Source of the DNA: Mucilaginibacter sp. | Lineage (GTDB): Bacteria; Bacteroidota; Bacteroidia; Sphingobacteriales; Sphingobacteriaceae | NCBI GenBank assembly: GCA_030445275.1 | Contig: JAUCSE010000053.1 | Location: 1-64,000, forward strand | Reading direction: 5' to 3' | Length of the DNA: 64,000 nt | Shown here: positions 1 through 64,000 of the stretch, piece after piece | How positions within the stretch are numbered: position 1 is the stretch's first letter | Layout: each line of letters starts with the position of its first letter | Program-made: the position numbers and the translations under genes | The notes under the pieces: model-generated | Databases searched by the model: none | Told to the model about the DNA's origin: nothing | The model's input: the letters and a program-made list of their open reading frames with translations, nothing else

Positions 1-396
1 CATTGATTTATTATCTGTTTTATCCTCTGCTGTAATTACTTTTCCGCTTATTGTGGTGTAAGTAATGGCCTGGGTTATTTTATTAACCACAACTTTTAAT
101 TTGCCGGTGTTAATCACTACATTTCCATCAAACTCTGTTACTGTAAAACCAACATGGGATGTCCAATTGTTATTTACAACCAGTGATGGCGATTGGGAAA
201 ACGATTTCAAAATGGTGTATTTTACTTCGATAATATCGTTACGACATACTTTTATTTTCATCAGTCCCTTATCTAGTGAAAAGCTAACCCCATCAGCTTC
301 TTTTTTATAGGATATGATATTCGCGTTAACATTTTCAGCTTTTAGCCAAAAGCCGGTCAGCAGTATTAAAAACAGGATTAATTTTTGCTTGAGCAT
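1..396 (-). CDS. GH31-like glycoside hydrolase, N-terminal fragment, truncated by the window edge
   Basis: Own minus-strand translation from ATG at 396: MLKQKLILFLILLTGFWLKAENVNANIISYKKEADGVSFSLDKGLMKIKVCRNDIIEVKYTI...NNNWTSHVGFTVTEFDGNVVINTGKLKVVVNKITQAITYTTISGK..., a signal peptide followed by a GH31 N-terminal domain-like sequence. Open to position 1; not in the ORF track. Confidence 0.65.
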   Translation of the reverse strand, partial: MLKQKLILFLILLTGFWLKAENVNANIISYKKEADGVSFSLDKGLMKIKVCRNDIIEVKYTILKSFSQSPSLVVNNNWTSHVGFTVTEFDGNVVINTGKLKVVVNKITQAITYTTISGKVITAEDKTDNKSM

Positions 397-447
397 AATT
401 TGAGTTTATATCAATTGATGTGTATCTGTGCCATTTGTAATAGTATT

Positions 448-640
448 TTATTTATGAACATCAACTGGATCGCCGTATAAAATCCCCCTGCCGTGAGCTC
501 CGACATAAACCTTTCCATACAATCGGAGACCTCCGGTGATATCGGATAACAGTCCCTTATTGGCAACGGTTACTATCTTTTTAATACCCTTATTCAATAT
601 CATTATTAGATGTGGAATTGGTTTATCGGACGGCTAAATT
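448..640 (-). pseudogene. GH74-like C-terminal remnant
   Basis: Minus-strand reading ending at TAA 448-450: ...KKIVTVANKGLLSDITGGLRLYGKVYVGAHGRGILYGDPVDVHK*. The VYVGxxGRGIxYGDP tail resembles GH74 C-termini; only about 60 codons remain open. Confidence 0.4.
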
Positions 641-1280
641 ATGTGGTTTTCTTTATTCACTACTTGCCGATATGTTTAATAATAGGTAGTTAAATGTTAA
701 TTTTTCGGTGTATCGCATGGACATTTTCTACTTTCTGGTAGTTTATAACAATTTACCCATATGCTAAGAACCATTTGCGACCTCAGCAAAGAAAGGTGCG
801 TTTTTTAAGGGATAAGTTCCGATAAGCAGACGAAGTTTAAGTTCAAATGGATTATTGCCGGCCAGCAGGAAGAAATCAGGAAACAATAAACCGAAATTAC
901 CGGGCCAAAGGAAGATTTAAAAGAGGCGAGAAAACTGGAAACCAAAGAGTTTATCAATATTGCAGATGGTTACCTGTTAAGCCTTTTAGATGTAGGCCCG
1001 CAAACGCAAGAGGCGCTGCTGCCCAACCATGGTAAGGAACTCGTTTTTTCACAGACACAAATCGTGTGGTGTTGATTGCCAAATAATCGTCCTGCCATTC
1101 TTAAAACTAAACTGAACGCCTGGATTGAGAAATAGATCATTAGCTTTGATAAACTTCCCCTTGGAGCCTGTTACCAATTGTGCGAACGTTCCGTTTTTCT
1201 AAGCCAGATAAAGTCAAATCCACAAAAAAACAGGATGCTTTGTAAAACATCCTGTCCTAACACTACCCGGTTACTATGGT

Positions 1281-2270
1281 TTATAGATTATTGCTTTGGG
1301 TATAAGTACCATGAATATTATAGTTTATACCATTTCCAGAGGCATGGTTGTTGGTCACGCTGCCGGAGCCGTTCCACGTATGGATACCGCCCTCATAATT
1401 GCTGTTGGCTGTATTGCTATCGATTGTGGCATTTGTTCCGGTAAATGAAATACCGTCCCCATGGGCACTGATGTGGTTCACGCCATTACTGCTGACGGTA
1501 TTATTCTGGATAAGTATAACATTAGGTGAATCCTGAATCAGCATGCCCGCGATCGCATTACCGGTTACTGTGTTCCCGGTTATGGAAAGGTGATTACAAA
1601 CTCCGGCCACATGTATACCCGTTCCGTAAGGAGAGCCGGTTAACAAATTGCCACTGACGGTGATGTAGGTAGATTCACGTACATAAATATTATGAAAATA
1701 TACCGACTTGCCATTATTATGTAAGTTGCAATTCAGGACACAGGCCGTATCCGCGCGTTTAAGATGTATGCCCATCCCTCCGCAGTTGGTGACCTGTACA
1801 TTGGAGATGGTGACATTTTTGAAATGATTACCTAACGCAGCGATCCAAATTCCGTTGGAGGTGGAATCGGTGGGAATACCGACAATCTTGAGATTTTGAA
1901 CCGTAAGATTTGATAGGCCTTCCTGAGCGGTAGTGATAATATTCATCGCGGTACTGGATGTGATGGTCGTGTTAGGATTACCGGCACCATTCAACGTAAC
2001 ATTTGCTTTCAGGCGGATTGACGAGGTAATCGTCCAGGTTCCGCTAGCCAGGTTAACTGTACCGCCTCCCGCCGCCGCCACATTATCTATAGCGGTTTGT
2101 ATATTTCCGCCCGACGCAACGGTTACGGTTAAGCTGTTTAACGCCAGTTTGCTTGCAGATGCGGCTTTAGGATTGCTGGTAACACCAGGATTCGAATCAC
2201 TGCTTTTTTTACAAGAGATGATTGATAACATGCAAATAGCCGCCATCAGTGAAATTAATGTCTTCTTCAT
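1281..2270 (-). CDS. right-handed parallel beta-helix lipoprotein (pectate-lyase-like fold)
   Basis: Lipoprotein signal (MLSIISCKK), 'GGNIQTAIDNVAAAGGGTVNLASGTW' start and repeated N/G-rich beta-helix coils. Confidence 0.8.
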   Translation of the reverse strand: MKKTLISLMAAICMLSIISCKKSSDSNPGVTSNPKAASASKLALNSLTVTVASGGNIQTAIDNVAAAGGGTVNLASGTWTITSSIRLKANVTLNGAGNPNTTITSSTAMNIITTAQEGLSNLTVQNLKIVGIPTDSTSNGIWIAALGNHFKNVTISNVQVTNCGGMGIHLKRADTACVLNCNLHNNGKSVYFHNIYVRESTYITVSGNLLTGSPYGTGIHVAGVCNHLSITGNTVTGNAIAGMLIQDSPNVILIQNNTVSSNGVNHISAHGDGISFTGTNATIDSNTANSNYEGGIHTWNGSGSVTNNHASGNGINYNIHGTYTQSNNL

Positions 2271-2628
2271 AATTTTTGAATTGGTTAAGTTTTATATTTG
2301 GTTGAGTAGTGTTCTGGTTGTCTTCAGTTCAGATCGTTCTATCAAAGAATATCATCCTTCACCCGAGCCATACTTAAAATCTCCGGGAAAGGCATTTTAA
2401 ACCCATGGCGTTACCTACGAAACAAAATAAAACGGACTGTCACCTATGAAAGCGAATGACAAATGCTTAAAGAGATGGCTGTTATAAGTATACTGACGCT
2501 GAATAAAAGCGGAATGCGAACTGATTGAGTTCAGAAAATTGGAAAGAGGATCGTAAACACTATATCCTAAGCATTATTCGGGCAAAACTTTTCCTTCTAA
2601 CTATCTGAAAGAGAATCAGTCATTCATT

Positions 2629-2657
2629 AGAGGGGTTTTTAAAATAGTAACCCCTCT
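2629..2657. terminator. inverted repeat / possible intergenic terminator
   Basis: AGAGGGGTT (2629-2637) and AACCCCTCT (2649-2657), 11-nt loop, between two minus-strand genes. Confidence 0.45.
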
Positions 2658-2708
2658 TTAAGATTTACTTTACAATGAACGGGAGATCATTACTCCCCGG
2701 ATAATTAG

Positions 2709-3227
2709 TTAATAAGTGTGATCAATACTGATTTGCCCACGTATCTCCCCGCCGGTGTTACTTTGGGTAATAATGGTGTAATACCATTTTCCATTCTTAA
2801 GATCGTCAAGCTCAGCAGGGCTTAAGCTTGAATTATTCCAGATAACCGTAGTGACACTATCGGTCATGTTTTTAGTTTGCCCCGTCACGATGTTCCTCGT
2901 GACGGGTCCTGTTTGGCCGTTCAGGGCCGGGCCGTAAAAATTTGCAGCTGTCATGGTGCCCGACAACCCGTACCAGCTTAATTTGATATTAAATATTTTC
3001 GAATTATTATCATAAACCGCATAAAGCCTGGCGGTTCCGGCGGATGTTCCGGCGGGCACCAATTGGGATACCGACCCATCACCGGTAAATACGGTGTGAC
3101 CTGCATCTACATAATTAGGTTCGCTAACCTTGTTGCAGCTTATAAAAATGCCTGATAGCAGACAGGTGAAAATTACGGCCGGAAAAAACAGAGGAGTTAC
3201 TTTCATTTTGATAATATCTTTTGACAC
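2709..3227 (-). CDS. CHRD-domain lipoprotein
   Basis: Lipobox-like SGIFISC; 'YAVYDNNSKIFNIKLSWYGLSGTMTAANFYGPA...GQISI' typical of CHRD domains. Confidence 0.7.
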   Translation of the reverse strand: MSKDIIKMKVTPLFFPAVIFTCLLSGIFISCNKVSEPNYVDAGHTVFTGDGSVSQLVPAGTSAGTARLYAVYDNNSKIFNIKLSWYGLSGTMTAANFYGPALNGQTGPVTRNIVTGQTKNMTDSVTTVIWNNSSLSPAELDDLKNGKWYYTIITQSNTGGEIRGQISIDHTY

Positions 3228-3236
3228 GCCTGAAGA

Positions 3237-4160
3237 TTAATTGGTGATGGTTAATGTGATCTGCCTTACCGTTTGCCTGGTAGTTGCTGAATCGGAGTTT
3301 GTTGCAACAAAAGTTACTACATAAGTACCCGGTTTTGTAAACTTATAGGAATACAGGCCTAAGGGATCGGTTTTGGTTTTAATGGCTATGCCGACATCAG
3401 GTGAGACAATTGTCGGGTCAAAGGGCCGCGATATGGCCCAATCCTCGTCGGGAGCGCTGCCAACAGCCGGAGCATTAAACGTTAAACTCGCGTTAGTCAT
3501 TATCCATTGATTAGCATTGTTTAGAATGCTTTTAATGTAAAACCCGCCATTAGAAAATGAATTGACCTGTATATAGGTAGTATCAGGAAAAAAATTCCGG
3601 AAGGTGAAGGAATTTACCACTTCCTTTCTTGGCAAATAAGTAGCCGTTGCCCCAGCAGATACATACTTAAAGGCTATATAAACCGGTTTACCCTTCTGTG
3701 TTATATCGGTGATATTCACATTGCCCGAAGCAACGGTTGAGGCACCGGTTGCAAATCTGGCGCGGCCGGATATGTCTGTCCAGGTAGCTTTTTTTATACT
3801 CGGGGAATCGATTGAGCCGGAAAAATCCGTTGACGCCAATATGGTTACGTTATTATCCGTCGTTGCCTGGGTGGAAGTACCCGGAGTAGTTGTCGTAGTG
3901 GAAAATGTCACCAGGTTTGAATCCGGAGTACGTTGTTTAATATTGGCGAAGGCATAGTTTTTATGGAGTTCACCCGAATAAAATGTGATATAATCGGGAT
4001 TGCCTGCTAAATTAAAGGTAACCGTGTCCTGCGTGGTATAAATCACGGCCCTGGTGGTAACCTTAAAATCGTTGGGCGGTTTTATGCTAACCTTGTTGCA
4101 GCCGGCTACTGCCAGAGACGCCAGGGTAACGATGAAGATAAAGAATCGATTTTTTTTCAT
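3237..4160 (-). CDS. DUF5017-like SusE/F-position lipoprotein
   Basis: Lipoprotein signal; 'TTQDTVTFNLAGNPDYITFYSGELHKNYAF' motif; directly downstream of susD. Confidence 0.65.
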   Translation of the reverse strand: MKKNRFFIFIVTLASLAVAGCNKVSIKPPNDFKVTTRAVIYTTQDTVTFNLAGNPDYITFYSGELHKNYAFANIKQRTPDSNLVTFSTTTTTPGTSTQATTDNNVTILASTDFSGSIDSPSIKKATWTDISGRARFATGASTVASGNVNITDITQKGKPVYIAFKYVSAGATATYLPRKEVVNSFTFRNFFPDTTYIQVNSFSNGGFYIKSILNNANQWIMTNASLTFNAPAVGSAPDEDWAISRPFDPTIVSPDVGIAIKTKTDPLGLYSYKFTKPGTYVVTFVATNSDSATTRQTVRQITLTITN

Positions 4161-4181
4161 TTCACTTAGGTTATGGGGGAT

Positions 4182-6206
4182 TTAATACCCTGGGTTTTGT
4201 GTAAGCAATTTGTTAAGCATCAAGTCATATGAGGGTATCGGCCAAAAAATATCCTTTGTCGAAATATTTTGGGTAGGCGCAAGTGCCAGGACTACATTTG
4301 CCGGGATCTCGTTGGCGAGGGGCTTAATTCCCGGGTAGGCAGCATTTACTCCGTTGATATCCAAAACAAGGCTTTGGATGGTTGATATTAGTATACCCCA
4401 GCGTTTAAGGTCCTGTTGTCTTAGCGCCTCAAAGCAAAGCTCACGTGATCGTTCATCCTGAATAGCTTTTCTAAACTGTTCTTTGGTTAAGTTGGGTGCA
4501 AGGTCTGGTACGATGGGCGTGGTTAAGTAAGCAGTAGCGTTAGCAGCTGCCCCGGCATAAGTAAATACCGCGCCTGTACTGGAGGCGGAGGAGGCGCCTG
4601 AAGTATTTGTCGGTGCGGTGCCTGTACTGGTACCAGCTGTGGTGACCGTATAAAGCCTCCTGCCTGATGTTACTTGTGTACCAATGGCATAGGAGGTCGC
4701 AGCCGTCCATTGATTGCCGATGCTGATGACCGGTGCGGAAGTAAAGCCACTCCCCTGCACCGTTAATAAAGGCGATACCGTATAAATTTTTGTCGATGAA
4801 TTATACGAGGTGTAAAGTGATATGGCAAGCCCGGTCCCCCCACCTGTTGTATAGGTTAATGTAGGTATCGAAGTATAACCGGTACCGGGCGTGTAACCAA
4901 TGCTATCCACAATTTTTGTAGCAGCGATCGCGCGCCTGCGTACCTGGTTGACAGCGGCGAAAGCTAATGCCGAAGGGCCGTTAACTTCGTTCTCGGCTTC
5001 GGCCTGCATCAGTAATACATCCGCATACCGCAACAAGGGAAAATTTTCACCTGAAGCCATTTGTGTGGACCTGCTTACGGCCGGTTCATACTCCCTGCGC
5101 CATTTTGCGGGCGACCTTGACCACAGCATACCTGCGGTTAAAGGGGCCTTTACGGTACCTGAGTAGGTATAGTTGGAACAATTCCAATCACGTCTGTAGT
5201 CCCCGGGCTCATAGGCGGCATATAAGCGGGGGTGCAGTTTTGCGTATCCGTACACATAACCGGTATCATAAGCGGCACCACCGGCTGAAGTGCTGCCGTT
5301 GCTGCTCGTCATGGTTACACCGACGTAGACACCAACGCCGCCGCCCGCTCCAACCGTGCCAGGAGCTTTTTGACTATAGCCGACCTCCCATATATTTTCC
5401 CTGTTGTAAGCATTTTTTGCTTCGTCAATAAACGGTTGCCTGTAATCAGAAAGTAAGGAATGCTGACCGGATTGAATTACTTTGGTTGACCAGGTTAATG
5501 CATCCGCATACCTTTTGGTATCATTTACCGGCTGGCCGGCCGCGTACAGACAGACGCGCGCCAGCATACCTTCCACTGCGGTGCGGGTAACTCTCTCAGA
5601 ATAGCCTAACGACGCGAAGGTCTGATCATAAAGCATGCCGTCAGCCGCGGTCATATCGGTAATGATCTGATCATACACCCGCTTAACGGGTGTGCGGGCA
5701 ATCTGCCCTTGTGTTGGGTCTGATGTGGCGTGCAGCTGCATCGGAACGTCTCCAAACCATTGCGCCAACATAAAATAATAATAACCTCTTAAAAATAAAG
5801 CCTCCCCCTTAGCCTTTCTTACCGTTGCCGAGTCAACCTTGCCCGCTGATGAAACATCAATATTATCCAGCAGCGTATTCGCATAGTTAATGGAGGCGTA
5901 GCAACCTTTCCAAAAGGCGGTTAATTGAGGGTCGGTTGCAACATTATTGTACTGTGTATATCCGAAATTGGTATTATAAAAGTAGGTTTCATCGGTGCCA
6001 ATGGTCATGTAGGCAGAATAAAACTGACCATAGCTTATACCGCCCTTGATATTGACATAAATACCGGATAAGGCAGCCTGTATCTGTGCATTGGACGTAT
6101 AGGCCTGCACGGGCGTTAACGTACCGGTAGGTACGGTATCCAAAACCTTTTTACATGCTGATAAAGCAGTGATGGAGATGAACAGGATAAGTAATGTGCG
6201 TTTCAT
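4182..6206 (-). CDS. susD: SusD/RagB family nutrient-binding lipoprotein with a C-terminal insertion
   Basis: Lipoprotein; SusD motifs (RGYYYFMLAQWFGDVP, LLRYADVLLMQAEAENE, DERSRELCFEALRQQDLKRWG), C-terminal LTQNPGY. Confidence 0.95.
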   Translation of the reverse strand: MKRTLLILFISITALSACKKVLDTVPTGTLTPVQAYTSNAQIQAALSGIYVNIKGGISYGQFYSAYMTIGTDETYFYNTNFGYTQYNNVATDPQLTAFWKGCYASINYANTLLDNIDVSSAGKVDSATVRKAKGEALFLRGYYYFMLAQWFGDVPMQLHATSDPTQGQIARTPVKRVYDQIITDMTAADGMLYDQTFASLGYSERVTRTAVEGMLARVCLYAAGQPVNDTKRYADALTWSTKVIQSGQHSLLSDYRQPFIDEAKNAYNRENIWEVGYSQKAPGTVGAGGGVGVYVGVTMTSSNGSTSAGGAAYDTGYVYGYAKLHPRLYAAYEPGDYRRDWNCSNYTYSGTVKAPLTAGMLWSRSPAKWRREYEPAVSRSTQMASGENFPLLRYADVLLMQAEAENEVNGPSALAFAAVNQVRRRAIAATKIVDSIGYTPGTGYTSIPTLTYTTGGGTGLAISLYTSYNSSTKIYTVSPLLTVQGSGFTSAPVISIGNQWTAATSYAIGTQVTSGRRLYTVTTAGTSTGTAPTNTSGASSASSTGAVFTYAGAAANATAYLTTPIVPDLAPNLTKEQFRKAIQDERSRELCFEALRQQDLKRWGILISTIQSLVLDINGVNAAYPGIKPLANEIPANVVLALAPTQNISTKDIFWPIPSYDLMLNKLLTQNPGY

Positions 6207-6225
6207 AAAAATCTATTTTAATGCG

Positions 6226-9200
6226 TTAAAGGGTTATTTTGGCACCAAGTGTCACCACTTTTGTTCGTGGATATGGCGAAAAATCAAAACCCGGCGTAAG
6301 GTTATTGTCGCTGTAAGTAGAAACTTCCGGATCTGGGCCAGTATAACCGGTCAAGGTCCATAAATTCTGAGCGGACGCATAAACACGTATACTTGTTATG
6401 CTCCAGCGTGCAAGCAGCCTTGGTGGTATGGTATAACCCAGCTGAATGGTTTTCAGGCGAATGTAAGAACCGTCTTCAACCACTCTGTCGGAGTAGAACC
6501 TGGTTCCCCCGGCATTTGCCCTTGGGTACAAGTTACTTGGGTTTGTAGGAGTCCAGCGGTTGGCATAGGTGGCCCACTGGTTCACGTCAACCATTCCCTG
6601 ATTGACTGCCGGGTTTGACCCGCTTTGTGGCACATTGGTTCCCCCCTCCATCTTAATTCGGTTGGCATCCAGAATCTGATTCCCGTAAGACCACTGCAAA
6701 AACACGCTCAGGTCAAAACCCTTGTATGAAAAGCTATTGGAAAGACCACCGAAATGAACAGGATACGGGTTACCGATGGTGGTATAATCCTTAGCATCGA
6801 TCACCCCATCCCCGTTTAAGTCAACGTACTTGGGGTCACCTGGTTGCGGCGAGTTTGCGGGATTGGTATTGGGGTTCGTAATGCTATTTTTCGTACCATA
6901 ATAGGGAATACCTTCCTTTAAAACATAATAGAAACCCGTCTGTCCATTGGGTATTTTGTAAAAATCATTCAATTGGTACAAACCTGCCGACTTATACCCG
7001 TAAAATTGAGCTACGGGTTGTCCCACTATAGCTATATAGTTAGGTATGTTAGCCAAATTGGCATCAAAAGCCCTGACGGTTTGCAATGACTGAGAACCAT
7101 TATTTAAGGCATCCAGTCTGTTTTTATTAAAGGATATATTAAAACTGGTTTGCCATGAAAATTGTTTGGTTTGTACATTCACGGTATTTAATGTGAATTC
7201 AAATCCCCGGTTGCTTACTTTACCGAGGTTGACAAAAGCGTTTGAAAGCCCTGTTGAATATGGCAACGCAGCATTTAACAACAAATTACTGGTCACCTTC
7301 TTATAGTAATCGACCACCAGACTCACGCGGCTGCCAAACAGGTCAAGGTCAAGACCTGCATCCGATTGTACACCGGTTTCCCATTTTAAGTTAGCGTTTG
7401 CCGTAGTGCTTACTACCTGATTATATACATTGTTTTCGTTAAACGAGTAATAGCTGGTACTAAAAACACTACCCGCGTTGGCGGTCAACTGGGACAGGTA
7501 GGCAAAATCTGTTACCCGGTTATTGCCCGTTGCACCGTAACTCAAACGCAATTTAGCGTTGTCAATCCAGGTTAATTTTTTCATGAATTTCTCCTGGCTT
7601 ATCCGCCACGCGAAGGCACCCGATGGAAAATACCCCCAGCGATTGCCGGGTGCAAACTTTGAAGAACCATCCGCCCGAAAACTTGCAGTTAACAGGTACT
7701 TGTCCATCAAACTATAATTAACCCTGCCCAAAAATGACTGCATGGCGCTGCTTGACGCACCTGAACTTACTGTATACGGCGTCCCGGATCCTAAGCCATT
7801 GATCCCAAGCGACTCGTTCGCTATATTGGTAGCGGCGAAGCCGTAACTGCTTACTTTATTGGTTTGCGTTGTAAAACCCACCAAAGCCGTAATATTGTTA
7901 TCCCGGTTTATCGCTTTATGGTATGTTAAGGTATTTTCATTCAAAAAGCTATAGTTATAGGTATTATTGCGACTGCCATTGACCCCATAAGTTTGTCCGA
8001 AGGCGGTCAGGGGGCTGCCCGAGTTCGTGAATGAGTTATGAAACTGGTAATTCTCGCCGTTTTGAATCGTTGCGCCAGCCGTAACGCGTAAAACGAAGTC
8101 CTTCAAAAACGTTACATTTACATACCCGTTTGGCGCCAGGGTACTCAGGTTACGCTCGTTAACTTCATTCAGTGTGCCTATATAGGGGTTTACCCTGTTG
8201 TTCGCCACACCGCCATTGTTAGGGTCGTTGTCTAAAACCTGGTTATTGGCATAATCGTCCGGATTTATGTTGGTATTACTACCTAAAACAGGCCGGTAGG
8301 TCCACAGGCTGGCGATAAAATTGAAGTTAGAACTGTTGACTACCGACCCCGTTGGTACATTTTGAACCGAGGGTATCTGCCCGGAGGAGTTGGTTTTAGC
8401 ATAATTGACATTTACCCCAACCTTGATAGCCTTGGTAATGTCCTGATCAAGTGTAAATCTTCCCTGATATCTTTTAAAACCACTATTGATAATTAAACCT
8501 TCCTGATTATTATAGGAACCCGATATGGTATATGCAGTTTTATCCTTTCTTGCGGAAACAGATATATAGTGATTTTGAAAAACAGGCGTGCTGTTAAAAA
8601 CCAGTTTTTGCCAGTCAATACCCTGCACATTTTTATAATCCTCCAGCGTTTTCCCATTTGTAAAATAGTAGGCATTGGCATAATAGGGGTTAATATCGTT
8701 CTGCAGCCTTACAAACTCGTAAGGGCTCAGCAGCTGCATGACCTTGGTCGGCTTCTGACCGCCGAAATAACCGTCGTAGCTAATTTGGGGCGCAGATGAA
8801 GAGCCGCGTTTAGTGGTGATGATGATAACACCGTTAGAACCCCTTGCCCCATAAATAGCTGTCGCGGATGCATCCTTTAATACTTCGATCGAAGCAACCT
8901 CAGCCGGGTTTATGGAGTTAAAGTTGGCGTCTTCCTGCGGAAATCCGTCGATAACGTATAAGGGGGCAGAGGACTGGGTTACAGAACCGACACCGCGAAT
9001 ATTAATGACCGCATTACTGCCAGGCTGCCCATCGGATGATACCACCTGAAGACCGGCAACCCGGCCGGCCAAAGCGTCGTCTATGGACTTGACGGGCGCT
9101 TTTTGCAAATCCTTGACATTAACAATACCGACAGACCCGGTAATATCCTTGACTTTTTGCTGTCCATAGCCAATAACGACTACTTCATCGAGGCTTGACG

Positions 9201-9561
9201 TATTTTCGAGCAAAGTTATGTCCACGGTTGTTTTAGCACCTATGGTCACTTCCCGCGACATATATCCAATAAAGCTGAATACCAAAACCGATTGATTACC
9301 CGGCGCACTTATGGTAAACTTTCCTCCGTTATCAGTAGTAGCCGTAGTAATTTCGCCCTTAACTTTTACTGTTACACCGGGCAAGGGGCCTTTGGCATCT
9401 TTAACTATGCCACTGACCGCTATTGTCTGCGCGAAAACAGGGTATGAACACAAAAAAAACAATATACCGGGCAATAGACACAAACGCCAAAACCACGCAG
9501 GGGGTATCGAAATTCGGTTACTATCAACATCAGTAGTTTTTGGGGTAATATTTATTCGCAT
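6226..9561 (-). CDS. susC: SusC/RagA TonB-linked outer membrane protein
   Basis: Carboxypeptidase-D-like N-domain, plug (VVVIGYGQQKVKDITGSV..., ASATAIYGARGSNGVIIITTKRG), C-terminal barrel. The track ORF starts at 9633; Met at 9561 (MRINI..., then signal peptide) is the more likely start. Confidence 0.95.
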   Translation of the reverse strand: MRINITPKTTDVDSNRISIPPAWFWRLCLLPGILFFLCSYPVFAQTIAVSGIVKDAKGPLPGVTVKVKGEITTATTDNGGKFTISAPGNQSVLVFSFIGYMSREVTIGAKTTVDITLLENTSSLDEVVVIGYGQQKVKDITGSVGIVNVKDLQKAPVKSIDDALAGRVAGLQVVSSDGQPGSNAVINIRGVGSVTQSSAPLYVIDGFPQEDANFNSINPAEVASIEVLKDASATAIYGARGSNGVIIITTKRGSSSAPQISYDGYFGGQKPTKVMQLLSPYEFVRLQNDINPYYANAYYFTNGKTLEDYKNVQGIDWQKLVFNSTPVFQNHYISVSARKDKTAYTISGSYNNQEGLIINSGFKRYQGRFTLDQDITKAIKVGVNVNYAKTNSSGQIPSVQNVPTGSVVNSSNFNFIASLWTYRPVLGSNTNINPDDYANNQVLDNDPNNGGVANNRVNPYIGTLNEVNERNLSTLAPNGYVNVTFLKDFVLRVTAGATIQNGENYQFHNSFTNSGSPLTAFGQTYGVNGSRNNTYNYSFLNENTLTYHKAINRDNNITALVGFTTQTNKVSSYGFAATNIANESLGINGLGSGTPYTVSSGASSSAMQSFLGRVNYSLMDKYLLTASFRADGSSKFAPGNRWGYFPSGAFAWRISQEKFMKKLTWIDNAKLRLSYGATGNNRVTDFAYLSQLTANAGSVFSTSYYSFNENNVYNQVVSTTANANLKWETGVQSDAGLDLDLFGSRVSLVVDYYKKVTSNLLLNAALPYSTGLSNAFVNLGKVSNRGFEFTLNTVNVQTKQFSWQTSFNISFNKNRLDALNNGSQSLQTVRAFDANLANIPNYIAIVGQPVAQFYGYKSAGLYQLNDFYKIPNGQTGFYYVLKEGIPYYGTKNSITNPNTNPANSPQPGDPKYVDLNGDGVIDAKDYTTIGNPYPVHFGGLSNSFSYKGFDLSVFLQWSYGNQILDANRIKMEGGTNVPQSGSNPAVNQGMVDVNQWATYANRWTPTNPSNLYPRANAGGTRFYSDRVVEDGSYIRLKTIQLGYTIPPRLLARWSITSIRVYASAQNLWTLTGYTGPDPEVSTYSDNNLTPGFDFSPYPRTKVVTLGAKITL

Positions 9562-9858
9562 AAATAAGAGATTAGGTAATTCTGTTAAAAAAAAGACATC
9601 ATATCGCCAATACCTCACAATTTCGGATTGCAAAAGTTAATGCTGTGGTATAAAAATGCCTGGTATAAATTGATAAATAGCCCTAAAAAAAGGGAACTAG
9701 CAGCGGATCAAGGAAAGTTGATCGTACAGAGAGCCGTAGATCAGGTAAAACTTTAAACATACATCTAATATTTAGTTTAATTAATTGGGTTATTACTGCC
9801 TTTTGCAAGACAAAAACTTAATAGTAATCAATAATTGGTCTGTCGAATATAGAAATAC

Positions 9859-9870
9859 TAAACCGGTTTA
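9859..9870. promoter_or_regulatory. LacI-type operator palindrome TAAACCGGTTTA (site 1)
   Basis: Perfect 12-bp palindrome upstream of the left susC. Confidence 0.7.
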
Positions 9871-9924
9871 CCAAAAAATACAAGAGAAAAAATCGCCGAA
9901 TTTGAATTATTGTAAATATTTTAC

Positions 9925-9936
9925 TAAACCGGTTTA
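9925..9936. promoter_or_regulatory. LacI-type operator palindrome TAAACCGGTTTA (site 2)
   Basis: Identical 12-bp palindrome 66 bp from site 1, same intergenic region. Confidence 0.7.
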
Positions 9937-10241
9937 GAGCATACAATAGTCTTAAACAATCGATTGAAATTTTTTAATTTTTGCAAGACAAAAAGCCAAG
10001 CGACAAAAGCAGAATCGGCATTTGTCAAATTGTTTAACAACAACAATTATGGGCTCCCTATTTAAATAATAAATATCTTTTTTAACTGCCTGTCAATAGC
10101 CTGGCGTAGCGCGGACCTTCTTTATCATAACCATCTTCCTCTTTTGTAAACCTGCATGGCTTTTCCTGGTTGATTGCCTAAAATTAAGGCCCCATTTCAA
10201 CACCTATTATTCAGTGTCACTACCTGTTTGCAGGCTGGTAC

Positions 10242-11267
10242 TCACAAAGATTTTGACACTGATGATTTGCGTACCATTAACCTGCTGTGATGGACAATGG
10301 TTTTCACTTCTGCGGCAGGTTCATTTGCCGTAAGACGCTCCAGCATCAGGCTGATAACCTGCTCGGCCATTTCCTTTATTGGTTGTGATATAGCGGTTAT
10401 AGACGGTGTAAACAAGCGGAACAGGTTATAATCGTCAAATACGATCACACCCAAATCTTCGGGGATACGCAGTTCCAGATTGCGGATCGATTCCAGACCA
10501 TTATCAGCAATGTAGTTTGTAGCAAAAAACACCGCATCCAAGCCCGGGTTCGCCGCCAAAAACTCTTCAATTTCACGGATGCAATTTTCCTTATCATCGT
10601 GGTAAATCACTTTTTTTACGCTATAAGGTTGTTTTATTTCGTCTAAAGCGTCCTGGTATCCCCGGAGCCTTTCCATCATCTGTACCTGATCAGAGTCTAA
10701 AGTGATGATAGCTATGTTGCGATAACCATTCTTTATAAAATGCTGTATAGCAGTGTATGTTCCGCGGTAATTATCAGCCACTACATTATCGCAAATAATA
10801 CCCGGCAACGTACGGTCAAATAAAACCACGGGATGCCCGTCGGCAAGTAGTTCTTCCAGTTCGGTCTCTATGCCCGGCGGCGGAGCAATAATATAACCAT
10901 CAACCTGGCGCGTACGGTAAACCTGTATCAGGTCTTTGGCTTTTTGGGTATTATTCTCGGTACTGCAATAAAATATTTTATAACCATGGTTATAGGCATT
11001 TTCCTCCACAATACGGGCAATGGACGAAAAGAAAGGATCAGAAATATCTTCAACCATCATGGCAATGATCTTTGTTTTACCTGCCCGCAAGCCCTGCGCA
11101 AATTGATTAGGGCTGTAACCCACCTTTTCAATATGCTTTAATATCTTCTTCTCCAGAATAACGCTGATATGGTTTTCGCGTGCTTTACCGTTTAAAACAA
11201 ACGAAACCGTCGTTTTCGATATTCCCAAATCATTGGCTATGTCGTTGATCGTTATCCTTTTTTTCAT
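10242..11267 (-). CDS. LacI family transcriptional regulator
   Basis: N-terminal LacI HTH (ITINDIANDLGISKTTVSFVLNGK), periplasmic-binding-like sensor domain. Confidence 0.95.
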   Translation of the reverse strand: MKKRITINDIANDLGISKTTVSFVLNGKARENHISVILEKKILKHIEKVGYSPNQFAQGLRAGKTKIIAMMVEDISDPFFSSIARIVEENAYNHGYKIFYCSTENNTQKAKDLIQVYRTRQVDGYIIAPPPGIETELEELLADGHPVVLFDRTLPGIICDNVVADNYRGTYTAIQHFIKNGYRNIAIITLDSDQVQMMERLRGYQDALDEIKQPYSVKKVIYHDDKENCIREIEEFLAANPGLDAVFFATNYIADNGLESIRNLELRIPEDLGVIVFDDYNLFRLFTPSITAISQPIKEMAEQVISLMLERLTANEPAAEVKTIVHHSRLMVRKSSVSKSL

Positions 11268-11462
11268 CCTTATTATTGATCAGGTAAACCTGCATCCGAT
11301 ATGTTCATCATGTTATTGGACATTAAAAGTACGAATGTTTGCCTGACATTAACAATTGCCATTGACACTGGTGATGAGATTCCTCGTACTCCAATTTCTT
11401 TAACTTTTCCAATCAGCCGATAACACAAAAAATATGGTCAAAAAGAATGCTCAATCATTTAG

Positions 11463-12608
11463 TTATTGCTTCCTTTCGGCGCTATAGAAAAGTAAAGTAC
11501 CAAAACCAGTGTGAGCGGGGTCATAACCTTCAGGCTGCATTTTGGCAACCATTTTTTCGGTATAAGGCATTTGCAAACCCTTTATGCGAACGTAATGATT
11601 ATAAACCATTTGGTATATAGGTATTAACATTCCGCGATCTTTATCAGATATTTTGGTAAGATTTGAATACTTGCCTGTTATTTCCCGATAGGTTTGGAAA
11701 GGCACATCGTATCCTAAATTATATCTGGCCACATATTCAAAACCCAGCAGCAAGCGGTTGTTATATTTACCGTACAGGTCGTCGCCCTGGTTATAAGCAA
11801 TTTCGCAGGTAGATGCCAAACATCCTATTCCGAGTGAGGTGTGTATCTGATCACGGCCGCTTTCCTGTATCTGCCCGGTAACGCCATCTACATAGTGCTC
11901 GATATTCCCGTTATCATGTGCATTCAAATAAAAGTCAACTGCTTTGTTGTACATCTGCCGGTCATCTAAAAAAACAGCGCTGCCCATATACATATTGGTA
12001 ACAGCTGCGCCCCAATTACCATTGGTATAAGGAGGCCGCTTGTAAAAGTCCTCACAAACGGGCAAAAATATTTTAACAAGCATTTTTTTAATTTTTTCCA
12101 CCTGGGCTACAGTTATGCCTTTGTAGGTGTAACGCAATATTTCGGCAGCATTAACGATCTTGTTGCCTTCTAAACCGGCAAGCAAAGGCGCGTCATTGGT
12201 TGGGGGTATCAATTGCAGGGTGTCGGCGTAAGCTTCCAGAATTTCCAGCGACTTTTTGGCATAAGCCTCCTTTTTAGTCGCAGCCCACATCAAAGCGTTA
12301 AGATAGGCCGCCGAAAAATCCGCCGCCATTTTAGTACTGGTATATTTAAATTCACCATCACGGGCGATAATTTTAAATGGCCCTTTCATTTTATAATCAG
12401 CCTGAGCCAATGGATTTGCCTCCAATAATTTATACGAGCCATATTGCGGCTCCGTTTTGTTCTTTACAGCCTGGTAAATCTTATCGAGCGAGGCCTGCGA
12501 ATGTAATACGCCCGGATGTACAAAAACATTTTGGGCTGACGCGATCATAACAGGGCAAATCAAAGCGCTGATAAGTAATATCAAAATAATCGGGGTAATT
12601 TTTTTCAT
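11463..12608 (-). CDS. alginate lyase-like (PF05426-type) secreted protein, possibly PL38-like
   Basis: Signal peptide, 'FVHPGVLHSQASLDKIYQAV', alpha-toroid 'NGNWGAAVTNMYMG...DGVTGQIQESGRDQIHTSLGIGCLA'. Met at 12608 preferred over the track start at 12632. Confidence 0.75.
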   Translation of the reverse strand: MKKITPIILILLISALICPVMIASAQNVFVHPGVLHSQASLDKIYQAVKNKTEPQYGSYKLLEANPLAQADYKMKGPFKIIARDGEFKYTSTKMAADFSAAYLNALMWAATKKEAYAKKSLEILEAYADTLQLIPPTNDAPLLAGLEGNKIVNAAEILRYTYKGITVAQVEKIKKMLVKIFLPVCEDFYKRPPYTNGNWGAAVTNMYMGSAVFLDDRQMYNKAVDFYLNAHDNGNIEHYVDGVTGQIQESGRDQIHTSLGIGCLASTCEIAYNQGDDLYGKYNNRLLLGFEYVARYNLGYDVPFQTYREITGKYSNLTKISDKDRGMLIPIYQMVYNHYVRIKGLQMPYTEKMVAKMQPEGYDPAHTGFGTLLFYSAERKQ

Positions 12609-12851
12609 GGGGTATTTTAATTTTATAAACAAGTGTCACAGTATTGGAAGAACGGTTTAAATACAAAAAAATTACGGCCACCGTATGACTGGATATTCTT
12701 TAAAATATACAGCAGCGTCGCTTATTTTAACTCGGTCTGACAGCTTACGGTTTTAGCCTCTTTTTAACGATATCCGGCCCGTTGTAAAAATTTAACAGTA
12801 CCGTCGGGTTATCTGTTGGGTACAGCACTTAAGTAGTTCAATAGTCTGCCT

Positions 12852-13883
12852 TTATTTCGATTGTGACGACCTTCGAATAAAGATCTGGGTTGGTAAAACG
12901 ACTGTTTCAAATTCAGTAGTTGGCTGTTTATCTTCCATCAAACTAATGAGCATTTCAGCGGCTTTTTTACCCATCTCCACACCCGGCTGGTAAACTGCGC
13001 TTAAGGTTGGGTTTAAAATACCCGCCTCCTCCATGTTACTAAACCCAAACAATGCGATATCGTCGGGTATGTTCACCTTTAACCGATGTAATAGGGACAG
13101 CACCGTAGTCGTTATCCTGTCTGAAGCTGTAAAAATGGCATCAGGACGATCTTCGGCATATAACAATTCGCTCAGGGCGTTCTCGATTTCCTTCCGGTCT
13201 TTGCCCCCATGCTGGCAATATTTGATATAACGCTCATTTACGGTTATGCCATTCTGCTCCAGCGCCAGTCTGTATCCTTTTAACCGTTCTGAAGTTATGG
13301 ATACATTATCCGAACTGGTGATGTGCGCAATCTGACGATAACCCGCTTTGATCAATTGCTTTGTAGCCTCAAAGGCCCCGGTAAAATTATCAGCGATCAC
13401 CTTGTGGGTATTGATTCCGTCGCTGATCCTGTCGAAAAAAACAATGGGCAATCCTTTTTCCTGAAGTTTCTTCAGATAGCTAACATCTGTTGTTTCCGTG
13501 GAAAGTGACATCAGCAGGCCGTCAATGGCCTGAGTTGTCAGGTCATTGACATTGCGAAATTCCAGTTCACTGGATTCATGGCTTTGCGTAATAATAACAT
13601 TATAATCCTTAGCCTGAGCAATAGATTCAATACCATCAATGACCTGGGAGAAAAACTGGTTATCAATCGCAGATACGATAACACCGATAGACCTGCTATT
13701 TCCCCGCTTTATAATCTGCGCAGCGAGGTTGGGCCGGTAATTAAGTCTTCGGGCGCATTCGCGTACAAGTATTTTTGTTTGTTCACTGATCTCAAAGCTA
13801 TCTTTCAACGCCCTGGAAACGCTCGCCGCGGAAAGCTCCAATTCCTTTGCGATATCTTTTAAGGTAGTCTTTTTAAAATCCAT
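12852..13883 (-). CDS. LacI family transcriptional regulator
   Basis: LacI HTH (TTLKDIAKELELSAASVSRALKDSFEIS) and sensor domain. Confidence 0.95.
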   Translation of the reverse strand: MDFKKTTLKDIAKELELSAASVSRALKDSFEISEQTKILVRECARRLNYRPNLAAQIIKRGNSRSIGVIVSAIDNQFFSQVIDGIESIAQAKDYNVIITQSHESSELEFRNVNDLTTQAIDGLLMSLSTETTDVSYLKKLQEKGLPIVFFDRISDGINTHKVIADNFTGAFEATKQLIKAGYRQIAHITSSDNVSITSERLKGYRLALEQNGITVNERYIKYCQHGGKDRKEIENALSELLYAEDRPDAIFTASDRITTTVLSLLHRLKVNIPDDIALFGFSNMEEAGILNPTLSAVYQPGVEMGKKAAEMLISLMEDKQPTTEFETVVLPTQIFIRRSSQSK

Positions 13884-13885
13884 AA

Positions 13886-14920
13886 CTAAATTTTTATTTT
13901 TATGGGCATAGATGATCCACGAACCATTAATGTTGTTTTGAGTTCAACTTTTTCCGGATTAATCAAAAAACCGTTTGACAATTGCTTCAACATAATCCTG
14001 GTCAGGTTATCGGCGATCTCTTTTATAGGCTGGGCAACAGCAGTGATCGATGGGCCGAACAATGCGAAACTGTTATAATCATCGAATACAACAATTCCGA
14101 TATCTTTAGAAATCTGCAGGTTAAGTCGCTTCAAAGCTTCCAATCCTGTAAAGGCAATGTAATTGGTGGTAAAGAATATGGCATCGATTTTTTCCGGTTG
14201 TAAAAAGGCAATAATCTGCGAAATACTTTTTTCATTGTCTTCGTGATACTTTATCTTCTTTACATATTGTTTTAAGCCATGATCATTTATCGCCTGGAGG
14301 TACCCTTCGAGTCGATCCAGCATCTGATTCTGCTCTGACTCCAGCGTGATCAGGGCAATCCTCTTAAACCCATTGATCATCAGATGATCAACTGCCTTAT
14401 AAGCACCGGCAAAATTGTCAACTTCCACAAAGCTGGTATCAATCCCCGACAGCATCCTGTCGAAAATCACCACCGGCAGCCCTTCAGCGATCAGCGTCTG
14501 AATGTCTGCCTCAATTCCCGGAGCGGGAGCTATAATATACCCATCTACCTGGTATCGTCTGAACATATTAATCAGATCCCTTGTCTTCTCCGTGCTGTTC
14601 TCTGTGCTTCCGTATATGATCCGGTACCCCTTTTTATAGGCGTTTTCTTCTACTAAACGGGCAATTGAAGAAAAGAACGGATCAGCAATATCTTCGATCA
14701 TCATACCGATTGTTTTACTTTTGCCCGTGCGCAGTCCCTGAGCCATATGATTTGGCCGGTAACCCACCTTTTCGACATAATCTAAAATCCTCTTCTTAAC
14801 AGCTTCACTAACTCCTTGCTTTCCGTTCAGTACAAAGGAAACAGTCGTTTTTGAGACTCCCAGGTGTTTAGCAATATCTTTAATAGAGCGTCTTTTTTCC
14901 ATCGGATGAGATTGAACCAT
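13886..14920 (-). CDS. LacI family transcriptional regulator, paralogue of 10242-11267
   Basis: LacI HTH (RSIKDIAKHLGVSKTTVSFVLNGKQGVS); strong co-linear similarity to the 10242-11267 product. Confidence 0.95.
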   Translation of the reverse strand: MVQSHPMEKRRSIKDIAKHLGVSKTTVSFVLNGKQGVSEAVKKRILDYVEKVGYRPNHMAQGLRTGKSKTIGMMIEDIADPFFSSIARLVEENAYKKGYRIIYGSTENSTEKTRDLINMFRRYQVDGYIIAPAPGIEADIQTLIAEGLPVVIFDRMLSGIDTSFVEVDNFAGAYKAVDHLMINGFKRIALITLESEQNQMLDRLEGYLQAINDHGLKQYVKKIKYHEDNEKSISQIIAFLQPEKIDAIFFTTNYIAFTGLEALKRLNLQISKDIGIVVFDDYNSFALFGPSITAVAQPIKEIADNLTRIMLKQLSNGFLINPEKVELKTTLMVRGSSMPIKIKI

Positions 14921-15142
14921 AACATGTTCCCTGCTAAAACAAGGGTTTCATGAATTGATCGTTTTTGATTTAGATGCATCATACCATCTATTTGCAGTAT
15001 TATTTAATGCATCGTTCTCCTTAATCGTCGTTACACCTGCAGAACGGGATAACGCTATATATTCAAAACTTTGCCTGCCTCTCTAATAGATAAAATCAAA
15101 ATTTCTTTCCTGGTTCCTTGATTGTTTCTTTAATTGCTTAAA

Positions 15143-16579
15143 CTATAGCTTCCAGCTAAACGTGTTAAAAGATTTTGGCTTTAAAGACAAGATAACTGAC
15201 TTGCCATTCATTCTCAGTACGACTTGTTTACTTGCCTGGTCGGAATTCATCATTAACAGGGTAACTGTCCCATCAGGATTAATAAAAGCTAAATGGTCAT
15301 TGCCGCCCGAAGTTTGAATGCGATATGCGCCGGGCATGACAAAATGCGAGAGATGTTTCATGAGGTAAAATTCTGGATTATAACGAATCTCACCGCTCTG
15401 CTTATTGATAGAGATCAACATATTCTGTGGCCATCCCCAACTGCTTTCGCCCGAACTATCCAAAACCATATTCCAGTACATATAAGAATTTGCGCCATTG
15501 GTCAGGTAATGCTGCAGCAATGTCCAGGTATGTTCCGCGGATGCCCAGTTATTCTCTCCTTCACCACACTCTGACTCCGTCTGCATCAGCTCAAATTTCG
15601 GAAATTCCTTGCTGATCGCCGAAATTGCTTTTTTTCCCGCCCACTGCAAACCAACCCCTTTAATATATTTGGATGTAGCTGTATCCGTCAAAATGCGACG
15701 CACATAGTCCGGATTTCCATTATTAATGGTACCCAGCCATATGTCCGTAGAAATACTATCGGTTTTAAATTTTGGACCGAGATATTTTCTGATAAACAAG
15801 GCCAGGTCCTCCGGCCTCCAGGTACAGCTTGGCCACTGGGGAGCATAAACTACCTCGTTCTGAACATTAATAGCGGAGATATCAATGCCTTCCTTTTTGT
15901 AAGCCTTGACAAATCTGGAAAAATAAAGTGCATAGGCCTCCAGGTAACTATTCTCCATTTTAAAAGCAGTAGCATTATCACCTATATTTTTCAAGATGCC
16001 CATTTCGTTGTCGCCTCTTTTCATGCCTTTAACACCACCTGATGTGAGCGCATAATGGTTATTAACTTTCATCCAAACCGGGGGACTCCAGGGGGAAGCC
16101 CATATTTTTAAGCTTGGGTGTATTTTTTGAGCAGCGTGAATGTAGGGAATAAGAATATAGCGATCCCTATCAATGTTAAAGTTGCGCATCGTAAAATCAT
16201 CAGGGACATCATCGAGGGAATACCAGCTGAGTGCATAGTCACTTGCACCGATCGGCATGCGACAAATAGAGAAATTAGCGCCGGCCGTTGCAAAGAGTTC
16301 TTGTAAAATCTTATTTCGCTGACCGGCATTTAATGATGCCAGGGCCTCCCATCCAATCTCGTTAAAACAGCCTCCGAAACCATCAATCCTTTGCAGCTGT
16401 TGCTCCGGATAAATTGTAAGTGTTGGTTGTTCACTGTTTGGAGATTTAAAGGTCAGCTCTTTTTCCTGCGTCCACTGGGCCGCAGGCAGAGAAGAAACCC
16501 ATTGGATTTTTTGCCCATAGCCTATTGAAATAGCTGTAAAAATAAAAAAAAGCAGACTGTTGATTTTCTTTTTGTTCAC
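15143..16579 (-). CDS. GH30 family glycoside hydrolase
   Basis: 'QRIDGFGGCFNEIGWEAL', 'WASPWSPPVWMKVN', 'NVQNEVVYAPQWPSC', 'QTESECGEGENNW', C-terminal beta domain. Track ORF starts at 16672; a GTG at 16579 followed by a signal peptide (VNKKKINSLLFFIFTAISIGYGQ) is more likely. Confidence 0.9.
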   Translation of the reverse strand: MNKKKINSLLFFIFTAISIGYGQKIQWVSSLPAAQWTQEKELTFKSPNSEQPTLTIYPEQQLQRIDGFGGCFNEIGWEALASLNAGQRNKILQELFATAGANFSICRMPIGASDYALSWYSLDDVPDDFTMRNFNIDRDRYILIPYIHAAQKIHPSLKIWASPWSPPVWMKVNNHYALTSGGVKGMKRGDNEMGILKNIGDNATAFKMENSYLEAYALYFSRFVKAYKKEGIDISAINVQNEVVYAPQWPSCTWRPEDLALFIRKYLGPKFKTDSISTDIWLGTINNGNPDYVRRILTDTATSKYIKGVGLQWAGKKAISAISKEFPKFELMQTESECGEGENNWASAEHTWTLLQHYLTNGANSYMYWNMVLDSSGESSWGWPQNMLISINKQSGEIRYNPEFYLMKHLSHFVMPGAYRIQTSGGNDHLAFINPDGTVTLLMMNSDQASKQVVLRMNGKSVILSLKPKSFNTFSWKL

Positions 16580-16650
16580 GATAGATTTGTTACACTTTCC
16601 GATTAGAATAAAAGCTAAATTCGTGATATCCTGATGGTAATACCATGCAT

Positions 16651-16680
16651 TTTCTGACCAACTATTTATCATTATTGACC
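16651..16680 (-). promoter_or_regulatory. candidate HTCS operator: 21-bp-spaced direct repeat (site C)
   Basis: Minus strand GGTCAATAATGATAAATAGTTGGTCAGAAA; GGTCA half-sites exactly 21 bp apart, upstream of the GH30 gene. Confidence 0.5.
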
Positions 16681-16885
16681 GGAAGGGTGTCGGGGTAAAT
16701 GATTTCGATGATATAGACAGCCATTAGTTTTTGATGCTTTGACCCTTATTTCCTCCCCCGTCGACGGTCGCTGAAAAAAGTCATTTTTTTCTTTAACAAA
16801 CGGGGATATATTCTGCGGTGGGCATTTGAGTTTTGATTCTCATACAATGATCGGTAACTGGCTACGCAGAACTTCTTATTGAAAA

Positions 16886-19258
16886 TTATTTGAGTCCATT
16901 TACGGTTATTGATAAAAATTTCTGAGCATCATATTTCGGGGTACTGGCCTGGTCATTAATAAAAATCCTTTTTACGCCTTTAATTCCCAAAGAGGCACGT
17001 ATTAATGGTTGACCCTGAATCTGTACTTTTAATACATTATCTTCTTTATCTGCGTATAGGAATACTTTGGAGAGTGAACTCAATAAAACCTGACCTCCTT
17101 TTCGGAGATAGCTCCCGTTACTAATAAAAACTGATGAAAGTTTTGTTGGGTCATTTCGGTCCGCTCCTACAGGAAAGGTTACGGCACTGAGATAGGCGTC
17201 GGTTTCCCAACCGTTGATCTCATTGCTGGAGTTCCGATGCATCAACCTTCCGTCCGCTAAAAGATTGATATACACTTCACTGACCTGCCCGTTTTGAGTA
17301 ATACGTATCCCGAGATAGTCGTTGCCCTGAAACTTCTCGATCACCGGTATATTTGTGCGGCCGGAAGATGCGTTGGCACCCGATGATCCGGTAAACGTTT
17401 GTACTTGTTGATTGCCGTCATTCAACAGAATAATCGCATTTATGAATTTGGTGCGATCGGTCTTTTCCGGTGGCGAGATGACATAATAGGGTATCTTTAC
17501 GTCGAAGGTCCTGTCTTTAATACCATAATCAACGTTCAGCTTCATCTTCTCCGGAAAATCATGGGGATAACCCAGCGGTAAAGTTTCCGGGTACAAGGGA
17601 CGAAATAATATACCCGCCTTTTCCCTGGTAATCTCCAGGTCGGGACCTCGTTTCACGGCTGTATCCGCATAATGCAGCAGAAAGTCTAGTTTACCGATAT
17701 CATAAGTTTTGACATCGTCGATGATCAATATCACATTACCTATCCAAAGGAAATTTCTATAATTACGCAGAAAATTTTTGGATGTAGGTCCCGTAACATC
17801 TGCCATAATGTATTTAAGCTTATCACCATCAATCATATGATATAAGTGGCCGGAATTTTTGACAGCGTGATACTCATCCTGGTTATCCTGGGCCTCACCG
17901 TTGAACATCAATACATTGTGGGCACGGCTGGTGACAAAATAACTGCTGTATTCAGGCCTGGCATAATTGACATCGCCACCGTCAATGAGCAAATTCTGGC
18001 CGTTATGGTAGAGCACAAAAGAACCCGCGTCAGCATGGGCGTGGTTCCAGGTAAATCCGCATTTGACTCCCAGTAAAGTGGCATCGGGTTTCCATGAGGA
18101 CCGAAGCATGCCCCAGCCCAATCCCGTATAAATTGAAGAGGTTGGCAATGATGGTATGGAGGCAGCGTGCCTGTTGTCCGGCTCGTAAAGCATTCCCATC
18201 GGCGTGCTTATATTCAGATCTTCCCGCCAATTTTTCTTCGCGGTATAGCTTAAGTACCAGGAATAGTCCGCTTTCCCTAAGCCCAACGCGATCAATAACT
18301 TAATGGGCTTATCTCCGTTGGCATAATCATTACTGTCTCCGAAATTCAGGGACATCAATGGTCCGGCCGAACGGGGATATCCTGCATGCAGGAACCAATC
18401 CGCGGTTCTTTGCAATAGACCATCGTAAGGCATTTTAACCGGTTTAAGCGCGTTTGTATAAGCCAGCCTAAATAACAAATATTCTGAAACACCATAATTT
18501 GCATAACCAATACTTTCGTAAAATCCACCGTCCGGGTCAAAAGTTGAAGGCTTATTTTCAAGCACACTTCCGGAAAAGCCAAACCATTCCGGGCTATCAT
18601 CCATAATCGACCGGGCCCATTCCCTTGCTTCCGGAACGTCATTCATTACGGCTAACGACGCGATGCCGGCTTCAAACACAATAGCCGACCACCAATTATG
18701 GCCCATGTTATTCAGTGACTGGATTCTTTTATCTTTTGATAACCAGTCTCCGATACTGGGTTCAATACCCAGTTTAACTATTTTCTGGGCTATTTCTCCT
18801 TTTTCCGTAGCTGAAAGCGTGTTGTAAATGGCGTCATAAGTTACAGCTGTTACCCAGTTGCTATGACTGGTCCCTAAGCCGGAGTTCCAACGGGGTTCAC
18901 GATCATCCATACCATCCCATTCCTTGCGATTGACAACATCATCAAGTAAGCTTTTGGCCCGTTCGGCATAACGCCCATTCCCGGTCATTGCATAAGCTAA
19001 TGCTAACTGCTCCATGTCGCCAACTTTAGGTTTGGTGAGCCATTGATCACAACGATCCTTTAACGCGTTCCAGTTATTGGCCAGGCCGGTATCCGTTTTG
19101 ATGCGCTCTTTTAGTATTGACGTTCTTTGAGGTGTATAAAAAAGAAATGGATGCATTTTTTTTTCCTGCGCCTGAACAACGTTAAATCCCAGTAAACAAA
19201 CACCAAGAAGAGAAATTGTCAGGCGGGCCATGTGGCGTCTTTTGTATTGATATCTCAT
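16886..19258 (-). CDS. heparinase II/III-like polysaccharide lyase family protein
   Basis: N-terminal alpha-toroid ('NNMGHNWWSAIVFEAG', 'DGGFYESIGYANYG') and 'TWNHAHADAGSFVLYHNGQNLLIDGGDVNY' of the heparinase II/III domain. Confidence 0.85.
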   Translation of the reverse strand: MRYQYKRRHMARLTISLLGVCLLGFNVVQAQEKKMHPFLFYTPQRTSILKERIKTDTGLANNWNALKDRCDQWLTKPKVGDMEQLALAYAMTGNGRYAERAKSLLDDVVNRKEWDGMDDREPRWNSGLGTSHSNWVTAVTYDAIYNTLSATEKGEIAQKIVKLGIEPSIGDWLSKDKRIQSLNNMGHNWWSAIVFEAGIASLAVMNDVPEAREWARSIMDDSPEWFGFSGSVLENKPSTFDPDGGFYESIGYANYGVSEYLLFRLAYTNALKPVKMPYDGLLQRTADWFLHAGYPRSAGPLMSLNFGDSNDYANGDKPIKLLIALGLGKADYSWYLSYTAKKNWREDLNISTPMGMLYEPDNRHAASIPSLPTSSIYTGLGWGMLRSSWKPDATLLGVKCGFTWNHAHADAGSFVLYHNGQNLLIDGGDVNYARPEYSSYFVTSRAHNVLMFNGEAQDNQDEYHAVKNSGHLYHMIDGDKLKYIMADVTGPTSKNFLRNYRNFLWIGNVILIIDDVKTYDIGKLDFLLHYADTAVKRGPDLEITREKAGILFRPLYPETLPLGYPHDFPEKMKLNVDYGIKDRTFDVKIPYYVISPPEKTDRTKFINAIILLNDGNQQVQTFTGSSGANASSGRTNIPVIEKFQGNDYLGIRITQNGQVSEVYINLLADGRLMHRNSSNEINGWETDAYLSAVTFPVGADRNDPTKLSSVFISNGSYLRKGGQVLLSSLSKVFLYADKEDNVLKVQIQGQPLIRASLGIKGVKRIFINDQASTPKYDAQKFLSITVNGLK

Positions 19259-19433
19259 GTCAGTATAAAAATTAGAAAAAAGGATCCGGACTTATCGATT
19301 CTTTATATAAAATAGCTGCTTTACCAGGATCGCAATTTCCATGATGTTGCGATGCCCTATTACGTTGATCATAAAAATACTAAAAAAGGAATATCAGCTA
19401 TTTAAAGTTGAGATTCAGCTTTTCGCCCATTCT

Positions 19434-21071
19434 TTATTTTGTAATTCTGAACCAATCAAAATCTGCATACCCGCCAATGCGAACATTCGGTTTGCTGATG
19501 CAAAATAATCCAACTTTAGCGCCGATCCACTTATCCGGCTTCGCCTTAAATGCATTCCCTATATCATGAAAGTTGATGCCATCTTCACTGTAACTAAACG
19601 TACATAACGCGTCAGGAGCGGCAACATGAACCCGCAAATAAACCACTGAGCTTTTTAATCTTTGTTCCGCTAAAATCTCCTCTGCACCGGCATTTAGCGC
19701 ATCATGACAAACCACTTGTGACACTTTAAAACCCAATTCGTCTCTTGCTATCGCTAAATAACTGTAACTGTTTCCCATCATGATTAATCCGGCCTTCTTA
19801 TTTTGCCACACATCCCATTCGACCTCGTATTTCAGCCTGGTGGTCGCTGTAAAATCAGGGGCCGGTAGTTTTTGCAGTAACAGGTTAGGTGTCGTCCAAA
19901 GATTAACCGCGTTATTATCCTGCGGATAAGCGAACAACCGTAAATAGCCAGAACCTTTAATCTGAGCGCTCCACTGGATTTTAGGATTGGCGTGCCATTG
20001 CCATTGCAGGCCAGGTTGATCGCCATTAAATTCGTCACCTTCGGCAGGTGTTTCAATGGGATAGGTTTCTCCGATGTCCGGTTTTTTGTGGGTAAGAAAC
20101 GGCTCTCCCGTACCATCACCGTCCTGATCATTGCCAATAACCGGCCAGTTGTTCAACCATTTTACCGGCTGTAAATGAACTACGCGTCCGTAAACACCCT
20201 TGTCCTGGAAATGAATAAACCAGGGCTCACCTGTTTGGGTCTCTACCAGCGCACCCTGGTGAGGACCGTTCACTGTGGTTCTGCCCTGGTCCATTATTAC
20301 CTTATCCTCATAAGGGCCATAAATATTCCTGGAGCGTAATGCTACCTGCCAGCCTGTGGCTACTCCCCCCGCAGGTGCCAGGATGTAGTAGTAGCCATTA
20401 CGCTTATAAAGTTTGGGACCTTCTATAGTGTGATTTTTCCCATGTCCGTCATAAACATGCGTACCCGCATCAATGACAGCGGTCCCGCTAATCTTCATCT
20501 TAAAAATAGTAATGAGGCTGTTGACACCGGCGCGGCTGCTGGCCCAGCCCACCCCTAAATAAGCTTTGCCGTCCTCATCCCAAAAGGGAGCAGGGTCAAT
20601 AACCCCTTTGCCTGGCAATACCAATACCGGTTTTTCCCAGTCACCCGCCGGATTTTTGGTTTTAACCATATAGATACCATAATCCGGGTCGGGATAGTAT
20701 ATATAAAACTCGTTGTTATGATAACGGATGCAGGGTGCCCAAACACCCTTACCGTGTTGCGGCAAATCATAAACAGCTGCCGGTTCCTGCATCTTCAATG
20801 CGTGATTGATTAACACCCAGTTCACCAGGTCTTTAGAATGCAGTATGGGCAAACCCGGCATGCAATTGAAGCTGGACGATACCATATAAAAATCACTCCC
20901 TACGCGGATGGCATCGGGGTCAGAATAATCGGCATTAATAATAGGATTTTGGTAAGTGCCATTGCCTTTATCAGCAACCCAAACTTTGGATACCTGCGCA
21001 AAACCTTGCCGGGTAACCATCAATAGGATCACCCCCGCTATTAACTTGTTCATAAAATCTTTTTTATACAT
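19434..21071 (-). CDS. GH43 family glycoside hydrolase with C-terminal concanavalin-like domain
   Basis: 'YQNPIINADYSDPDAIRVGSDFYMVSSSFNCMPGLPILHSKDLVNW', 'IDPAPFWDEDGKAYL', 'TIEGPKLYKRNGYYYILAPAGG'. Confidence 0.92.
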   Translation of the reverse strand: MYKKDFMNKLIAGVILLMVTRQGFAQVSKVWVADKGNGTYQNPIINADYSDPDAIRVGSDFYMVSSSFNCMPGLPILHSKDLVNWVLINHALKMQEPAAVYDLPQHGKGVWAPCIRYHNNEFYIYYPDPDYGIYMVKTKNPAGDWEKPVLVLPGKGVIDPAPFWDEDGKAYLGVGWASSRAGVNSLITIFKMKISGTAVIDAGTHVYDGHGKNHTIEGPKLYKRNGYYYILAPAGGVATGWQVALRSRNIYGPYEDKVIMDQGRTTVNGPHQGALVETQTGEPWFIHFQDKGVYGRVVHLQPVKWLNNWPVIGNDQDGDGTGEPFLTHKKPDIGETYPIETPAEGDEFNGDQPGLQWQWHANPKIQWSAQIKGSGYLRLFAYPQDNNAVNLWTTPNLLLQKLPAPDFTATTRLKYEVEWDVWQNKKAGLIMMGNSYSYLAIARDELGFKVSQVVCHDALNAGAEEILAEQRLKSSVVYLRVHVAAPDALCTFSYSEDGINFHDIGNAFKAKPDKWIGAKVGLFCISKPNVRIGGYADFDWFRITK

Positions 21072-21152
21072 TATTCAAGCTGTAAATCATATTAATTCAA
21101 ATTCCAATAAACCTCGTAACGCTGATTGAAGTGGCTATCGAAATGCTTTTCT

Positions 21153-22382
21153 TCAGTGCTTAACCTTATAAAACTTTGCCCCAAACAAGAAAATAACGAC
21201 ATAGCAGATGATCGGCAGATAATAAGCATGGGCAACATTCTGGTTAGCTATTTGTCCCATTAACATAGGGAACAGCGCACCGCCTACAACTCCCATAGCT
21301 ATAAATGATGAAGCCTGTTGGGTATGACCGCCCAGGTTTTTGATTCCCAGGCTGAAAATAGTCGGAAACATAATGCTGAAAAAAAAGTTGATCATTAGTA
21401 AGGCGATGTAGGACGTCCAACCCAAATGCTGTGCTACGATCAGGCACATTAAAATACTACCGCAGGCAAAGCCGGCCAATAGTTTATTGGGGGCGATGTA
21501 AGTCATTAAAGATGTACCTACAATACGACCAAGTGCCATCATCCCCATAAACACGATCATGAAATATCCTGCTTTTTCATTACTGAAATGCATAATATCA
21601 ACACCATAGTTAATAAAATACGCCCAGGTGCCGGCCTGTGCCGCCACGTTAAAAAACTGTGCGGCCACCGCCCATATAAAATGTGCCTGCTGATATAGCT
21701 TTTTTTCCGGTGCCGCATATAGATTAACCACATCCGTTTCCGTTGCTTCAACATGCGGATCGGTTAACGCGGGGATTTTTAAAAACATAAAAGCAACCGC
21801 TATCAATATAATCACGCAACCGATGGCTACATACAGTGTTTTTACGGAGGTCAGGTCAGTTGAGCGCACCGTGTCCGAACTCAGCAGGAAATAAGAACCA
21901 ATGGCAGGACCGACCATGGTGCCTACAGCATTGAAGGTTTGTGCGAAATTTACGCGCTGGTCACTCCGGCGCTGATCGCCCAGTGCTGCTGCAAAAGGGT
22001 GTGCGACCGTTTCCAAAGTCGCCATGCCACAACCCATAATGAACAGGGCGATCCTGAAAAAGGTAAAGGATGCGGCATTGGCCGCGGGCACAAACAAAAA
22101 CAGGCCCAAAGCAAATAAGCACAGTCCCAGTATCACACCCGGCTTATAGCCAAACTTCTTTAAAAAATAACCTGCCGGGATACTCATAATAAAATAGGCC
22201 CCGAAAACGGAGAACTGGATCAAACCGGATTGGGACTTAGAAAGATTAAGCACATTTTGAAAATGCTTGTTCAACACATCACTCATGGAGTGCAGCAATC
22301 CCCACATTAAAAACAGAGAGGTTACAAAAACGAAAGCTATTATAAATTTCCTTTCGGTGAACGCTGGTTTGTCTGGTGTCAT
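21153..22382 (-). CDS. sugar MFS transporter, FucP-like
   Basis: 12-TM pattern; 'FVTSLFLMWGLLHSMSDVLNKHFQNVLNLSKSQSGLIQFSVFGAYFIMSIPAG', 'SIMFPTIFSLGIKNLGGHTQQASSFIAMGVVGGALFP'. Confidence 0.92.
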   Translation of the reverse strand: MTPDKPAFTERKFIIAFVFVTSLFLMWGLLHSMSDVLNKHFQNVLNLSKSQSGLIQFSVFGAYFIMSIPAGYFLKKFGYKPGVILGLCLFALGLFLFVPAANAASFTFFRIALFIMGCGMATLETVAHPFAAALGDQRRSDQRVNFAQTFNAVGTMVGPAIGSYFLLSSDTVRSTDLTSVKTLYVAIGCVIILIAVAFMFLKIPALTDPHVEATETDVVNLYAAPEKKLYQQAHFIWAVAAQFFNVAAQAGTWAYFINYGVDIMHFSNEKAGYFMIVFMGMMALGRIVGTSLMTYIAPNKLLAGFACGSILMCLIVAQHLGWTSYIALLMINFFFSIMFPTIFSLGIKNLGGHTQQASSFIAMGVVGGALFPMLMGQIANQNVAHAYYLPIICYVVIFLFGAKFYKVKH

Positions 22383-23293
22383 ATATTTTTAGGTATTTTG
22401 TTTGAAGCGGATGCTTTCTCAGCAGGTTTAAATAAGGCAGCGGCTCCGGTCAGAGCAGCTAATTCACCTGTCTGAGCCAGGCCGATCGTCAATGCTTTAA
22501 AGCGATCCTTTACTAAAGGCAAAAAGAGTTCTCCTGCTCGGGCGATATTTCCACAGATGATGATCATTTCAGGTTCATATCGCTCTACAGGGCCTTTAAG
22601 AAAAGCGCAAAGGTTATCAGAAAATTCTTCGAAGATCATTCGCGTTAGCTTTCTGTTATCCGGGTTGCTAACTAATTCTTTCACATTGCACACCGATCTT
22701 CCAGTAACCTCCCTGTATCGCCGCACAAACCATCTCGTCGAAAAATGGTCGTCGGCAATTGATTCCTTATAAGGGTCAGCACCTAAATTAAGATCGCTGA
22801 TAAGACCATCTTTAAAGAATGCGGATCCAAAACCGGTACCTAAGGTGATGCCCATCAGGTTATTAAAACCTTTCCCTGCACCCGCGATACACTCGCCTAA
22901 AATAGTGGCTTCCGCATCGTTTCTAAATTTTATGAGGCTGCCATGAATCTGTAGCGCATTGGAAAGATAATTCTTTACATCAACTCCATAAATCGACTCG
23001 TATTTATCGAATCCTTTTATAAAAGACACCCCATGGTCGTAATCAAAAGGCCCGGGCACAGCGAGGGCAACGCCTGAAATATGAACAAAGGATTGCTGCA
23101 ATACCCGATCCAGTGCATTGCTCCAGGCATGTAAAATATCTGCAGCGCTGCCCTTACTGTCAATATCAACCCTTACTAAGGACTGCTCCAAAACGGTATT
23201 GGTTTTACAATCGCAAATGGCGGCTGTCAAATGAGAGCCGCCGATGTCGGCACTTAAGATATAAGGTGTGTAAATGTTTTTGATGGACATCAT
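22379..23293 (-). CDS. ROK family sugar kinase
   Basis: 'LSADIGGSHLTAAICD', 'NDAEATILGECIAGAGKGFNNLMGITLGTGFGSAFFKDG'; 4-bp overlap with the transporter gene. Confidence 0.88.
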   Translation of the reverse strand: MMSIKNIYTPYILSADIGGSHLTAAICDCKTNTVLEQSLVRVDIDSKGSAADILHAWSNALDRVLQQSFVHISGVALAVPGPFDYDHGVSFIKGFDKYESIYGVDVKNYLSNALQIHGSLIKFRNDAEATILGECIAGAGKGFNNLMGITLGTGFGSAFFKDGLISDLNLGADPYKESIADDHFSTRWFVRRYREVTGRSVCNVKELVSNPDNRKLTRMIFEEFSDNLCAFLKGPVERYEPEMIIICGNIARAGELFLPLVKDRFKALTIGLAQTGELAALTGAAALFKPAEKASASNKIPKNI

Positions 23294-23528
23294 TGAATTT
23301 ATTTCGCTATGGGGTTTATGCTGCGCTTTCCAGCATTAATGCCTCATCAGCCGACGGCCGAAGGCTGATATTTAAAGTTGTTTTGGGTGTAACCATTTTT
23401 ATTATTTTTAACATGGGGTATTGATCCATAAATTCAAACTATAACCAATAGCTTATATCTTTTATCCGCTTCCGAATTTTCAGCGCAGGGTTTAACCTGC
23501 CTGTATCGCTATTGGTCATTGTACCCGG

Positions 23529-24737
23529 TTACCTACTCGCAGGCAAGTTTTTACGGTTTATCTTTTGTAATCTCATTAATGCCTCCAGGTAATAATAATC
23601 GGCATAGATGATGGAGGCATCTATTTCGCTGCCGGCCGGATGATGGCCTGTTGAGTGGAGTAGAAAAGCGCTGTTTGTACTCCTGCTTTGGTAAGCCGCC
23701 GATGATAATGTAGTTAACATCGCGACAGCTTGTTTGTAATAATAGTCGGCCTTGGCCTTATCGGATACAAAACCCGATAGCTGCAGCAGGGCCGATGCCG
23801 TTACAGCTGCTGCCGATGCATCGCGCGGCGCGTTTGGAATGGCGGGATCATTAAAATCCCAATAGGGAATACGATCGGCCGGTAAACGTTGCAGATATAC
23901 ATCGGCTACTTTTTGCGCGAAATTTAAAAACTCGGCTTTTCTAGTTTCACGATAACACATGGTAAAGCCATAAATTGCCCATGATTGACCACGCGCCCAC
24001 ATAGAACTATCGGCATAACCCTGATGAGTTATACCTTTTATCTTTTTTCCGGTTACGGTATCATAGACCACGACATGGTATGAAGTATAATCGGGCCGGA
24101 AATGATTGCGCATCGTAGTTTCAGCATGACGAACAGCTATATCATACAGTTCATGGCTTCCTCCGTTTTTTGATGCCCAGAACAGCAATTCCAGATTGAT
24201 CATGTTGTCAATAATGGTATTATGAGGCCATCCCATTTTTTTGACCATTTGTGGCCATGATAGTATGGTTCCGACCCTGGGATTAAATAAAGTGGCCAGC
24301 GAATCGGCAGATCTCAAGATCACCTGTTTGTATGCCGTACTTTTGGTAAGCTGATATCCTTGACCAAAGCTATTCAATACCATAAAACCCAGGTCGTGAT
24401 CAAAGCCGCTCTGGCTGGATAACGGCGTCAATTCACGGGTAAACCTATCGGCCTGAATTTTCCATTTGTCATTGTGCGTTACCGCATAAAGATCCCATAA
24501 AATGCCAGGCCAAAAACCACTGCACCAATCATGATAATCTACATAACGCCATACATTTTTGTCGTGGTCAATGCCTCTTGGGATATTGTAATCTCCTGGC
24601 GGTATTTGGTTCAGTGTCTTTTGTGCCTGGTCCGCACAATAGGCAATTTCACGGGCTGTATTTATCGTTTGCGCCCATCCCAAAGTATATACGGATGGCA
24701 ACAGCCATATGATCAAAACGGTAACTATTATTTTCAA
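23529..24737 (-). CDS. GH88-like unsaturated glucuronyl hydrolase
   Basis: 'VDYHDWCSGFWPGILWDLY', 'HDLGFMVLNSFGQGYQLT', 'THQGYADSSMWARGQSWAIYGFTMCYRET', 'IPYWDFNDPAIPNAPRDASAAAVTASALLQLSG'. Confidence 0.92.
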   Translation of the reverse strand: MKIIVTVLIIWLLPSVYTLGWAQTINTAREIAYCADQAQKTLNQIPPGDYNIPRGIDHDKNVWRYVDYHDWCSGFWPGILWDLYAVTHNDKWKIQADRFTRELTPLSSQSGFDHDLGFMVLNSFGQGYQLTKSTAYKQVILRSADSLATLFNPRVGTILSWPQMVKKMGWPHNTIIDNMINLELLFWASKNGGSHELYDIAVRHAETTMRNHFRPDYTSYHVVVYDTVTGKKIKGITHQGYADSSMWARGQSWAIYGFTMCYRETRKAEFLNFAQKVADVYLQRLPADRIPYWDFNDPAIPNAPRDASAAAVTASALLQLSGFVSDKAKADYYYKQAVAMLTTLSSAAYQSRSTNSAFLLHSTGHHPAGSEIDASIIYADYYYLEALMRLQKINRKNLPASR

Positions 24738-25055
24738 TTTGAAGAAGAGTTGGTGAATATTTTGCTTTGTAAATTAACTGAGTTGATATTCCGGAAGCGT
24801 GTAGCAGCTAAAAAAGCCTTTCGTGTAAGTATAATAGTAAAGTACTTCATAGGATGTAGGATAATCTTAAAATCGTTTAGCTGTTTTCCGGATTGTTAAA
24901 AATCATGGCCTTTTACCGGAGCTCCATTCGTGTTGATCAGTCATATACTTTATTTAGATGGCAATAAGCCCCAAACCTCAATAACAGCCGAAATTCCGCG
25001 TTTGTCATCACCGGTGCGGTCAAATGTACTTACAAATGTTCCGTCCCGCCATTCC

Positions 25056-25087
25056 CCTTCTGACCTGAAATTTGCCGTTTCTGACCT
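25056..25087 (-). promoter_or_regulatory. candidate HTCS operator: 21-bp-spaced direct repeat (site B)
   Basis: Minus strand AGGTCAGAAACGGCAAATTTCAGGTCAGAAGG; two AGGTCAGAA half-sites 21 bp apart in the intergenic region upstream of GH88. Confidence 0.65.
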
Positions 25088-25132
25088 AACTATTGAAATA
25101 ACACTGTACATATATTCTATAAATTAAGCTAG

Positions 25133-26071
25133 TTACGATGCGACCTTTTCGTAATTATTCAGGAAGAGGTTTGGTATCTTATTAAGTTCAAACCGGTACT
25201 TCGACGGTGTCATACTCATTTTCTTCTTGAATATTCTTGAGAAATGAAATTCAGTGGCAAATCCGGTTGTAAAAGCTATCTCAGAAATTGTCATATCGGA
25301 TCCAGCAAGCATCTGACAGGCCTTTTCAAGCTTTAGATTTAAGTGGTATTGCCCGGGCGAAATTCCCGATAGTTCCCTAAAACTCCTGCGCAACCAGGTA
25401 TAGCTTACGTGATATTGCTTCGCCAAATCTTTGATTTGTATTTGTTTAGACCATTGCTCTTGAATTTTAAGTTTTAGATTATTGACGATATCTTCTTTTC
25501 GGTTCTGTTGTTTATCATTAAACAATGTGGCGGAGTAAGCGATTCCAAGTAGTTGCATTACTCCACAAGAAAAGATTCGGCTGATAGGCGCCCGATCTGA
25601 TTTTAGCGATTCAAATAGCTTTCCAAAAACCATTACAAATTCGCTGTTTAGCCCAATATTGGTCAAGAGGTTGTATTTGTTGAAGCATTCCTGTTTCATT
25701 AAATATTCCGGATAATGTCCTTTAAATCCAATCCAATACTCTTCCCAACCACATTCAAATGTCGGTGTATACCGATGCCATAACCCTGGCGCAATCAGGA
25801 ATACGGATCCGGGTTTCACCGCAACCATACCCAGGGATTCAGATTCAAATACTCCGGTACCCGAGGCGATATAAATGAGCTGGTATTCATTTAAAACCCG
25901 GCCTTCAGCCCAATCAAATGAATAAGGTTCCGGATGGGCCTGATCGGGATAGGGCTGATATGGCAAGTGGATATGGTGCCCTATATTCATGATCTCGAAT
26001 CCCCAATCGGGTTCTCCCGGGCATTTATCTGCCGTTTCAACTGTCGTAAAATACTTTCTGTATGGCTCCAT
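25133..26071 (-). CDS. AraC family transcriptional regulator with cupin sensor domain
   Basis: N-terminal cupin-like domain; C-terminal double HTH 'IQIKDLAKQYHVSYTWLRRSFRELSGISPGQYHLNLKLEKACQML...ISEIAFTTGFATEFHFSRIFKKKMSMTPSKYR'. Confidence 0.93.
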   Translation of the reverse strand: MEPYRKYFTTVETADKCPGEPDWGFEIMNIGHHIHLPYQPYPDQAHPEPYSFDWAEGRVLNEYQLIYIASGTGVFESESLGMVAVKPGSVFLIAPGLWHRYTPTFECGWEEYWIGFKGHYPEYLMKQECFNKYNLLTNIGLNSEFVMVFGKLFESLKSDRAPISRIFSCGVMQLLGIAYSATLFNDKQQNRKEDIVNNLKLKIQEQWSKQIQIKDLAKQYHVSYTWLRRSFRELSGISPGQYHLNLKLEKACQMLAGSDMTISEIAFTTGFATEFHFSRIFKKKMSMTPSKYRFELNKIPNLFLNNYEKVAS

Positions 26072-26410
26072 AAAATTACTTTTTAAACTGAGAGCCCCCC
26101 TTTGTCATGGACATCGACATACATCATGATGTGTACTTAACCGATTTAGTTACCGGGGCATAATTATTCGCCGGTTAGCAGAACCGTTTATACTTGTCAA
26201 TGAAAATCCTCAGGTACGCTCAAAAATTTATGATTGAACTATAGGCTTGGTTATAATGGGATCCAATGTCGTTCGAAATCGCGATTTGGAACATACACAA
26301 ATCGGTTTAATAGCCTATACAAATTATTCAAAAAAGGGCGGTAAGGCCGTTTATCGGGTAGTTTTTATAAAAATGAACCGGAGGGGCGAGAAGTTTTGTG
26401 GGAAAAACGC

Positions 26411-26422
26411 TAAACCGGTTAT
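26411..26422. promoter_or_regulatory. LacI-type operator-like site TAAACCGGTTAT
   Basis: Close match to TAAACCGGTTTA, in the intergenic region upstream of the AraC gene. Confidence 0.4.
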
Positions 26423-26460
26423 AAATAAACAGCGTGAAAATGGCGGGTAAATTATTGCTT

Positions 26461-29400
26461 TTACCTTTTCACGCTTCTGTGCTTATTGATAAACTCGGAT
26501 GGGTTAAGCCCAAAAACTTTAAAAAACTGAGCCCTGAAGTAATGCGTCTGTTGGAAGCCGACTGAGAAAGCAATTTCCTTTACCTGCAAATTGGTATTGA
26601 TCATCAGCTCCGCGGCTTTACGAAGGCGGATAAACCTTATAAATTCGTTAATTGACAAGCCGGAAATAGATTTGATCCTTTTAAACAGGGCTGACTGGCT
26701 CATGCCCAGCTTAGCAGTCAGCTGTTTTACATTAAAGGCATCATCGGTCAAATTCTCCTCAACGATTAAAATGCATTTTGATAAAAAATCCCGGTATTCT
26801 TCGGAAACTTTGATGGAATGGTTTTTAAGGGTAATTTCATTGATAAAATAGCTTTTTAAAGTTCTTCTGGTTTTTAAAATACCTTTAATCCTGGCCAGTA
26901 ATAAATCATTTTCGAAGGGTTTGGTAATATAATCGTCCGCGCCATTTTCCAGTCCCTTCAGTTTAATCTCCGATGCAGAACTATTGGTTAATAATATGAA
27001 CGGAATATAATTCAACACAGGAGATTCTTTCACTTTTAAGCATAGGTCAACACCACTCATTCCATTCATAAACACGTCGCATACGATGATATCCGGTTCT
27101 GAATTCGCAATAGTGGTGAAGCCCAATTCAGCAGTATCGGCTTCGATTACCTGATATTCTTTTATCAATAGGCTTTTGAGATAGCTTCTCAACTCTGCAT
27201 CGTCGTCAATGAGCATAACAACTGGCTTATCAGAAACCATTTTGGTTAATTTATCTTCAAAACCGGCGCTTACTCCGGGTGTTCCAATGTTTTCGCTTAT
27301 ATCAGGAAAGATCTCGCTGCTGAGATTAGATATTTTGTTATAAATATCCGGTAAATATTCTGCATCGTATGGTTCGGTCGTAAGCGGGAGCATGACAAAA
27401 AAATCAGTTCCTCCATTTAATCTGTTTTGAAAGCCGATACGTCCACTGTGAATATCAACGAGCTTTTTTGAAATAAATAACCCGATGCCGAAACCTGATT
27501 CCGCTTTTTCCGGGGCTCCCGGGATCCTGTAAAACTTATCAAACAGGTTTTCGGCAGCAATGGGAGGTATTCCGGGACCGGTATCACTTATGGTCACCTT
27601 TGCCTGCCCCCCTACCTCCTCAACTTTCAGAACAACAGATCCATGGTCTGGCGTATATTTAACTGCATTTGATAACAGATTAAAGAAAACGATCTCTAGT
27701 TTTTCACGATCCGCATGGATGGTCAGACCGGTCTCCGGTTTCTCAAAAGCGTAATTAATTTTCTTGGACTTTACCTGGTTGTTAAAACAGAGGAAAACCT
27801 CTTCGCAAAGATTTGCCAAATTAACCGGACCGAGATTCAGGTCTGAAATTTCTTCTTCCGTTTTACGAAACAACATTAACTGATCGACCATGCTCAAAAG
27901 CCTCCTGGTGTTCCGGTACACCGCGTTCAGGTCTACCGCGTCAGCATCCTTCTTATCGATAGCCAATTCTCTGATCGGATTAATGATCAGTGTCAGCGGC
28001 GCCCGCAACTCATGGGAAATATTGGTAAAAAATGAAATTCGTTTTTCATTTATTTCTTTTTCCTGTACCGTTTTCAGATTGGCGAGTTTTATTTCATATG
28101 ATAAGCGGGTTTGCTTTTTCTGATAATAGAGATATAGGTAAATGACCGCACCAAGTACACAAAAATAGCTTACATAAGCATACCAGGATCGGTACCAGGG
28201 GGGCAATACCGTAATATACATGAGCCTTTCCGCAGGGTTCCAAACTCCGGATGGATTAGTACATTTAATGTGCAAGGTATACCTGCCTTCGTTTAATTTC
28301 GAATAATTTGCGGAATGCAAATTATTGACATAAATCCAGGACTTATCCCAGCCTTCCATATAGTAAGCATAGTTGATCTTCTCAGGGATCGAAAATTCCA
28401 ATGCCACAAAGTCCAGCGACAATACCGCGTTATCGAAGGGCATAACGATGTTTTTTATCTCGTAGATACTGGGCGCATCTTTTACAAATTCACTTTTAGC
28501 ATCGATATTTTCGTTGGCAATTCTCACCGCGGTCAATAATAATTTCGGAAAATCCGTAAATTGTTTAATACCAGCAGGTTGAAAGATATTAAACCCATTA
28601 ATCCCACCGAACAGCAACTCCCCGTTACTCAGTTTTCCAGCGGCATTTAAATTAAATTGATTGGATTGCAGGCCGTCAGCCGCATAGAAATTTTCAGACC
28701 TGTGATTAACAGGATCAAACTTGGAAAGCCCGTTAAATGTGCTCATCCAAAGAAAATGCTGATTATCTTCCTCAATATTAAGAATGGTGTTATTCGATAA
28801 ACCATTTTTTTCAGTAAACTGTTCAAAGGTGTGTTTTTTGGTATCATAAAGAAGCAAGCCTCTGCCATAGGTGCCGATCCAAAGGTTTCCATTGCTCTCA
28901 AATAATGCCGTGACGGGAATTCCCAGATTAGTCGATGTGGTCGCTCCGGTTCGGGTGTTAATTTGACTGAATCCTGTATAATTACCAACCCAAATGGTAT
29001 CATCCTTGTTAGCAGTAATCGATATGATCTGTGGTTTAACATCATAGGGAACGGGTACAAATTTCCTGATCGTCTGATCATATACATACAATCCTTTTTC
29101 CAAGTTTCCGGGCCACCTGCCCAATACACAACCTGCCCATATACGCTTTTGCGCGTCTATGTAAAGCTTCTTGACATATTTTAAGCCCTTATCTTGCTGG
29201 ACGAAGGGAATTGTCGTAAACTGCCCGGTCCGGGGATCAAATTTATTAACGCCCCCCCCATAAGTTGCTATCCATAGGTTATTCAACTCATCGCGAACGA
29301 TGCTGTAGACGCGATTGCTGCTGATGGAATGAATGTCGGTGCTGTCATGAACATAGTTTTTAAACTCACCGGATCGGGGATTCCAATAACTTACCCCTCC

Positions 29401-30531
29401 TCTTTCCAGGCCAATCCAGATGTTGTGATGTTCATCCTCGCAGAAAGCAGTTGGGAGATTGGAAATTAAGGTATTGCTCGCATTGGATTCATGGCCGATC
29501 GTCCTGAACTGGTTTTTCTTATTGTCAATTACATCTACCCCGCCGCCAAAAGTCCCGAACCATTTTCGTTGGTCTTTGTCGACCAAAATAGCGTGAACGA
29601 TATCACTGGTAATGGAACCTTTATTGCCTTGTTTCATGACCTTGACGCTGTGGACCCCAAATACATCTGCCAAGGCTATGCCGTCCCCGTCAGTAGCTAT
29701 CCACAGTTTGTTGGTTTTGTCGAAGCCAAGGTCGAAAATCCTGGCATTATCCAGGGTCCCTGTCTTAAACTGATATCTGGAAAGGACTTTATTACGGGTG
29801 TCGAGCAATAGCACACCCTGGTTTGTTCCCATCCAGAGTACATTGTTGATGTCTTCCCGGATAGTGTTTACATGGATATTTGCAGGAAACATCAAAATCA
29901 CCGAATCTGACACGGCATCATATAGCCCCACACCAATACCATCGATCACCACCCAGGTCTGATTGTGCGAATCTGTTTTGATCGATTGGAGCCGGGCATT
30001 AGCTAAAATAAAATGACGCTTTCTATCTACGACAGCGATCTGTTTACCTACTCTTTTGCCTTTGTTATAGACGATCAACCCCAAAGCGTTGGTGCCAACA
30101 AATACCTGTCCTTGCCGGTTGGTCTGGATAGTATAAACCGGATTGTCCATTTTCCTAAGCTTACCCATGTGTCCATACCGGCTAAAATAGGTGCCTGAAA
30201 ACTTGAATGTCTGATTATCAAGGATACCAATACCCTTTTCTGTTCCAACCCATAAATCCTCTAATTGATCTTCGGCTATGGTGTTCACCTCCTGACTCGG
30301 CAATGATGTCGAATCGCCGATGGTTGTCCTGAATTTTTTCAAACTCGAACCATCGTATCTATTCAGTCCATCAAATGTGCCAAACCACATAAAACCAAAA
30401 TGATCCTGATAAACGCAATTGACACTATTGTTGGAAAGTCCTTGTTCCAGGCCAATTGATGTTACGGTTTGTGCAAAATCAGCTTCTACCCCTATAAAAA
30501 TCACAAAAAGAATAGAAATCAGATACTTCAT
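26461..30531 (-). CDS. hybrid two-component system regulator (HTCS: beta-propeller/Y_Y_Y sensor, HK, REC, AraC HTH)
   Basis: Signal peptide, repeated two-component propeller motifs (DHFGFMWFGTFDGLNRYDG), Y_Y_Y domain, HisKA 'SFFTNISHELRAPLTLI', HATPase, REC 'VVMLIDDDAELRSYL...PDIIVCDVFMNGMSGVDLC', C-terminal AraC HTH. Confidence 0.97.
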   Translation of the reverse strand: MKYLISILFVIFIGVEADFAQTVTSIGLEQGLSNNSVNCVYQDHFGFMWFGTFDGLNRYDGSSLKKFRTTIGDSTSLPSQEVNTIAEDQLEDLWVGTEKGIGILDNQTFKFSGTYFSRYGHMGKLRKMDNPVYTIQTNRQGQVFVGTNALGLIVYNKGKRVGKQIAVVDRKRHFILANARLQSIKTDSHNQTWVVIDGIGVGLYDAVSDSVILMFPANIHVNTIREDINNVLWMGTNQGVLLLDTRNKVLSRYQFKTGTLDNARIFDLGFDKTNKLWIATDGDGIALADVFGVHSVKVMKQGNKGSITSDIVHAILVDKDQRKWFGTFGGGVDVIDNKKNQFRTIGHESNASNTLISNLPTAFCEDEHHNIWIGLERGGVSYWNPRSGEFKNYVHDSTDIHSISSNRVYSIVRDELNNLWIATYGGGVNKFDPRTGQFTTIPFVQQDKGLKYVKKLYIDAQKRIWAGCVLGRWPGNLEKGLYVYDQTIRKFVPVPYDVKPQIISITANKDDTIWVGNYTGFSQINTRTGATTSTNLGIPVTALFESNGNLWIGTYGRGLLLYDTKKHTFEQFTEKNGLSNNTILNIEEDNQHFLWMSTFNGLSKFDPVNHRSENFYAADGLQSNQFNLNAAGKLSNGELLFGGINGFNIFQPAGIKQFTDFPKLLLTAVRIANENIDAKSEFVKDAPSIYEIKNIVMPFDNAVLSLDFVALEFSIPEKINYAYYMEGWDKSWIYVNNLHSANYSKLNEGRYTLHIKCTNPSGVWNPAERLMYITVLPPWYRSWYAYVSYFCVLGAVIYLYLYYQKKQTRLSYEIKLANLKTVQEKEINEKRISFFTNISHELRAPLTLIINPIRELAIDKKDADAVDLNAVYRNTRRLLSMVDQLMLFRKTEEEISDLNLGPVNLANLCEEVFLCFNNQVKSKKINYAFEKPETGLTIHADREKLEIVFFNLLSNAVKYTPDHGSVVLKVEEVGGQAKVTISDTGPGIPPIAAENLFDKFYRIPGAPEKAESGFGIGLFISKKLVDIHSGRIGFQNRLNGGTDFFVMLPLTTEPYDAEYLPDIYNKISNLSSEIFPDISENIGTPGVSAGFEDKLTKMVSDKPVVMLIDDDAELRSYLKSLLIKEYQVIEADTAELGFTTIANSEPDIIVCDVFMNGMSGVDLCLKVKESPVLNYIPFILLTNSSASEIKLKGLENGADDYITKPFENDLLLARIKGILKTRRTLKSYFINEITLKNHSIKVSEEYRDFLSKCILIVEENLTDDAFNVKQLTAKLGMSQSALFKRIKSISGLSINEFIRFIRLRKAAELMINTNLQVKEIAFSVGFQQTHYFRAQFFKVFGLNPSEFINKHRSVKR

Positions 30532-30655
30532 AGATTATTCATAGCAATCGTTCACCTCTATATACAAATATCTAATGATTTGCCAGATATCGGCATAATA
30601 AAAAACTCGTTTTCGAAATACTTTATGCAACCAGGCATGCCCACGAATCCTTTTT

Positions 30656-30687
30656 GACAGAAACGCCAAAATTTAGGTCAGAAAGGC
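30656..30687 (+). promoter_or_regulatory. candidate HTCS operator: 21-bp-spaced direct repeat (site A)
   Basis: GACAGAAACGCCAAAATTTAGGTCAGAAAGGC; CAGAAA half-sites exactly 21 bp apart, about 70-100 bp upstream of the right susC. Confidence 0.65.
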
Positions 30688-30756
30688 GAAATTCCCGCTT
30701 ATATCATATAGTTAATTTTGAGGATTATCAATTAACCAATATTAAACCACCAACGC

Positions 30757-33700
30757 ATGAGGAATTTTACTTTTAAAATCAAATGGAAAATTTTGCCGGC
30801 TGTATTATCCTTAGTACTGCTGTTGTGTATAAAGGCGAACGCGCAAAACGCGCCCGTTAGCGGTACGGTTATCGATGCCCAGTCCAACCAAACCGTGATC
30901 GGGGCAACGGTTATTATTAAAGGCTCTACCGCCGGTACCGCGACGGACGTGAAAGGCGCTTTCAAATTAGCCGTTCAACCGGGGGCTATGCTGGAAATCA
31001 GAAGCATCGGTTATCAAACGATGACCTTGCCGGCCGACTTTGCCAAAGCCATGATGATCAGGCTTCAGCCTGATAACAGCAAGCTCAGCGAGGTCGTCGT
31101 GGTGGGTTATTCCACCACCCAGAAAAGGGCCACGCTTACTGGTGCGATCAGCACGCTGGACTCAACTACCTTTAAAAATAGGGTGTCCACCAATCCCCTG
31201 AGTGCCATACAAGGTTCTGTGCCCGGCGTTGTGGTATCGCGCACTTCGGGTAAACCAGGCCAGGAGAATTGGAATTTTCAAGTTCGCGGTGCCTCCTCAA
31301 CCAACTCCACGCCACCTTTGGTTGTGGTAGACGGGGTACCCTATACAGATCCGAGTATCTTAAGTTCTTTCAACAATGACGACATCGCTACCATGTCATT
31401 CCTGAAAGACGGATCCGCAGCGATCTACGGTGCCCGGGCGGCAAACGGGGTTGTCCTGATCACCACCAAAACAGGTAAATCCGGTGCGCCGGTTGTCAGC
31501 TATAACGGGCTTTATGCCTTAAAGCCGGTTGGCTTACTCCGTAAGTATACGACACTGCCACAATGGTATGAAATGGTCAATGAAGGCTATACCAATAATA
31601 ACGCGGTCAACCCCTTCAAAGCGTTCGAGCAATATTTCCTGAACCCCAACGGGCAGGTTGTCTCTCCGGGCGCTTTTAATCAGCCCGATGAGGCGTTCTT
31701 TAACTACGACCTGACCAAGGCACTTTTTACAACCGCATCCACCGACCAACAAAATGTTTCTATTTCCGGGCGTGGCAATAAAGCCGGTTATTATTTGTCA
31801 TTTGGTTATCTGGATGATGGCAGTAATTTAAAGTATGGCACCAATTTCAACAAAAAATACAATGCCCGCGTTAATACCGATTTCAATATACTGAAAGGAT
31901 TGAAGATCACCAATCAGCTGTTCTATGAGCGCCAGGACCGTGTAGAACCCTCTGCGCTAAGCACACTCCTATCCGGTCCTAGCAACACGCAGCCCGGGTC
32001 ACCGCTTTACCGTGCCGATGGTCAGCCGCTATACCAGTGGGGGCAGTTCCTGAGTCCCGTCGGCCTGGCTGAACAGGGCGGTGACAAAGAGCAGGTGGAT
32101 AACCGTATTAATGAACAGTTTGGTCTGAATTATGATATCAACGACTATTTCCGGCTGAACGGCTCCGCGGCCGTTCGCTATACCCTGACAGACCTCCAGC
32201 AGCATGTCAATAATATGAGCTTCACTAACTATGACGGTACAAAGGTCATTTCCCAGTATGGTATCGGGAATGACTTTAACTCCTTCAGAAGGGACTATCA
32301 GCAATCCACCTATCAAAGTTATTTTGCGAATGCGGAATATCACCAAACGTTCAACAGTGTACATAATGTATATGCCATGATCGGTGTGTCACAGGAAAAA
32401 TATCACTATGACACCTTTTGGAACAAAGTCAATAATATGCCACCGAGTTTGAACAACATTGGACAGGGCACCCCTCTTCCGAATGCGAGTGACACCAGGG
32501 GCGGTGATATTTATGACTGGGCGATCAACTCCTACTTTGGAAGGGCCACTTATAACTACAAAAGCAAATATTTATTTGAAGCGATAGGCCGCTATGATGG
32601 CTCGTCCAGGTTTACAGCCGCCAATAATCATCGCTGGAAATTCTTTCCAAGTGTTCTAGCTGCATGGGTAATCAGCAATGAACCATTTATGACAGACATC
32701 AAGTGGCTGAGTAACCTCAAACTTCGCGGATCATATGCGGTTGTAGGAAATCAGGCTGGTATCGGTAATTATGATTACATCGCCACCGTCAACAACAATT
32801 CGGGCGCTTATCCCTTTGGCACATCGAACCCTCCCACCAGTGTGACGACGACTTCACCCGGCGCCATTGTCGCGCCTGACCGGACATGGGAACAGGTAGA
32901 AACCAAAAATATAGGACTTGACTTTTCCCTGTTGGGTAACAAATTATCCGGAACGGTCGATATCTATGAAAAATATAACCGGAACATGCTAATCGCCGTC
33001 GTTTACCCCGTAACATTGGGCGGCACCGCCCCTTTAACCAACAACGGTAATTTAAGAACCAGGGGATATGATTTATCCTTAACCTGGAGTGATAAAATTG
33101 GCCAGGTTAATTATTCCATCACGGGTATTCTCAGTGATAATAAAAATAACCTCGTCAACATTGGCGGCGCGAATGTTCGTACTCCTGGTTTAAACGGCGG
33201 CGTGCAGGGCTTTCCGATCAACTCCTATTTCGGATATCAATATACCGGCATCATTCAAAACGCCGCCCAGTTAGCAGATTACAAAGCGACATTTTCAGGT
33301 GGTGGTTTGCCTGCTAACCTTGGCGTAGGTGATGCGATGTTTGCCGACCTGAACGGAGATCATAAGTTTGACGCCACCGATATCAAATATATGGGTAACA
33401 ACAACATCCGGATGAGCTTTTCCACCCGCCTGAATTTAAGCTGGAGTAATTTTGATTTTTCCGCTTTATTGCAGGGTGTTGGCCATCGTGATGCTTATAG
33501 GAACGGTTCTTTATATCGCCCGGCCGTAGGCAGTGGTTTTAACCTTTCTTCCTTTTTTTACCACAAGACCTGGAGTCCGGACAGACCTGATGCGCCTTAT
33601 CCAAAGCTGACTTCGGACGCTACGGTTCAGAACTATGATTATGCCGCGTCTAATCTCACCATCAAAAACAATCGGTATATCAGATTAAAAAACCTCGTGA

Positions 33701-33888
33701 TCGGTTATACCTTACCTAAAAGCCTTACCCAAAAAGCGGGCTTGTCCAAGGTGCGCGTTTATCTCTCGGGTGAAAACATATGGGAAGCCGCAGCCATTAA
33801 AGACGGCTGGGATCCGGAGGCTCCTGACAGCGTCGACCAGTTTCCGTTCTACCGCACCTACGCGCTTGGTTTAAACGTCACCTTTTAA
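30757..33888 (+). CDS. susC: SusC/RagA TonB-linked outer membrane protein
   Basis: Carboxypeptidase-D-like N-domain, 'SEVVVVGYSTTQKRATLTGAIS', 'GSAAIYGARAANGVVLITTKTGKSG', C-terminal barrel. Confidence 0.95.
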   Translation: MRNFTFKIKWKILPAVLSLVLLLCIKANAQNAPVSGTVIDAQSNQTVIGATVIIKGSTAGTATDVKGAFKLAVQPGAMLEIRSIGYQTMTLPADFAKAMMIRLQPDNSKLSEVVVVGYSTTQKRATLTGAISTLDSTTFKNRVSTNPLSAIQGSVPGVVVSRTSGKPGQENWNFQVRGASSTNSTPPLVVVDGVPYTDPSILSSFNNDDIATMSFLKDGSAAIYGARAANGVVLITTKTGKSGAPVVSYNGLYALKPVGLLRKYTTLPQWYEMVNEGYTNNNAVNPFKAFEQYFLNPNGQVVSPGAFNQPDEAFFNYDLTKALFTTASTDQQNVSISGRGNKAGYYLSFGYLDDGSNLKYGTNFNKKYNARVNTDFNILKGLKITNQLFYERQDRVEPSALSTLLSGPSNTQPGSPLYRADGQPLYQWGQFLSPVGLAEQGGDKEQVDNRINEQFGLNYDINDYFRLNGSAAVRYTLTDLQQHVNNMSFTNYDGTKVISQYGIGNDFNSFRRDYQQSTYQSYFANAEYHQTFNSVHNVYAMIGVSQEKYHYDTFWNKVNNMPPSLNNIGQGTPLPNASDTRGGDIYDWAINSYFGRATYNYKSKYLFEAIGRYDGSSRFTAANNHRWKFFPSVLAAWVISNEPFMTDIKWLSNLKLRGSYAVVGNQAGIGNYDYIATVNNNSGAYPFGTSNPPTSVTTTSPGAIVAPDRTWEQVETKNIGLDFSLLGNKLSGTVDIYEKYNRNMLIAVVYPVTLGGTAPLTNNGNLRTRGYDLSLTWSDKIGQVNYSITGILSDNKNNLVNIGGANVRTPGLNGGVQGFPINSYFGYQYTGIIQNAAQLADYKATFSGGGLPANLGVGDAMFADLNGDHKFDATDIKYMGNNNIRMSFSTRLNLSWSNFDFSALLQGVGHRDAYRNGSLYRPAVGSGFNLSSFFYHKTWSPDRPDAPYPKLTSDATVQNYDYAASNLTIKNNRYIRLKNLVIGYTLPKSLTQKAGLSKVRVYLSGENIWEAAAIKDGWDPEAPDSVDQFPFYRTYALGLNVTF

Positions 33889-33898
33889 TTGATTTGAC

Positions 33899-35653
33899 AT
33901 GAAGAATTTCCATAAAAAAACAATAATCACATTACTAAGCATCCTGTCGATTTTGCAGGGCGCATGTAAGAAAGATTTAAATCTGACACCCGCTAATCAA
34001 CCGACGGACGCGACTTACTGGACGACGCCGGACCAATTCAAGTCGGCTGCTTCTTTATTTTATAATTACTTTCCAACATTTGATTATGCAGTCGCCTACC
34101 TTCAGCCTTATGACCTGGAGGCAGATTATAATTCAGATTTTTGTGGCGCACTAACGCCATACAGTGAATCAAGCTACACGCCACCCCTAACCAATGCGGC
34201 CTATACTAATGCCTACAGCCAGTTGAGAACAATCAACTATCTACTGGCAAAAGCGCAAACTTATCAGGGTGATGCCTCGGGCATCAAACAATATGTAGCT
34301 GAAGCTCATTTTTTCCGCGCATTTGTTTATTTCCGCCTGCTGATGTATTTTGGTGGTGTTCCCTTAATTACCAGTCCACTTACACCAAGCTCAGCCGAAC
34401 TGCAGGCACCCAGGGCTAAACGTGATGATCTGGTCAATTACATTATTGCAGAACTTGACGCGGCCTCCGCTAATCTCTTAACGGAGGATCAGATAGCGGC
34501 CGCTGATAAAGGCCGGATCAGCAAGACCGCCGCACTCGCCTTTGAAGGAAGAGTAACCTTGTTCGAAGGTACCTGGAATAAGTTTCGCAGTAATGCCACG
34601 CGAGCCAATGAAATGCTGGATAAATCTGTTAATGCGTCCAACCAGGTAATTACCAGCGGCCAGTATCAGCTATTCGCTCCTGAAAACGGCATTGCGTTAG
34701 GTGATTCTACTTACAAATACCTGTTTATACTGGAGAATCAAAAATCTAATCCCTTAGGATACACCAAGGCGAATAATAAGGAGTTTATTATCTCCAATCG
34801 CTACGATTACAGCCTAAGACAAATTGGCGCGCTGATCACCCATAGTGGTGTTGGAACTCCAACCAGTAAATTTGCTAATCTCTTTTTATGTAAGGACGGC
34901 TTACCAATAGATAAGTCTCCCTTATTTTCCGGTTACGGCACTAAGGCATCAGAATTTCAAAACAGAGATACCCGGATGCAAAACATGTTCCGGATTCCAG
35001 GCAATAAATACTATGATAATAACCCCAATCCGCGGTTTGCCTTAGACGGCAGTACGACCACGAACGCAGGCATCGCTTTTGACCCGGTACCTACCGTGAC
35101 AAATACAGGTTATTTTAATAATAAATACCGTACAGAACGAGGCTCGGCTGATCGTACAGAGGCGTATGACTACCCTGTACTAAGGTATGCCGAGGTATTA
35201 TTAAATTATGCCGAAGCAAAGTTTGAACGCGACGGATCTATCAGTGACGCAGACCTGAATTTGTCCTTAAATAAGGTAAGAACAAGCCAGCGAACAAAAT
35301 TACCGGCATTAACCAATGCCTTTGTGTCCGGTAATGGTTTAGACATGCGCACCGAGATCCGGAGGGAGCGATCCATTGAACTGGCATGGGAAGGATTAAG
35401 AATCTTTGATATCCTACGATGGAAAACAGCAGAAATCGAAATGAAGACCTCCTTGTTGGGTATCAAATATACGGGAACACCATATGCAACAGATTCCAGA
35501 TGGACGGCACAGGCGGCGTTGGGTACAGAAAATGGCTTCCTGGTCATTGAGTCTGCTTCGAAACGTTTTTTCACGGATAAGAATTATCTACTACCCCTGC
35601 CAACACAGGAAATTGTGGCAAATCCTAATTTAACGCAAAACCCGGGCTGGTAA
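33899..35653 (+). CDS. susD: SusD/RagB family nutrient-binding lipoprotein
   Basis: Lipoprotein (LQGACKK), 'AEAHFFRAFVYFRLLMYFGGVPL', 'PVLRYAEVLLNYAEAKFE', 'IRRERSIELAWEGLRIFDILRW', 'NLTQNPGW'. Confidence 0.95.
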   Translation: MKNFHKKTIITLLSILSILQGACKKDLNLTPANQPTDATYWTTPDQFKSAASLFYNYFPTFDYAVAYLQPYDLEADYNSDFCGALTPYSESSYTPPLTNAAYTNAYSQLRTINYLLAKAQTYQGDASGIKQYVAEAHFFRAFVYFRLLMYFGGVPLITSPLTPSSAELQAPRAKRDDLVNYIIAELDAASANLLTEDQIAAADKGRISKTAALAFEGRVTLFEGTWNKFRSNATRANEMLDKSVNASNQVITSGQYQLFAPENGIALGDSTYKYLFILENQKSNPLGYTKANNKEFIISNRYDYSLRQIGALITHSGVGTPTSKFANLFLCKDGLPIDKSPLFSGYGTKASEFQNRDTRMQNMFRIPGNKYYDNNPNPRFALDGSTTTNAGIAFDPVPTVTNTGYFNNKYRTERGSADRTEAYDYPVLRYAEVLLNYAEAKFERDGSISDADLNLSLNKVRTSQRTKLPALTNAFVSGNGLDMRTEIRRERSIELAWEGLRIFDILRWKTAEIEMKTSLLGIKYTGTPYATDSRWTAQAALGTENGFLVIESASKRFFTDKNYLLPLPTQEIVANPNLTQNPGW

Positions 35654-35670
35654 TACACTTCCGTTGCTAT

Positions 35671-35710
35671 AACAGATTGCGATTGATTATTAATTGCAAT
35701 CTGTTTTTCT
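35671..35710 (+). terminator. Rho-independent terminator after susD
   Basis: AACAGATTGC (35671-35680) / GCAATCTGTT (35696-35705) perfect 10-bp stem then T-rich tract. Confidence 0.75.
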
Positions 35711-35780
35711 CTTATTTTAAGGATCAGTCTGGAATATTATCCTATACTGTGCATGATTTACGATGGAGGTTGATGGTATA

Positions 35781-35794
35781 TCAGGATATCCTGA
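35781..35794. promoter_or_regulatory. 14-bp perfect palindrome TCAGGATATCCTGA upstream of LanB
   Basis: Direct reading; about 95 bp upstream of the LanB start. Confidence 0.3.
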
Positions 35795-35888
35795 GAACGA
35801 TTTCACTCCAGACCAGTAACTGTTCCGTCATGGTTTTACTTCTCCTTTTTGATTGATAATCCGGAAATCAGTTTACCCGCAATACACT

Positions 35889-38800
35889 ATGGCATATCAA
35901 TTTGCCCCTTATCTGTTGCTGCGCATGCCGGCGAAAAATATCAAGGATTATACCACGGATATTTCCGTTATTATTTCAGACCCGCTATTCCGCACAGCCA
36001 TATTAATGGCTTCCCCGGTATTTTATTTCAGCCTGAAACGTGCAGGTTTTATTGCCGCCGATCTTTCAGAAAAAGAGCAGCTGACGCTCCTCAAATATTA
36101 TAACAGGTTCTGTTTTCGTCCAACACCCTTCGGTCTTTTTTCGTCCGTAACACTTGCGGAATGGTCCGAAGAATATTTTCCGACGACCAATGCACACCCT
36201 GAATACCGGGCAATCGTCCATACCGACCAGGCTTATCAAAACGCCATTATACAAAACACAGACCAAAGCGCGTTGCCGTCAATAACTATTTTTGAGGGTA
36301 ATCCATCCATCTACCGCGCATTAAGGGAGTTCCGTTTCTTCCGGACAAGTTTGGACGACAACCTGAAGCACCGGGAGTATCAGCTCCAGTCCATTGCCTT
36401 TTCCAGGTTGCTGGATGACCTGATCAGTTTTTGCCGAAATGGTAAAGGCCGGACGGAGATCGTTGACTACATCATTAAAAAAGCTTTATGTGCCAATGAT
36501 GAGGGCGAAGCCTACGCCGATTTCCTGATCGATGCCCAGCTTCTCGTCAACCGGATGAGGCCCAATATAACCGGTAATGATTACCTGATCCGTTTACAGG
36601 AAAAACTCCGGAAGGCTAAGCATACCGGAAATCTACCCGGAACTGTCAGCGACCTCCTTAAACGGAAACATCCGATTCAAGAGGGATATTTCCAGGGACT
36701 TAAGGAAAATTTGAAAATGCTATTGCCGGACGATATGAAGGCGTTGGTTCCGGAGGAGCTAAGCATCATCCTTTATCGGGACAAGCAGCACGAAACCCTT
36801 GGCAGGAATATTCGGGACAAGCTCAGCAACGGAATAGATGCGCTTATGGCCTTAACACCAGCCGAAAACCTTCCGGCCATGGCCCAATTTGTAAAGTCAT
36901 ATCAACGGTATTTTGAAGGACAATGTATCCCGCTGCTGGCAGCGCTTGATCCCGAGATCGGGATTGGGTACCAGCAACCCGCGGCAGGAAAAGACAACCC
37001 TTTACTGGAAACCCTGCATATTCCTGCTCCACCAACGAATGAAAATGTCATCAGCTGGACGGCCGGGCACAGTTGCCTGCTGGAAAACTGGCACAGGACC
37101 AATGAAGAGGACCTCCGCGTGATCCGGTTGAGCCCTGCGGAGCTTGAACAACTCGGACCTAAGGAATCCCCCTTATCCATACTCGGGATGTCCGTCTTAT
37201 TCCGGGAGGCCGGCGATAAAGTATTTATTGAAAGCGCCGGGGGTATCAACGCGCCCGCACTTTTAGGCCGGTTTACGATAGCTGACCCTAAGATACATGC
37301 AGCAGCCTGTTCCATGGCTGAAATCCAGGAACAGCAAAATCCCGATTTGCTTTTCGCAGAACTGTTACATCTGGCCGATCCACATGTGGACAATATAAAT
37401 CGCAGAGCGCATATCTGGCACTACGAACTGCCCATTACCGCGGCATCGGAATTGCCGGTTGAAAGACAATTGGAATTAGCAGATCTGTATTTAACCATAT
37501 ACAACAATCAGGTTTTCCTTTATTCCAAAAAGCATAGCAAATTCGTTATTCCGAGGTTGACCTCCGCTTACAACCATAGCCTTAACCAGCTCCCAATTTT
37601 TCGTTTTCTCGCAGACCTGCCCTATCAATATAGCCGGCACAACCTCAGTTTCGATCTCCGGCAATTTTTTCCCGGCTTGTTTTTTTACCCGAGAGTCGAA
37701 TACCTTTCCGCTATTCTTTACCCCGCCACCTGGGTGCTCCGGGAAGAACAATTGAACCTGCTGCGTACCAGCACCGCAGTGCAGGAGATCCATATATTTA
37801 AAAAACTGCGACAACAACTTCGCCTGCCCAAGAAGTTTTCAATGGCAGAAGGGGACCGGCAGCTTGTCTTTTATGCGGACCGTGATGCTGACATCCTTTT
37901 TTTCATCCATTGTATCAGGCAGAAAACGGAAGTTATCCTGCAGGAGTTCCTGGGTAATGGCGAGATCCGGCAATACAATGCTTACCTGATACCTCGTGAA
38001 CGCCTTCTCCTGCCCCCTCCCCCGACAATTACAAATCATTTAAAAGCGGTCAGGTCAAAGATTAAACGTAAATATATTCCCGGGTCCGAATGGTTATATC
38101 TTAAAATATATGCACCCAGGGTCGGTACGTCACGATTGCTCCTCAGGTTATACCCCTTACTCCGGAGGCAATATAAACATGGCTGTATACAGCGCTGGTT
38201 CTTCATTCGCTATGAAGATCACGCCCCGCATGTCCGGTTAAGAATGCAGGTAAATCCAGAGGCGATCAGCGAAATACTGCTCGCGTTTAAGGCCAAACTG
38301 GAGGACAGGGTTCAGCATCATGTGGTCCGGGAATATCAGATCGATGTATACAATCGGGAATTGGAGCGTTACGCGCTCGCCGGTATCGATAAAACCGAGG
38401 ATTTTTTCTGGACAAGCAGCGAACTGGTGTTGCATTTCATCAATCGGGTGGAAGACAGCACTGTTCATTATCTCTTTGCGCTGCACTCAGTCAGGGCTAT
38501 CATTGAAACTTTTATACCGGATCAAGATGAACAATTATTATTCTCCTACAAGAGTTATGAAGAGTTCCTGCCGGAGTTTAAAAAAATGCAGGTCCATGTG
38601 GAACTGGATAAAAAATATCGTGTACTGCAAAAAGACATCAGGGAGGCACTGATCGGCGAAAACAACAGCTTTTACCGCAGCTCTGCCAAAGCGGCCAGAA
38701 ATTTCAGAGGATCTATAACTAAACTGCGGGAAAGTGTTCCACAAGAAGATGACCGTATTTTATCTTATTTAAGAAGCATTATCCATATGCACCTGAACCG

Positions 38801-38906
38801 AATCTTCGCGGAAGAACCAAGGAAGCAGGAAATGATCACTTATTATCTGTTATATAAATTTCTAAACTCGGAAAAAGGAAGAAATAAAAACAGAAAAGAG
38901 CATTAA
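35889..38906 (+). CDS. lantibiotic dehydratase (LanB-type, with C-terminal thiopeptide-type domain)
   Basis: 'FAPYLLLRMPAKN', 'LKYYNRFCFRPTPFGLFSSVTLAEW', 'FVIPRLTSAYNHS', C-terminal 'WLYLKIYAPRVGTSRLLLRLYPLLRR...QRWFFIRYEDHAPHVRLRMQV'. Met at 35889 preferred over the track start at 35853. Confidence 0.92.
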   Translation: MAYQFAPYLLLRMPAKNIKDYTTDISVIISDPLFRTAILMASPVFYFSLKRAGFIAADLSEKEQLTLLKYYNRFCFRPTPFGLFSSVTLAEWSEEYFPTTNAHPEYRAIVHTDQAYQNAIIQNTDQSALPSITIFEGNPSIYRALREFRFFRTSLDDNLKHREYQLQSIAFSRLLDDLISFCRNGKGRTEIVDYIIKKALCANDEGEAYADFLIDAQLLVNRMRPNITGNDYLIRLQEKLRKAKHTGNLPGTVSDLLKRKHPIQEGYFQGLKENLKMLLPDDMKALVPEELSIILYRDKQHETLGRNIRDKLSNGIDALMALTPAENLPAMAQFVKSYQRYFEGQCIPLLAALDPEIGIGYQQPAAGKDNPLLETLHIPAPPTNENVISWTAGHSCLLENWHRTNEEDLRVIRLSPAELEQLGPKESPLSILGMSVLFREAGDKVFIESAGGINAPALLGRFTIADPKIHAAACSMAEIQEQQNPDLLFAELLHLADPHVDNINRRAHIWHYELPITAASELPVERQLELADLYLTIYNNQVFLYSKKHSKFVIPRLTSAYNHSLNQLPIFRFLADLPYQYSRHNLSFDLRQFFPGLFFYPRVEYLSAILYPATWVLREEQLNLLRTSTAVQEIHIFKKLRQQLRLPKKFSMAEGDRQLVFYADRDADILFFIHCIRQKTEVILQEFLGNGEIRQYNAYLIPRERLLLPPPPTITNHLKAVRSKIKRKYIPGSEWLYLKIYAPRVGTSRLLLRLYPLLRRQYKHGCIQRWFFIRYEDHAPHVRLRMQVNPEAISEILLAFKAKLEDRVQHHVVREYQIDVYNRELERYALAGIDKTEDFFWTSSELVLHFINRVEDSTVHYLFALHSVRAIIETFIPDQDEQLLFSYKSYEEFLPEFKKMQVHVELDKKYRVLQKDIREALIGENNSFYRSSAKAARNFRGSITKLRESVPQEDDRILSYLRSIIHMHLNRIFAEEPRKQEMITYYLLYKFLNSEKGRNKNRKEH

Positions 38907-38960
38907 ATATCGCTAATACCCGACGATTAACGTAGCCATAGGCTCACATTTTGCTGCCTT

Positions 38961-39272
38961 TCAGACCTCTTTCAAGGATTCCGAGCGTTGTATTTTAAGT
39001 GCTATGTAATAGGCGATAGTTCTGGCCATTACGATTAAAAAGGCGATTCCAAAGGCGATGGTAAAAGGCGTACGGTTTTGGAGATGATCAGACATCAACA
39101 CACCACCTATCCCCAGAAAAACACAAATGATCATCACCATCCAAAACGGAAGCTTACCCAACATGAATTTCACAAACCTCTTTTTACCCGGAGTCATTAA
39201 GCTAAATTTTACTGTGGCTGTTTTTACTGACCCTACAAAGTTATGCAAAATCGACTGAGAATGCAGTGTCAA
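38961..39272 (-). CDS. small membrane protein of unknown function
   Basis: 103-aa ORF with two predicted hydrophobic helices and basic/acidic flanks. Confidence 0.5.
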   Translation of the reverse strand: MTLHSQSILHNFVGSVKTATVKFSLMTPGKKRFVKFMLGKLPFWMVMIICVFLGIGGVLMSDHLQNRTPFTIAFGIAFLIVMARTIAYYIALKIQRSESLKEV

Positions 39273-39289
39273 TAAACAAACATCCTATA

Positions 39290-40018
39290 TTAGGATGCCC
39301 GGTTGGTTTTCACCAAATGTCCGTCCATCAGGTCAAGAAAGCGTTGTTTGTAGTGATTGCCCATAACGATCGATTTACCATCGTCCAGCCTGATCTGACC
39401 GCGTTCAATGATCCGGACGAAATTGATATTGACAATAAAGGACCGGTGTACCCTGGCGAAGGCCGGTTTTGGCAAATGTTGTTCCATTTCCTTCATGGTC
39501 AGGTAGGTCATGTGCCGGCCGGCTGTCGTATGGATAAAAACATAGTTATCGGCTCCTTCAATATAGATCACTTCAGCAAACCTGACCCTGACCATACGGC
39601 CCTTGATCTCACTTTTGACATTAAAAAAATCCTGACCGGTGGGGGGATCCGTTTTAGCCTGTTTCCCTATCTTCTTTTTGGCCCGGTGAATACAATTGAT
39701 AAAGCGCTCATAATTGATTGGCTTAAGCAGGTAGTCAAAAGCTTCTTTTTCAAATGCCTGGACTGCGTATTGCGGAAATGCAGTAGTAAATACCACCGTG
39801 GTATATAGATTTATCATACCCGCCAGTTCAAGCCCGGAAAGCAAACGCATGTCTACATCAATAAAAGTAATATCCGGGGCATGTTCCCCTGGAATTTCGT
39901 CAAGAGCAATTAAGGGATTCTGAGTGGAACCGATCAGTTTCAGACCCGGGGTACGCGCGATATACTCCTCTAACAATGTAATAGCACCTGATTCATCATC
40001 AACGATATAACAATTCAT
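39290..40018 (-). CDS. LytTR family response regulator
   Basis: REC domain (YIVDDESGAITLLEEYI...DITFIDVDMRLLSGLELAG) plus LytTR domain (EVIYIEGADNYVFIHTTAGRHMTYLTMKEMEQHLP...FARVHRSFIVN). Confidence 0.95.
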   Translation of the reverse strand: MNCYIVDDESGAITLLEEYIARTPGLKLIGSTQNPLIALDEIPGEHAPDITFIDVDMRLLSGLELAGMINLYTTVVFTTAFPQYAVQAFEKEAFDYLLKPINYERFINCIHRAKKKIGKQAKTDPPTGQDFFNVKSEIKGRMVRVRFAEVIYIEGADNYVFIHTTAGRHMTYLTMKEMEQHLPKPAFARVHRSFIVNINFVRIIERGQIRLDDGKSIVMGNHYKQRFLDLMDGHLVKTNRAS

Positions 40019-41073
40019 AATTCAATCTTTAAGGTAACCGTAAAAAAGTCATCCATATCCCTGATCAGCAGGATATATCGATCCTTGTAAAAATTATCCA
40101 GCCGCTTCTTTATATTTATTAAGCCGAACCCACTTTTTTGGTAAAGACTCGACTTTCGTTTTTTATTATGTGTTTCAAATAGGAGGCGATTTTCCCGAAC
40201 TTCCAGATTGATTTTTGCAGGCTGCTTCTTTTCGCCGATGTCCCCATGCTTCATCATATTTTCAACCAGTGTGATCAGTACCAGCGGGATGATTTGAGTG
40301 CCAGACAGTCTCCCCTTTTTCCTGAACCGGAGGAAAAATTCGCTCGGAAAACGCATACCGCATAACGCGATCAGGTTTTCAACTTGTGCAACCTCTCTGG
40401 CTAGCGCTACTTTCCGGGTATCATCAACGCTGGCCAGCGAATAGCGCATCAGTTCCGCTAAACGCATCACCCCTTTTCCGGCCTGCTCCGATATCAGGTA
40501 AACAGCATTATGTATGAAACTTAAAGAGTTAAACAATAAATGCGGGCTGATCTGATTTTGCAAAAAAGCATTCTCGACGGAGATGTATTTATTTTCCAGC
40601 TCGAGATTCCTGGCGATGGTTCTAAGCTGGCCGGATTCCATCTCGTGGATTTCTTCTCTGGACCGGAACAAGGAGGCCGTTGAAAAATAGGCCATACTTA
40701 ACCCGATAAATGTCATTCCCCGGTAGATATTGTGATACAAATAGATCTTCGTAATGGCTAAATGCCCCCGGCTGACGATAAAATGTCCGGTCATTAAATT
40801 ATCCAGCAAATATTTAATCAACAGGTAAACCAATAATTCCGGTAGAATAAGAAATGCCGAATTAAAATATCTTCTTCGTGTTTTGAAAAAAGCGAAGTTA
40901 AGCAGTACATAAGCGTTGAAATAGAACAGGCTTATGTTCAGTACATAAAAAGTCACCACCTGGGCAACTTTGATATGCACATTACCAGTCATGACCACAA
41001 AGGCGAGCTCATAGCAAATAAAGATCACCCAAGTGATGACATGCAGCAGGATATTTTTTTTACTTAGCGTCAT
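40015..41073 (-). CDS. LytS-like sensor histidine kinase (His_kinase domain)
   Basis: Multiple TMs then 'LQNQISPHLLFNSLSFIHNAVYL' and 'IPLVLITLVENMMKHG'; overlaps the response regulator by 4 bp. Confidence 0.93.
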   Translation of the reverse strand: MTLSKKNILLHVITWVIFICYELAFVVMTGNVHIKVAQVVTFYVLNISLFYFNAYVLLNFAFFKTRRRYFNSAFLILPELLVYLLIKYLLDNLMTGHFIVSRGHLAITKIYLYHNIYRGMTFIGLSMAYFSTASLFRSREEIHEMESGQLRTIARNLELENKYISVENAFLQNQISPHLLFNSLSFIHNAVYLISEQAGKGVMRLAELMRYSLASVDDTRKVALAREVAQVENLIALCGMRFPSEFFLRFRKKGRLSGTQIIPLVLITLVENMMKHGDIGEKKQPAKINLEVRENRLLFETHNKKRKSSLYQKSGFGLINIKKRLDNFYKDRYILLIRDMDDFFTVTLKIEL

Positions 41074-41199
41074 TTTACCATGCTAAATTTTAACATTTTG
41101 AAGCACCATATACCTTTCTACATAGTGCAATTGCCGCTCGGCGTAATAAAGTTCTCTCCGTTCCTCTGTCGGGATAGTTTTGTCCTAAAACTAAAGACC

Positions 41200-41376
41200 A
41201 TGAAAAGGCAAAGAACAAAAAGACTGATCAGGAGGATCAACACGATCTGTGATTTCAACATTCCGTACCCGAATAACAATTTCAGCGAGACCGATCCGCC
41301 GACCGGAACGGATCCAACTAATACAACAGTTACCAGTATAACGACTATTAGCAGCCCTATTGTTTTGAAAGGTTAA
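41200..41376 (+). CDS. small Thr/Ser-rich peptide, candidate RiPP precursor
   Basis: 58 aa from ATG 41200: MKRQRTKRLIRRINTICDFNIPYPNNNFSETDPPTGTDPTNTTVTSITTISSPIVLKG; basic N-terminal half, Thr/Ser-dense C-terminal half; divergent from the LytTR kinase gene. Confidence 0.4.
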   Translation: MKRQRTKRLIRRINTICDFNIPYPNNNFSETDPPTGTDPTNTTVTSITTISSPIVLKG

Positions 41377-41420
41377 ATAATTGTTAATATTTCATTAATA
41401 AGCACTATAAGCCGGCTTTT

Positions 41421-42638
41421 TTGATCATTTCCTCAAAGATTACGGGGGCCTGGAGTGCTCAACAAGTATTTATTTTGTTTAGATCAGCATTATACGATAT
41501 AGAAAAGTTCGTTAGGGAAGCGCTCGATTTACAGGATCAAGCCAGTAAAGCGGGAACTGCAAGGCAAGCGGAGACGTTCAAATCCCTGTGCACCAAACTG
41601 AAGGATAGATGGATACGGGAAATTTTTAGTTCAGCTAAAGAACAGATCATAACCCGGTATATTCAGTTCCATCAGGCCGGTATCACCAGGATGTCCAATG
41701 ACATTAGCCGGCGGTTGGAGCTGATTAATTTCCCGATAAACAGTAAAAACAGCGGATTGGCATTTTATCAGGAAATATTAACAGAACTGGAGCTGCTCCT
41801 TTCCTTTTTGAGACACCAGTGCTACTCCTATTTCGATATGAATTACCAGGTATCCATTTTTCATGGTAAGCAACACTATGATTATATCCTTAAAAATCTG
41901 ACGGAACTGGAAGCCGGGCCGGAATCGGCCATTGAACAGGCACTGATAAACGCGATTTCCCTATCTGCACAAGAATCAGCGAAAGAAGCCCTTTACTCCG
42001 GCATAAGCTACCGCCAGCTGTCTCAAAATACTGGCTTGCTGGGTTTGATACGCCAAGTGCTTTACCCGAAAGCGGGTACTTCTACCATGCAACTGGCCAG
42101 CGTGTTATATAAACACAATCTGAACACACTACATTTCTCCAGCTGGTTTAGGGATTACTACCTAAACCAGCTCATTGAACTTGCTAATCATCACGATAAA
42201 GAAAAATGGCTGAGTGTAGAAATCAAACGGTTGAGCGCCATTTTCGTCGATCCGGAAAAATCTTTTGAACAGGAATTGCCCTCCATTGATCAACAAATCC
42301 TACCCTGGCTACAAATACAATTAGCCGGCATTCAGGGAAAGCCTGCAAAAGCGAAGATCAAACCAAACGGCAACGGCCCTATGCCGCTGGTATTGTCCGT
42401 ACCCCAATTCGCCATGTTTATCCGTATTTTCCAGCAAACGGGATGCTTCCCTGTTCCTAATGCATCCAGGATCATGCGGTTCTTTACCCGGCATTTTACC
42501 ACAAAAAAACAGCCTGACATTTCCATCAAAAGTTTCAACCATGCCTTTTACAGCATGGACCAATCGACGGCCGCGGTAGTTCGAGATTACCTTCAAAAGA
42601 TGATCAATTATGTTAATAAAACCTATTTCCCCAAATAA
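41421..42638 (+). CDS. conserved hypothetical protein of conjugative element (RteC-neighbour)
   Basis: 405-aa ORF in operon-like arrangement ahead of rteC; C-terminal 'SVPQFAMFIRIFQQTGCFPVPNASRIMRFFTRHFTTKKQPDISIKSFNHAFY' reminiscent of RteC-associated proteins. Confidence 0.55.
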   Translation: MIISSKITGAWSAQQVFILFRSALYDIEKFVREALDLQDQASKAGTARQAETFKSLCTKLKDRWIREIFSSAKEQIITRYIQFHQAGITRMSNDISRRLELINFPINSKNSGLAFYQEILTELELLLSFLRHQCYSYFDMNYQVSIFHGKQHYDYILKNLTELEAGPESAIEQALINAISLSAQESAKEALYSGISYRQLSQNTGLLGLIRQVLYPKAGTSTMQLASVLYKHNLNTLHFSSWFRDYYLNQLIELANHHDKEKWLSVEIKRLSAIFVDPEKSFEQELPSIDQQILPWLQIQLAGIQGKPAKAKIKPNGNGPMPLVLSVPQFAMFIRIFQQTGCFPVPNASRIMRFFTRHFTTKKQPDISIKSFNHAFYSMDQSTAAVVRDYLQKMINYVNKTYFPK

Positions 42639-42729
42639 AGCCATATGAAAAATTAATACGCACAGGAATTGTTAGGTGCACCTGTTTCGGTTAACAGGTG
42701 GCAAACCTGGTCATTTAGAAAAATGAATT

Positions 42730-43566
42730 ATGATTTCGAAATTTAGTGATCGATTATACGCTGATCTGAATAAAGATCTGAATGCGCTGGCGCTGGAAGA
42801 GGATTTAATGGTAAAACGGCTGGAAAAATCAATCCATGTCTGCCTTAAATATCTCCGAAAACTGAAAGACTATTGTAAATTGAATGATCCGGCAACCCGG
42901 GAGGAGGAGATCCGGTTTTTCAAGCAGATCAAACCCAAGTTCAAATGCCAGCTTATTTTTTACCAGTCCCTGCTGAACATCGAGATCCGTAAGCCTATAG
43001 GCGACGGCAAGGTGGTTGCGGATTACTATGGTAATGAGATCAATATCCTCAACCATTTTTTCACGAGCAATTTAACCTTCTACCAATATGTGCGTACACA
43101 GGGAGCTTACCTTGATGAATACTACTTTGTCCGGGGCAATTATGATGTACACCTCGATCCGGATCAATGTGTGATCGATTTTGATCCGGCCTTTAGTACG
43201 ACACATGATCATAAACTGGCCCAGGTACTGGCCAGTGTATTATTGGAGGAACACCTGGTACAATCTATTGCCAAGATCAATCAAAAAGAAGCGATCGTGA
43301 AAATCGATGCTGAATTCAAGGACTTTGACTGGAAACAAACGAAAGTCGCCCTGATTGAACTAATCTACAGCTGGCATGCTACAGAAGCATTCGGTAAGAA
43401 AAACCTCAAGAGCATCGTCAAGTTTATTGAAAGAGCCTTTAATATTTCCCTTGGAAACTTTTATGACACTTATGACTGGCTTTGCGGCCGCCCTTGTCCG
43501 ACCTCCTATATCGATGAAATGAAGGAAGCTTTTTTAACGCGGCTTCAGAAAAAACTAAAATATTAA
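42730..43566 (+). CDS. rteC: RteC-domain protein (regulator of conjugative element excision)
   Basis: 'EIRFFKQIKPKFKCQLIFYQSLLNIE', 'YVRTQGAYLDEYYFVRG', C-terminal 'RAFNISLGNFYDTYDWLCGRPCPTSYIDEMKEAFLTRLQKK'. Confidence 0.9.
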   Translation: MISKFSDRLYADLNKDLNALALEEDLMVKRLEKSIHVCLKYLRKLKDYCKLNDPATREEEIRFFKQIKPKFKCQLIFYQSLLNIEIRKPIGDGKVVADYYGNEINILNHFFTSNLTFYQYVRTQGAYLDEYYFVRGNYDVHLDPDQCVIDFDPAFSTTHDHKLAQVLASVLLEEHLVQSIAKINQKEAIVKIDAEFKDFDWKQTKVALIELIYSWHATEAFGKKNLKSIVKFIERAFNISLGNFYDTYDWLCGRPCPTSYIDEMKEAFLTRLQKKLKY

Positions 43567-43572
43567 ACAGGT

Positions 43573-43600
43573 AAAAAGCGGTTCAGGCCGCTTTTTTTTT
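43573..43600 (+). terminator. Rho-independent terminator after rteC
   Basis: AAAAAGCGG TTCAGG CCGCTTTTTTTTTT. Confidence 0.88.
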
Positions 43601-43719
43601 TACAAAATGAAAATAGTTGCAGTCCGAGTCGGATTAACTCGGAGTGTTTAAAAAGGGCGGTTCCTGAATTTTGTGTTGTCGCCGGTGATAATGGAGTCAC
43701 CGGTTAAAACTAAGAATTT

Positions 43720-44286
43720 ATGCTCCACCAAATCTCCTGGCAAGCCTATGTGCTCAGCATTATCCTGCTACTCATTCTGTATTACGGGTATGTAGGTGTA
43801 GTTTTTTACAGGACCGAGATCCTGGCATTCTATTTTCGTATTTCGGGGAGGCAAGCTACCCTCGAAGTAAATGACGATCGCCTTATCCCTGTTCCGGAAT
43901 ATGAGATCATGGGCGCGGCGAAACCGGACGATACACGATCCATCCGGGAAGAAAACATCGAATTCGGCCCCACAGACAATCCCGACGACCTGACTACAGA
44001 AGAACAAGAAGCAATTGTTATTCCAACAGGCACGGACAGCAGGCAAATCAGCCAGTTTTCGGAAATGATCGCTGAGGTCAAAACCCTGATCCGGGTTATC
44101 AATGAATCCGCAGAAACCCGCGAAAACTTCGAAATGCTGTTTAAGCTCATCGTCCAGAAGTACCATGAACTGGGAGGCACTCCCTACCAGCACCAGATCA
44201 ACGAATTCCTGTTGGAAGAAAGCGAAGGTCAGTTCCCTTTTGAGATCACTTCCGCAGAACTGGAAGCCTACTGGAACAATCATTAA
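43720..44286 (+). CDS. membrane-anchored hypothetical protein of conjugation module
   Basis: Single N-terminal TM, acidic cytoplasmic region; immediately upstream of traE. Confidence 0.6.
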   Translation: MLHQISWQAYVLSIILLLILYYGYVGVVFYRTEILAFYFRISGRQATLEVNDDRLIPVPEYEIMGAAKPDDTRSIREENIEFGPTDNPDDLTTEEQEAIVIPTGTDSRQISQFSEMIAEVKTLIRVINESAETRENFEMLFKLIVQKYHELGGTPYQHQINEFLLEESEGQFPFEITSAELEAYWNNH

Positions 44287-44304
44287 CCCCTAAAAATCAG
44301 GACT

Positions 44305-44649
44305 ATGAAAATTCATATTTTGAAAATCGCAAAGGATAAAATAAAAGCCGCGGTTAGATTCCTGGCTGCTTTGGCGACTACCACATTACTGGCTGTTCAA
44401 AAGTTATGGGCCGCAGACGGTAACGCCGGGATCAACGAAGCGACTACCCAAGTCAAAAGTTATTTCGACACCGGTACCAATCTCATGTACGCCATCGGGG
44501 CAATCGTCGGTCTCGTCGGTGCCATTAAAGTATACAAAAAATGGAATGATGGTGAACATGATACCGGTAAGGTTGCCTCCAGCTGGTTTGGAAGCTGCAT
44601 TTTCCTGGTCGTGGTTGCGACCGTACTTAAATCATTTTTTGGAGTTTGA
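44305..44649 (+). CDS. traE: DUF4134 / TraE-family conjugative transposon protein
   Basis: 'INEATTQVKSYFDTGTNLMYAIGAIVGLVGAIKVYKKWNDGEHDTGKVASSWFGSCIFLVV'. Confidence 0.9.
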   Translation: MKIHILKIAKDKIKAAVRFLAALATTTLLAVQKLWAADGNAGINEATTQVKSYFDTGTNLMYAIGAIVGLVGAIKVYKKWNDGEHDTGKVASSWFGSCIFLVVVATVLKSFFGV

Positions 44650-44671
44650 TCAAATCAAAGGAGGATATATA

Positions 44672-44986
44672 ATGGCCATTTATCAGATCAATAAGGGGAT
44701 CAACAAACCGATTGAGTTCAAGGGATTGAAAGCCCAATATATAGGATACCTCGGTGGCGGCCTGGTTGTACTGCTCATCCTATTTGCCGTCATGTATATC
44801 ACCGGTCTGCCGGTGTACCTCTGTGTTACCATCATTGTAGCATTGGGCGGCGGGTTGTTTTACCAGGTCTTTCAGCTGAGTCATAAATATGGTCAATACG
44901 GGCTGATGAAAAAAACAGCTAAACGTTACCTCCCCGGATACCTCAAGTTCAATTCGAGAAAACTTTTTATTCATCTAAAAAAATAA
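44672..44986 (+). CDS. traF: DUF4133 / TraF-family conjugative transposon protein
   Basis: 'YQINKGINKPIEFKGLKAQYIGYLGGGLVVLLILFAVMYITG'; RBS-like AAAGGAGG just upstream of ATG 44672. Confidence 0.9.
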   Translation: MAIYQINKGINKPIEFKGLKAQYIGYLGGGLVVLLILFAVMYITGLPVYLCVTIIVALGGGLFYQVFQLSHKYGQYGLMKKTAKRYLPGYLKFNSRKLFIHLKK

Positions 44987-44989
44987 ATC

Positions 44990-47443
44990 ATGGGTATTTT
45001 CAGTAATGCGGAACGCGTGTTCCCGGTTTATAAGGTCGAGCATGACTGCATGGTATCCGCCTACGGCGACCTCACTATCGCATACCAGGTGATGCTGCCC
45101 GAGATCTTTACCTTGTCCGAAGCCGATTATGAAACCTACCATCATGCCTGGATCAGGGCGATCAAGGTTTTGCCGAAACACAGTATTGTACACAAGCAGG
45201 ACATTTTTATTAAAAATCATTACCGGGGCGCTAAAAACACCGAAAGCACGTTTCTGACGACTGCAGCTGACAAACATTTTAATGGCCGGCCCTTCCTGGA
45301 CCACACCTGTTATATCATGCTGACGAAGAAAGCCGACGACCGAAAACAGGCCAACAGCGCGTTTTCCGGTATCATGCGCAAAAGTATTGTTCCCCGGCAG
45401 ACTACCGATCCCCGGGCATTACCCGAATTTCTGGAAAAAGCCGGACAGTTTGAACGCATACTAAAGGATTGCAGTTTCATCAGCCTTACCCGGCTGAACA
45501 ATGACGAACTCAGCGGTACCCGGGACCGGCCGGGCATTATAGAACAATACTGTTTTTTACTGGATAAAAATGATCGTCCCCTGCTCAAGGATGTGCATCT
45601 GAAGGACGATATCAGGATTGGCGACCAGCATGCACGGTTATTCACCCTTGGCGATGCCGAAGATATGCCCTCGCTATGCGGCAACAGGATCACTTACGAA
45701 AAGTTCAGCACTGATCAGACCAAGTTCCCCATCGGTTTTGCCAGCCAGCTGAATTTACTGCTGGACTGCAACCACATTTATAACCAGTACCTGTTTATTG
45801 AAGATAGCGGAAAGATATTGAAACAACTGGAGGCTAAAAAACTAAGGCTGCAATCCCTGTCCGCTTATAGCCGGGAAAACGCGATCGGCCGGGACGCGAC
45901 CAATGATTTTCTGAACGAGGCAATCAGCCAGCAGCGCCTGCCGGTAAAGGCACATTTTAACGTTCTGGTCTGGACAGATCAGCGGGAAGGCCTGCAGGAC
46001 ATCAAAAACCAGGTAGGTTCCGCCATGGCACAGCTCGGGGCGAGCAGTAAGCTGGAATCTGACGGGGCTGCCCAGATCTGGTGGGCAGGCATTCCCGGCA
46101 ATGCCGCCGACTTTCCGATGAATGACACGCTGGATACCTTCCTGGAACAAGGAACCTGTTTTCTGAACCTGGAAGGCAACTATCGGAGCGACCCGCCATC
46201 GGAAGGCATCCGGTTTTGTGACCGGCTTTCCGGGAAACCGGTATTTCTGGACCTCTTCGACTCGCCCAGAAAAAAAGGGATAACCTCCAATATGGGGATG
46301 TTGGTCTGCGGTACATCCGGTGGCGGGAAAAGTATGACGGTCAATCATATCCTGCGCACGCTTTACGACCAGGGCGCCCACTGTGTTACAGTTGACATCG
46401 GCGGCAGCTATAAGGGTCTTTGTGAATTGGTTGGCGGTTATTATTTCACCTACGAGGAAAACAACCCGATCCGGTTTAATCCCTTTTATATACCCGCAGG
46501 ACAATCACTGGATACCGAAAAGAAGGAAAGCCTTAAAGCGCTGCTCGTGACCTTGTGGAAGCAGGAAAACGAAAGCTTTAATCGCAGTGAATATGTCGCG
46601 CTATCCAACGCCTTGCAGGGCTATTACGAGCACCTGCAAAAAAACACGACTATATTCCCCTGTTTCAATTCCTTTTATGAATACCTGGAAGGCACCTATT
46701 CCCTGATCCTGAAGACACACAAAGTGAAGGATAAAGACTTCGACCTCGATAATTTCCTTTACGTACTCCGCCCCTATTACAAAAGCGGTGAGTTTGATTA
46801 CCTGCTGAACTCAACAGAGAACATCGATCTACTGGAACAGCGTTTCGTGGTGATAGAGCTGGATAATATCAAAGACCACCCTATCCTTTTCCCGGTCGTT
46901 ACCCTGATCGTGATGGAAATGTTCCTGTCTAAAATGCGTAAACTGAAGGGCATCCGCAAGGTATTGACCATTGACGAGGCCTGGAAAGCCATTGCCAATT
47001 CCGGGATGGCAGGATTCATCCAGTATGCCTTCAAGACGATGCGGAAGTTTAACGGGATACCGAATGTCGTGTCCCAGGAACTGGATGACCTGGTCAGTTC
47101 ACCCATCGTCAAAGATGCCATTATCAATAATGCCGCCATTAAGATCCTGATGGATATGCGCGGGTACCTTAATAAGTTCGACAAACTGCAGGCCACGCTC
47201 GGTATGTCTGACAAGGGAAAAACGCAGGTTTTGTCCGTCAATAAGGATAACCGGGATATTTATATAGACCTCGGCGGTCAGGTCATGAAGGTCGTCAAAA
47301 ATGAACTGTGCCCCGAAGAATACTTTGCCTATACCACGGAAGGCAAAGAGCGGGTAAGGGTCCAGGAACTAGCGGCTATTCACGGAGGGATTGAAAAGGG
47401 TATCTCCGCCATGGTCAGGGAACAGCAACAAAAAACAGTATAA
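44990..47443 (+). CDS. traG: TraG-family conjugation ATPase (VirB4-like)
   Basis: Walker A 'CGTSGGGKSMTVNHILRTLY', Walker B region 'KVLTIDEAWKAIAN'. Confidence 0.95.
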   Translation: MGIFSNAERVFPVYKVEHDCMVSAYGDLTIAYQVMLPEIFTLSEADYETYHHAWIRAIKVLPKHSIVHKQDIFIKNHYRGAKNTESTFLTTAADKHFNGRPFLDHTCYIMLTKKADDRKQANSAFSGIMRKSIVPRQTTDPRALPEFLEKAGQFERILKDCSFISLTRLNNDELSGTRDRPGIIEQYCFLLDKNDRPLLKDVHLKDDIRIGDQHARLFTLGDAEDMPSLCGNRITYEKFSTDQTKFPIGFASQLNLLLDCNHIYNQYLFIEDSGKILKQLEAKKLRLQSLSAYSRENAIGRDATNDFLNEAISQQRLPVKAHFNVLVWTDQREGLQDIKNQVGSAMAQLGASSKLESDGAAQIWWAGIPGNAADFPMNDTLDTFLEQGTCFLNLEGNYRSDPPSEGIRFCDRLSGKPVFLDLFDSPRKKGITSNMGMLVCGTSGGGKSMTVNHILRTLYDQGAHCVTVDIGGSYKGLCELVGGYYFTYEENNPIRFNPFYIPAGQSLDTEKKESLKALLVTLWKQENESFNRSEYVALSNALQGYYEHLQKNTTIFPCFNSFYEYLEGTYSLILKTHKVKDKDFDLDNFLYVLRPYYKSGEFDYLLNSTENIDLLEQRFVVIELDNIKDHPILFPVVTLIVMEMFLSKMRKLKGIRKVLTIDEAWKAIANSGMAGFIQYAFKTMRKFNGIPNVVSQELDDLVSSPIVKDAIINNAAIKILMDMRGYLNKFDKLQATLGMSDKGKTQVLSVNKDNRDIYIDLGGQVMKVVKNELCPEEYFAYTTEGKERVRVQELAAIHGGIEKGISAMVREQQQKTV

Positions 47444-47460
47444 ACTAAAATCAACATGTC

Positions 47461-47832
47461 ATGAAAACACTGAAACTTCTTTTACTGATCAGCTGCATGC
47501 TGATCATTGCAGGCTGTAAAAGTGGTACACCATCCACCATATCCGGCATCTATGTGACTTCCTTTAAACAGGAATTCAGCATGGGCAACGATACACTGAT
47601 CATCGAAGCGTATCATTTAAGCAGCGGAACTTATCAGGTGGAAAGAAAGTCAGGCTACCATAGGATAAGGAACGGGCAGCTAATGCCTAAGGAATACAAT
47701 CAACGGAAATGGATGGCCACCTTCGATCAGGACAGGTTCATATTACAGGAAACAGCATATGGCAAGCAAATCTATTTCAAGCCTGATCTGAAGAGTTTGT
47801 CCTTCGGCTGGACCTATCACAAAATAAACTAA
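47461..47832 (+). CDS. small lipoprotein of conjugation module
   Basis: Lipobox 'MLIIAGCKSG', 123 aa between traG and traI-like genes. Confidence 0.65.
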   Translation: MKTLKLLLLISCMLIIAGCKSGTPSTISGIYVTSFKQEFSMGNDTLIIEAYHLSSGTYQVERKSGYHRIRNGQLMPKEYNQRKWMATFDQDRFILQETAYGKQIYFKPDLKSLSFGWTYHKIN

Positions 47833-47847
47833 GTAAACCCATAAACA

Positions 47848-48579
47848 ATGAAAATTTACTCCCGTCAATCCGGCGGGGGAAGGGAGGTATTTATGAAAAT
47901 TTTCAAGATAACATTACCGGTAAGCCTGGCATTCGTGCTGATTTCCATCTCCGCTGAAAGAGCGCATGCACAGGTGGTCATTACCGATGTGATCAAAGCG
48001 GCAGCCACGAAGGTCATCAAAGCGATAGACCTGAAAGTCCAACGGATGCAGAACAAGACCATCTGGCTGCAGAACGCCCAAAAGGCCCTGGAAAACCAGC
48101 TCTCCAAACTCCGGCTTGACGAAATCACCGGGTGGACCGATCAGCAAAGGCAATTATACAGCAATTATTACAATGAGCTCTGGCAGATCAAATCCGTGAT
48201 CTCTTATTACGAACGGATCAAAGACATGACGGTGAAACAGGTGGCGATGGTCAGGGAGTACCGGCAAGCCTGGAGCGTGCTCAGGCGGGATGCACATTTC
48301 AGTCCTTCAGAGCTCATTTACATGGAGCAGGTCTACGCAGGTATGCTGGATGCCAGCCTGAAAAACCTTGATCAGATCATGCTGGCCGTTAACGGCTACA
48401 AAACTCAGATGACCGATGAGCAGCGGCTGGAGCTGATCAATCATGCGGGTGACCGGCTCGACGAAAATTACGATGACCTCCGGCGGTTCAACAACCAGAA
48501 CATCATGCTGAGCCTGCACCGGAGTAAGGACCTTAACGATACGCAAACCATCCAATTACTATATGGAAACCATGAATGA
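47848..48579 (+). CDS. TraI-like conjugative transposon protein
   Basis: Exported, helical 'KVIKAIDLKVQRMQNKTIWLQNAQKALENQLSKLRLDEITGWTDQQRQLYSNYYNELWQIK'. Confidence 0.75.
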   Translation: MKIYSRQSGGGREVFMKIFKITLPVSLAFVLISISAERAHAQVVITDVIKAAATKVIKAIDLKVQRMQNKTIWLQNAQKALENQLSKLRLDEITGWTDQQRQLYSNYYNELWQIKSVISYYERIKDMTVKQVAMVREYRQAWSVLRRDAHFSPSELIYMEQVYAGMLDASLKNLDQIMLAVNGYKTQMTDEQRLELINHAGDRLDENYDDLRRFNNQNIMLSLHRSKDLNDTQTIQLLYGNHE

Positions 48580-49255
48580 AATCAAAAAAAACGCCGGTAT
48601 ACTCAGAATGCGTGCCGGCGGCCTGCTCGTCTATACCCTGTTTACGGCAATTGCTTCGGGTATGGCAGCAAAGGCGGAGGCACAAACCTTCGCGGAATGG
48701 TTCAAACAGAAGAGCACCCAGAAAAAATACCTGTTGCAGCAGATCGCAGCCCTACAGGTATATGGCGGATATCTGAAAAAGGGTTACGAGATCGCCGGTC
48801 ATGGCTTCGGGTCTATTTCCGGGTATCTCCGTTCGGAAAACGGGCTGCATTCGGGCTATTATCAAAAGTTGGAAACAGCGAGTCCACTGGTTAGAAACAA
48901 TCCTCAGGTCAAAGAAATTTTAGCATGGCAGGCCGATATTATTAACCGGCTTAGCGCCATGGATGCTATTTCCGGTCTTTCGAAGGATGAAAAGAATTAT
49001 CTCGCCGATGTCAGGAACGCCGTCTTAAAAGACTGTGACGGGCAGATCAGCCAATTGCAAAATGTATTGACAGACGGCCAACTGGAAATGAACGATTCGG
49101 AACGGTTGGGGCTAATCGCCACCATTCACCGGGCTATGCAGGAAAATCTCCGTTTTGCTTCGGCTTTCACCGAACAGGTCAAGATCTACGCATTACAACG
49201 CCGGAAGGAGTACAAGGACATCGCTGCCGGCAAGGCGCTTTATACCATTCATTAA
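48563..49255 (+). CDS. TerB/TraI-like exported helical protein of conjugation module
   Basis: 'QKKYLLQQIAALQVYGGYLKKGYEIAGHGFGSISGYL', overlaps the previous gene by 17 bp. Confidence 0.7.
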   Translation: METMNEIKKNAGILRMRAGGLLVYTLFTAIASGMAAKAEAQTFAEWFKQKSTQKKYLLQQIAALQVYGGYLKKGYEIAGHGFGSISGYLRSENGLHSGYYQKLETASPLVRNNPQVKEILAWQADIINRLSAMDAISGLSKDEKNYLADVRNAVLKDCDGQISQLQNVLTDGQLEMNDSERLGLIATIHRAMQENLRFASAFTEQVKIYALQRRKEYKDIAAGKALYTIH

Positions 49256-49265
49256 ACCAAGAGTC

Positions 49266-49913
49266 ATGAGAAATTTATTAAGATTGCTCGTTAGCTTCCT
49301 ATTGCCAACAGCGTTGTGCTATAATCCCGGGCGTGCCGGTGCACAGCGCCAGGAACTGCAACAACTAATCCTGGATATTGAAAAGCTTACCCAATTCAAA
49401 AGCATCCTGTCTGACATGAAGACAGGCTACCAGATCTACGCGCAAGGATATGGAACCATTTCCAATTTGTCCAAAGGAAACTTTGACCTGCACCATATTT
49501 ACCTGGGCAGTTTAATGGCCATCAACCCTTCCATCAGGAATTATGGAAGGATCGCTGAGATCATTTCTATGCAGGCCAGCCTGGTGAGTGAATATCGAAA
49601 CGCCAGTTCCCGGTTCCGGCAAAGCGGTAGTTTCAACATTTCGGAGCTCAGCTATATGGCTGACGTTTACGCCAGGTTATTGAAGGAGAGCCTGGATGAT
49701 CTGCTGGAACTCACTAATATCATCACCGCGAATAAACTGCGGATGTCCGATACCGAACGGATCAAAGCCATTGACCGGCTCTACGCAACAAGCTCGGATA
49801 AGCTGCAGTTCCTGCGTTCCTTTAACAGGCAGGGTGTTTTGCTTTCTATCCAGAGAACAAAGGATGCCGCTGACAACAGGACGATGAAGCAACTCTATGG
49901 TCTAACCAACTAA
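49266..49913 (+). CDS. TerB/TraI-like exported helical protein of conjugation module
   Basis: 'QELQQLILDIEKLTQFKSILSDMKTGYQIYAQGYGTISNLSKGNFDLHHIYLGSL'; Met at 49266 preferred over the track start at 49155. Confidence 0.75.
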   Translation: MRNLLRLLVSFLLPTALCYNPGRAGAQRQELQQLILDIEKLTQFKSILSDMKTGYQIYAQGYGTISNLSKGNFDLHHIYLGSLMAINPSIRNYGRIAEIISMQASLVSEYRNASSRFRQSGSFNISELSYMADVYARLLKESLDDLLELTNIITANKLRMSDTERIKAIDRLYATSSDKLQFLRSFNRQGVLLSIQRTKDAADNRTMKQLYGLTN

Positions 49914-49923
49914 TTCGTCACGT

Positions 49924-51129
49924 ATGAAAAAGAAATTATTATTAACCGCTTTGCTAGCGGTATCGGGAGTGGTTTTTCCTTTATTTTCCCATGCGGAAGG
50001 ACTGGCCAATGATATCCATGGTTTACAAAATACACTTGACGGCGTTTACGATGACATGCTGCCGATGTGTGGGCAACTCATCGGTATCGGTCGTGCCATC
50101 GCGGGTTTTGGTGCATTATTATTTATCAGTTTCCGGGTCTGGAGGCAGATCGCGAATGCGGAACCCATCGACTTTTATCCCTTGATGAGGCCCTTCGCCC
50201 TGGGCATGGCCCTGATTATTTTCCCGGGTGTTATTGCCATTATCAACGGCATCATGCAGCCTACAGTGACCGCGACCGGCGGCATGGTTCAAAACTCGGA
50301 TGCCGCGATCGCCAGATTGCTGGCGGCAAAGGAAGCCGCTATAAAGCAAACGGATACCTGGCAAATGTATGAGGGTGAAGGAGGAGACGGAGATCGGGCG
50401 GCGTGGTACAAATACACCCATCCAAAAGATCCCGCTGGAACCGATGAAGGCATATTCGAAAGTGTCGGCAATGACATGAAGTTCGCTATGGCCAAAGCAT
50501 CCTATAACTTTCGCAATACGGTCAAACAATGGATGTCGGAAGTACTGCAGGTAGTATACGAAGCAGCAGCTTTATGCATCAATACCATCCGGACCTTCTA
50601 CCTCATTGTGCTCGCTATTCTTGGCCCTATTGTATTTGGATTGGCGGTCTTCGACGGTTTCCAACACACCCTATCCGTGTGGCTCGCTAAATACATCAAT
50701 GTCTTCTTATGGCTGCCGGTCGCCAACATTTTCGGCGCGATCATTGGCAAGGTCCAGGAAAATATGCTCAAGCTGGATATTTCCCAGGTTCAGAACGCCG
50801 GTGACACCTTTTTCAGCTCGACTGATACCGCTTACCTGATCTTCCTGATTATCGGCATTATCGGTTATTTCACCGTTCCCGGAATAGCGGGTTATATCGT
50901 CCATGCCGGTGGAGGCAATGGCCTGTTACAAAAAGTTAACACCTTAGTCAGCCACTCCTCTGGTGCCGCTATGACCGGTGGGTCCATGGCGGGGAAACAG
51001 ATGGCGAACGGCGCCATCAACCTTGCTACCGCGCCGGGGGACTTCATCCAAGGTTACCAAAGTGCGGGCAAGTCAAACCAGGCAGATAGCTATCAGGCGA
51101 ACAGGTTATCCGGAGATAAGGAGATTTAG
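49924..51129 (+). CDS. traJ: TraJ-family conjugative transposon membrane protein
   Basis: Signal, multiple TMs, 'HGLQNTLDGVYDDMLPMCGQLIGIGRAIAGFGALLFISFRVWRQIANAEPIDFYPLMRPFALGMALIIFPGVI'. Confidence 0.93.
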   Translation: MKKKLLLTALLAVSGVVFPLFSHAEGLANDIHGLQNTLDGVYDDMLPMCGQLIGIGRAIAGFGALLFISFRVWRQIANAEPIDFYPLMRPFALGMALIIFPGVIAIINGIMQPTVTATGGMVQNSDAAIARLLAAKEAAIKQTDTWQMYEGEGGDGDRAAWYKYTHPKDPAGTDEGIFESVGNDMKFAMAKASYNFRNTVKQWMSEVLQVVYEAAALCINTIRTFYLIVLAILGPIVFGLAVFDGFQHTLSVWLAKYINVFLWLPVANIFGAIIGKVQENMLKLDISQVQNAGDTFFSSTDTAYLIFLIIGIIGYFTVPGIAGYIVHAGGGNGLLQKVNTLVSHSSGAAMTGGSMAGKQMANGAINLATAPGDFIQGYQSAGKSNQADSYQANRLSGDKEI

Positions 51130-51150
51130 TAACCCTTAAAATCAATCATC

Positions 51151-51768
51151 ATGTTTACACACCTCAAAAATATCGATACTGCTTTCAGGCATATGAAAAC
51201 GTTCAATATTATCCTGATCGCGGCCAATATTTTCACGACCTGTTTTATTGTTTACACCAACGGCAAAACAGTTGATAAGGCGCAGAACACGGTACATATC
51301 CTCTATAACGGAAAAGTGCTGGAGGCGATCGCTTCGGACCGGAAAAGCAACCTTCCCGTGGAACTCCGGGATCATATTAAAACCTTTCACGAGGACTTTT
51401 TCAACTTAAGCCCCGATGATAAAGCCATACAGGCCAATGTGTCGAAAGCACTTTACCTGGCCGATGAATCAGCCAAGCACCAGTATGACAATTTGCGGGA
51501 GTCCGGATATTACAATAACCTGATCTCCGCGAATATTTCGCAGCAGGTCAAAGTGGATAGTACACGGCTCGAAGGTAAGCAGTTTCCCTATACGTTCACC
51601 TGCTATGCTACAGAGAAACTGATCCGGTCCAGCAGCACGGTCATCCGTAAGCTCATTACCCAGGGTGAGGTCAGGGACATCAGGCAACAGACCGATAATA
51701 ACCCCCATGGTTTTCTGATCCAGCACTGGCAGGTACTGGTTAATCGGGATACTACCATTCAAAACTAA
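51151..51768 (+). CDS. traK: TraK-family conjugative transposon protein
   Basis: 'FTHLKNIDTAFRHMKTFNIILIAANIFTTCFIVY...QHWQVLVNRDTTIQN'. Confidence 0.9.
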   Translation: MFTHLKNIDTAFRHMKTFNIILIAANIFTTCFIVYTNGKTVDKAQNTVHILYNGKVLEAIASDRKSNLPVELRDHIKTFHEDFFNLSPDDKAIQANVSKALYLADESAKHQYDNLRESGYYNNLISANISQQVKVDSTRLEGKQFPYTFTCYATEKLIRSSSTVIRKLITQGEVRDIRQQTDNNPHGFLIQHWQVLVNRDTTIQN

Positions 51769-51772
51769 TCCG

Positions 51773-52111
51773 ATGAGCATATTTAAAAATCAAATCAAAT
51801 CCCAGGAACCGGAGGATGACCGCGTCGCCAAAATCATTGCCGGGCAAATCATCAGGTGGCAGGCACAGGCAAGCCATCGGTTGAACCGCTGGATCAATGG
51901 CTATTCCCGCAAAAAGCAGCGAATTATTTTGATGCTGTCTGGTATCCTGACAGCCGGTGCACTGATCACCAGTCTGACGCCATATGCAGGACAGGTACCG
52001 CTGCATACCAAGGGCAATTATATACCGCAGCACATTGGTGAACCCTCGGAAAGGATAAGACTTAAAGACCCTACCAATAAAACAACAGATTCAATAACCA
52101 ATAAAAAATAA
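51773..52111 (+). CDS. TraL-position small membrane protein
   Basis: One TM, position between traK and traM. Confidence 0.55.
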   Translation: MSIFKNQIKSQEPEDDRVAKIIAGQIIRWQAQASHRLNRWINGYSRKKQRIILMLSGILTAGALITSLTPYAGQVPLHTKGNYIPQHIGEPSERIRLKDPTNKTTDSITNKK

Positions 52112-52115
52112 TCTT

Positions 52116-53267
52116 ATGGAAAAGCAAGCGACAAGTGGCACCAGGCCACAGCATACCATTGAATTTCTGCGGAAGCGCAAATTCTTCCTGGTATTACCCC
52201 TGCTCATCCTGCCTTTTATCACCATGGCATTTCTGGCGCTGGGCGGCGGCAAGACCGGCAAACCTTCCACCGCAGCATCCTTGAATAAAGGAATCGATAT
52301 GGCCCTGCCATCGGCCCATTTTAAGGATGATCAAACCAAAGACAAAATGGACATTTACAAGGCTGCCGGTAGAGATTCCTCCTCATCCCGGACAGGTATT
52401 AGTCAAAGTTTTATACAAAGCATGGGGTTTGAAGCCAGAGCAGGCAGCCATGGCGATTCAGCGGTGATCAACAAAATCATTTCCCCGACTCCATCAAACG
52501 CCGAACAGCAATCTACGAAGATCGAAGCCAGGCTGGCTCAAATCAACCGCCAGCTCACCCAGCCGCAGCCGGCCCTTCCCAACGCACCTTATGCCGAAGA
52601 CCACACTGAAGGGCAAAAAAATGCGGATAAGATCAGGAAAATGATGAACGATATGAGCCCGGACAGCACCCCGGACCCCGAACTGCAGCAATTGAGTAAG
52701 ATGATGGAACAGCTGCAGGCCATACAAAACCCACCGGCAGTCAAGACATTGCCTATGAAAGCAGAGGCCAAAGCTGATACCACGCCTTTTAAGGCCATAC
52801 CGGCCGTCATTGACGGCAAGCAAAGAGTGGTGGACGGCGGCGAGGTCAGGTTAAAGCTCGCGGATAGCGTTACTCTGAAAACGATGCTGCTACCCAGGGG
52901 ACAACTCCTTTACGGAGCTTGCCAGGTCACCAACCAGCGGTTGATGCTCTCCATTAAAAATATCAGACAAGGGACGCATATCATCCCAGTCGACCTGACG
53001 GTATTCAGCCTGGATGGCTTACCCGGTATCCCCGCCCACGAGGCAGAATTAGCAGGTACAGCCTCAGGCGGAGCCGATAATACCTTATCGGGCATGCAGT
53101 TCCTGTCGATGGATCAGTCTTTGGGAGCGCAGGCCGCAGCCGGAGGAATTCAGGCTGCCAAAGGACTGTTCAGCAGGAAAATGAAAAAGATCAGAGTAAA
53201 ACTGGAAGATAAATTCCCCGTATTGTTACGGGACAACAGCAAAAGGACACCTGTAAACATCCAATAA
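52116..53267 (+). CDS. traM: TraM-family conjugative transposon protein
   Basis: N-terminal TM after 'FLRKRKFFLVLPLLILPFITMAFLALGGGK'; C-terminal 'LPRGQLLYGACQVTNQRLMLSIKNIRQGTHIIPVDLTVFSLDGLPGIPA'. Confidence 0.92.
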   Translation: MEKQATSGTRPQHTIEFLRKRKFFLVLPLLILPFITMAFLALGGGKTGKPSTAASLNKGIDMALPSAHFKDDQTKDKMDIYKAAGRDSSSSRTGISQSFIQSMGFEARAGSHGDSAVINKIISPTPSNAEQQSTKIEARLAQINRQLTQPQPALPNAPYAEDHTEGQKNADKIRKMMNDMSPDSTPDPELQQLSKMMEQLQAIQNPPAVKTLPMKAEAKADTTPFKAIPAVIDGKQRVVDGGEVRLKLADSVTLKTMLLPRGQLLYGACQVTNQRLMLSIKNIRQGTHIIPVDLTVFSLDGLPGIPAHEAELAGTASGGADNTLSGMQFLSMDQSLGAQAAAGGIQAAKGLFSRKMKKIRVKLEDKFPVLLRDNSKRTPVNIQ

Positions 53268-53286
53268 CAAAATCATCAAAGGCCAT

Positions 53287-54501
53287 ATGGAACTCGCTGA
53301 AAACTATGATATACTGAAACGTCATTTTGAAGACCTGAATTTTAAAGATCCTGGCATAGCGGATGAACTCCGGGGAGGACTTACAGCTGTTCCTAACCAT
53401 TTTACGGTAGGTTTTAGCGAGGATTATACCCAATCGAATTTTTGGGCAAGGTTTGAAGTCGCCTGGACAGACAACCAAAATGGGTTTGTCGTCACAGCAT
53501 ATGAAGCAGCTATCCGGCACTGTGATCAGCCGATTTATGATTTTTCCTGCTACTTTTCCCCCGATGTATGCAAGGACGATGCCTGCCAGGTACTTGCGAA
53601 AAAGTATTTGTTTCCGCCGGATAACCATGGTTTCCGTAGTTCCTATCATAGCAACAAAGACATCCCCTCCTTTCTTGCGGCTGACAACCCGCAACAAATC
53701 AATTATTTCCATCAATTAAATCATATCAACATGAATCAAAACGTAGAATTTCTTAAAAACAGCCTGCTGAACCTGGGGTTCGGTGACAAGCTGAATGCAG
53801 ACCTGGAAAAACAGATCACTGCTAAAACACCAGAATTTAACCTGGCGGCCCAACATGAATTTAATCAGCATAAAATTGATTATACTCTTCATTTCAAAGC
53901 GGGCAATAACCAGGAAATGTACTTCCTGAATAAGTTCGATGCCAGCCTGAAGAATGGAAATGAAGATACCAAACAGAGCTTTTATATCAATAAAGGGAAC
54001 GGTGTGACCGCCAAAGAAGCCTTTAATTTAATGGACAAGTCAGACGGCCTGGACGGAAGAGCCGTTTTCAAACAACTTTACAATACAGAAGGTGAAAAAT
54101 ACCATAGCTGGGTGAAGCTGGACTGGAAAGACCTGACAGAGGGTGGCAATGCCCGATTAAAGCAACATAGCTTTGATGTAGAAAAATTCCTTGACGGCAA
54201 AGGCGTTAAAGAAATGAATGATCCAAAATCCAGAGAAGATCTGATGCGGTCATTAAAGAAAGGCAACAAACAGCAGATCACCGTTGACAAGGACGGCAAG
54301 GAGCAGAAATACTTCATTGCCGCAAACCCGCAGTACAAAACCATGAACCTCTTTGATCACCAGATGAAGAAAATAAAACGGGAGGAGCTGTTCCCGCCGT
54401 TACAGAAGCAAGACAACAGTGAAAAACAAACACAAAACAAGCAGCAAAAGGAGGAGCTGCCTGGAAAAAAGCAGTCGAGAAAAAATGGCGTTAAAGTTTA
54501 A
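53287..54501 (+). CDS. conjugative-element-associated hypothetical protein
   Basis: 404 aa; second half from MNQNVEFLKNSLLNLGFGDKLNADLEKQI resembles a common Bacteroidota ICE accessory protein; N-terminal ~148 aa looks like a separate domain. Confidence 0.6.
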   Translation: MELAENYDILKRHFEDLNFKDPGIADELRGGLTAVPNHFTVGFSEDYTQSNFWARFEVAWTDNQNGFVVTAYEAAIRHCDQPIYDFSCYFSPDVCKDDACQVLAKKYLFPPDNHGFRSSYHSNKDIPSFLAADNPQQINYFHQLNHINMNQNVEFLKNSLLNLGFGDKLNADLEKQITAKTPEFNLAAQHEFNQHKIDYTLHFKAGNNQEMYFLNKFDASLKNGNEDTKQSFYINKGNGVTAKEAFNLMDKSDGLDGRAVFKQLYNTEGEKYHSWVKLDWKDLTEGGNARLKQHSFDVEKFLDGKGVKEMNDPKSREDLMRSLKKGNKQQITVDKDGKEQKYFIAANPQYKTMNLFDHQMKKIKREELFPPLQKQDNSEKQTQNKQQKEELPGKKQSRKNGVKV

Positions 54502-54509
54502 TGGTCAAA

Positions 54510-54536
54510 GGCAGTGCCAGGCTGGCACTGCCTTAT
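54510..54536 (+). terminator. terminator at the end of the tra operon
   Basis: GGCAGTGCCAG (54510-54520) / CTGGCACTGCC (54522-54532) then TTATT. Confidence 0.65.
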
Positions 54537-54684
54537 TAACCAAAGTATCACCGATGTAATTCAAAAATGATCAAAAAACCTGAACAGAACATGGAATCAC
54601 TGCGCAAGATAACAAATGGTGCCTGATAGACCCAGACGTATCGCTCTTCATCTATAGCATGGAACTAAACAACAGGTATATTTT

Positions 54685-55518
54685 TTAAGGTTTATATTTT
54701 ACCCTTATATTATAAAAATGAACCCAATCATCTTTCAGGGTGGCAGGATCTTTTTTCTTAGCAAGGTCTTTGGGATCTTTACCAATATTGAAAAATATAT
54801 CGACTTTGTTCCCGTTTACAGCGTAATACAATACTTTAAAATCGCCTTGTAAGGTAACACCCTCCGTGAAATCAGCATCATGCCAGTGACCGTTAATGCC
54901 TAACTGAAAGTTTTTTTGACGATGAAATTTTAAGGGGAAGGAAAATGTTGTGTCAGGTCTCGCGATTTCGAAGTGTTGTAATTCTACCGGAATATTGTCT
55001 GTTATCGTGTTGACCAGCAGGATAGATTGATCAGTATTGAATTGATAGGTCCAAGTATCAATCACTTGCTGGTCTTTGCGCATGAATTCAAATGTTCGTT
55101 GAGTCTCATTATATTTGCCGATATAGAATAGGTTTAAAAACCAAATATTAACATAGTTACTGTTATTAAACACAGGTTCATCATATATCCAGCGATGATC
55201 TTTATCTCCCGTAAAAAATGGAGGGATGGTGGTTAAGTATAGTACTCGCTTACTTTTTTGGGAAAAAAGCAGGTATTCTACTTCGATTTTTTCCTTACCG
55301 TCTCCAGCTATTTCCTCGTAGTTATCACGTTGTACAATGTAATCACTTTTGGATTTACCTACTTGTCGGATATAAAGCTGGTAACTGGTATCGAGTTCGA
55401 TCTTTTGGGGCTTATAATTTTCCACATCCCCTTCCCAGTGCGTATAAGTATAAAACCTTCTTATGCCGCAACCTGTTATTAAGAGTAGCCAAGAAACAAG
55501 TATCAGAGTCCTTTTCAT
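54685..55518 (-). CDS. lipoprotein of unknown function
   Basis: Signal and lipobox 'LLLITGCGIRR'; 4-bp overlap with the upstream gene. Confidence 0.65.
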   Translation of the reverse strand: MKRTLILVSWLLLITGCGIRRFYTYTHWEGDVENYKPQKIELDTSYQLYIRQVGKSKSDYIVQRDNYEEIAGDGKEKIEVEYLLFSQKSKRVLYLTTIPPFFTGDKDHRWIYDEPVFNNSNYVNIWFLNLFYIGKYNETQRTFEFMRKDQQVIDTWTYQFNTDQSILLVNTITDNIPVELQHFEIARPDTTFSFPLKFHRQKNFQLGINGHWHDADFTEGVTLQGDFKVLYYAVNGNKVDIFFNIGKDPKDLAKKKDPATLKDDWVHFYNIRVKYKP

Positions 55519-56522
55519 TTCAAATTAATTTGTTGGCGTGTTATACTGTAGTCTGCACTAATGGAATAACTTGCCGGGTAAGGCATTTGGTGGTATGCAT
55601 CATAGATGACATAGTGAATCAAGCTTTGAAAGTCATTCGAATAGTCGTTTTCCCTTTTTAATGTAAATCCAAATCCCTTGTTCGTATTAGCCAGATGCAG
55701 ACTATAGCAGCCTTTATTGTAATACTGCTGTGTGATATCACTATAATTGACAAATGATAATCCAATCAGATTGGAAAGGTTAAAGGCATTTTCCGTAAAG
55801 CCGGAAAACTTATGGAATCCAAGTTCAATAAGATTCATATAATTATTAGTAGGGTTCAAGTGGTAGCTTAATAAGCCACCACCCGTATAATAACGATCAT
55901 ACCGATCACCGGTCCCGATACTTTTGATCAAAGCACCACCATCGTTATAATAACTAAACTGGAAGCGTCCCTGGTGGAAATTAATAAAACCGATACGCTG
56001 ACTTTTCTTTTTTTTATCTGTCGTAAATACCAGGTTGGTTCCAGCGGAAATAGAGAAATGGTAGGGATTGACTAAAGCCGGGTAAACAAAATCCGCGAAG
56101 TAATAAAGCGGAATTTTATTGGCTGATAACAAATCCGCACGTCTCGGGGTCAATCTATAATCACTTCCGGCAGTGAAAGTGAATGCGTTAATAAAATCCA
56201 GAGTTGTTCGATGTCGCAATTTACCATACGCACTGGAGCCCAAACCTCCGTTGTAAAGCTGCACCTCCAGATTATAGCTTGGTGAAACCGTTTGGGCTAT
56301 CGTGTACATCAAACCTCCGTTCAAACCAAATCGGTAAACGGGAGGGGCATAACGGTGTTCCTTTAATTCAAAACTAACTGTTAGTTTCGCTGATACCCCA
56401 AACTGAATAGGGACTTGGCTTGTATTCGTATTATAATGAACCTGTGCTCCGGCCGTTATTACAAACAACACGGCGATGATGACCAAGTAAAGTTTTTGAT
56501 GATGGTTAGGCATAGGGATCAA
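55515..56522 (-). CDS. exported, probably outer-membrane beta-barrel-like protein of unknown function
   Basis: Signal peptide and alternating aromatic/polar strands (FGLNGGLMYTIAQTVSPSYNLEVQLYNGGLGSS). Confidence 0.6.
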   Translation of the reverse strand: MIPMPNHHQKLYLVIIAVLFVITAGAQVHYNTNTSQVPIQFGVSAKLTVSFELKEHRYAPPVYRFGLNGGLMYTIAQTVSPSYNLEVQLYNGGLGSSAYGKLRHRTTLDFINAFTFTAGSDYRLTPRRADLLSANKIPLYYFADFVYPALVNPYHFSISAGTNLVFTTDKKKKSQRIGFINFHQGRFQFSYYNDGGALIKSIGTGDRYDRYYTGGGLLSYHLNPTNNYMNLIELGFHKFSGFTENAFNLSNLIGLSFVNYSDITQQYYNKGCYSLHLANTNKGFGFTLKRENDYSNDFQSLIHYVIYDAYHQMPYPASYSISADYSITRQQINLK

Positions 56523-56531
56523 TTGGTTTAA

Positions 56532-57314
56532 CTAATGCGTATCCAGGACATATGCCCAACTCAGGGCAGCACAAAACTTAACCAGCGGGACGCTAAAGAC
56601 ACAATCTTCGCTGAAATTATTTTTCACCCGCAGGTTTTTTGTTGAAGTATCGTAGCCCACAATCGTTACAATGTGGTTCGAGGAGGGTGCAGTATTCCAA
56701 TTGCCAGGGTTAATAAAACGTTCATCACAATAGCCTCTTCTTTCCTTGATTGCACAAATGACCGGGTGACCGGTGGCTATTTCCCGCTGTACGCGCGCCA
56801 AAACGGTATCGATTTTCTTATAATCGACTGGTGTTATAATCTCCCTGACTTTATTGATACGAATATCCGGCGGCAGTTGCATTAATCCAGTGTCAAAATG
56901 TGCATTAATGATCGCTTCCTTTGTATAAGGGAATCGTGAAAAAAAGTAAGCTCCGTAAGTTTGCAGGACGTACAGGACATTATCCAGATTGCCATAATCG
57001 TTGATGTTACCGCCGTACGTTTGCCATGCTATCTTTTTAACGGAATCAGCCCCAAGATGGTAAATAATACCATCCGCGTAGCCAAAGGAAAATGCATGAC
57101 TCGAATCCGCACTTATGTGATGCTGATAAGCATATTGCGTGCTTAAAGCGACGTAAACAGCAGCATAAGCATAACAATTTGCTCCGTCCTGCACGGTTAT
57201 CTTCGGCGTACTGGCCTCCAGGGTAAATATTGCCGGGTATTGTTGTGCATATGCTGGGATAAAACAGGTCAGCAACAAGATCAAGGTACCCAGGCCTTTT
57301 TTTAAAGTTTTCAT
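56532..57314 (-). CDS. secreted papain-like (C1 fold) cysteine protease-like protein
   Basis: Signal peptide; 'QDGANCYAYAAVYVAL' (Cys), 'SNHIVTIVGYDTSTKNLRVKNNFSED' (His...Asn) in papain-like order. Confidence 0.75.
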   Translation of the reverse strand: MKTLKKGLGTLILLLTCFIPAYAQQYPAIFTLEASTPKITVQDGANCYAYAAVYVALSTQYAYQHHISADSSHAFSFGYADGIIYHLGADSVKKIAWQTYGGNINDYGNLDNVLYVLQTYGAYFFSRFPYTKEAIINAHFDTGLMQLPPDIRINKVREIITPVDYKKIDTVLARVQREIATGHPVICAIKERRGYCDERFINPGNWNTAPSSNHIVTIVGYDTSTKNLRVKNNFSEDCVFSVPLVKFCAALSWAYVLDTH

Positions 57315-57327
57315 TTGACCCTCCAGT

Positions 57328-59124
57328 TTATTTTTTTGCCAGTGCGGCTATATAATCAATTATGGGAATATCGATCCCAAAATTGACAAAGGTATTTTCC
57401 CCTTTAAAGCGTTTATCTGTGTAGGGACATGCGAGCCCAACATTGAGCGAAAGCCCGTTAAAAAAAGTAATTCCCAGCCCGGCACCCGCAATCGCGTAAT
57501 TGAATTTGTCTTCAGATTTGAGGTTAACAAGATTATACAGTAAACCAGATCCATAAAACATAATATAAACATCACTGATGGTAGGCTGCTGCTGTGGTCG
57601 TAGCCAACTTCTTGGATAAGTGCCGGGTTTGTTGTAATAATTAAAATTTTCACCGGGTTGGAATGAATGAGTGTAACGCCAATTCCAAAATTTGTATTTG
57701 ATCCCGATTTTTTCGCTGGCATAATATAGATTGCCAAGGGATTTGGGGTTACCGTTATTGTCTGTCGCTAAACTGTTTTTGTTTAGAAAACTGGCCTGAT
57801 TAGTACCCAGTGAAAAAAACACCGAGACGTATACTGCCTTTTTATCTGATGGTGCAAAATGCTGTTCTATAGCCGATACTAAAGCATCGATATCAATATA
57901 AATGTACCCTTTGTCGTTTATGGTTGCCGTTTTTTCCGGGATTGGGTTATTGGTACTGTTGCTATTATATTCCACGATTGTATTTTCAATCAAAAAATCA
58001 AGTACCGAACCCACAACATCGTTTTTAAATTGGTGCCTTACCAGTTTTAGGAAATCAAGCGTTATCGCTTTTAAAGCGTAGTATTGATCCTGCGTAAGGG
58101 TAAAATCCTTGAAATCTGATTTTTGAAGCTGGGTATAAAACGTATAAAGTGGTTTGTACTGATCGTAATTGTCTTTAATAGTATTATAGGCAGAATTCAA
58201 TGTAAACTTTTGGTCCGCCGGAATGCTGCCGTCAAATTTGCTGATCAACTCATTGATTTTCGCCTGCAGGTCACTGGCTGAAAGGTCACCGTAAGTGCTT
58301 AATAAAGTCGTGGTAGCTGTAGCGAGGTTGTGGTCCGGGGAATTAGATAATGTTTTTAAGGCTTGGAGCAACTGCCCCGCTTGTTTAATCTTTGCTGTAA
58401 ATTGCTGTAAAAGAAATTGGATACTGGTTTTTTCAGCGTCAAATTTAGGTTGGCCTGCGGGTCCGGCTTTATTTCGTTCCACCAGATATACATTATCTGC
58501 ATCATACCAGGTTTTGAATGTAGGATCATCCAGATCAGCACTAAAGGTAAAGCCAGGGTGGAGATTATCATCATGAACAACGATATCATAGCAAAGATCG
58601 ATCATCAAATTGAAATTTTTAATATCGGGAGGAATAGTCACATTGGATTGACGATCATTCTGATTTACTCTTACCTTGGCAGCTTCGATGAAATTTGGCC
58701 CGATGCTGAATTTATCATCCAACGCCACGAGCACCTTGTTAGCCTTATAATTTTGCTGGACATACATCACCATCCCGTAGATGTAAGCAAATTCTGAGGC
58801 ATCCTGAATAATTTTCTTGGTAATAACTGTTTTATTTTTACCACTGGTCATAATATCCATTAGGTGATAAATAAAACTATACGTAGTATAATTCTTCAAA
58901 TGGTCCAAATAGCTGTGATCATTGAATTCTTTAATAATCGTGTTCCTGAACACATGTTGCTTGACTTCTTCTTGTTTTTGCTGAATGACTTGCGTTAGAA
59001 CTTCCATATCGATTGTCCCCTTATTGATCATAGGACTGTTACCGACAAGACTAATTGTAGGCCCTTGTGCGGATGCGCTACCAATACAGGTAACAAACAT
59101 CCCAAGGAGCAGGAGTTTTTTCAT
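57328..59124 (-). CDS. large exported protein of unknown function with barrel-like C-terminus
   Basis: Signal peptide (LLLGMFVTCIGSASAQ), 598 aa, helical N-terminal half, C-terminal strands 'YAIAGAGLGITFFNGLSLNVGLACPY...TFVNFGIDIPIIDYIAALAKK'. Confidence 0.6.
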   Translation of the reverse strand: MKKLLLLGMFVTCIGSASAQGPTISLVGNSPMINKGTIDMEVLTQVIQQKQEEVKQHVFRNTIIKEFNDHSYLDHLKNYTTYSFIYHLMDIMTSGKNKTVITKKIIQDASEFAYIYGMVMYVQQNYKANKVLVALDDKFSIGPNFIEAAKVRVNQNDRQSNVTIPPDIKNFNLMIDLCYDIVVHDDNLHPGFTFSADLDDPTFKTWYDADNVYLVERNKAGPAGQPKFDAEKTSIQFLLQQFTAKIKQAGQLLQALKTLSNSPDHNLATATTTLLSTYGDLSASDLQAKINELISKFDGSIPADQKFTLNSAYNTIKDNYDQYKPLYTFYTQLQKSDFKDFTLTQDQYYALKAITLDFLKLVRHQFKNDVVGSVLDFLIENTIVEYNSNSTNNPIPEKTATINDKGYIYIDIDALVSAIEQHFAPSDKKAVYVSVFFSLGTNQASFLNKNSLATDNNGNPKSLGNLYYASEKIGIKYKFWNWRYTHSFQPGENFNYYNKPGTYPRSWLRPQQQPTISDVYIMFYGSGLLYNLVNLKSEDKFNYAIAGAGLGITFFNGLSLNVGLACPYTDKRFKGENTFVNFGIDIPIIDYIAALAKK

Positions 59125-59597
59125 GATAAGGAATTTTAAGGTCCATGAATGTAAGATATATTCATGGTATAAAAAAGGATATCTGAGAAAATATTTTCGC
59201 TAAGTATTTACTTATCAAATACTTAATACCTGAATCAATAACCGGTAGCTTCCATGTGTAAACTCAACCTTAATAACAGAGGGCAGATAAGCTATTTCTC
59301 ACACTTCCCATTAATGTATTTCTTCCTTTTGATTCCATTTTATAATGGAGGCGGACAATATAGAACCATTGATTGGTATATTCCAGGAACGAAACCAAAT
59401 TTTGATATACTTATAAATCAATACGACAGGCATCCTTGTCTGCTATTGTGATAAGGTAAAAGTCCTAGCGGCGAATGTTTAGAGTACCTTGTTTTTGATA
59501 TCCGTCGATTATTGCAATTGTATCTAAGTAATTTCCTTATTTTAATTTTCTGAAATAAGATAAATTGTACATTTGCGCCTTTAAAAAAATAACGACA

Positions 59598-59771
59598 ATG
59601 GAAAATTTCGAAAAATTAAAGGAAGTAATTGCTGCCGCTGAAGCAGAGGCTGCAAGTTTTTACGAGAAAGGAAACAAAGCAGCTGGTACCCGTCTGCGCA
59701 ATGCCATGCAGGCTTTAAAAGTTCTGGCTACTGATATCCGTAAAGAGGTAACAGAGAAAAAAAACGCTTAA
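59598..59771 (+). CDS. histone H1-like protein (Hc1-type, Bacteroidota)
   Basis: MENFEKLKEVIAAAEAEAASFYEKGNKAAGTRLRNAMQALKVLATDIRKEVTEKKNA. Confidence 0.88.
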   Translation: MENFEKLKEVIAAAEAEAASFYEKGNKAAGTRLRNAMQALKVLATDIRKEVTEKKNA

Positions 59772-59801
59772 TAGTTTCAATCAAAGATAAATAGCTGAGA
59801 A

Positions 59802-59838
59802 AGACCCGATCATACTGACCGGGTCTATTAATTTTCTT
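59802..59838 (+). terminator. Rho-independent terminator after the histone H1-like gene
   Basis: AGACCCG (59802-59808) / CGGGTCT (59820-59826) then ATTAATTTTCTT. Confidence 0.65.
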
Positions 59839-59940
59839 GCCTTTCTGCCTGAAGATAAGCTCTGCCAGTCATCCAGGAGCTATATATAGAGCCCTTATAA
59901 ACAAGTGTTCCAAAATATCAGTTCCGGCGAAGGATATAGT

Positions 59941-60774
59941 TTACTTTTCTCTGTTTAAAAGAATATACCGGGTTGGGGAAATTTTAAAGTAACGGCTAAA
60001 AGAAGAGGAGAAATAAGCCCCCGAACTAAAACCGACCTCATAAGCTATCTCCGAAATATTGTAGTCACTGTTCATCAGCAATTCTGCTGCTTTTTTTAGC
60101 CGGGTGATCTGAATAAACTCCTTGACCGAAAATCCTGTAATAGCTTTTATTTTACGGTAAGTCTGGGCCCTGCTCATACCGATAGCCTGGGCAAAGTCGG
60201 TGGCTTCGAAAGTGGAGTTACCGATGTTGTGTTCAATAATCTCATACGCTTTTTTTAAGAGCAGGTCATCACTGTTGGCAGATATGAGTTTGATCGGCGG
60301 GCGATGTGATTCATTTAAAAATTTATTCAGCCATAGCTGTCTTGTTTTAATCAGGTTGTCTACCCGCGCTCTTAAAATCTTAAAACTAAGCGGTTTGGTA
60401 ATATAATCATCGGCCCCGTTTTTTAGGCCGCGAAGTAAACCCTGCTCATCATCATAGCCGGTGATGAGTACTACGGGTATATGAGTGGTGCGCTCGTCCT
60501 CTTTTAACAGCTTACACAGTTTTATACCATTAATCCCCGGCATTTGTATATCGCTTATAATAATATCAGGCACAGCTGTGATGGCTTTTTCAAACCCGGT
60601 CAAACCATCTTCCGAATCTATCACGCGATAATCGTCTTTAAATTCATTCTTTATGACCATACGCATATCGTAGTTATCTTCAATAATATGCACTAAAGGC
60701 TTTGCTTCACTATAAGGTGTTTTAAATAAAGGATTATCCCGCGAGGGGATATTTACATTAATCGGATCACTCAT
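59941..60774 (-). CDS. response regulator with AraC-type DNA-binding domain (orphan)
   Basis: REC 'PLVHIIEDNYDMRMVIKNEF...PDIIISDIQMPGINGIKLCKLL...DDYITKPLSFKIL', C-terminal AraC HTH; no kinase gene adjacent. Confidence 0.93.
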   Translation of the reverse strand: MSDPINVNIPSRDNPLFKTPYSEAKPLVHIIEDNYDMRMVIKNEFKDDYRVIDSEDGLTGFEKAITAVPDIIISDIQMPGINGIKLCKLLKEDERTTHIPVVLITGYDDEQGLLRGLKNGADDYITKPLSFKILRARVDNLIKTRQLWLNKFLNESHRPPIKLISANSDDLLLKKAYEIIEHNIGNSTFEATDFAQAIGMSRAQTYRKIKAITGFSVKEFIQITRLKKAAELLMNSDYNISEIAYEVGFSSGAYFSSSFSRYFKISPTRYILLNREK

Positions 60775-60921
60775 AGTTCGGTTTACAGGACAGGACGCCC
60801 ATGTTGTTTATAAAGATAAAGATATTTTTATGTGTATTAAATACAATTATTTGGAAAATAATTTTTAATTTTTCAATCCGGTTTTAGCAGCCACACCGGA
60901 ACAGCCTAATTATCCATTCTT

Positions 60922-61389
60922 ATGAAAAAGATCGTCAAATTCAGCATGTTGTTGTGCCTTATATTTTATGGCTGCAAAAAGGATCCGGTTCCAGCAGAGG
61001 ATATACAAAAGGAAATGCTTGCCGCTGTTAATGCTTTAAGGACTACCGGCTGCACCTGCGGTACGACCAATATGCCTCCGGTGCCCGCTGTTATATGGAA
61101 CGATAAGCTCCAGGTCGCGGCGGCGGCGCACGCAAAAGATATGGTTGTTAACAATTACTTTGATCATATCGCTCCCGATGGCTCATCGCCTATCCAAAGA
61201 GCTCAGGAGGCCGGTTACACAGGTATGTATATTGGTGAAAATATTGGCAGCGGTTATAATAATATTCAACAGGTAATAGATGCCTGGAAAAAAAGCGAAG
61301 ATCATTGTAAGGCCATGATGGATAGTTTATATATAGAATTGGGAGCTGCGCGGTACAATACGGTTTGGGTTCAGGACTTCGGGAAATAA
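60922..61389 (+). CDS. CAP (SCP/PR-1) domain lipoprotein
   Basis: Lipobox 'CLIFYGCKKD'; 'VIWNDKLQVAAAAHAKDMVVNNYFDHIAPDGSSPIQRAQEAGYTGMYIGENIGSGY'. Confidence 0.9.
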   Translation: MKKIVKFSMLLCLIFYGCKKDPVPAEDIQKEMLAAVNALRTTGCTCGTTNMPPVPAVIWNDKLQVAAAAHAKDMVVNNYFDHIAPDGSSPIQRAQEAGYTGMYIGENIGSGYNNIQQVIDAWKKSEDHCKAMMDSLYIELGAARYNTVWVQDFGK

Positions 61390-61579
61390 ATATCGGGAGA
61401 TTATCGGGTAAGTATTCGAACACCAAAATTATCGAGGTAAGGTTATTTATTCCCGAATTAAATATGGGTTTAAATTATTTTGATATGAGAGATTAGTATA
61501 AACATCTGAGCAATTACTGAAAGTCTTTTAGATAATTATAGGGTTAATTTGGGTAAACCAATAAATAAAATCTAAAATT

Positions 61580-62329
61580 ATGAAAAAAGTATTCTTATGC
61601 TCTATTGTAGCACTGGTTATGGCATCATGTCAAAAAGAAGCCAAAACCCCTGCCCCTGTTTCTGCTAACGCGGAGGTAAAGGCTAACTGGTCGTCATCTG
61701 CCCAATATGCCTCGTGGAATGCCGGCAGCGGTTATTATATTGAAAACAATATCTGGGGAAGCGGCGCCGGCCCGCAAACCGTTTGGGCAAACACTTACAG
61801 CAACTGGGGTGTATGGGCCGACCATCCCAATACCAGCGGAGTAAAATCATACCCAAATGTAGATTACCCGGTTAACAGAACATTCAGTACCCTTAATACG
61901 GTTTCCAGCAGCTTTAACGTAACAGTGCCCAGCAGCGGTTCGTACGAAAGCACCTATGATATATGGTGCAATAACTACGCTTATGAAATTATGATATGGG
62001 AAAACTGGAAGGGTACCGTAAATCCAATCGCGGTCGGCTATAATGCCAATGGCAGTGCTATAGCAAGTTACACTAATGTAACACCAACTTCCGGAGGACC
62101 AACTTATACCGTGTATAAGGGTTCAAACGGATCAAATGTGGTATACTCGTTTCTGGACAACAGCCAAAAAACATCCGGAACAGTTAACATCAAGGATATC
62201 CTGAATTTTATACAGAGTAAGGGCGTAACCTTTACGACATTGGATAAGGTCCAATTCGGATTTGAGATCACTTCCTCGTCCGGTGGGCTTAATTTTGGGT
62301 CAAACAGTTATTCGGCGACCGTAAACTAA
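61580..62329 (+). CDS. GH12-like (endoglucanase/xyloglucanase-type) lipoprotein
   Basis: Lipobox 'VALVMASCQKE'; 'YYIENNIWGSGAGPQTVWANTYSNWGVWADHP...VKSYPNVDYP...YDIWCNNYAYEIMIWENW...FGFEITSSSGGLNFGSNSY'. Confidence 0.75.
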   Translation: MKKVFLCSIVALVMASCQKEAKTPAPVSANAEVKANWSSSAQYASWNAGSGYYIENNIWGSGAGPQTVWANTYSNWGVWADHPNTSGVKSYPNVDYPVNRTFSTLNTVSSSFNVTVPSSGSYESTYDIWCNNYAYEIMIWENWKGTVNPIAVGYNANGSAIASYTNVTPTSGGPTYTVYKGSNGSNVVYSFLDNSQKTSGTVNIKDILNFIQSKGVTFTTLDKVQFGFEITSSSGGLNFGSNSYSATVN

Positions 62330-62354
62330 CTCTACAATCTATCTCTACGAAAAT

Positions 62355-62385
62355 GACCGCCCTTAAAGCGGTCGTTTTTGTTTAA
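62355..62385 (+). terminator. Rho-independent terminator after the GH12-like gene
   Basis: GACCGC CCTTAAA GCGGTC GTTTTTGTTT. Confidence 0.85.
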
Positions 62386-62783
62386 ACAAAAAATAGATAT
62401 CAAGATAAAAGTTCCGGTATTGGTCGGAGTTGGAATTATGTCAATCAGATGCACTATTGAATCGCAATCAGCAGGTGTAATAATCAATAAGAAAAGCACA
62501 AAAGACGCATTTGCGATATATAATTATATGAAAAAACAAGTTATCAAATCCAATTCATCATTTTTACCTTCAATTAACCATATATTATCATACTTTTTTC
62601 TTATAATTTATACATATTTTCCATAATTGACATAATTCTTATGCTTTATATATAAAAACCTAAAAAATAAAAGCATTTACCTAAGTATAAAATATATTAT
62701 TCCTAAAAATATATGAAAATACGTATATATTTTGTGTTTAGAACACCTCCCGTATATCTTTATAATTCACTTAACCCAATTTT

Positions 62784-62990
62784 ATGTCACAGGTAAATTT
62801 CAAATTAAGAGCTGTTAAAGTAGGGAAAACTTTGGCAGCATTTGCTCTGGCAATTTTAGTAGCTCAGGGGGTAATGATGGTTACCGCCGATGAGGCCCAA
62901 GCTGACGGAACCTGCTTTTCTTCATCAAACATTTGTGGCTTAAACGGCCATAACTACAGCAATCGTACCTATCAGGCTCCGCCTAATTAA
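62784..62990 (+). CDS. small secreted two-Cys peptide, copy 1
   Basis: 68 aa; hydrophobic signal sequence with ADEAQA|D cleavage-like motif, mature DGTCFSSSNICGLNGHNYSNRTYQAPPN. Confidence 0.8.
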   Translation: MSQVNFKLRAVKVGKTLAAFALAILVAQGVMMVTADEAQADGTCFSSSNICGLNGHNYSNRTYQAPPN

Positions 62991-63008
62991 TTCAGGGTTT
63001 ATTGCTAA

Positions 63009-63063
63009 ATCATTAGCCTTGACGAAAATCACCCATTTAAATGATTTAGCTAAGGCTAATGAT
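63009..63063 (+). repeat. inverted repeat downstream of peptide gene copy 1
   Basis: ATCATTAGCCTT (63009-63020) / AAGGCTAATGAT (63052-63063), inner AAATCA/TGATTT stem. Confidence 0.75.
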
Positions 63064-63127
63064 CTTACCGCCTGCAATCAGGCATAACTCGTCTCCTATA
63101 TTTTTATAACTCACTTAACCCAATTTT

Positions 63128-63337
63128 ATGTCACAGGTAAATTTCAAATTAAAAGCTGTTAAAGTAGGGAAAACTTTGGCAGCATTTGCTCTGGCAATTT
63201 TAGTAGCACAAGGTGTAATGATGGTCACAGCCGACGAAGCTCAGGCTGATGGAACCTGTTTTAATTCATCAAACATCTGTGGCTTAAACGGCCATAACTA
63301 CAGCAATCATACTTTTCAAGGCCCTCCGCCTAATTAA
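63128..63337 (+). CDS. small secreted two-Cys peptide, copy 2
   Basis: 69 aa, tandem paralogue of copy 1 (344 bp period): mature DGTCFNSSNICGLNGHNYSNHTFQGPPPN. Confidence 0.8.
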   Translation: MSQVNFKLKAVKVGKTLAAFALAILVAQGVMMVTADEAQADGTCFNSSNICGLNGHNYSNHTFQGPPPN

Positions 63338-63358
63338 TTCAAGGGGTTTTATTACGAA

Positions 63359-63413
63359 ATCATTAGTCTTGACAATAATCATTCGTTTAAATGATTGAGT
63401 TAAGGCTAATGAT
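63359..63413 (+). repeat. inverted repeat downstream of peptide gene copy 2
   Basis: ATCATTAGTCTT (63359-63370) / AAGGCTAATGAT (63402-63413), one G-U-compatible change, inner AATCATT/AATGATT stem, then CTTTTAA. Confidence 0.75.
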
Positions 63414-63456
63414 CTTTTAATCTACGATCAACTTTACATATTTATCTTAATCCCCT

Positions 63457-64000
63457 ATGTGTTTTTTCTTCACCAAGAAGTGCTTGATATTCTATTTCTC
63501 TTTTTTTTCCTTTCTTCAGGTATATAGCCAGGAAAAGGGGTTAACAATGCTCCATAACCAAGTTGTGGATTCGACAACACATACCGCCATTCCGTACGCA
63601 ACCATAACCTTAATAGGCAAATCCAATCAGCCTAAAAAAGTGATTATTGGCCAAAAGGATGGTTTCTTTAAGATTTCAGCTCCTGATACTGCCTATATAG
63701 GGGTAAACGTCACTTGTAGTGGTTATGTATCAAGATATCTTGCCATCTCCTATTTTGATGATCTTCAAAACAGGCAAAACCCTATTCTACTACAGCAAAA
63801 AATCAATCAATTAAAGGAGATAAATATCATATCGGCAAAACCGATCATAAAAAGAGAAATTGATCGGATCTCCTATAATGTTCAAGCGGATCCGGAAAAA
63901 AACATCATCTCTGTAGGCGATATCTTACAAAAAATGCCATTGGTGTCCAGCGATGGCTCCAGTTTATTGGTTAAAGGAAGTACAAGCTATAAAATTTTCA
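63457..64000 (+). CDS. outer-membrane beta-barrel / TonB-receptor-like protein, N-terminal part, truncated by the window edge
   Basis: Own translation from ATG 63457: MCFFFTKKCLIFYFSFFSFLQVYSQEKGLTMLHNQVVDSTTHTAIPYATITLIGKSNQPKK...LKEINIISAKPIIKREIDRISYNVQADPEKNIISVGDILQKMPLVSSDGSSLLVKGSTSYKIF; carboxypeptidase-D-like domain then plug-like segment. Not in the ORF track. Confidence 0.8.
   Translation, partial: MCFFFTKKCLIFYFSFFSFLQVYSQEKGLTMLHNQVVDSTTHTAIPYATITLIGKSNQPKKVIIGQKDGFFKISAPDTAYIGVNVTCSGYVSRYLAISYFDDLQNRQNPILLQQKINQLKEINIISAKPIIKREIDRISYNVQADPEKNIISVGDILQKMPLVSSDGSSLLVKGSTSYKIF

Follow-up and report, generated by a model that had tools for sequence, protein, structure and literature searches.

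A tandem repeat at three promoters of one PUL

In the window (the whole stretch of 64,000 nucleotides of a Mucilaginibacter sp. contig analysed here), it was found that three promoters of a PUL share a direct repeat, GGTCAGAA-N13-GGTCAGAA. The three sites, A, B, and C, are almost certainly landing sites for an AraC-type activator, as predicted from their sequences. The protein bound there is probably the cupin AraC encoded at 25133-26071 rather than the HTCS encoded at 26461-30531.

Site A (30655..30683, + strand) has the half-sites TGACAGAA / GGTCAGAA upstream of susC1, site B (25058..25086, - strand) has the perfect half-sites GGTCAGAA / GGTCAGAA upstream of GH88, and site C (16652..16680, - strand) has GGTCAATA / GGTCAGAA upstream of GH30; the mismatches to the pattern are 2, 0, and 2, respectively. 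A sequence-only reading of this DNA had described a shared repeat with half-sites exactly 21 bp apart and in one orientation relative to the downstream gene, and the three sequences were found just so, each site being oriented toward its downstream gene. Its ranking of site C as the weakest also holds. As in AraC/XylS-type tandem operators, the half-sites are direct, not inverted, and about 21 bp apart. In the aligned 21-mers, a second conserved block lies about 13 bp into each half-site. In AraC/XylS-type tandem operators, two boxes about 10-13 bp apart would be expected per half-site, one for each HTH motif. The six half-sites read aGGTCAGAAAnGnnAAATT, the A-rich second block being weak in B2 and C2, and this composite sequence may point to two contact boxes per monomer.

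Promoter geometry

The repeat lies at a fixed position just upstream of the core promoter, exactly at A and B and weakly at C, which is another feature of AraC/XylS-type tandem operators. At sites A and B, the Bacteroidota -7 element TAnnTTTG is found exactly 58 bp after the start of half-site 1, or 37 bp after half-site 2: TAATTTTG in the susC1 promoter (30713..30720, + strand) and TACATTTG downstream of site B (25021..25028, - strand). At site C, the weak -7-like element GAATTTAG (16615..16622, - strand) occupies the same +58 slot. Tandem AraC sites are textbook knowledge. In the class II activation by E. coli AraC at araI1-I2, two direct half-sites are 21 bp apart and the proximal one abuts the -35/-33 region. 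The PUL sites have the same tandem direct half-sites at 21 bp with the proximal one near the core promoter, but they differ in the half-site sequence and in having the Bacteroidota promoter (TAnnTTTG). By this analogy, the layout of A, B, and C is the expected architecture of a class II AraC-type activator.

Does the repeat occur elsewhere? The search pattern has 16 fixed bases and was used at <=2 mismatches. It was derived from site B, and the independent evidence lies in the agreement of A and C with B and in the further features common to the sites. In the window, A, B, and C were the only three matches, while 100 dinucleotide shuffles gave 0. A scan of the 7.09-Mb genome, proposed in the sequence-only reading as a check, gave nine matches, with about seven expected under a first-order Markov model; three of the nine are A, B, and C, which cluster within 14 kb, each upstream of a PUL gene and pointing at it. 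At <=3 mismatches, the whole genome has 54 matches against 61 in the reversed control, which is background, and therefore a genome-wide regulon for the repeat was ruled out. Rather, the repeat is local, non-random, and private to the PUL. A relaxed pattern gave four matches in the same genome (A, B, C, and one other; C was recovered with GAATTTAG) and 0 in the control. When the pattern was combined with the -7 element in 401 family genomes, two strong matches in one locus were found only in the genome of this strain. The totals in the other genomes were like those of the reversed control, except for one striking match in the genome G115. One-mismatch matches in G371/G089, G082, and G121 were rejected as operators, several of them lying inside coding ORFs.

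The PUL and its neighbourhood

The locus has two susCD pairs, GH30, a heparinase II/III-like protein, GH43, MFS, ROK, GH88, an alginate-lyase-like protein, and three LacI regulators, and its enzymes point to a PUL for an acidic glycan. Two of its regulators have AraC-type DNA-binding domains. One is the small cupin-type AraC (AraC_binding and HTH_18; 25133..26071, - strand), which is directly upstream of site B and had been overlooked in the sequence-only reading. The other is the HTCS, a hybrid two-component system and large membrane sensor (Reg_prop, Y_Y_Y, HisKA, HATPase, REC, and HTH_18; 26461..30531, - strand), which adjoins site A, as had been pointed out before, and is intact and divergent from susC1.

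The target of site A is susC1, encoding a TonB-dependent transporter-like protein (30757..33888, + strand), in the same operon as the susD1-like lipoprotein gene (33899..35653, + strand). The first gene downstream of site B encodes a GH88-like hydrolase (23529..24737, - strand), whose called start (TTG 24737) is about 320 bp from the site. About 290 bp separate the -7 element of site B from this start (24737-25028), and a 38-codon ORF begins at 24848. The target of site C encodes the GH30 glycosidase (15143..16580, - strand). An ORF was called at 16672, with its ATG inside site C. Judging from a signal-peptide-like N-terminus read from the sequence, GTG 16580 is more likely the start of a secreted GH30 than 16672, and the start was re-assigned. 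With this start, site C is upstream of GH30, and its earlier placement there is therefore borne out.

LacI-type palindromes (TAAACCGGTTTA and variants) were found at 9859-9870, 9925-9936, 26137-26148, 26298-26309, and 26411-26422, upstream of the second susC and of the cupin AraC gene; the window has 13 against 4 expected. The cupin AraC gene may be under LacI control. Immediately after the PUL is a lantibiotic dehydratase gene (LanB-like, 35853-38906), and RteC, TraG, TraJ, and TraM genes (42730-54501) represent a conjugative transposon bordering the PUL.

Within the genus, the pair susC1D1 has a single close relative, which is in the genome G234 and shows 83-84% identity. At the promoter of the orthologous susC of G234 (L098:2974-6180, 84%), TAATTTTG is kept and the repeat is absent, a LacI-type AAATCGATTT palindrome being in its place. 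Thus, an exchange of the regulator between the two susC genes is suggested.

Which regulator binds the repeat?

The cupin AraC is favoured because soluble AraC systems resemble the A, B, and C sites. In this family, soluble AraC regulators use 21-bp repeats whose register is that of A, B, and C, with a GGT-type box at -37. The G115 match consists of three tandem 21-bp copies of TTGGTCAGAATTCACAATAWA (one mismatch) in the same register. They lie in the gap that separates a DBD-only AraC gene from the gene downstream of it, the same arrangement as AraC - site B - GH88 in the window. For a third AraC gene, the 21-bp repeat is at -59/-38. Another cupin AraC is that of a mannan PUL, and 92 of the 150 genomes of the genus encode relatives of it. 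Its operator was derived here: several orthologs have GGTTAAAAAAGTATTA, the G of which is at -37 relative to the -7. In Pedobacter sp. BS3, a tandem site matching this operator fronts a susC gene. Like the PUL sites, the mannan-PUL operator has the 21-bp repeat in its best-preserved copies, the G of a GGT-type box at -37, a soluble cupin AraC, and (in BS3) a susC target. They differ in that GGTTAAAAAAGTATTA is found there and GGTCAGAAA-N4-AAAT here, and the ligand is presumed to be different.

In the mechanism proposed from these features, A, B, and C would all serve as operators for the same AraC/XylS-type activator. Two monomers would bind head to tail to the tandem half-sites (GGTCAGAAA-N4-AAAT) 21 bp apart. 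With its distance of 37 bp to the -7 element downstream, the proximal half-site would be placed for the contact of a class II activator with RNA polymerase. Most likely, the activator would be the cytoplasmic cupin AraC, which would respond to a glycan breakdown product by activating susC1D1, GH30, and the GH88 promoter.

Several results speak against the cupin AraC. Only two orthologs near 50% identity were found, in Pedobacter sp. BS3 (55%) and G282 (49%); the HTH residues are largely conserved in both, but neither genome has repeat sites beyond the control level. A single BS3 match was rejected as the site of the cupin AraC ortholog, belonging instead to the different, mannan-PUL AraC. The repeat was not found at the promoter of the cupin AraC gene itself. 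Moreover, HTCS genes usually control the susC beside them, and no other candidate for an HTCS operator was found in the window.

The main alternative is that the operator belongs to HTCS 26461-30531, as the sequence-only reading had proposed. The DNA-binding domain of the HTCS would then have diverged from its clade, with a shift from the ancestral C-rich sites to GGTCA repeats. This is possible, though clearly less likely than binding by the cupin AraC. The earlier proposal stands in that the sites have the form of an AraC-type tandem operator and that the intact HTCS is divergent from susC; it is weakened in that the cupin AraC adjoins site B and the HTCS homologs use a different operator. 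The sites also have the general form of an HTCS operator, in that direct repeats spaced by about 21 bp lie close to both an HTCS gene and susC. The link of HTCS output domains to direct repeats, also drawn in that reading, agrees with the literature, where 16 HTCS motifs of B. theta have been described as 21-bp direct repeats and HTCS motifs average 21 bp (PMC3878776). Like the Bacteroides HTCS operators (Ravcheev et al. 2013, PMC3878776), the sites described here are tandem repeats of about 21 bp that precede both susCD and glycosidase genes within a single PUL. The operators of HTCSs in the host's family differ in their C-rich half-sites, their spacing of about 22 bp, and their register; the assignment of GGTCA to the HTCS is putative.

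The comparison covered the nearest HTCS relatives (43-50% identity), namely HTCS2 (contig 159864-163904), which belongs to a second PUL of this contig, and proteins encoded in other genomes. The promoters of the associated susC and enzyme genes have ACCCCYYTTGTTTGACC-N5-ACCCCC, and in almost every one of the 18 sites TTTGACC precedes the -7 by about 40 bp. The half-sites of this operator are C-rich and about 22 bp apart, with boxes near -50/-28. In a second HTCS clade, the footprint conserved in eight orthologs consists of GCCCCCT repeats at about -51/-29, with a spacing of 22 bp. A PWM search of the window for ACCCCYYTTGTTTGACC-N5-ACCCCC gave no match, and no GCCCCCT repeats of the second clade were found there. 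The second PUL, at 158-180 kb of the contig and outside the window, has the C-rich operator (ACCCC..TTTGACC..ACCCCC) at five promoters (L106:15774; L107:5558, 6900, 13646, and 15889), and these sites are a clear predicted regulon of HTCS2. The spacing and register of A, B, and C fit the soluble AraC systems and not the two HTCS clades of the same family. In addition, GGTCA points toward the promoter, while the conserved TTTGACC box of the relatives is the opposite reading. The difference between the -50/-28 and -58/-37 registers is, however, less decisive for the cupin AraC, since it hinges on which box per monomer is conserved.

In favour of the HTCS are the absence of the clade operator from the window, the cupin AraC orthologs lacking a site, and the recognition helices. 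The helices MSQSALFKRIK / GFQQTHYFRAQF are unique among the 34 types seen and occur in no relative, whereas four of the HTCS relatives with identical recognition helices share one operator; the HTCS may therefore read another sequence. A natural specificity switch, from C-rich 22-bp to GGTCA 21-bp repeats with the ancestral operator retained by the paralog that lies 130 kb along the contig, is slightly more doubtful still. Such a switch might have come about through the replacement of K/R by H and of E by A where helix-turn-helix 2 usually contacts bases, together with the loss of the S/CHIP contact motif. In the receiver of the HTCS, the S/CHIP of most HTCSs is replaced by NYIP, a change that has been linked to loss of the inhibitory REC-DBD contact (PMC11253607).

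It is improbable that a third AraC-type protein encoded elsewhere binds the sites or that both local regulators compete for them: many AraC/HTCS proteins are encoded in the genome, but the sites are only in the PUL, so a local regulator is the simplest assumption. Chance, or leftover sequence similarity without function, is very hard to believe despite a pattern taken from the sites themselves, the weakness of site C, and the lack of the repeat at the 84%-identical, palindrome-bearing susC of G234, given the empty shuffles, the cluster of three sites, and the identical distance to the -7 element.

Significance

HTCS direct-repeat motifs of about 21 bp were already predicted in 2013 (PMC3878776). 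The present analysis gives a concrete, testable PUL operator, predicted together with its promoter geometry. It also distinguishes two operator classes in one bacterial family, the C-rich 22-bp class of two HTCS clades and the GGT-type 21-bp class of soluble AraC regulators, a split that would aid in assigning regulators to PULs from sequence. The LacI-type palindrome at the 84%-identical susC of G234 suggests that PUL transport genes swap their regulators quickly.

What the first reader, a model, noticed from the sequence alone, without database searches (positions are those of the whole stretch)
54685..59124. Four-gene operon of exported proteins built around a secreted papain-like protease
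Four minus-strand genes (598, 260, 335, 277 aa) are packed with 13-bp and 9-bp gaps and a 4-bp overlap. All four start with signal peptides: large barrel-tailed protein, papain-like protease (Cys in GANCYAYAA, His in SNHIVTIVGYD, Asn in VKNNF), barrel-like protein, lipoprotein. I recognise a family only for the protease. The set lies next to the abrupt end of a tra operon, so it may be mobile cargo: a cell-surface proteolytic or export complex, or an antagonism/immunity system. The function is inference.
Basis: partly seen in the sequence, partly recalled or inferred. Interest (0 to 1): 0.8.

Follow-up and report, generated by a model that had tools for sequence, protein, structure and literature searches.

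The report
Exported toxin-immunity-like pair, protease, barrel protein
A soil-type bacterium (Mucilaginibacter) carries a four-gene set of exported proteins whose last two genes look like a cell-envelope toxin with its protective lipoprotein, and whose first gene belongs to an undescribed family often found beside phage-defence (restriction) genes.

Summary
The four genes are real, and the order P1-P2-P3-P4 is repeated in one other Mucilaginibacter genome (72/72/72/48% identity) with unrelated flanks. It is therefore an inherited unit, but a rare one. Elsewhere it splits.

P3-P4 is an ancient pair. P3 is a divergent, stand-alone, Sec-exported member of the Ntox23 polymorphic-toxin family. In all 21 Ntox23-type loci compared, including Rhs C-termini and a T6SS cargo gene behind two TssD genes, the next gene is a lipoprotein. 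P4 evolves about 2.4 times faster than its operon mates.

P3 and Ntox23 share with the lipid A deacylase LpxR the ordered residues ND..DRxYT..QxxxH. This suggests a lipid esterase, but the AlphaFold model of P3 failed, so the fold is unproven.

P2 is a papain/C39-like protease with an intact Gln-Cys-His-Asn set. P1 belongs to an unnamed Bacteroidota family (helical stalk plus small C-terminal barrel). It lies within about 5 kb of restriction-modification genes in 9 of 22 other loci, against roughly 1% expected.

Best reading: an envelope-acting effector/immunity pair joined to a protease and a defence-island-associated exported protein. The rival is self outer-membrane remodelling. Function is inferred throughout.

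The parts
57328..59124 (-). P1, 598 aa exported protein: helical N-terminal/middle region plus C-terminal 6-strand barrel-like domain; member of an unnamed Bacteroidota family
   Evidence: ORF; no Pfam/NCBIfam/PADLOC/PHROG family; 23 related loci; AF2 pLDDT 72
56532..57314 (-). P2, 260 aa secreted papain/C39-like cysteine protease, Q42-C47-H214-N232 intact
   Evidence: PF13529 28.4 bits vs cut-off 24; invariant residues; relatives include a PF00112 papain protease
55515..56522 (-). P3, 335 aa (332 from the ATG) exported, stand-alone, divergent Ntox23-family protein, predicted barrel/lipid esterase
   Evidence: PF15528 25.6 bits vs cut-off 26.2, 26.4 in whole-frame search; invariant N193 D194 D209 R210 T213 Q299 H303 H311
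55614..55946 (-). LpxR-like signature segment of P3: ND(193-194)...DRYYT(209-213)...QSLIH(299-303)
   Evidence: hhalign full-vs-full prob 55, core 77; motif census; 3FID alignment
54685..55518 (-). P4, 277 aa lipoprotein, putative immunity/partner of P3 (4-bp overlap)
   Evidence: lipobox; same pairing in 21 Ntox23-type loci; dN 0.49 vs 0.20-0.22 for P1-P3
59143..59167 (-). Perfect 8-bp inverted repeat CCATGAAT-N9-ATTCATGG 18 nt upstream of the P1 start: possible operator
   Evidence: read directly from the sequence; not found upstream of the L046 copy; untested

Best explanation
The cassette is an envelope-targeted conflict module. P3 is an Ntox23-family effector that carries its own Sec signal and probably attacks an acyl ester of outer-membrane lipid with an LpxR-type Asn-Asp/Thr/His site. 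P4 is its surface or periplasmic lipoprotein immunity partner. P2 is a secreted papain-type protease that either matures P3/P1 or is a second effector. P1 is an exported helical protein with a small C-terminal barrel that anchors or presents the set at the outer membrane. Shown here: gene content, conservation as a unit in two genomes, the universal Ntox23-lipoprotein pairing, the shared LpxR-type motif, an intact protease site, and P1's association with restriction-modification genes. Inferred: toxicity, lipid-esterase activity, immunity, P2's substrate and P1's role.
For: P3 matches PF15528, whose members here are C-termini of Rhs proteins (L031, L069) and a T6SS cargo gene directly behind two TssD genes (L072). 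In all 21 Ntox23-type loci examined the next gene is a lipoprotein, mostly overlapping. These lipoproteins fall into several families, while the toxin domain stays recognisable. P4 diverges about 2.4 times faster than P1-P3 (dN 0.49 vs 0.20-0.22). P3 and LpxR share ND..DRxYT..QxxxH in order with similar spacing: T to H is 90 residues in P3 and 88 in 3FID numbering (LpxR D10, T34, H122 from PMC6260217). The four-gene order recurs with different flanks in L044/L046.
Against: P3 has its own Sec signal, so it would reach the producer's own envelope, which is unusual for a contact-delivered toxin. In one genus (L030, L032-L035) the P3-P4 pair is syntenic and looks vertically inherited, like a housekeeping gene. 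P3's Ntox23 score alone is 0.6 bits under the curated cut-off. LpxR itself gives no Pfam match to P3, and block-shuffled LpxR profiles that keep motif pieces reach the observed score in 2 of 120 and 5 of 80 runs. The AF2 model of P3 is useless (pLDDT 30). Fast divergence is also common in lipoproteins generally.
Confidence: 0.45

Rival explanations
1. Resident outer-membrane remodelling system: P3 is an LpxR/PagL-like enzyme acting on the cell's own lipid A, P4 is its lipoprotein partner or regulator, and P1/P2 are assembly or quality-control factors. No antagonism is involved.
For: Signal-peptide-like N-termini on the stand-alone P3 homologues; syntenic, vertically inherited pair in five loci of one genus; LpxR-type catalytic signature.
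Against: The family also occurs as Rhs C-termini and as a T6SS cargo gene, always with a lipoprotein; scattered distribution (13 of 251 order genomes; 8 of 297 phylum genomes by PF15528); P4 is the fastest-evolving gene; a true LpxR is already present in 48 of 61 family genomes, including this one.
Confidence: 0.3
2. Anti-phage surface module: P1 belongs to a defence-island family, and the operon changes or guards the cell surface (lipid editing by P3, proteolysis by P2) against phage adsorption or DNA entry.
For: 9 of 22 other P1-family loci lie within about 5 kb of restriction-modification genes, against about 1% expected from N6_Mtase density; 0 of 13 P3-only loci share these genes; the L046 copy has GmrSD-like genes nearby; a PADLOC candidate defence helicase (PDC-S37) lies about 15 kb from the operon here.
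Against: Most P1 relatives lack P2-P4; 13 of 22 P1 loci have no obvious restriction genes in the stretch held; no phage data.
Confidence: 0.15
3. Chance neighbours: P3-P4 (toxin-immunity) inserted beside an unrelated P1 and protease in a Mucilaginibacter ancestor, kept only by common descent or transfer of the segment.
For: Only two genomes have all four; P1 and P3-P4 have separate distributions. P1 is frameshifted in the second genome, by decay or assembly error.
Against: Same order and tight spacing in two genomes with unrelated flanks at about 72% identity, i.e. kept together over much divergence and at least one relocation.
Confidence: 0.1

Closest known systems
Ntox23 / Bacterial toxin 23 (PF15528; Zhang et al. 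2012, PMC3482391)
   Same: All-beta domain with conserved ND, D/R and H; Bacteroidota; adjacent partner gene
   Different: P3 is stand-alone with its own signal peptide and about 170 extra N-terminal residues; borderline score; R directly follows D (DRYYT) rather than DxxR
LpxR lipid A 3'-O-deacylase (PF09982, PDB 3FID)
   Same: Ordered ND..DRxYT..QxxxH with similar T-to-H spacing; similar length; outer-membrane barrel expected
   Different: No Pfam match; in LpxR the ND is at the N-terminus, in P3 it is mid-protein, as if the barrel were circularly permuted; fold not confirmed
T6SS lipase effectors with periplasmic/lipoprotein immunity (Tle-Tli; recalled, not tested)
   Same: Lipid-directed effector encoded directly upstream of an envelope-located immunity protein
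   Different: No sequence relation tested; P3 carries a Sec signal and has no visible delivery system beside it
Papain C1 / C39-like proteases (PF00112, PF13529)
   Same: Gln-Cys-His-Asn set, secreted
   Different: Short (260 aa), no prodomain or extra domain; only one close homologue found
Known defence systems in PADLOC
   Same: P1 relatives lie beside type I, IIG/ISP and III restriction genes
   Different: P1-P4 match no PADLOC model

Membership tests
Ntox23 (PF15528) | Score above curated cut-off | tested here: inconclusive
   25.6 bits vs 26.2; 26.4 with neighbours in the frame
Ntox23 (PF15528) | Conserved ND, DxxR, H of the published description | tested here: met
   N193-D194, D209/R210, H303/H311 invariant in 13 sequences; R position differs from DxxR; description from PMC3482391
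Ntox23 (PF15528) | C-terminal module of a polymorphic (Rhs) toxin | tested here: not met
   P3 is stand-alone; relatives L031 and L069 are Rhs C-termini
Ntox23 (PF15528) | Immunity gene directly downstream | tested here: met
   lipoprotein gene with 4-bp overlap; 21 of 21 loci; immunity activity itself not testable
LpxR (PF09982) | Pfam model match | tested here: not met
   no match at E<=10
LpxR (PF09982) | Catalytic ND / T / H set in order | tested here: met
   residues from PMC6260217
LpxR (PF09982) | 12-strand outer-membrane barrel fold | tested here: inconclusive
   AF2 pLDDT 30 with only 2 sequences allowed
Papain-like / Peptidase_C39_2 (PF13529) | Score above cut-off | tested here: met
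   28.4 vs 24 bits
Papain-like / Peptidase_C39_2 (PF13529) | Gln, Cys, His, Asn catalytic residues | tested here: met
   Q42, C47, H214, N232 invariant
Known anti-phage defence system (PADLOC) | Match to any PADLOC model | tested here: not met
   none for P1-P4 at E<=10
CTnDOT-type conjugative element cargo | Operon lies inside element boundaries | tested here: inconclusive
   tra genes to TraM at 53267, no TraN family in the genome but the control was silent; ends not mapped

The most novel reading that the evidence does not exclude
P1 is the founder of an undescribed family of exported, barrel-tailed proteins that works with restriction-modification islands at the cell envelope. In Mucilaginibacter it has been joined to a surface lipid-editing enzyme pair (P3-P4, a circularly permuted LpxR) and a protease, giving a defence or antagonism system that acts at the outer membrane rather than on DNA.
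Probability: 0.12. Interest if true: 0.82.

Novelty: new variant of a known kind. Interest (0 to 1): 0.52.

Why it matters
If right, Ntox23 toxins, which a 2026 survey lists as 'predicted RNAse' effectors (PMC13288982), are envelope lipid enzymes. The lipoprotein nature of every partner and the LpxR-type residues both point that way, and one lipid assay would decide it. Separately, an exported protein family that repeatedly sits beside restriction-modification genes would be an unexpected envelope component of defence islands and gives a concrete gene to test.

Tried and rejected
P1 structure searches against PDB and viral models gave no match at E<=0.001. P3 relatives in viral contigs: none. 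P1 and P2 on plasmids: none. Profile search of P3 and P1 families against PDB sequences: nothing significant; P2 by sequence: none. A 'complex built around the protease' was rejected because P2 is the least conserved part of the set. Literature searches for LpxR-like interbacterial toxins found nothing relevant. dN/dS could not be computed because synonymous sites are saturated.

Full report
Observation. The four ORFs are present exactly as stated. P3 (55515-56522) is called from a TTG; an ATG nine bases on is an equally good start. A perfect inverted repeat, CCATGAAT-N9-ATTCATGG, lies 18 nt before the P1 start. It is not present in front of the second copy, so it is only noted.

Host and context. 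The window lies on a 216-kb contig of a 7.1-Mb genome. Genome G391 of the same genus carries the operon on a 34,069-base contig and corresponds to the Mucilaginibacter sp. RYN_330 MAG record. To the left of the operon lie RteC, a TraE-like DUF4133 protein, TraG, TraJ and TraM, a CTnDOT-type module that stops after TraM. The TraN family (DUF4138) was not found in the genome, but the control was silent. Membership in a mobile element is therefore possible, not shown.

Conservation. P2 was searched in 401 genomes of the order. Apart from the window it had one close relative (74%, G391) and one weak one. In G391 all four genes follow in the same order: aligned identities are 72% (P1 residues 174-598), 72% (P2), 72% (P3) and 48% (P4), and the flanking genes are unrelated. 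P1 in that genome is broken by a frameshift in its N-terminal part, which may be decay or an assembly error. P3 was searched in 251 order genomes and found in 13; two further genomes of the genus have P3-P4 without P1-P2 (L024, L025). P1 alone is widespread but sparse: 23 loci across Bacteroidota, only one with P2-P4. The four-gene set is thus a rare composite of two older units (P1; P3-P4) and a protease.

P3-P4. P3 matches Ntox23 (PF15528) at the cut-off (25.6 vs 26.2 bits; 26.4 in the frame-wide search). Ntox23 was described as all-beta with ND, DxxR and H (PMC3482391). P3 and twelve stand-alone homologues keep N193, D194, D209, R210, T213, Q299, H303 and H311. Across the phylum, Ntox23 occurs at the C-terminus of Rhs proteins (L031 and L069 confirmed by Pfam; L070, L071 and L073 look the same) and as a T6SS cargo gene behind two TssD genes (L072). 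In all 21 loci tabulated, the next gene downstream is a lipoprotein, usually overlapping; five of these loci are syntenic within one genus, so they are not independent. The lipoproteins fall into several families: P4 is related to one other set at 84% probability, and the Rhs and T6SS partners form separate groups. P4 has dN 0.49 against 0.20-0.22 for P1-P3. This is the pattern of an effector and its envelope-located immunity protein, although activity is not shown.

What P3 may do. Profile-profile alignment of the full Ntox23 set with the full LpxR set (one LpxR gene in most family genomes) places P3 191-312 on LpxR 3-122 at 55% probability, and core against core gives 77%. Column-shuffled and reversed profiles never reach this (0 of 60 and 0 of 1). 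Block shuffles that keep motif pieces reach it in 2 of 120 and 5 of 80 runs, so the shared motif carries most of the signal. The pattern ND..DR..T..QxxxH was found in 17 LpxR and 30 Ntox23-type ORFs (the latter with duplicates) and in no other of 729 ORFs; shuffled ORFs gave 1 of 11,660. The pattern was written after seeing both families, so this census shows specificity, not independence. The Bacteroidota LpxR set aligns to the solved enzyme 3FID (E 2.9e-12), with T34 and H122 in register. LpxR is proposed to use D10 for a cation and H122 to activate water (PMC6260217). Because the ND is mid-protein in P3 and N-terminal in LpxR, a circular permutation is suggested.

P2. It has an intact Gln-Cys-His-Asn set and a C39-like Pfam match above cut-off. 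Its remote relatives include an ordinary papain-family protease. Its substrate is unknown.

P1. No library recognises it or any of its relatives with confidence. The AF2 model (pLDDT 72, pTM 0.62) shows a long helical region and a C-terminal six-strand barrel-like domain followed by a helix. No PDB or viral match is significant. Of the 22 loci other than L046, nine carry restriction-modification genes within about 5 kb: type IIG/ISP at L047, L048, L050, L053 and L063; type I at L049, L055 and L062; and a type III-like gene (weak PADLOC match) with an N6/N4 methylase at L064. L066 has AbiL-like genes, and L046 has GmrSD-like genes. N6_Mtase genes number roughly 2-3 per genome in this phylum, so about 1% of random loci should have one that close. 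This is my rough estimate, and the Winogradskyella loci are not fully independent. None of the 13 P3-only loci share these restriction genes.

Verdict. This is a genuine, rare, exported four-gene unit. Its P3-P4 half is best read as an Ntox23-type effector/immunity pair of the envelope, possibly an LpxR-like lipid esterase. The P1 half belongs to a new family with a restriction-island association. The combined function is inference.

Noticed in passing
L047, L048, L049, L050, L053, L055, L062, L063, L064: P1-family genes repeatedly lie beside restriction-modification genes of different types, suggesting an exported defence-island family.
   Followed up: partly
L072:608-2999: T6SS cassette TssD-TssD-Ntox23-lipoprotein; this Ntox23 lacks a visible signal peptide, unlike P3.
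   Followed up: partly
window 42730-54501: CTnDOT-type tra module (RteC, DUF4133, TraG, TraJ, TraM) that ends after TraM, followed by a 404-aa unknown ORF; looks truncated.
   Followed up: partly
window 35853-38906: Lantibiotic dehydratase (LanB-like) N- and C-terminal domains in one 1017-aa ORF downstream of a SusC/SusD-like pair.
   Followed up: no
L041:14236-18828 (about 15 kb right of the operon, contig 74236-78828): 1530-aa helicase matching PADLOC candidate PDC-S37 and Hhe, a putative phage-defence gene.
   Followed up: no
L046:10001-11748: P1 of the second four-gene operon is frameshifted in its N-terminal part (decay or assembly error).
   Followed up: partly
window 59143-59167: Perfect 8-bp inverted repeat with 9-bp spacer just upstream of P1, possible operator.
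   Followed up: no
L039/L059:1555-6230: P1 relative in a three-gene run with a membrane protein and a 425-aa 'YNVHTHIF' hydrolase-like protein in Pedobacter glucosidilyticus.
   Followed up: no

Follow-up and report, generated by a model that had tools for sequence, protein, structure and literature searches.

Near the right-hand end of the window, that is, the whole 64,000-nucleotide stretch of Mucilaginibacter sp. contig JAUCSE010000053.1 analyzed here, two short open reading frames lie in tandem ahead of an outer-membrane barrel gene that runs past the window's edge, and extending the contig rightwards reveals two further genes. The features of the locus are the following:

62744..62783, + strand: duplicated 5′ flank of copy 1, identical to 63088-63127 at 34/40 positions
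62784..62990, + strand: peptide gene copy 1, 68 aa; leader to A40 (AQA↓D), mature part 28 aa DGTCFSSSNICGLNGHNYSNRTYQAPPN
63009..63064, + strand: predicted RNA hairpin 3′ of copy 1 (fold of 62991-63080, z = -3.3)
63128..63337, + strand: peptide gene copy 2, 69 aa; mature part 29 aa DGTCFNSSNICGLNGHNYSNHTFQGPPPN
63358..63414, + strand: predicted RNA hairpin between copy 2 and the barrel gene (fold of 63338-63425, z = -4.7)
63457..64000, continuing to contig position 65814, + strand: outer-membrane barrel gene, 785 aa; CarboxypepD_reg-like domain, plug region, OMP_b-brl_3
contig 65818-66378, past the window: CxxC protein, 186 aa; N-terminal membrane helix, DGSCSTC
contig 66375-67448, past the window: propeller lipoprotein-like protein, 357 aa

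Two peptide genes and three downstream partners

The initial annotation had described tandem ORFs of 68 and 69 aa at a 344-bp period, and both were located on the plus strand with exactly this start-to-start spacing. Codon alignment of the two copies also returned the substitution count given there, namely 14 synonymous and 5 non-synonymous changes and one inserted Pro codon (CCT), next to 49 identical codons. By the Nei-Gojobori method these differences correspond to a dS of 0.43 and a dN of 0.039, a ratio of 0.09 that is to be read as approximate since the copies may be partly homogenized, and the synonymous excess (binomial p = 2e-6) bears out the claim of coding ORFs under purifying selection. 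The synonymous differences are unevenly spread, almost all of them falling in codons 27-45 and 61-65: codons 1-26 hold none over 18.8 synonymous sites, together with a single non-synonymous change, and codons 27-45 hold 11 over 12.3 synonymous sites. Besides selection, partial homogenization of the copies is therefore likely, and recombination may be its cause. The 5′ flanks, which had been called near-identical, indeed match at 28/30 positions and then at 34/40, reaching background level by about 50 bp. In the flank of copy 1, a TATAAT-like hexamer ends at position 62766; promoter-like sites show no excess over the shuffled expectation.

Read by eye, each precursor begins with a Lys-containing n-region followed by a hydrophobic stretch (L17-V33) and A-Q-A↓D, so the leader of both peptides appears signal-peptide-like, with a putative cut after AQA. 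Two details of the initial annotation needed correction: the only two cysteines of each peptide, C44 and C51, are spaced C-x6-C and not C-x5-C, and the mature parts past AQA↓D measure 28 and 29 aa, not about 27-28. The peptide had been left without a named family, in agreement with Pfam and NCBIfam scans, which gave no match over cut-off.

The barrel gene expected 3′ of the peptides is real. Its 785-aa product matches OMP_b-brl_3 (PF14905) with E = 1.2e-66 and 225.9 bits, against a cut-off of 27, and carries an N-terminal CarboxypepD_reg-like domain; its plug region has a homologue in a barrel at locus L126 that is 40% identical to the present one and matches Pfam Plug. An exporter, protease or immunity gene, as proposed for the stretch after the receptor, is not present there on the extended contig; instead, we found a CxxC thioredoxin-fold protein and a beta-propeller lipoprotein, the stop of the former gene overlapping the start of the latter. 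The 186-aa CxxC protein has no significant Pfam match, and its relatives give weak matches to ResA/StoA or Redoxin. The CxxC motif does not vary among 11 aligned partners, 2 further ones also have it, and the AlphaFold model (pLDDT 85) finds its best PDB matches among DsbE/ResA-type thiol-disulfide proteins (E 6e-6), so that structure model, fold search and alignment together give the protein the thioredoxin fold and CxxC of a thiol-disulfide oxidoreductase. Like the ResA/DsbE (TlpA-like) oxidoreductases, it is modelled in this fold and keeps the CxxC; it differs in being only about 10-17% identical to the best PDB matches and in that its substrate here would be a peptide. For the 357-aa protein, the model (pLDDT 83) is a propeller, with matches to propellers of the NHL, G-beta and other kinds. 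Against the Pfam family TolB_like, a 6-blade propeller family, the protein reaches 0.007, under the cut-off, and its Pedobacter orthologue (below) reaches 2e-11.

Rarity of the peptide and recurrence of its partners

Among 100 genomes of the same genus we found no convincing peptide match; the weak ones, with internal stops and long overlapping frames, were judged to be chance. When 401 genomes of the family were searched by profile, one relative emerged, in Pedobacter kyungheensis KACC 16221 (L044/L096), where a single peptide gene is followed, as in Mucilaginibacter, by the barrel, the CxxC protein and the propeller in turn, with identities of 38% for the barrel, 31% for the CxxC protein and 30% for the propeller. 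A homologue beside a similar receptor in another genome, the test set beforehand for the initial annotation, was thus found once. Given this clear homologue in the same operon of a second genus, the tandem pair is not a product of chance. Leader and linker of the Pedobacter peptide have diverged and the core ICGLNGHNY is identical, which suggests that the mature part is probably the functional one. The Pedobacter locus also has, in the equivalent place, a predicted perfect 17-bp hairpin with a T tract (z = -5.9), unrelated in sequence to the Mucilaginibacter hairpin; an Rfam search gave no match.

To judge from sequence scans, the core is very rare: across about 85,000 species genomes, the motif CG[LIVMF]NGHN[YF] occurs in 16 stretches, of which only that of Pedobacter kyungheensis is an exported peptide, bearing in mind that such a scan sees peptides with the core and misses more divergent, core-less relatives. 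Scanning genome contigs with the peptide itself, its own genome left out, yielded no relative that passed, and plasmid and viral collections yielded no match. The G+C content of the cassette (34-37%, against a regional mean of 43%), together with its absence from the sampled congeners, suggests horizontal gain, with a low-G+C organism, for instance a relative of Pedobacter, as the donor.

We then considered the partners. The barrel belongs to a populous family, with relatives at E ≤ 1e-100 in 177/251 genomes, and a filter search detected a same-strand, signal-like two-Cys ORF directly upstream in 0/28 of its close relatives elsewhere. The barrel was thus recruited from a large family of paralogues, and its use as a predictor of peptides was ruled out. 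The propeller behaves differently: its profile, searched against 401 genomes of the order, led to ten further loci, most of which encode a short exported peptide with at least two cysteines beside a propeller and a CxxC protein. Some of these loci add GLPGLI proteins and barrels of 766-935 aa, an S26-like signal peptidase or an O-antigen ligase-like protein, and weaker matches of the CxxC search led to two NVEALA loci (L046 and L047) with the same partners. A short exported two-Cys ORF lies directly upstream of 15/21 propeller genes (labelled by hand, some in NVEALA clusters without a profile check) as against 9/198 other genes (p = 9e-13), under a location-blind filter for a short ORF, a hydrophobic leader and two Cys; three of the nine positive other genes are themselves cassette members. 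Across this wider set, then, the short peptides keep closer company with the propeller and the CxxC protein than with the barrel, and four cassettes (L046, L047, L120 and L127) have no barrel nearby. Hence the dedicated outer-membrane partner originally proposed is supported in part: the barrel is joined to the peptide in two genera, and on its own it is no marker of a peptide receptor.

Several of the further loci have peculiarities of their own. The peptides of L122 and L128 are also duplicated in tandem, and at the propeller locus L121 no peptide was seen. L122 carries RND/HlyD genes downstream where others have the barrel (L122:1381-8946: two tandem peptides, then DUF1573, HlyD-type and AcrB-type RND genes), possibly an alternative exporter. 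An S26 signal peptidase I-like gene follows the CxxC gene at L120:8644-9333 (by Pfam) and, by eye, at L126:5479-6150 and L128:5562-6146; in these three clusters, whose peptides are of a C-x7-C...GNIY type, it may encode a dedicated peptide-processing enzyme. O-antigen ligase-like (Wzy_C) proteins end clusters L120 (9337-11178) and L124 (11282-13117), a hint of glycan transfer near the peptides.

How does the Mucilaginibacter peptide relate to these families? Neither copy matches NVEALA (PF14055) at E ≤ 1, profile comparison gives a probability of 0.8%, and PF14055 has no match in the Mucilaginibacter genome itself. The usual company of NVEALA, a TolB_like (PF15869) propeller lipoprotein and a thioredoxin-like lipoprotein, which is no part of the Pfam definition, is found at contig 65818-67448. 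NVEALA peptides resemble ours in being short and exported, with an Ala-rich cleavage-like motif (EALA↓D, compared with EAQA↓D here), in usually having at least two cysteines and in adjoining the propeller and a CxxC thioredoxin-like lipoprotein; here, by contrast, the barrel gene stands between peptide and propeller, and the ICGLNGHNY core is unique to the present family. The C-x7-C...GNIY peptides of L120, L126 and L128 likewise share two cysteines, a G-x-x-Y past the second Cys and the propeller and CxxC partners, and differ in their core and in the S26-like gene, which the Mucilaginibacter locus lacks. Profile comparison relates the GNIY-type peptides to NVEALA (pairwise E 2.7e-5) and detects no relation of the present peptide to either, so it is on account of its gene order and partners that the peptide is counted as part of the cassette. 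On these grounds, it would be a new and rare family that fills the peptide position of a cassette recurring in Bacteroidota.

The known parts are OMP_b-brl_3, TolB_like, the thioredoxin fold and NVEALA as the nearest peptide slot, and NVEALA-type peptides with propeller neighbours occur in Bacteroides and in sampled relatives. The cassette kind itself appears functionally undescribed in the open literature: across the full text of 5.4 million open papers none names NVEALA or PF15869, the five hits for PF14055 are malaria-parasite papers and one enzyme-profile methods paper, and open sources gave nothing on the function of GLPGLI, NVEALA, the propeller, Bacteroidota secreted peptides or such cassettes.

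Candidate roles for the peptide

The reading we favour, at slightly less than even confidence, takes the two ORFs to encode duplicate precursors of a small exported peptide, which a four-part cassette would handle as its substrate. The leader would direct Sec export of the precursor, which would be cut after AQA. The membrane-anchored CxxC protein, whose fold and motif come from the computations above, would then make or control a C44-C51 disulfide, and the propeller lipoprotein might hold or present the peptide. The OMP_b-brl_3 barrel would move it across the outer membrane, most likely outward, and the predicted hairpin between the peptide and barrel genes could result in much more peptide than transporter. 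The peptide itself would be a new sequence family in the slot that short Cys peptides, NVEALA among them, occupy elsewhere. In support we count the gene order shared by two genera, the dN/dS of roughly 0.09, the identical core beside diverged leaders, the invariant CxxC, the two predicted folds, the two-Cys ORFs ahead of propeller genes, the tandem peptides of L122 and L128 and the hairpins in both genera; against it count the restriction of the peptide family to two genomes, its missing profile similarity to NVEALA and GNIY peptides, the cassettes without a nearby barrel, the RND/HlyD genes of L122 and the propeller locus L121 with no peptide seen. In addition, the better known relatives of such OMP_b-brl_3 barrels are usually importers, a point against outward transport.

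It is tempting to extend this to a broader proposal, which we regard as speculative and somewhat doubtful: a modular Bacteroidota peptide-export system of CxxC thioredoxin, propeller lipoprotein and barrel might mature and release disulfide-closed mini-peptides of many unrelated sequences for cell-to-cell signalling or antagonism, the tandem pair being one of its rarer peptide families. The compact four-gene version with its invariant nine-residue core would offer a tractable model for the peptide's role, for disulfide closure by the CxxC protein and for transport by the barrel.

Among the alternatives, we consider it rather unlikely that the peptide serves an envelope complex as a permanent small subunit, sitting on the beta-propeller or plugging the barrel, with the CxxC protein as a MauD-like maturation factor. 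The analogy is to the mau system, where MauD serves the small subunit of the propeller-type methylamine dehydrogenase: a small Cys-rich subunit, a propeller subunit and a dedicated thioredoxin-like factor recur here, likened by logic and not by sequence, and the peptide is far shorter. Peptide genes that directly adjoin propeller genes, and three of the sampled NVEALA-type clusters that show no nearby barrel (L046, L047 and L127), would fit such an arrangement. Mature parts that measure 28-29 aa in the present pair and are very diverse between cassettes are, however, unlike an enzyme subunit, and tandem copies with a hairpin suggest an excess of peptide over its partners.

The direction of transport might also be reversed, the peptide being secreted as a signal, or as a carrier for a metal or nutrient, and then taken back up by the plug-containing TonB-type barrel. 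The CarboxypepD_reg-like domain and the plug region are consistent with this, and the conserved Cys, His, Asn and Tyr of the core could bind a ligand. Yet the cassette genes include no regulator, sensor or sigma/anti-sigma pair and no metal-related partner, and the close barrel relatives come without a peptide, making this scenario unlikely. An antibacterial, bacteriocin-like role is improbable: a rare, patchy distribution and the low G+C, both suggestive of horizontal gain, speak for it, as does a weak likeness of the L122 peptide to NCBIfam 'fulvocin C-related' (E 0.005, under cut-off), but the three downstream cassette genes include no immunity gene or ABC exporter, Pfam and NCBIfam give the peptide no bacteriocin family match, and selection is strongly purifying and not diversifying. 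Finally, a reduced Kazal-like protease inhibitor is highly improbable, for the weak Kazal_2 matches in all three peptides (PF07648, E 0.04-0.13, 14 bits against a cut-off of 22.8) and the C-x7-C-x6-Y spacing of the Pedobacter peptide are set against two cysteines where Kazal spacing has at least four, so that the Kazal disulfides cannot form.

The cassette also has neighbours on both sides. Just upstream of the peptides lies a lipoprotein with a glycosyl hydrolase family 12 domain (window 61580-62329; PF01670, 2.1e-10), and a small lipoprotein at window 60922-61389 looks CAP/SCP-domain-like by eye. Right after the cassette, DnaE-like polymerase, Y-family-like and RecA-like genes (contig 68297-73710; L002:6297-11710) resemble, again by eye, an imuA-imuB-dnaE2 mutagenesis cassette.
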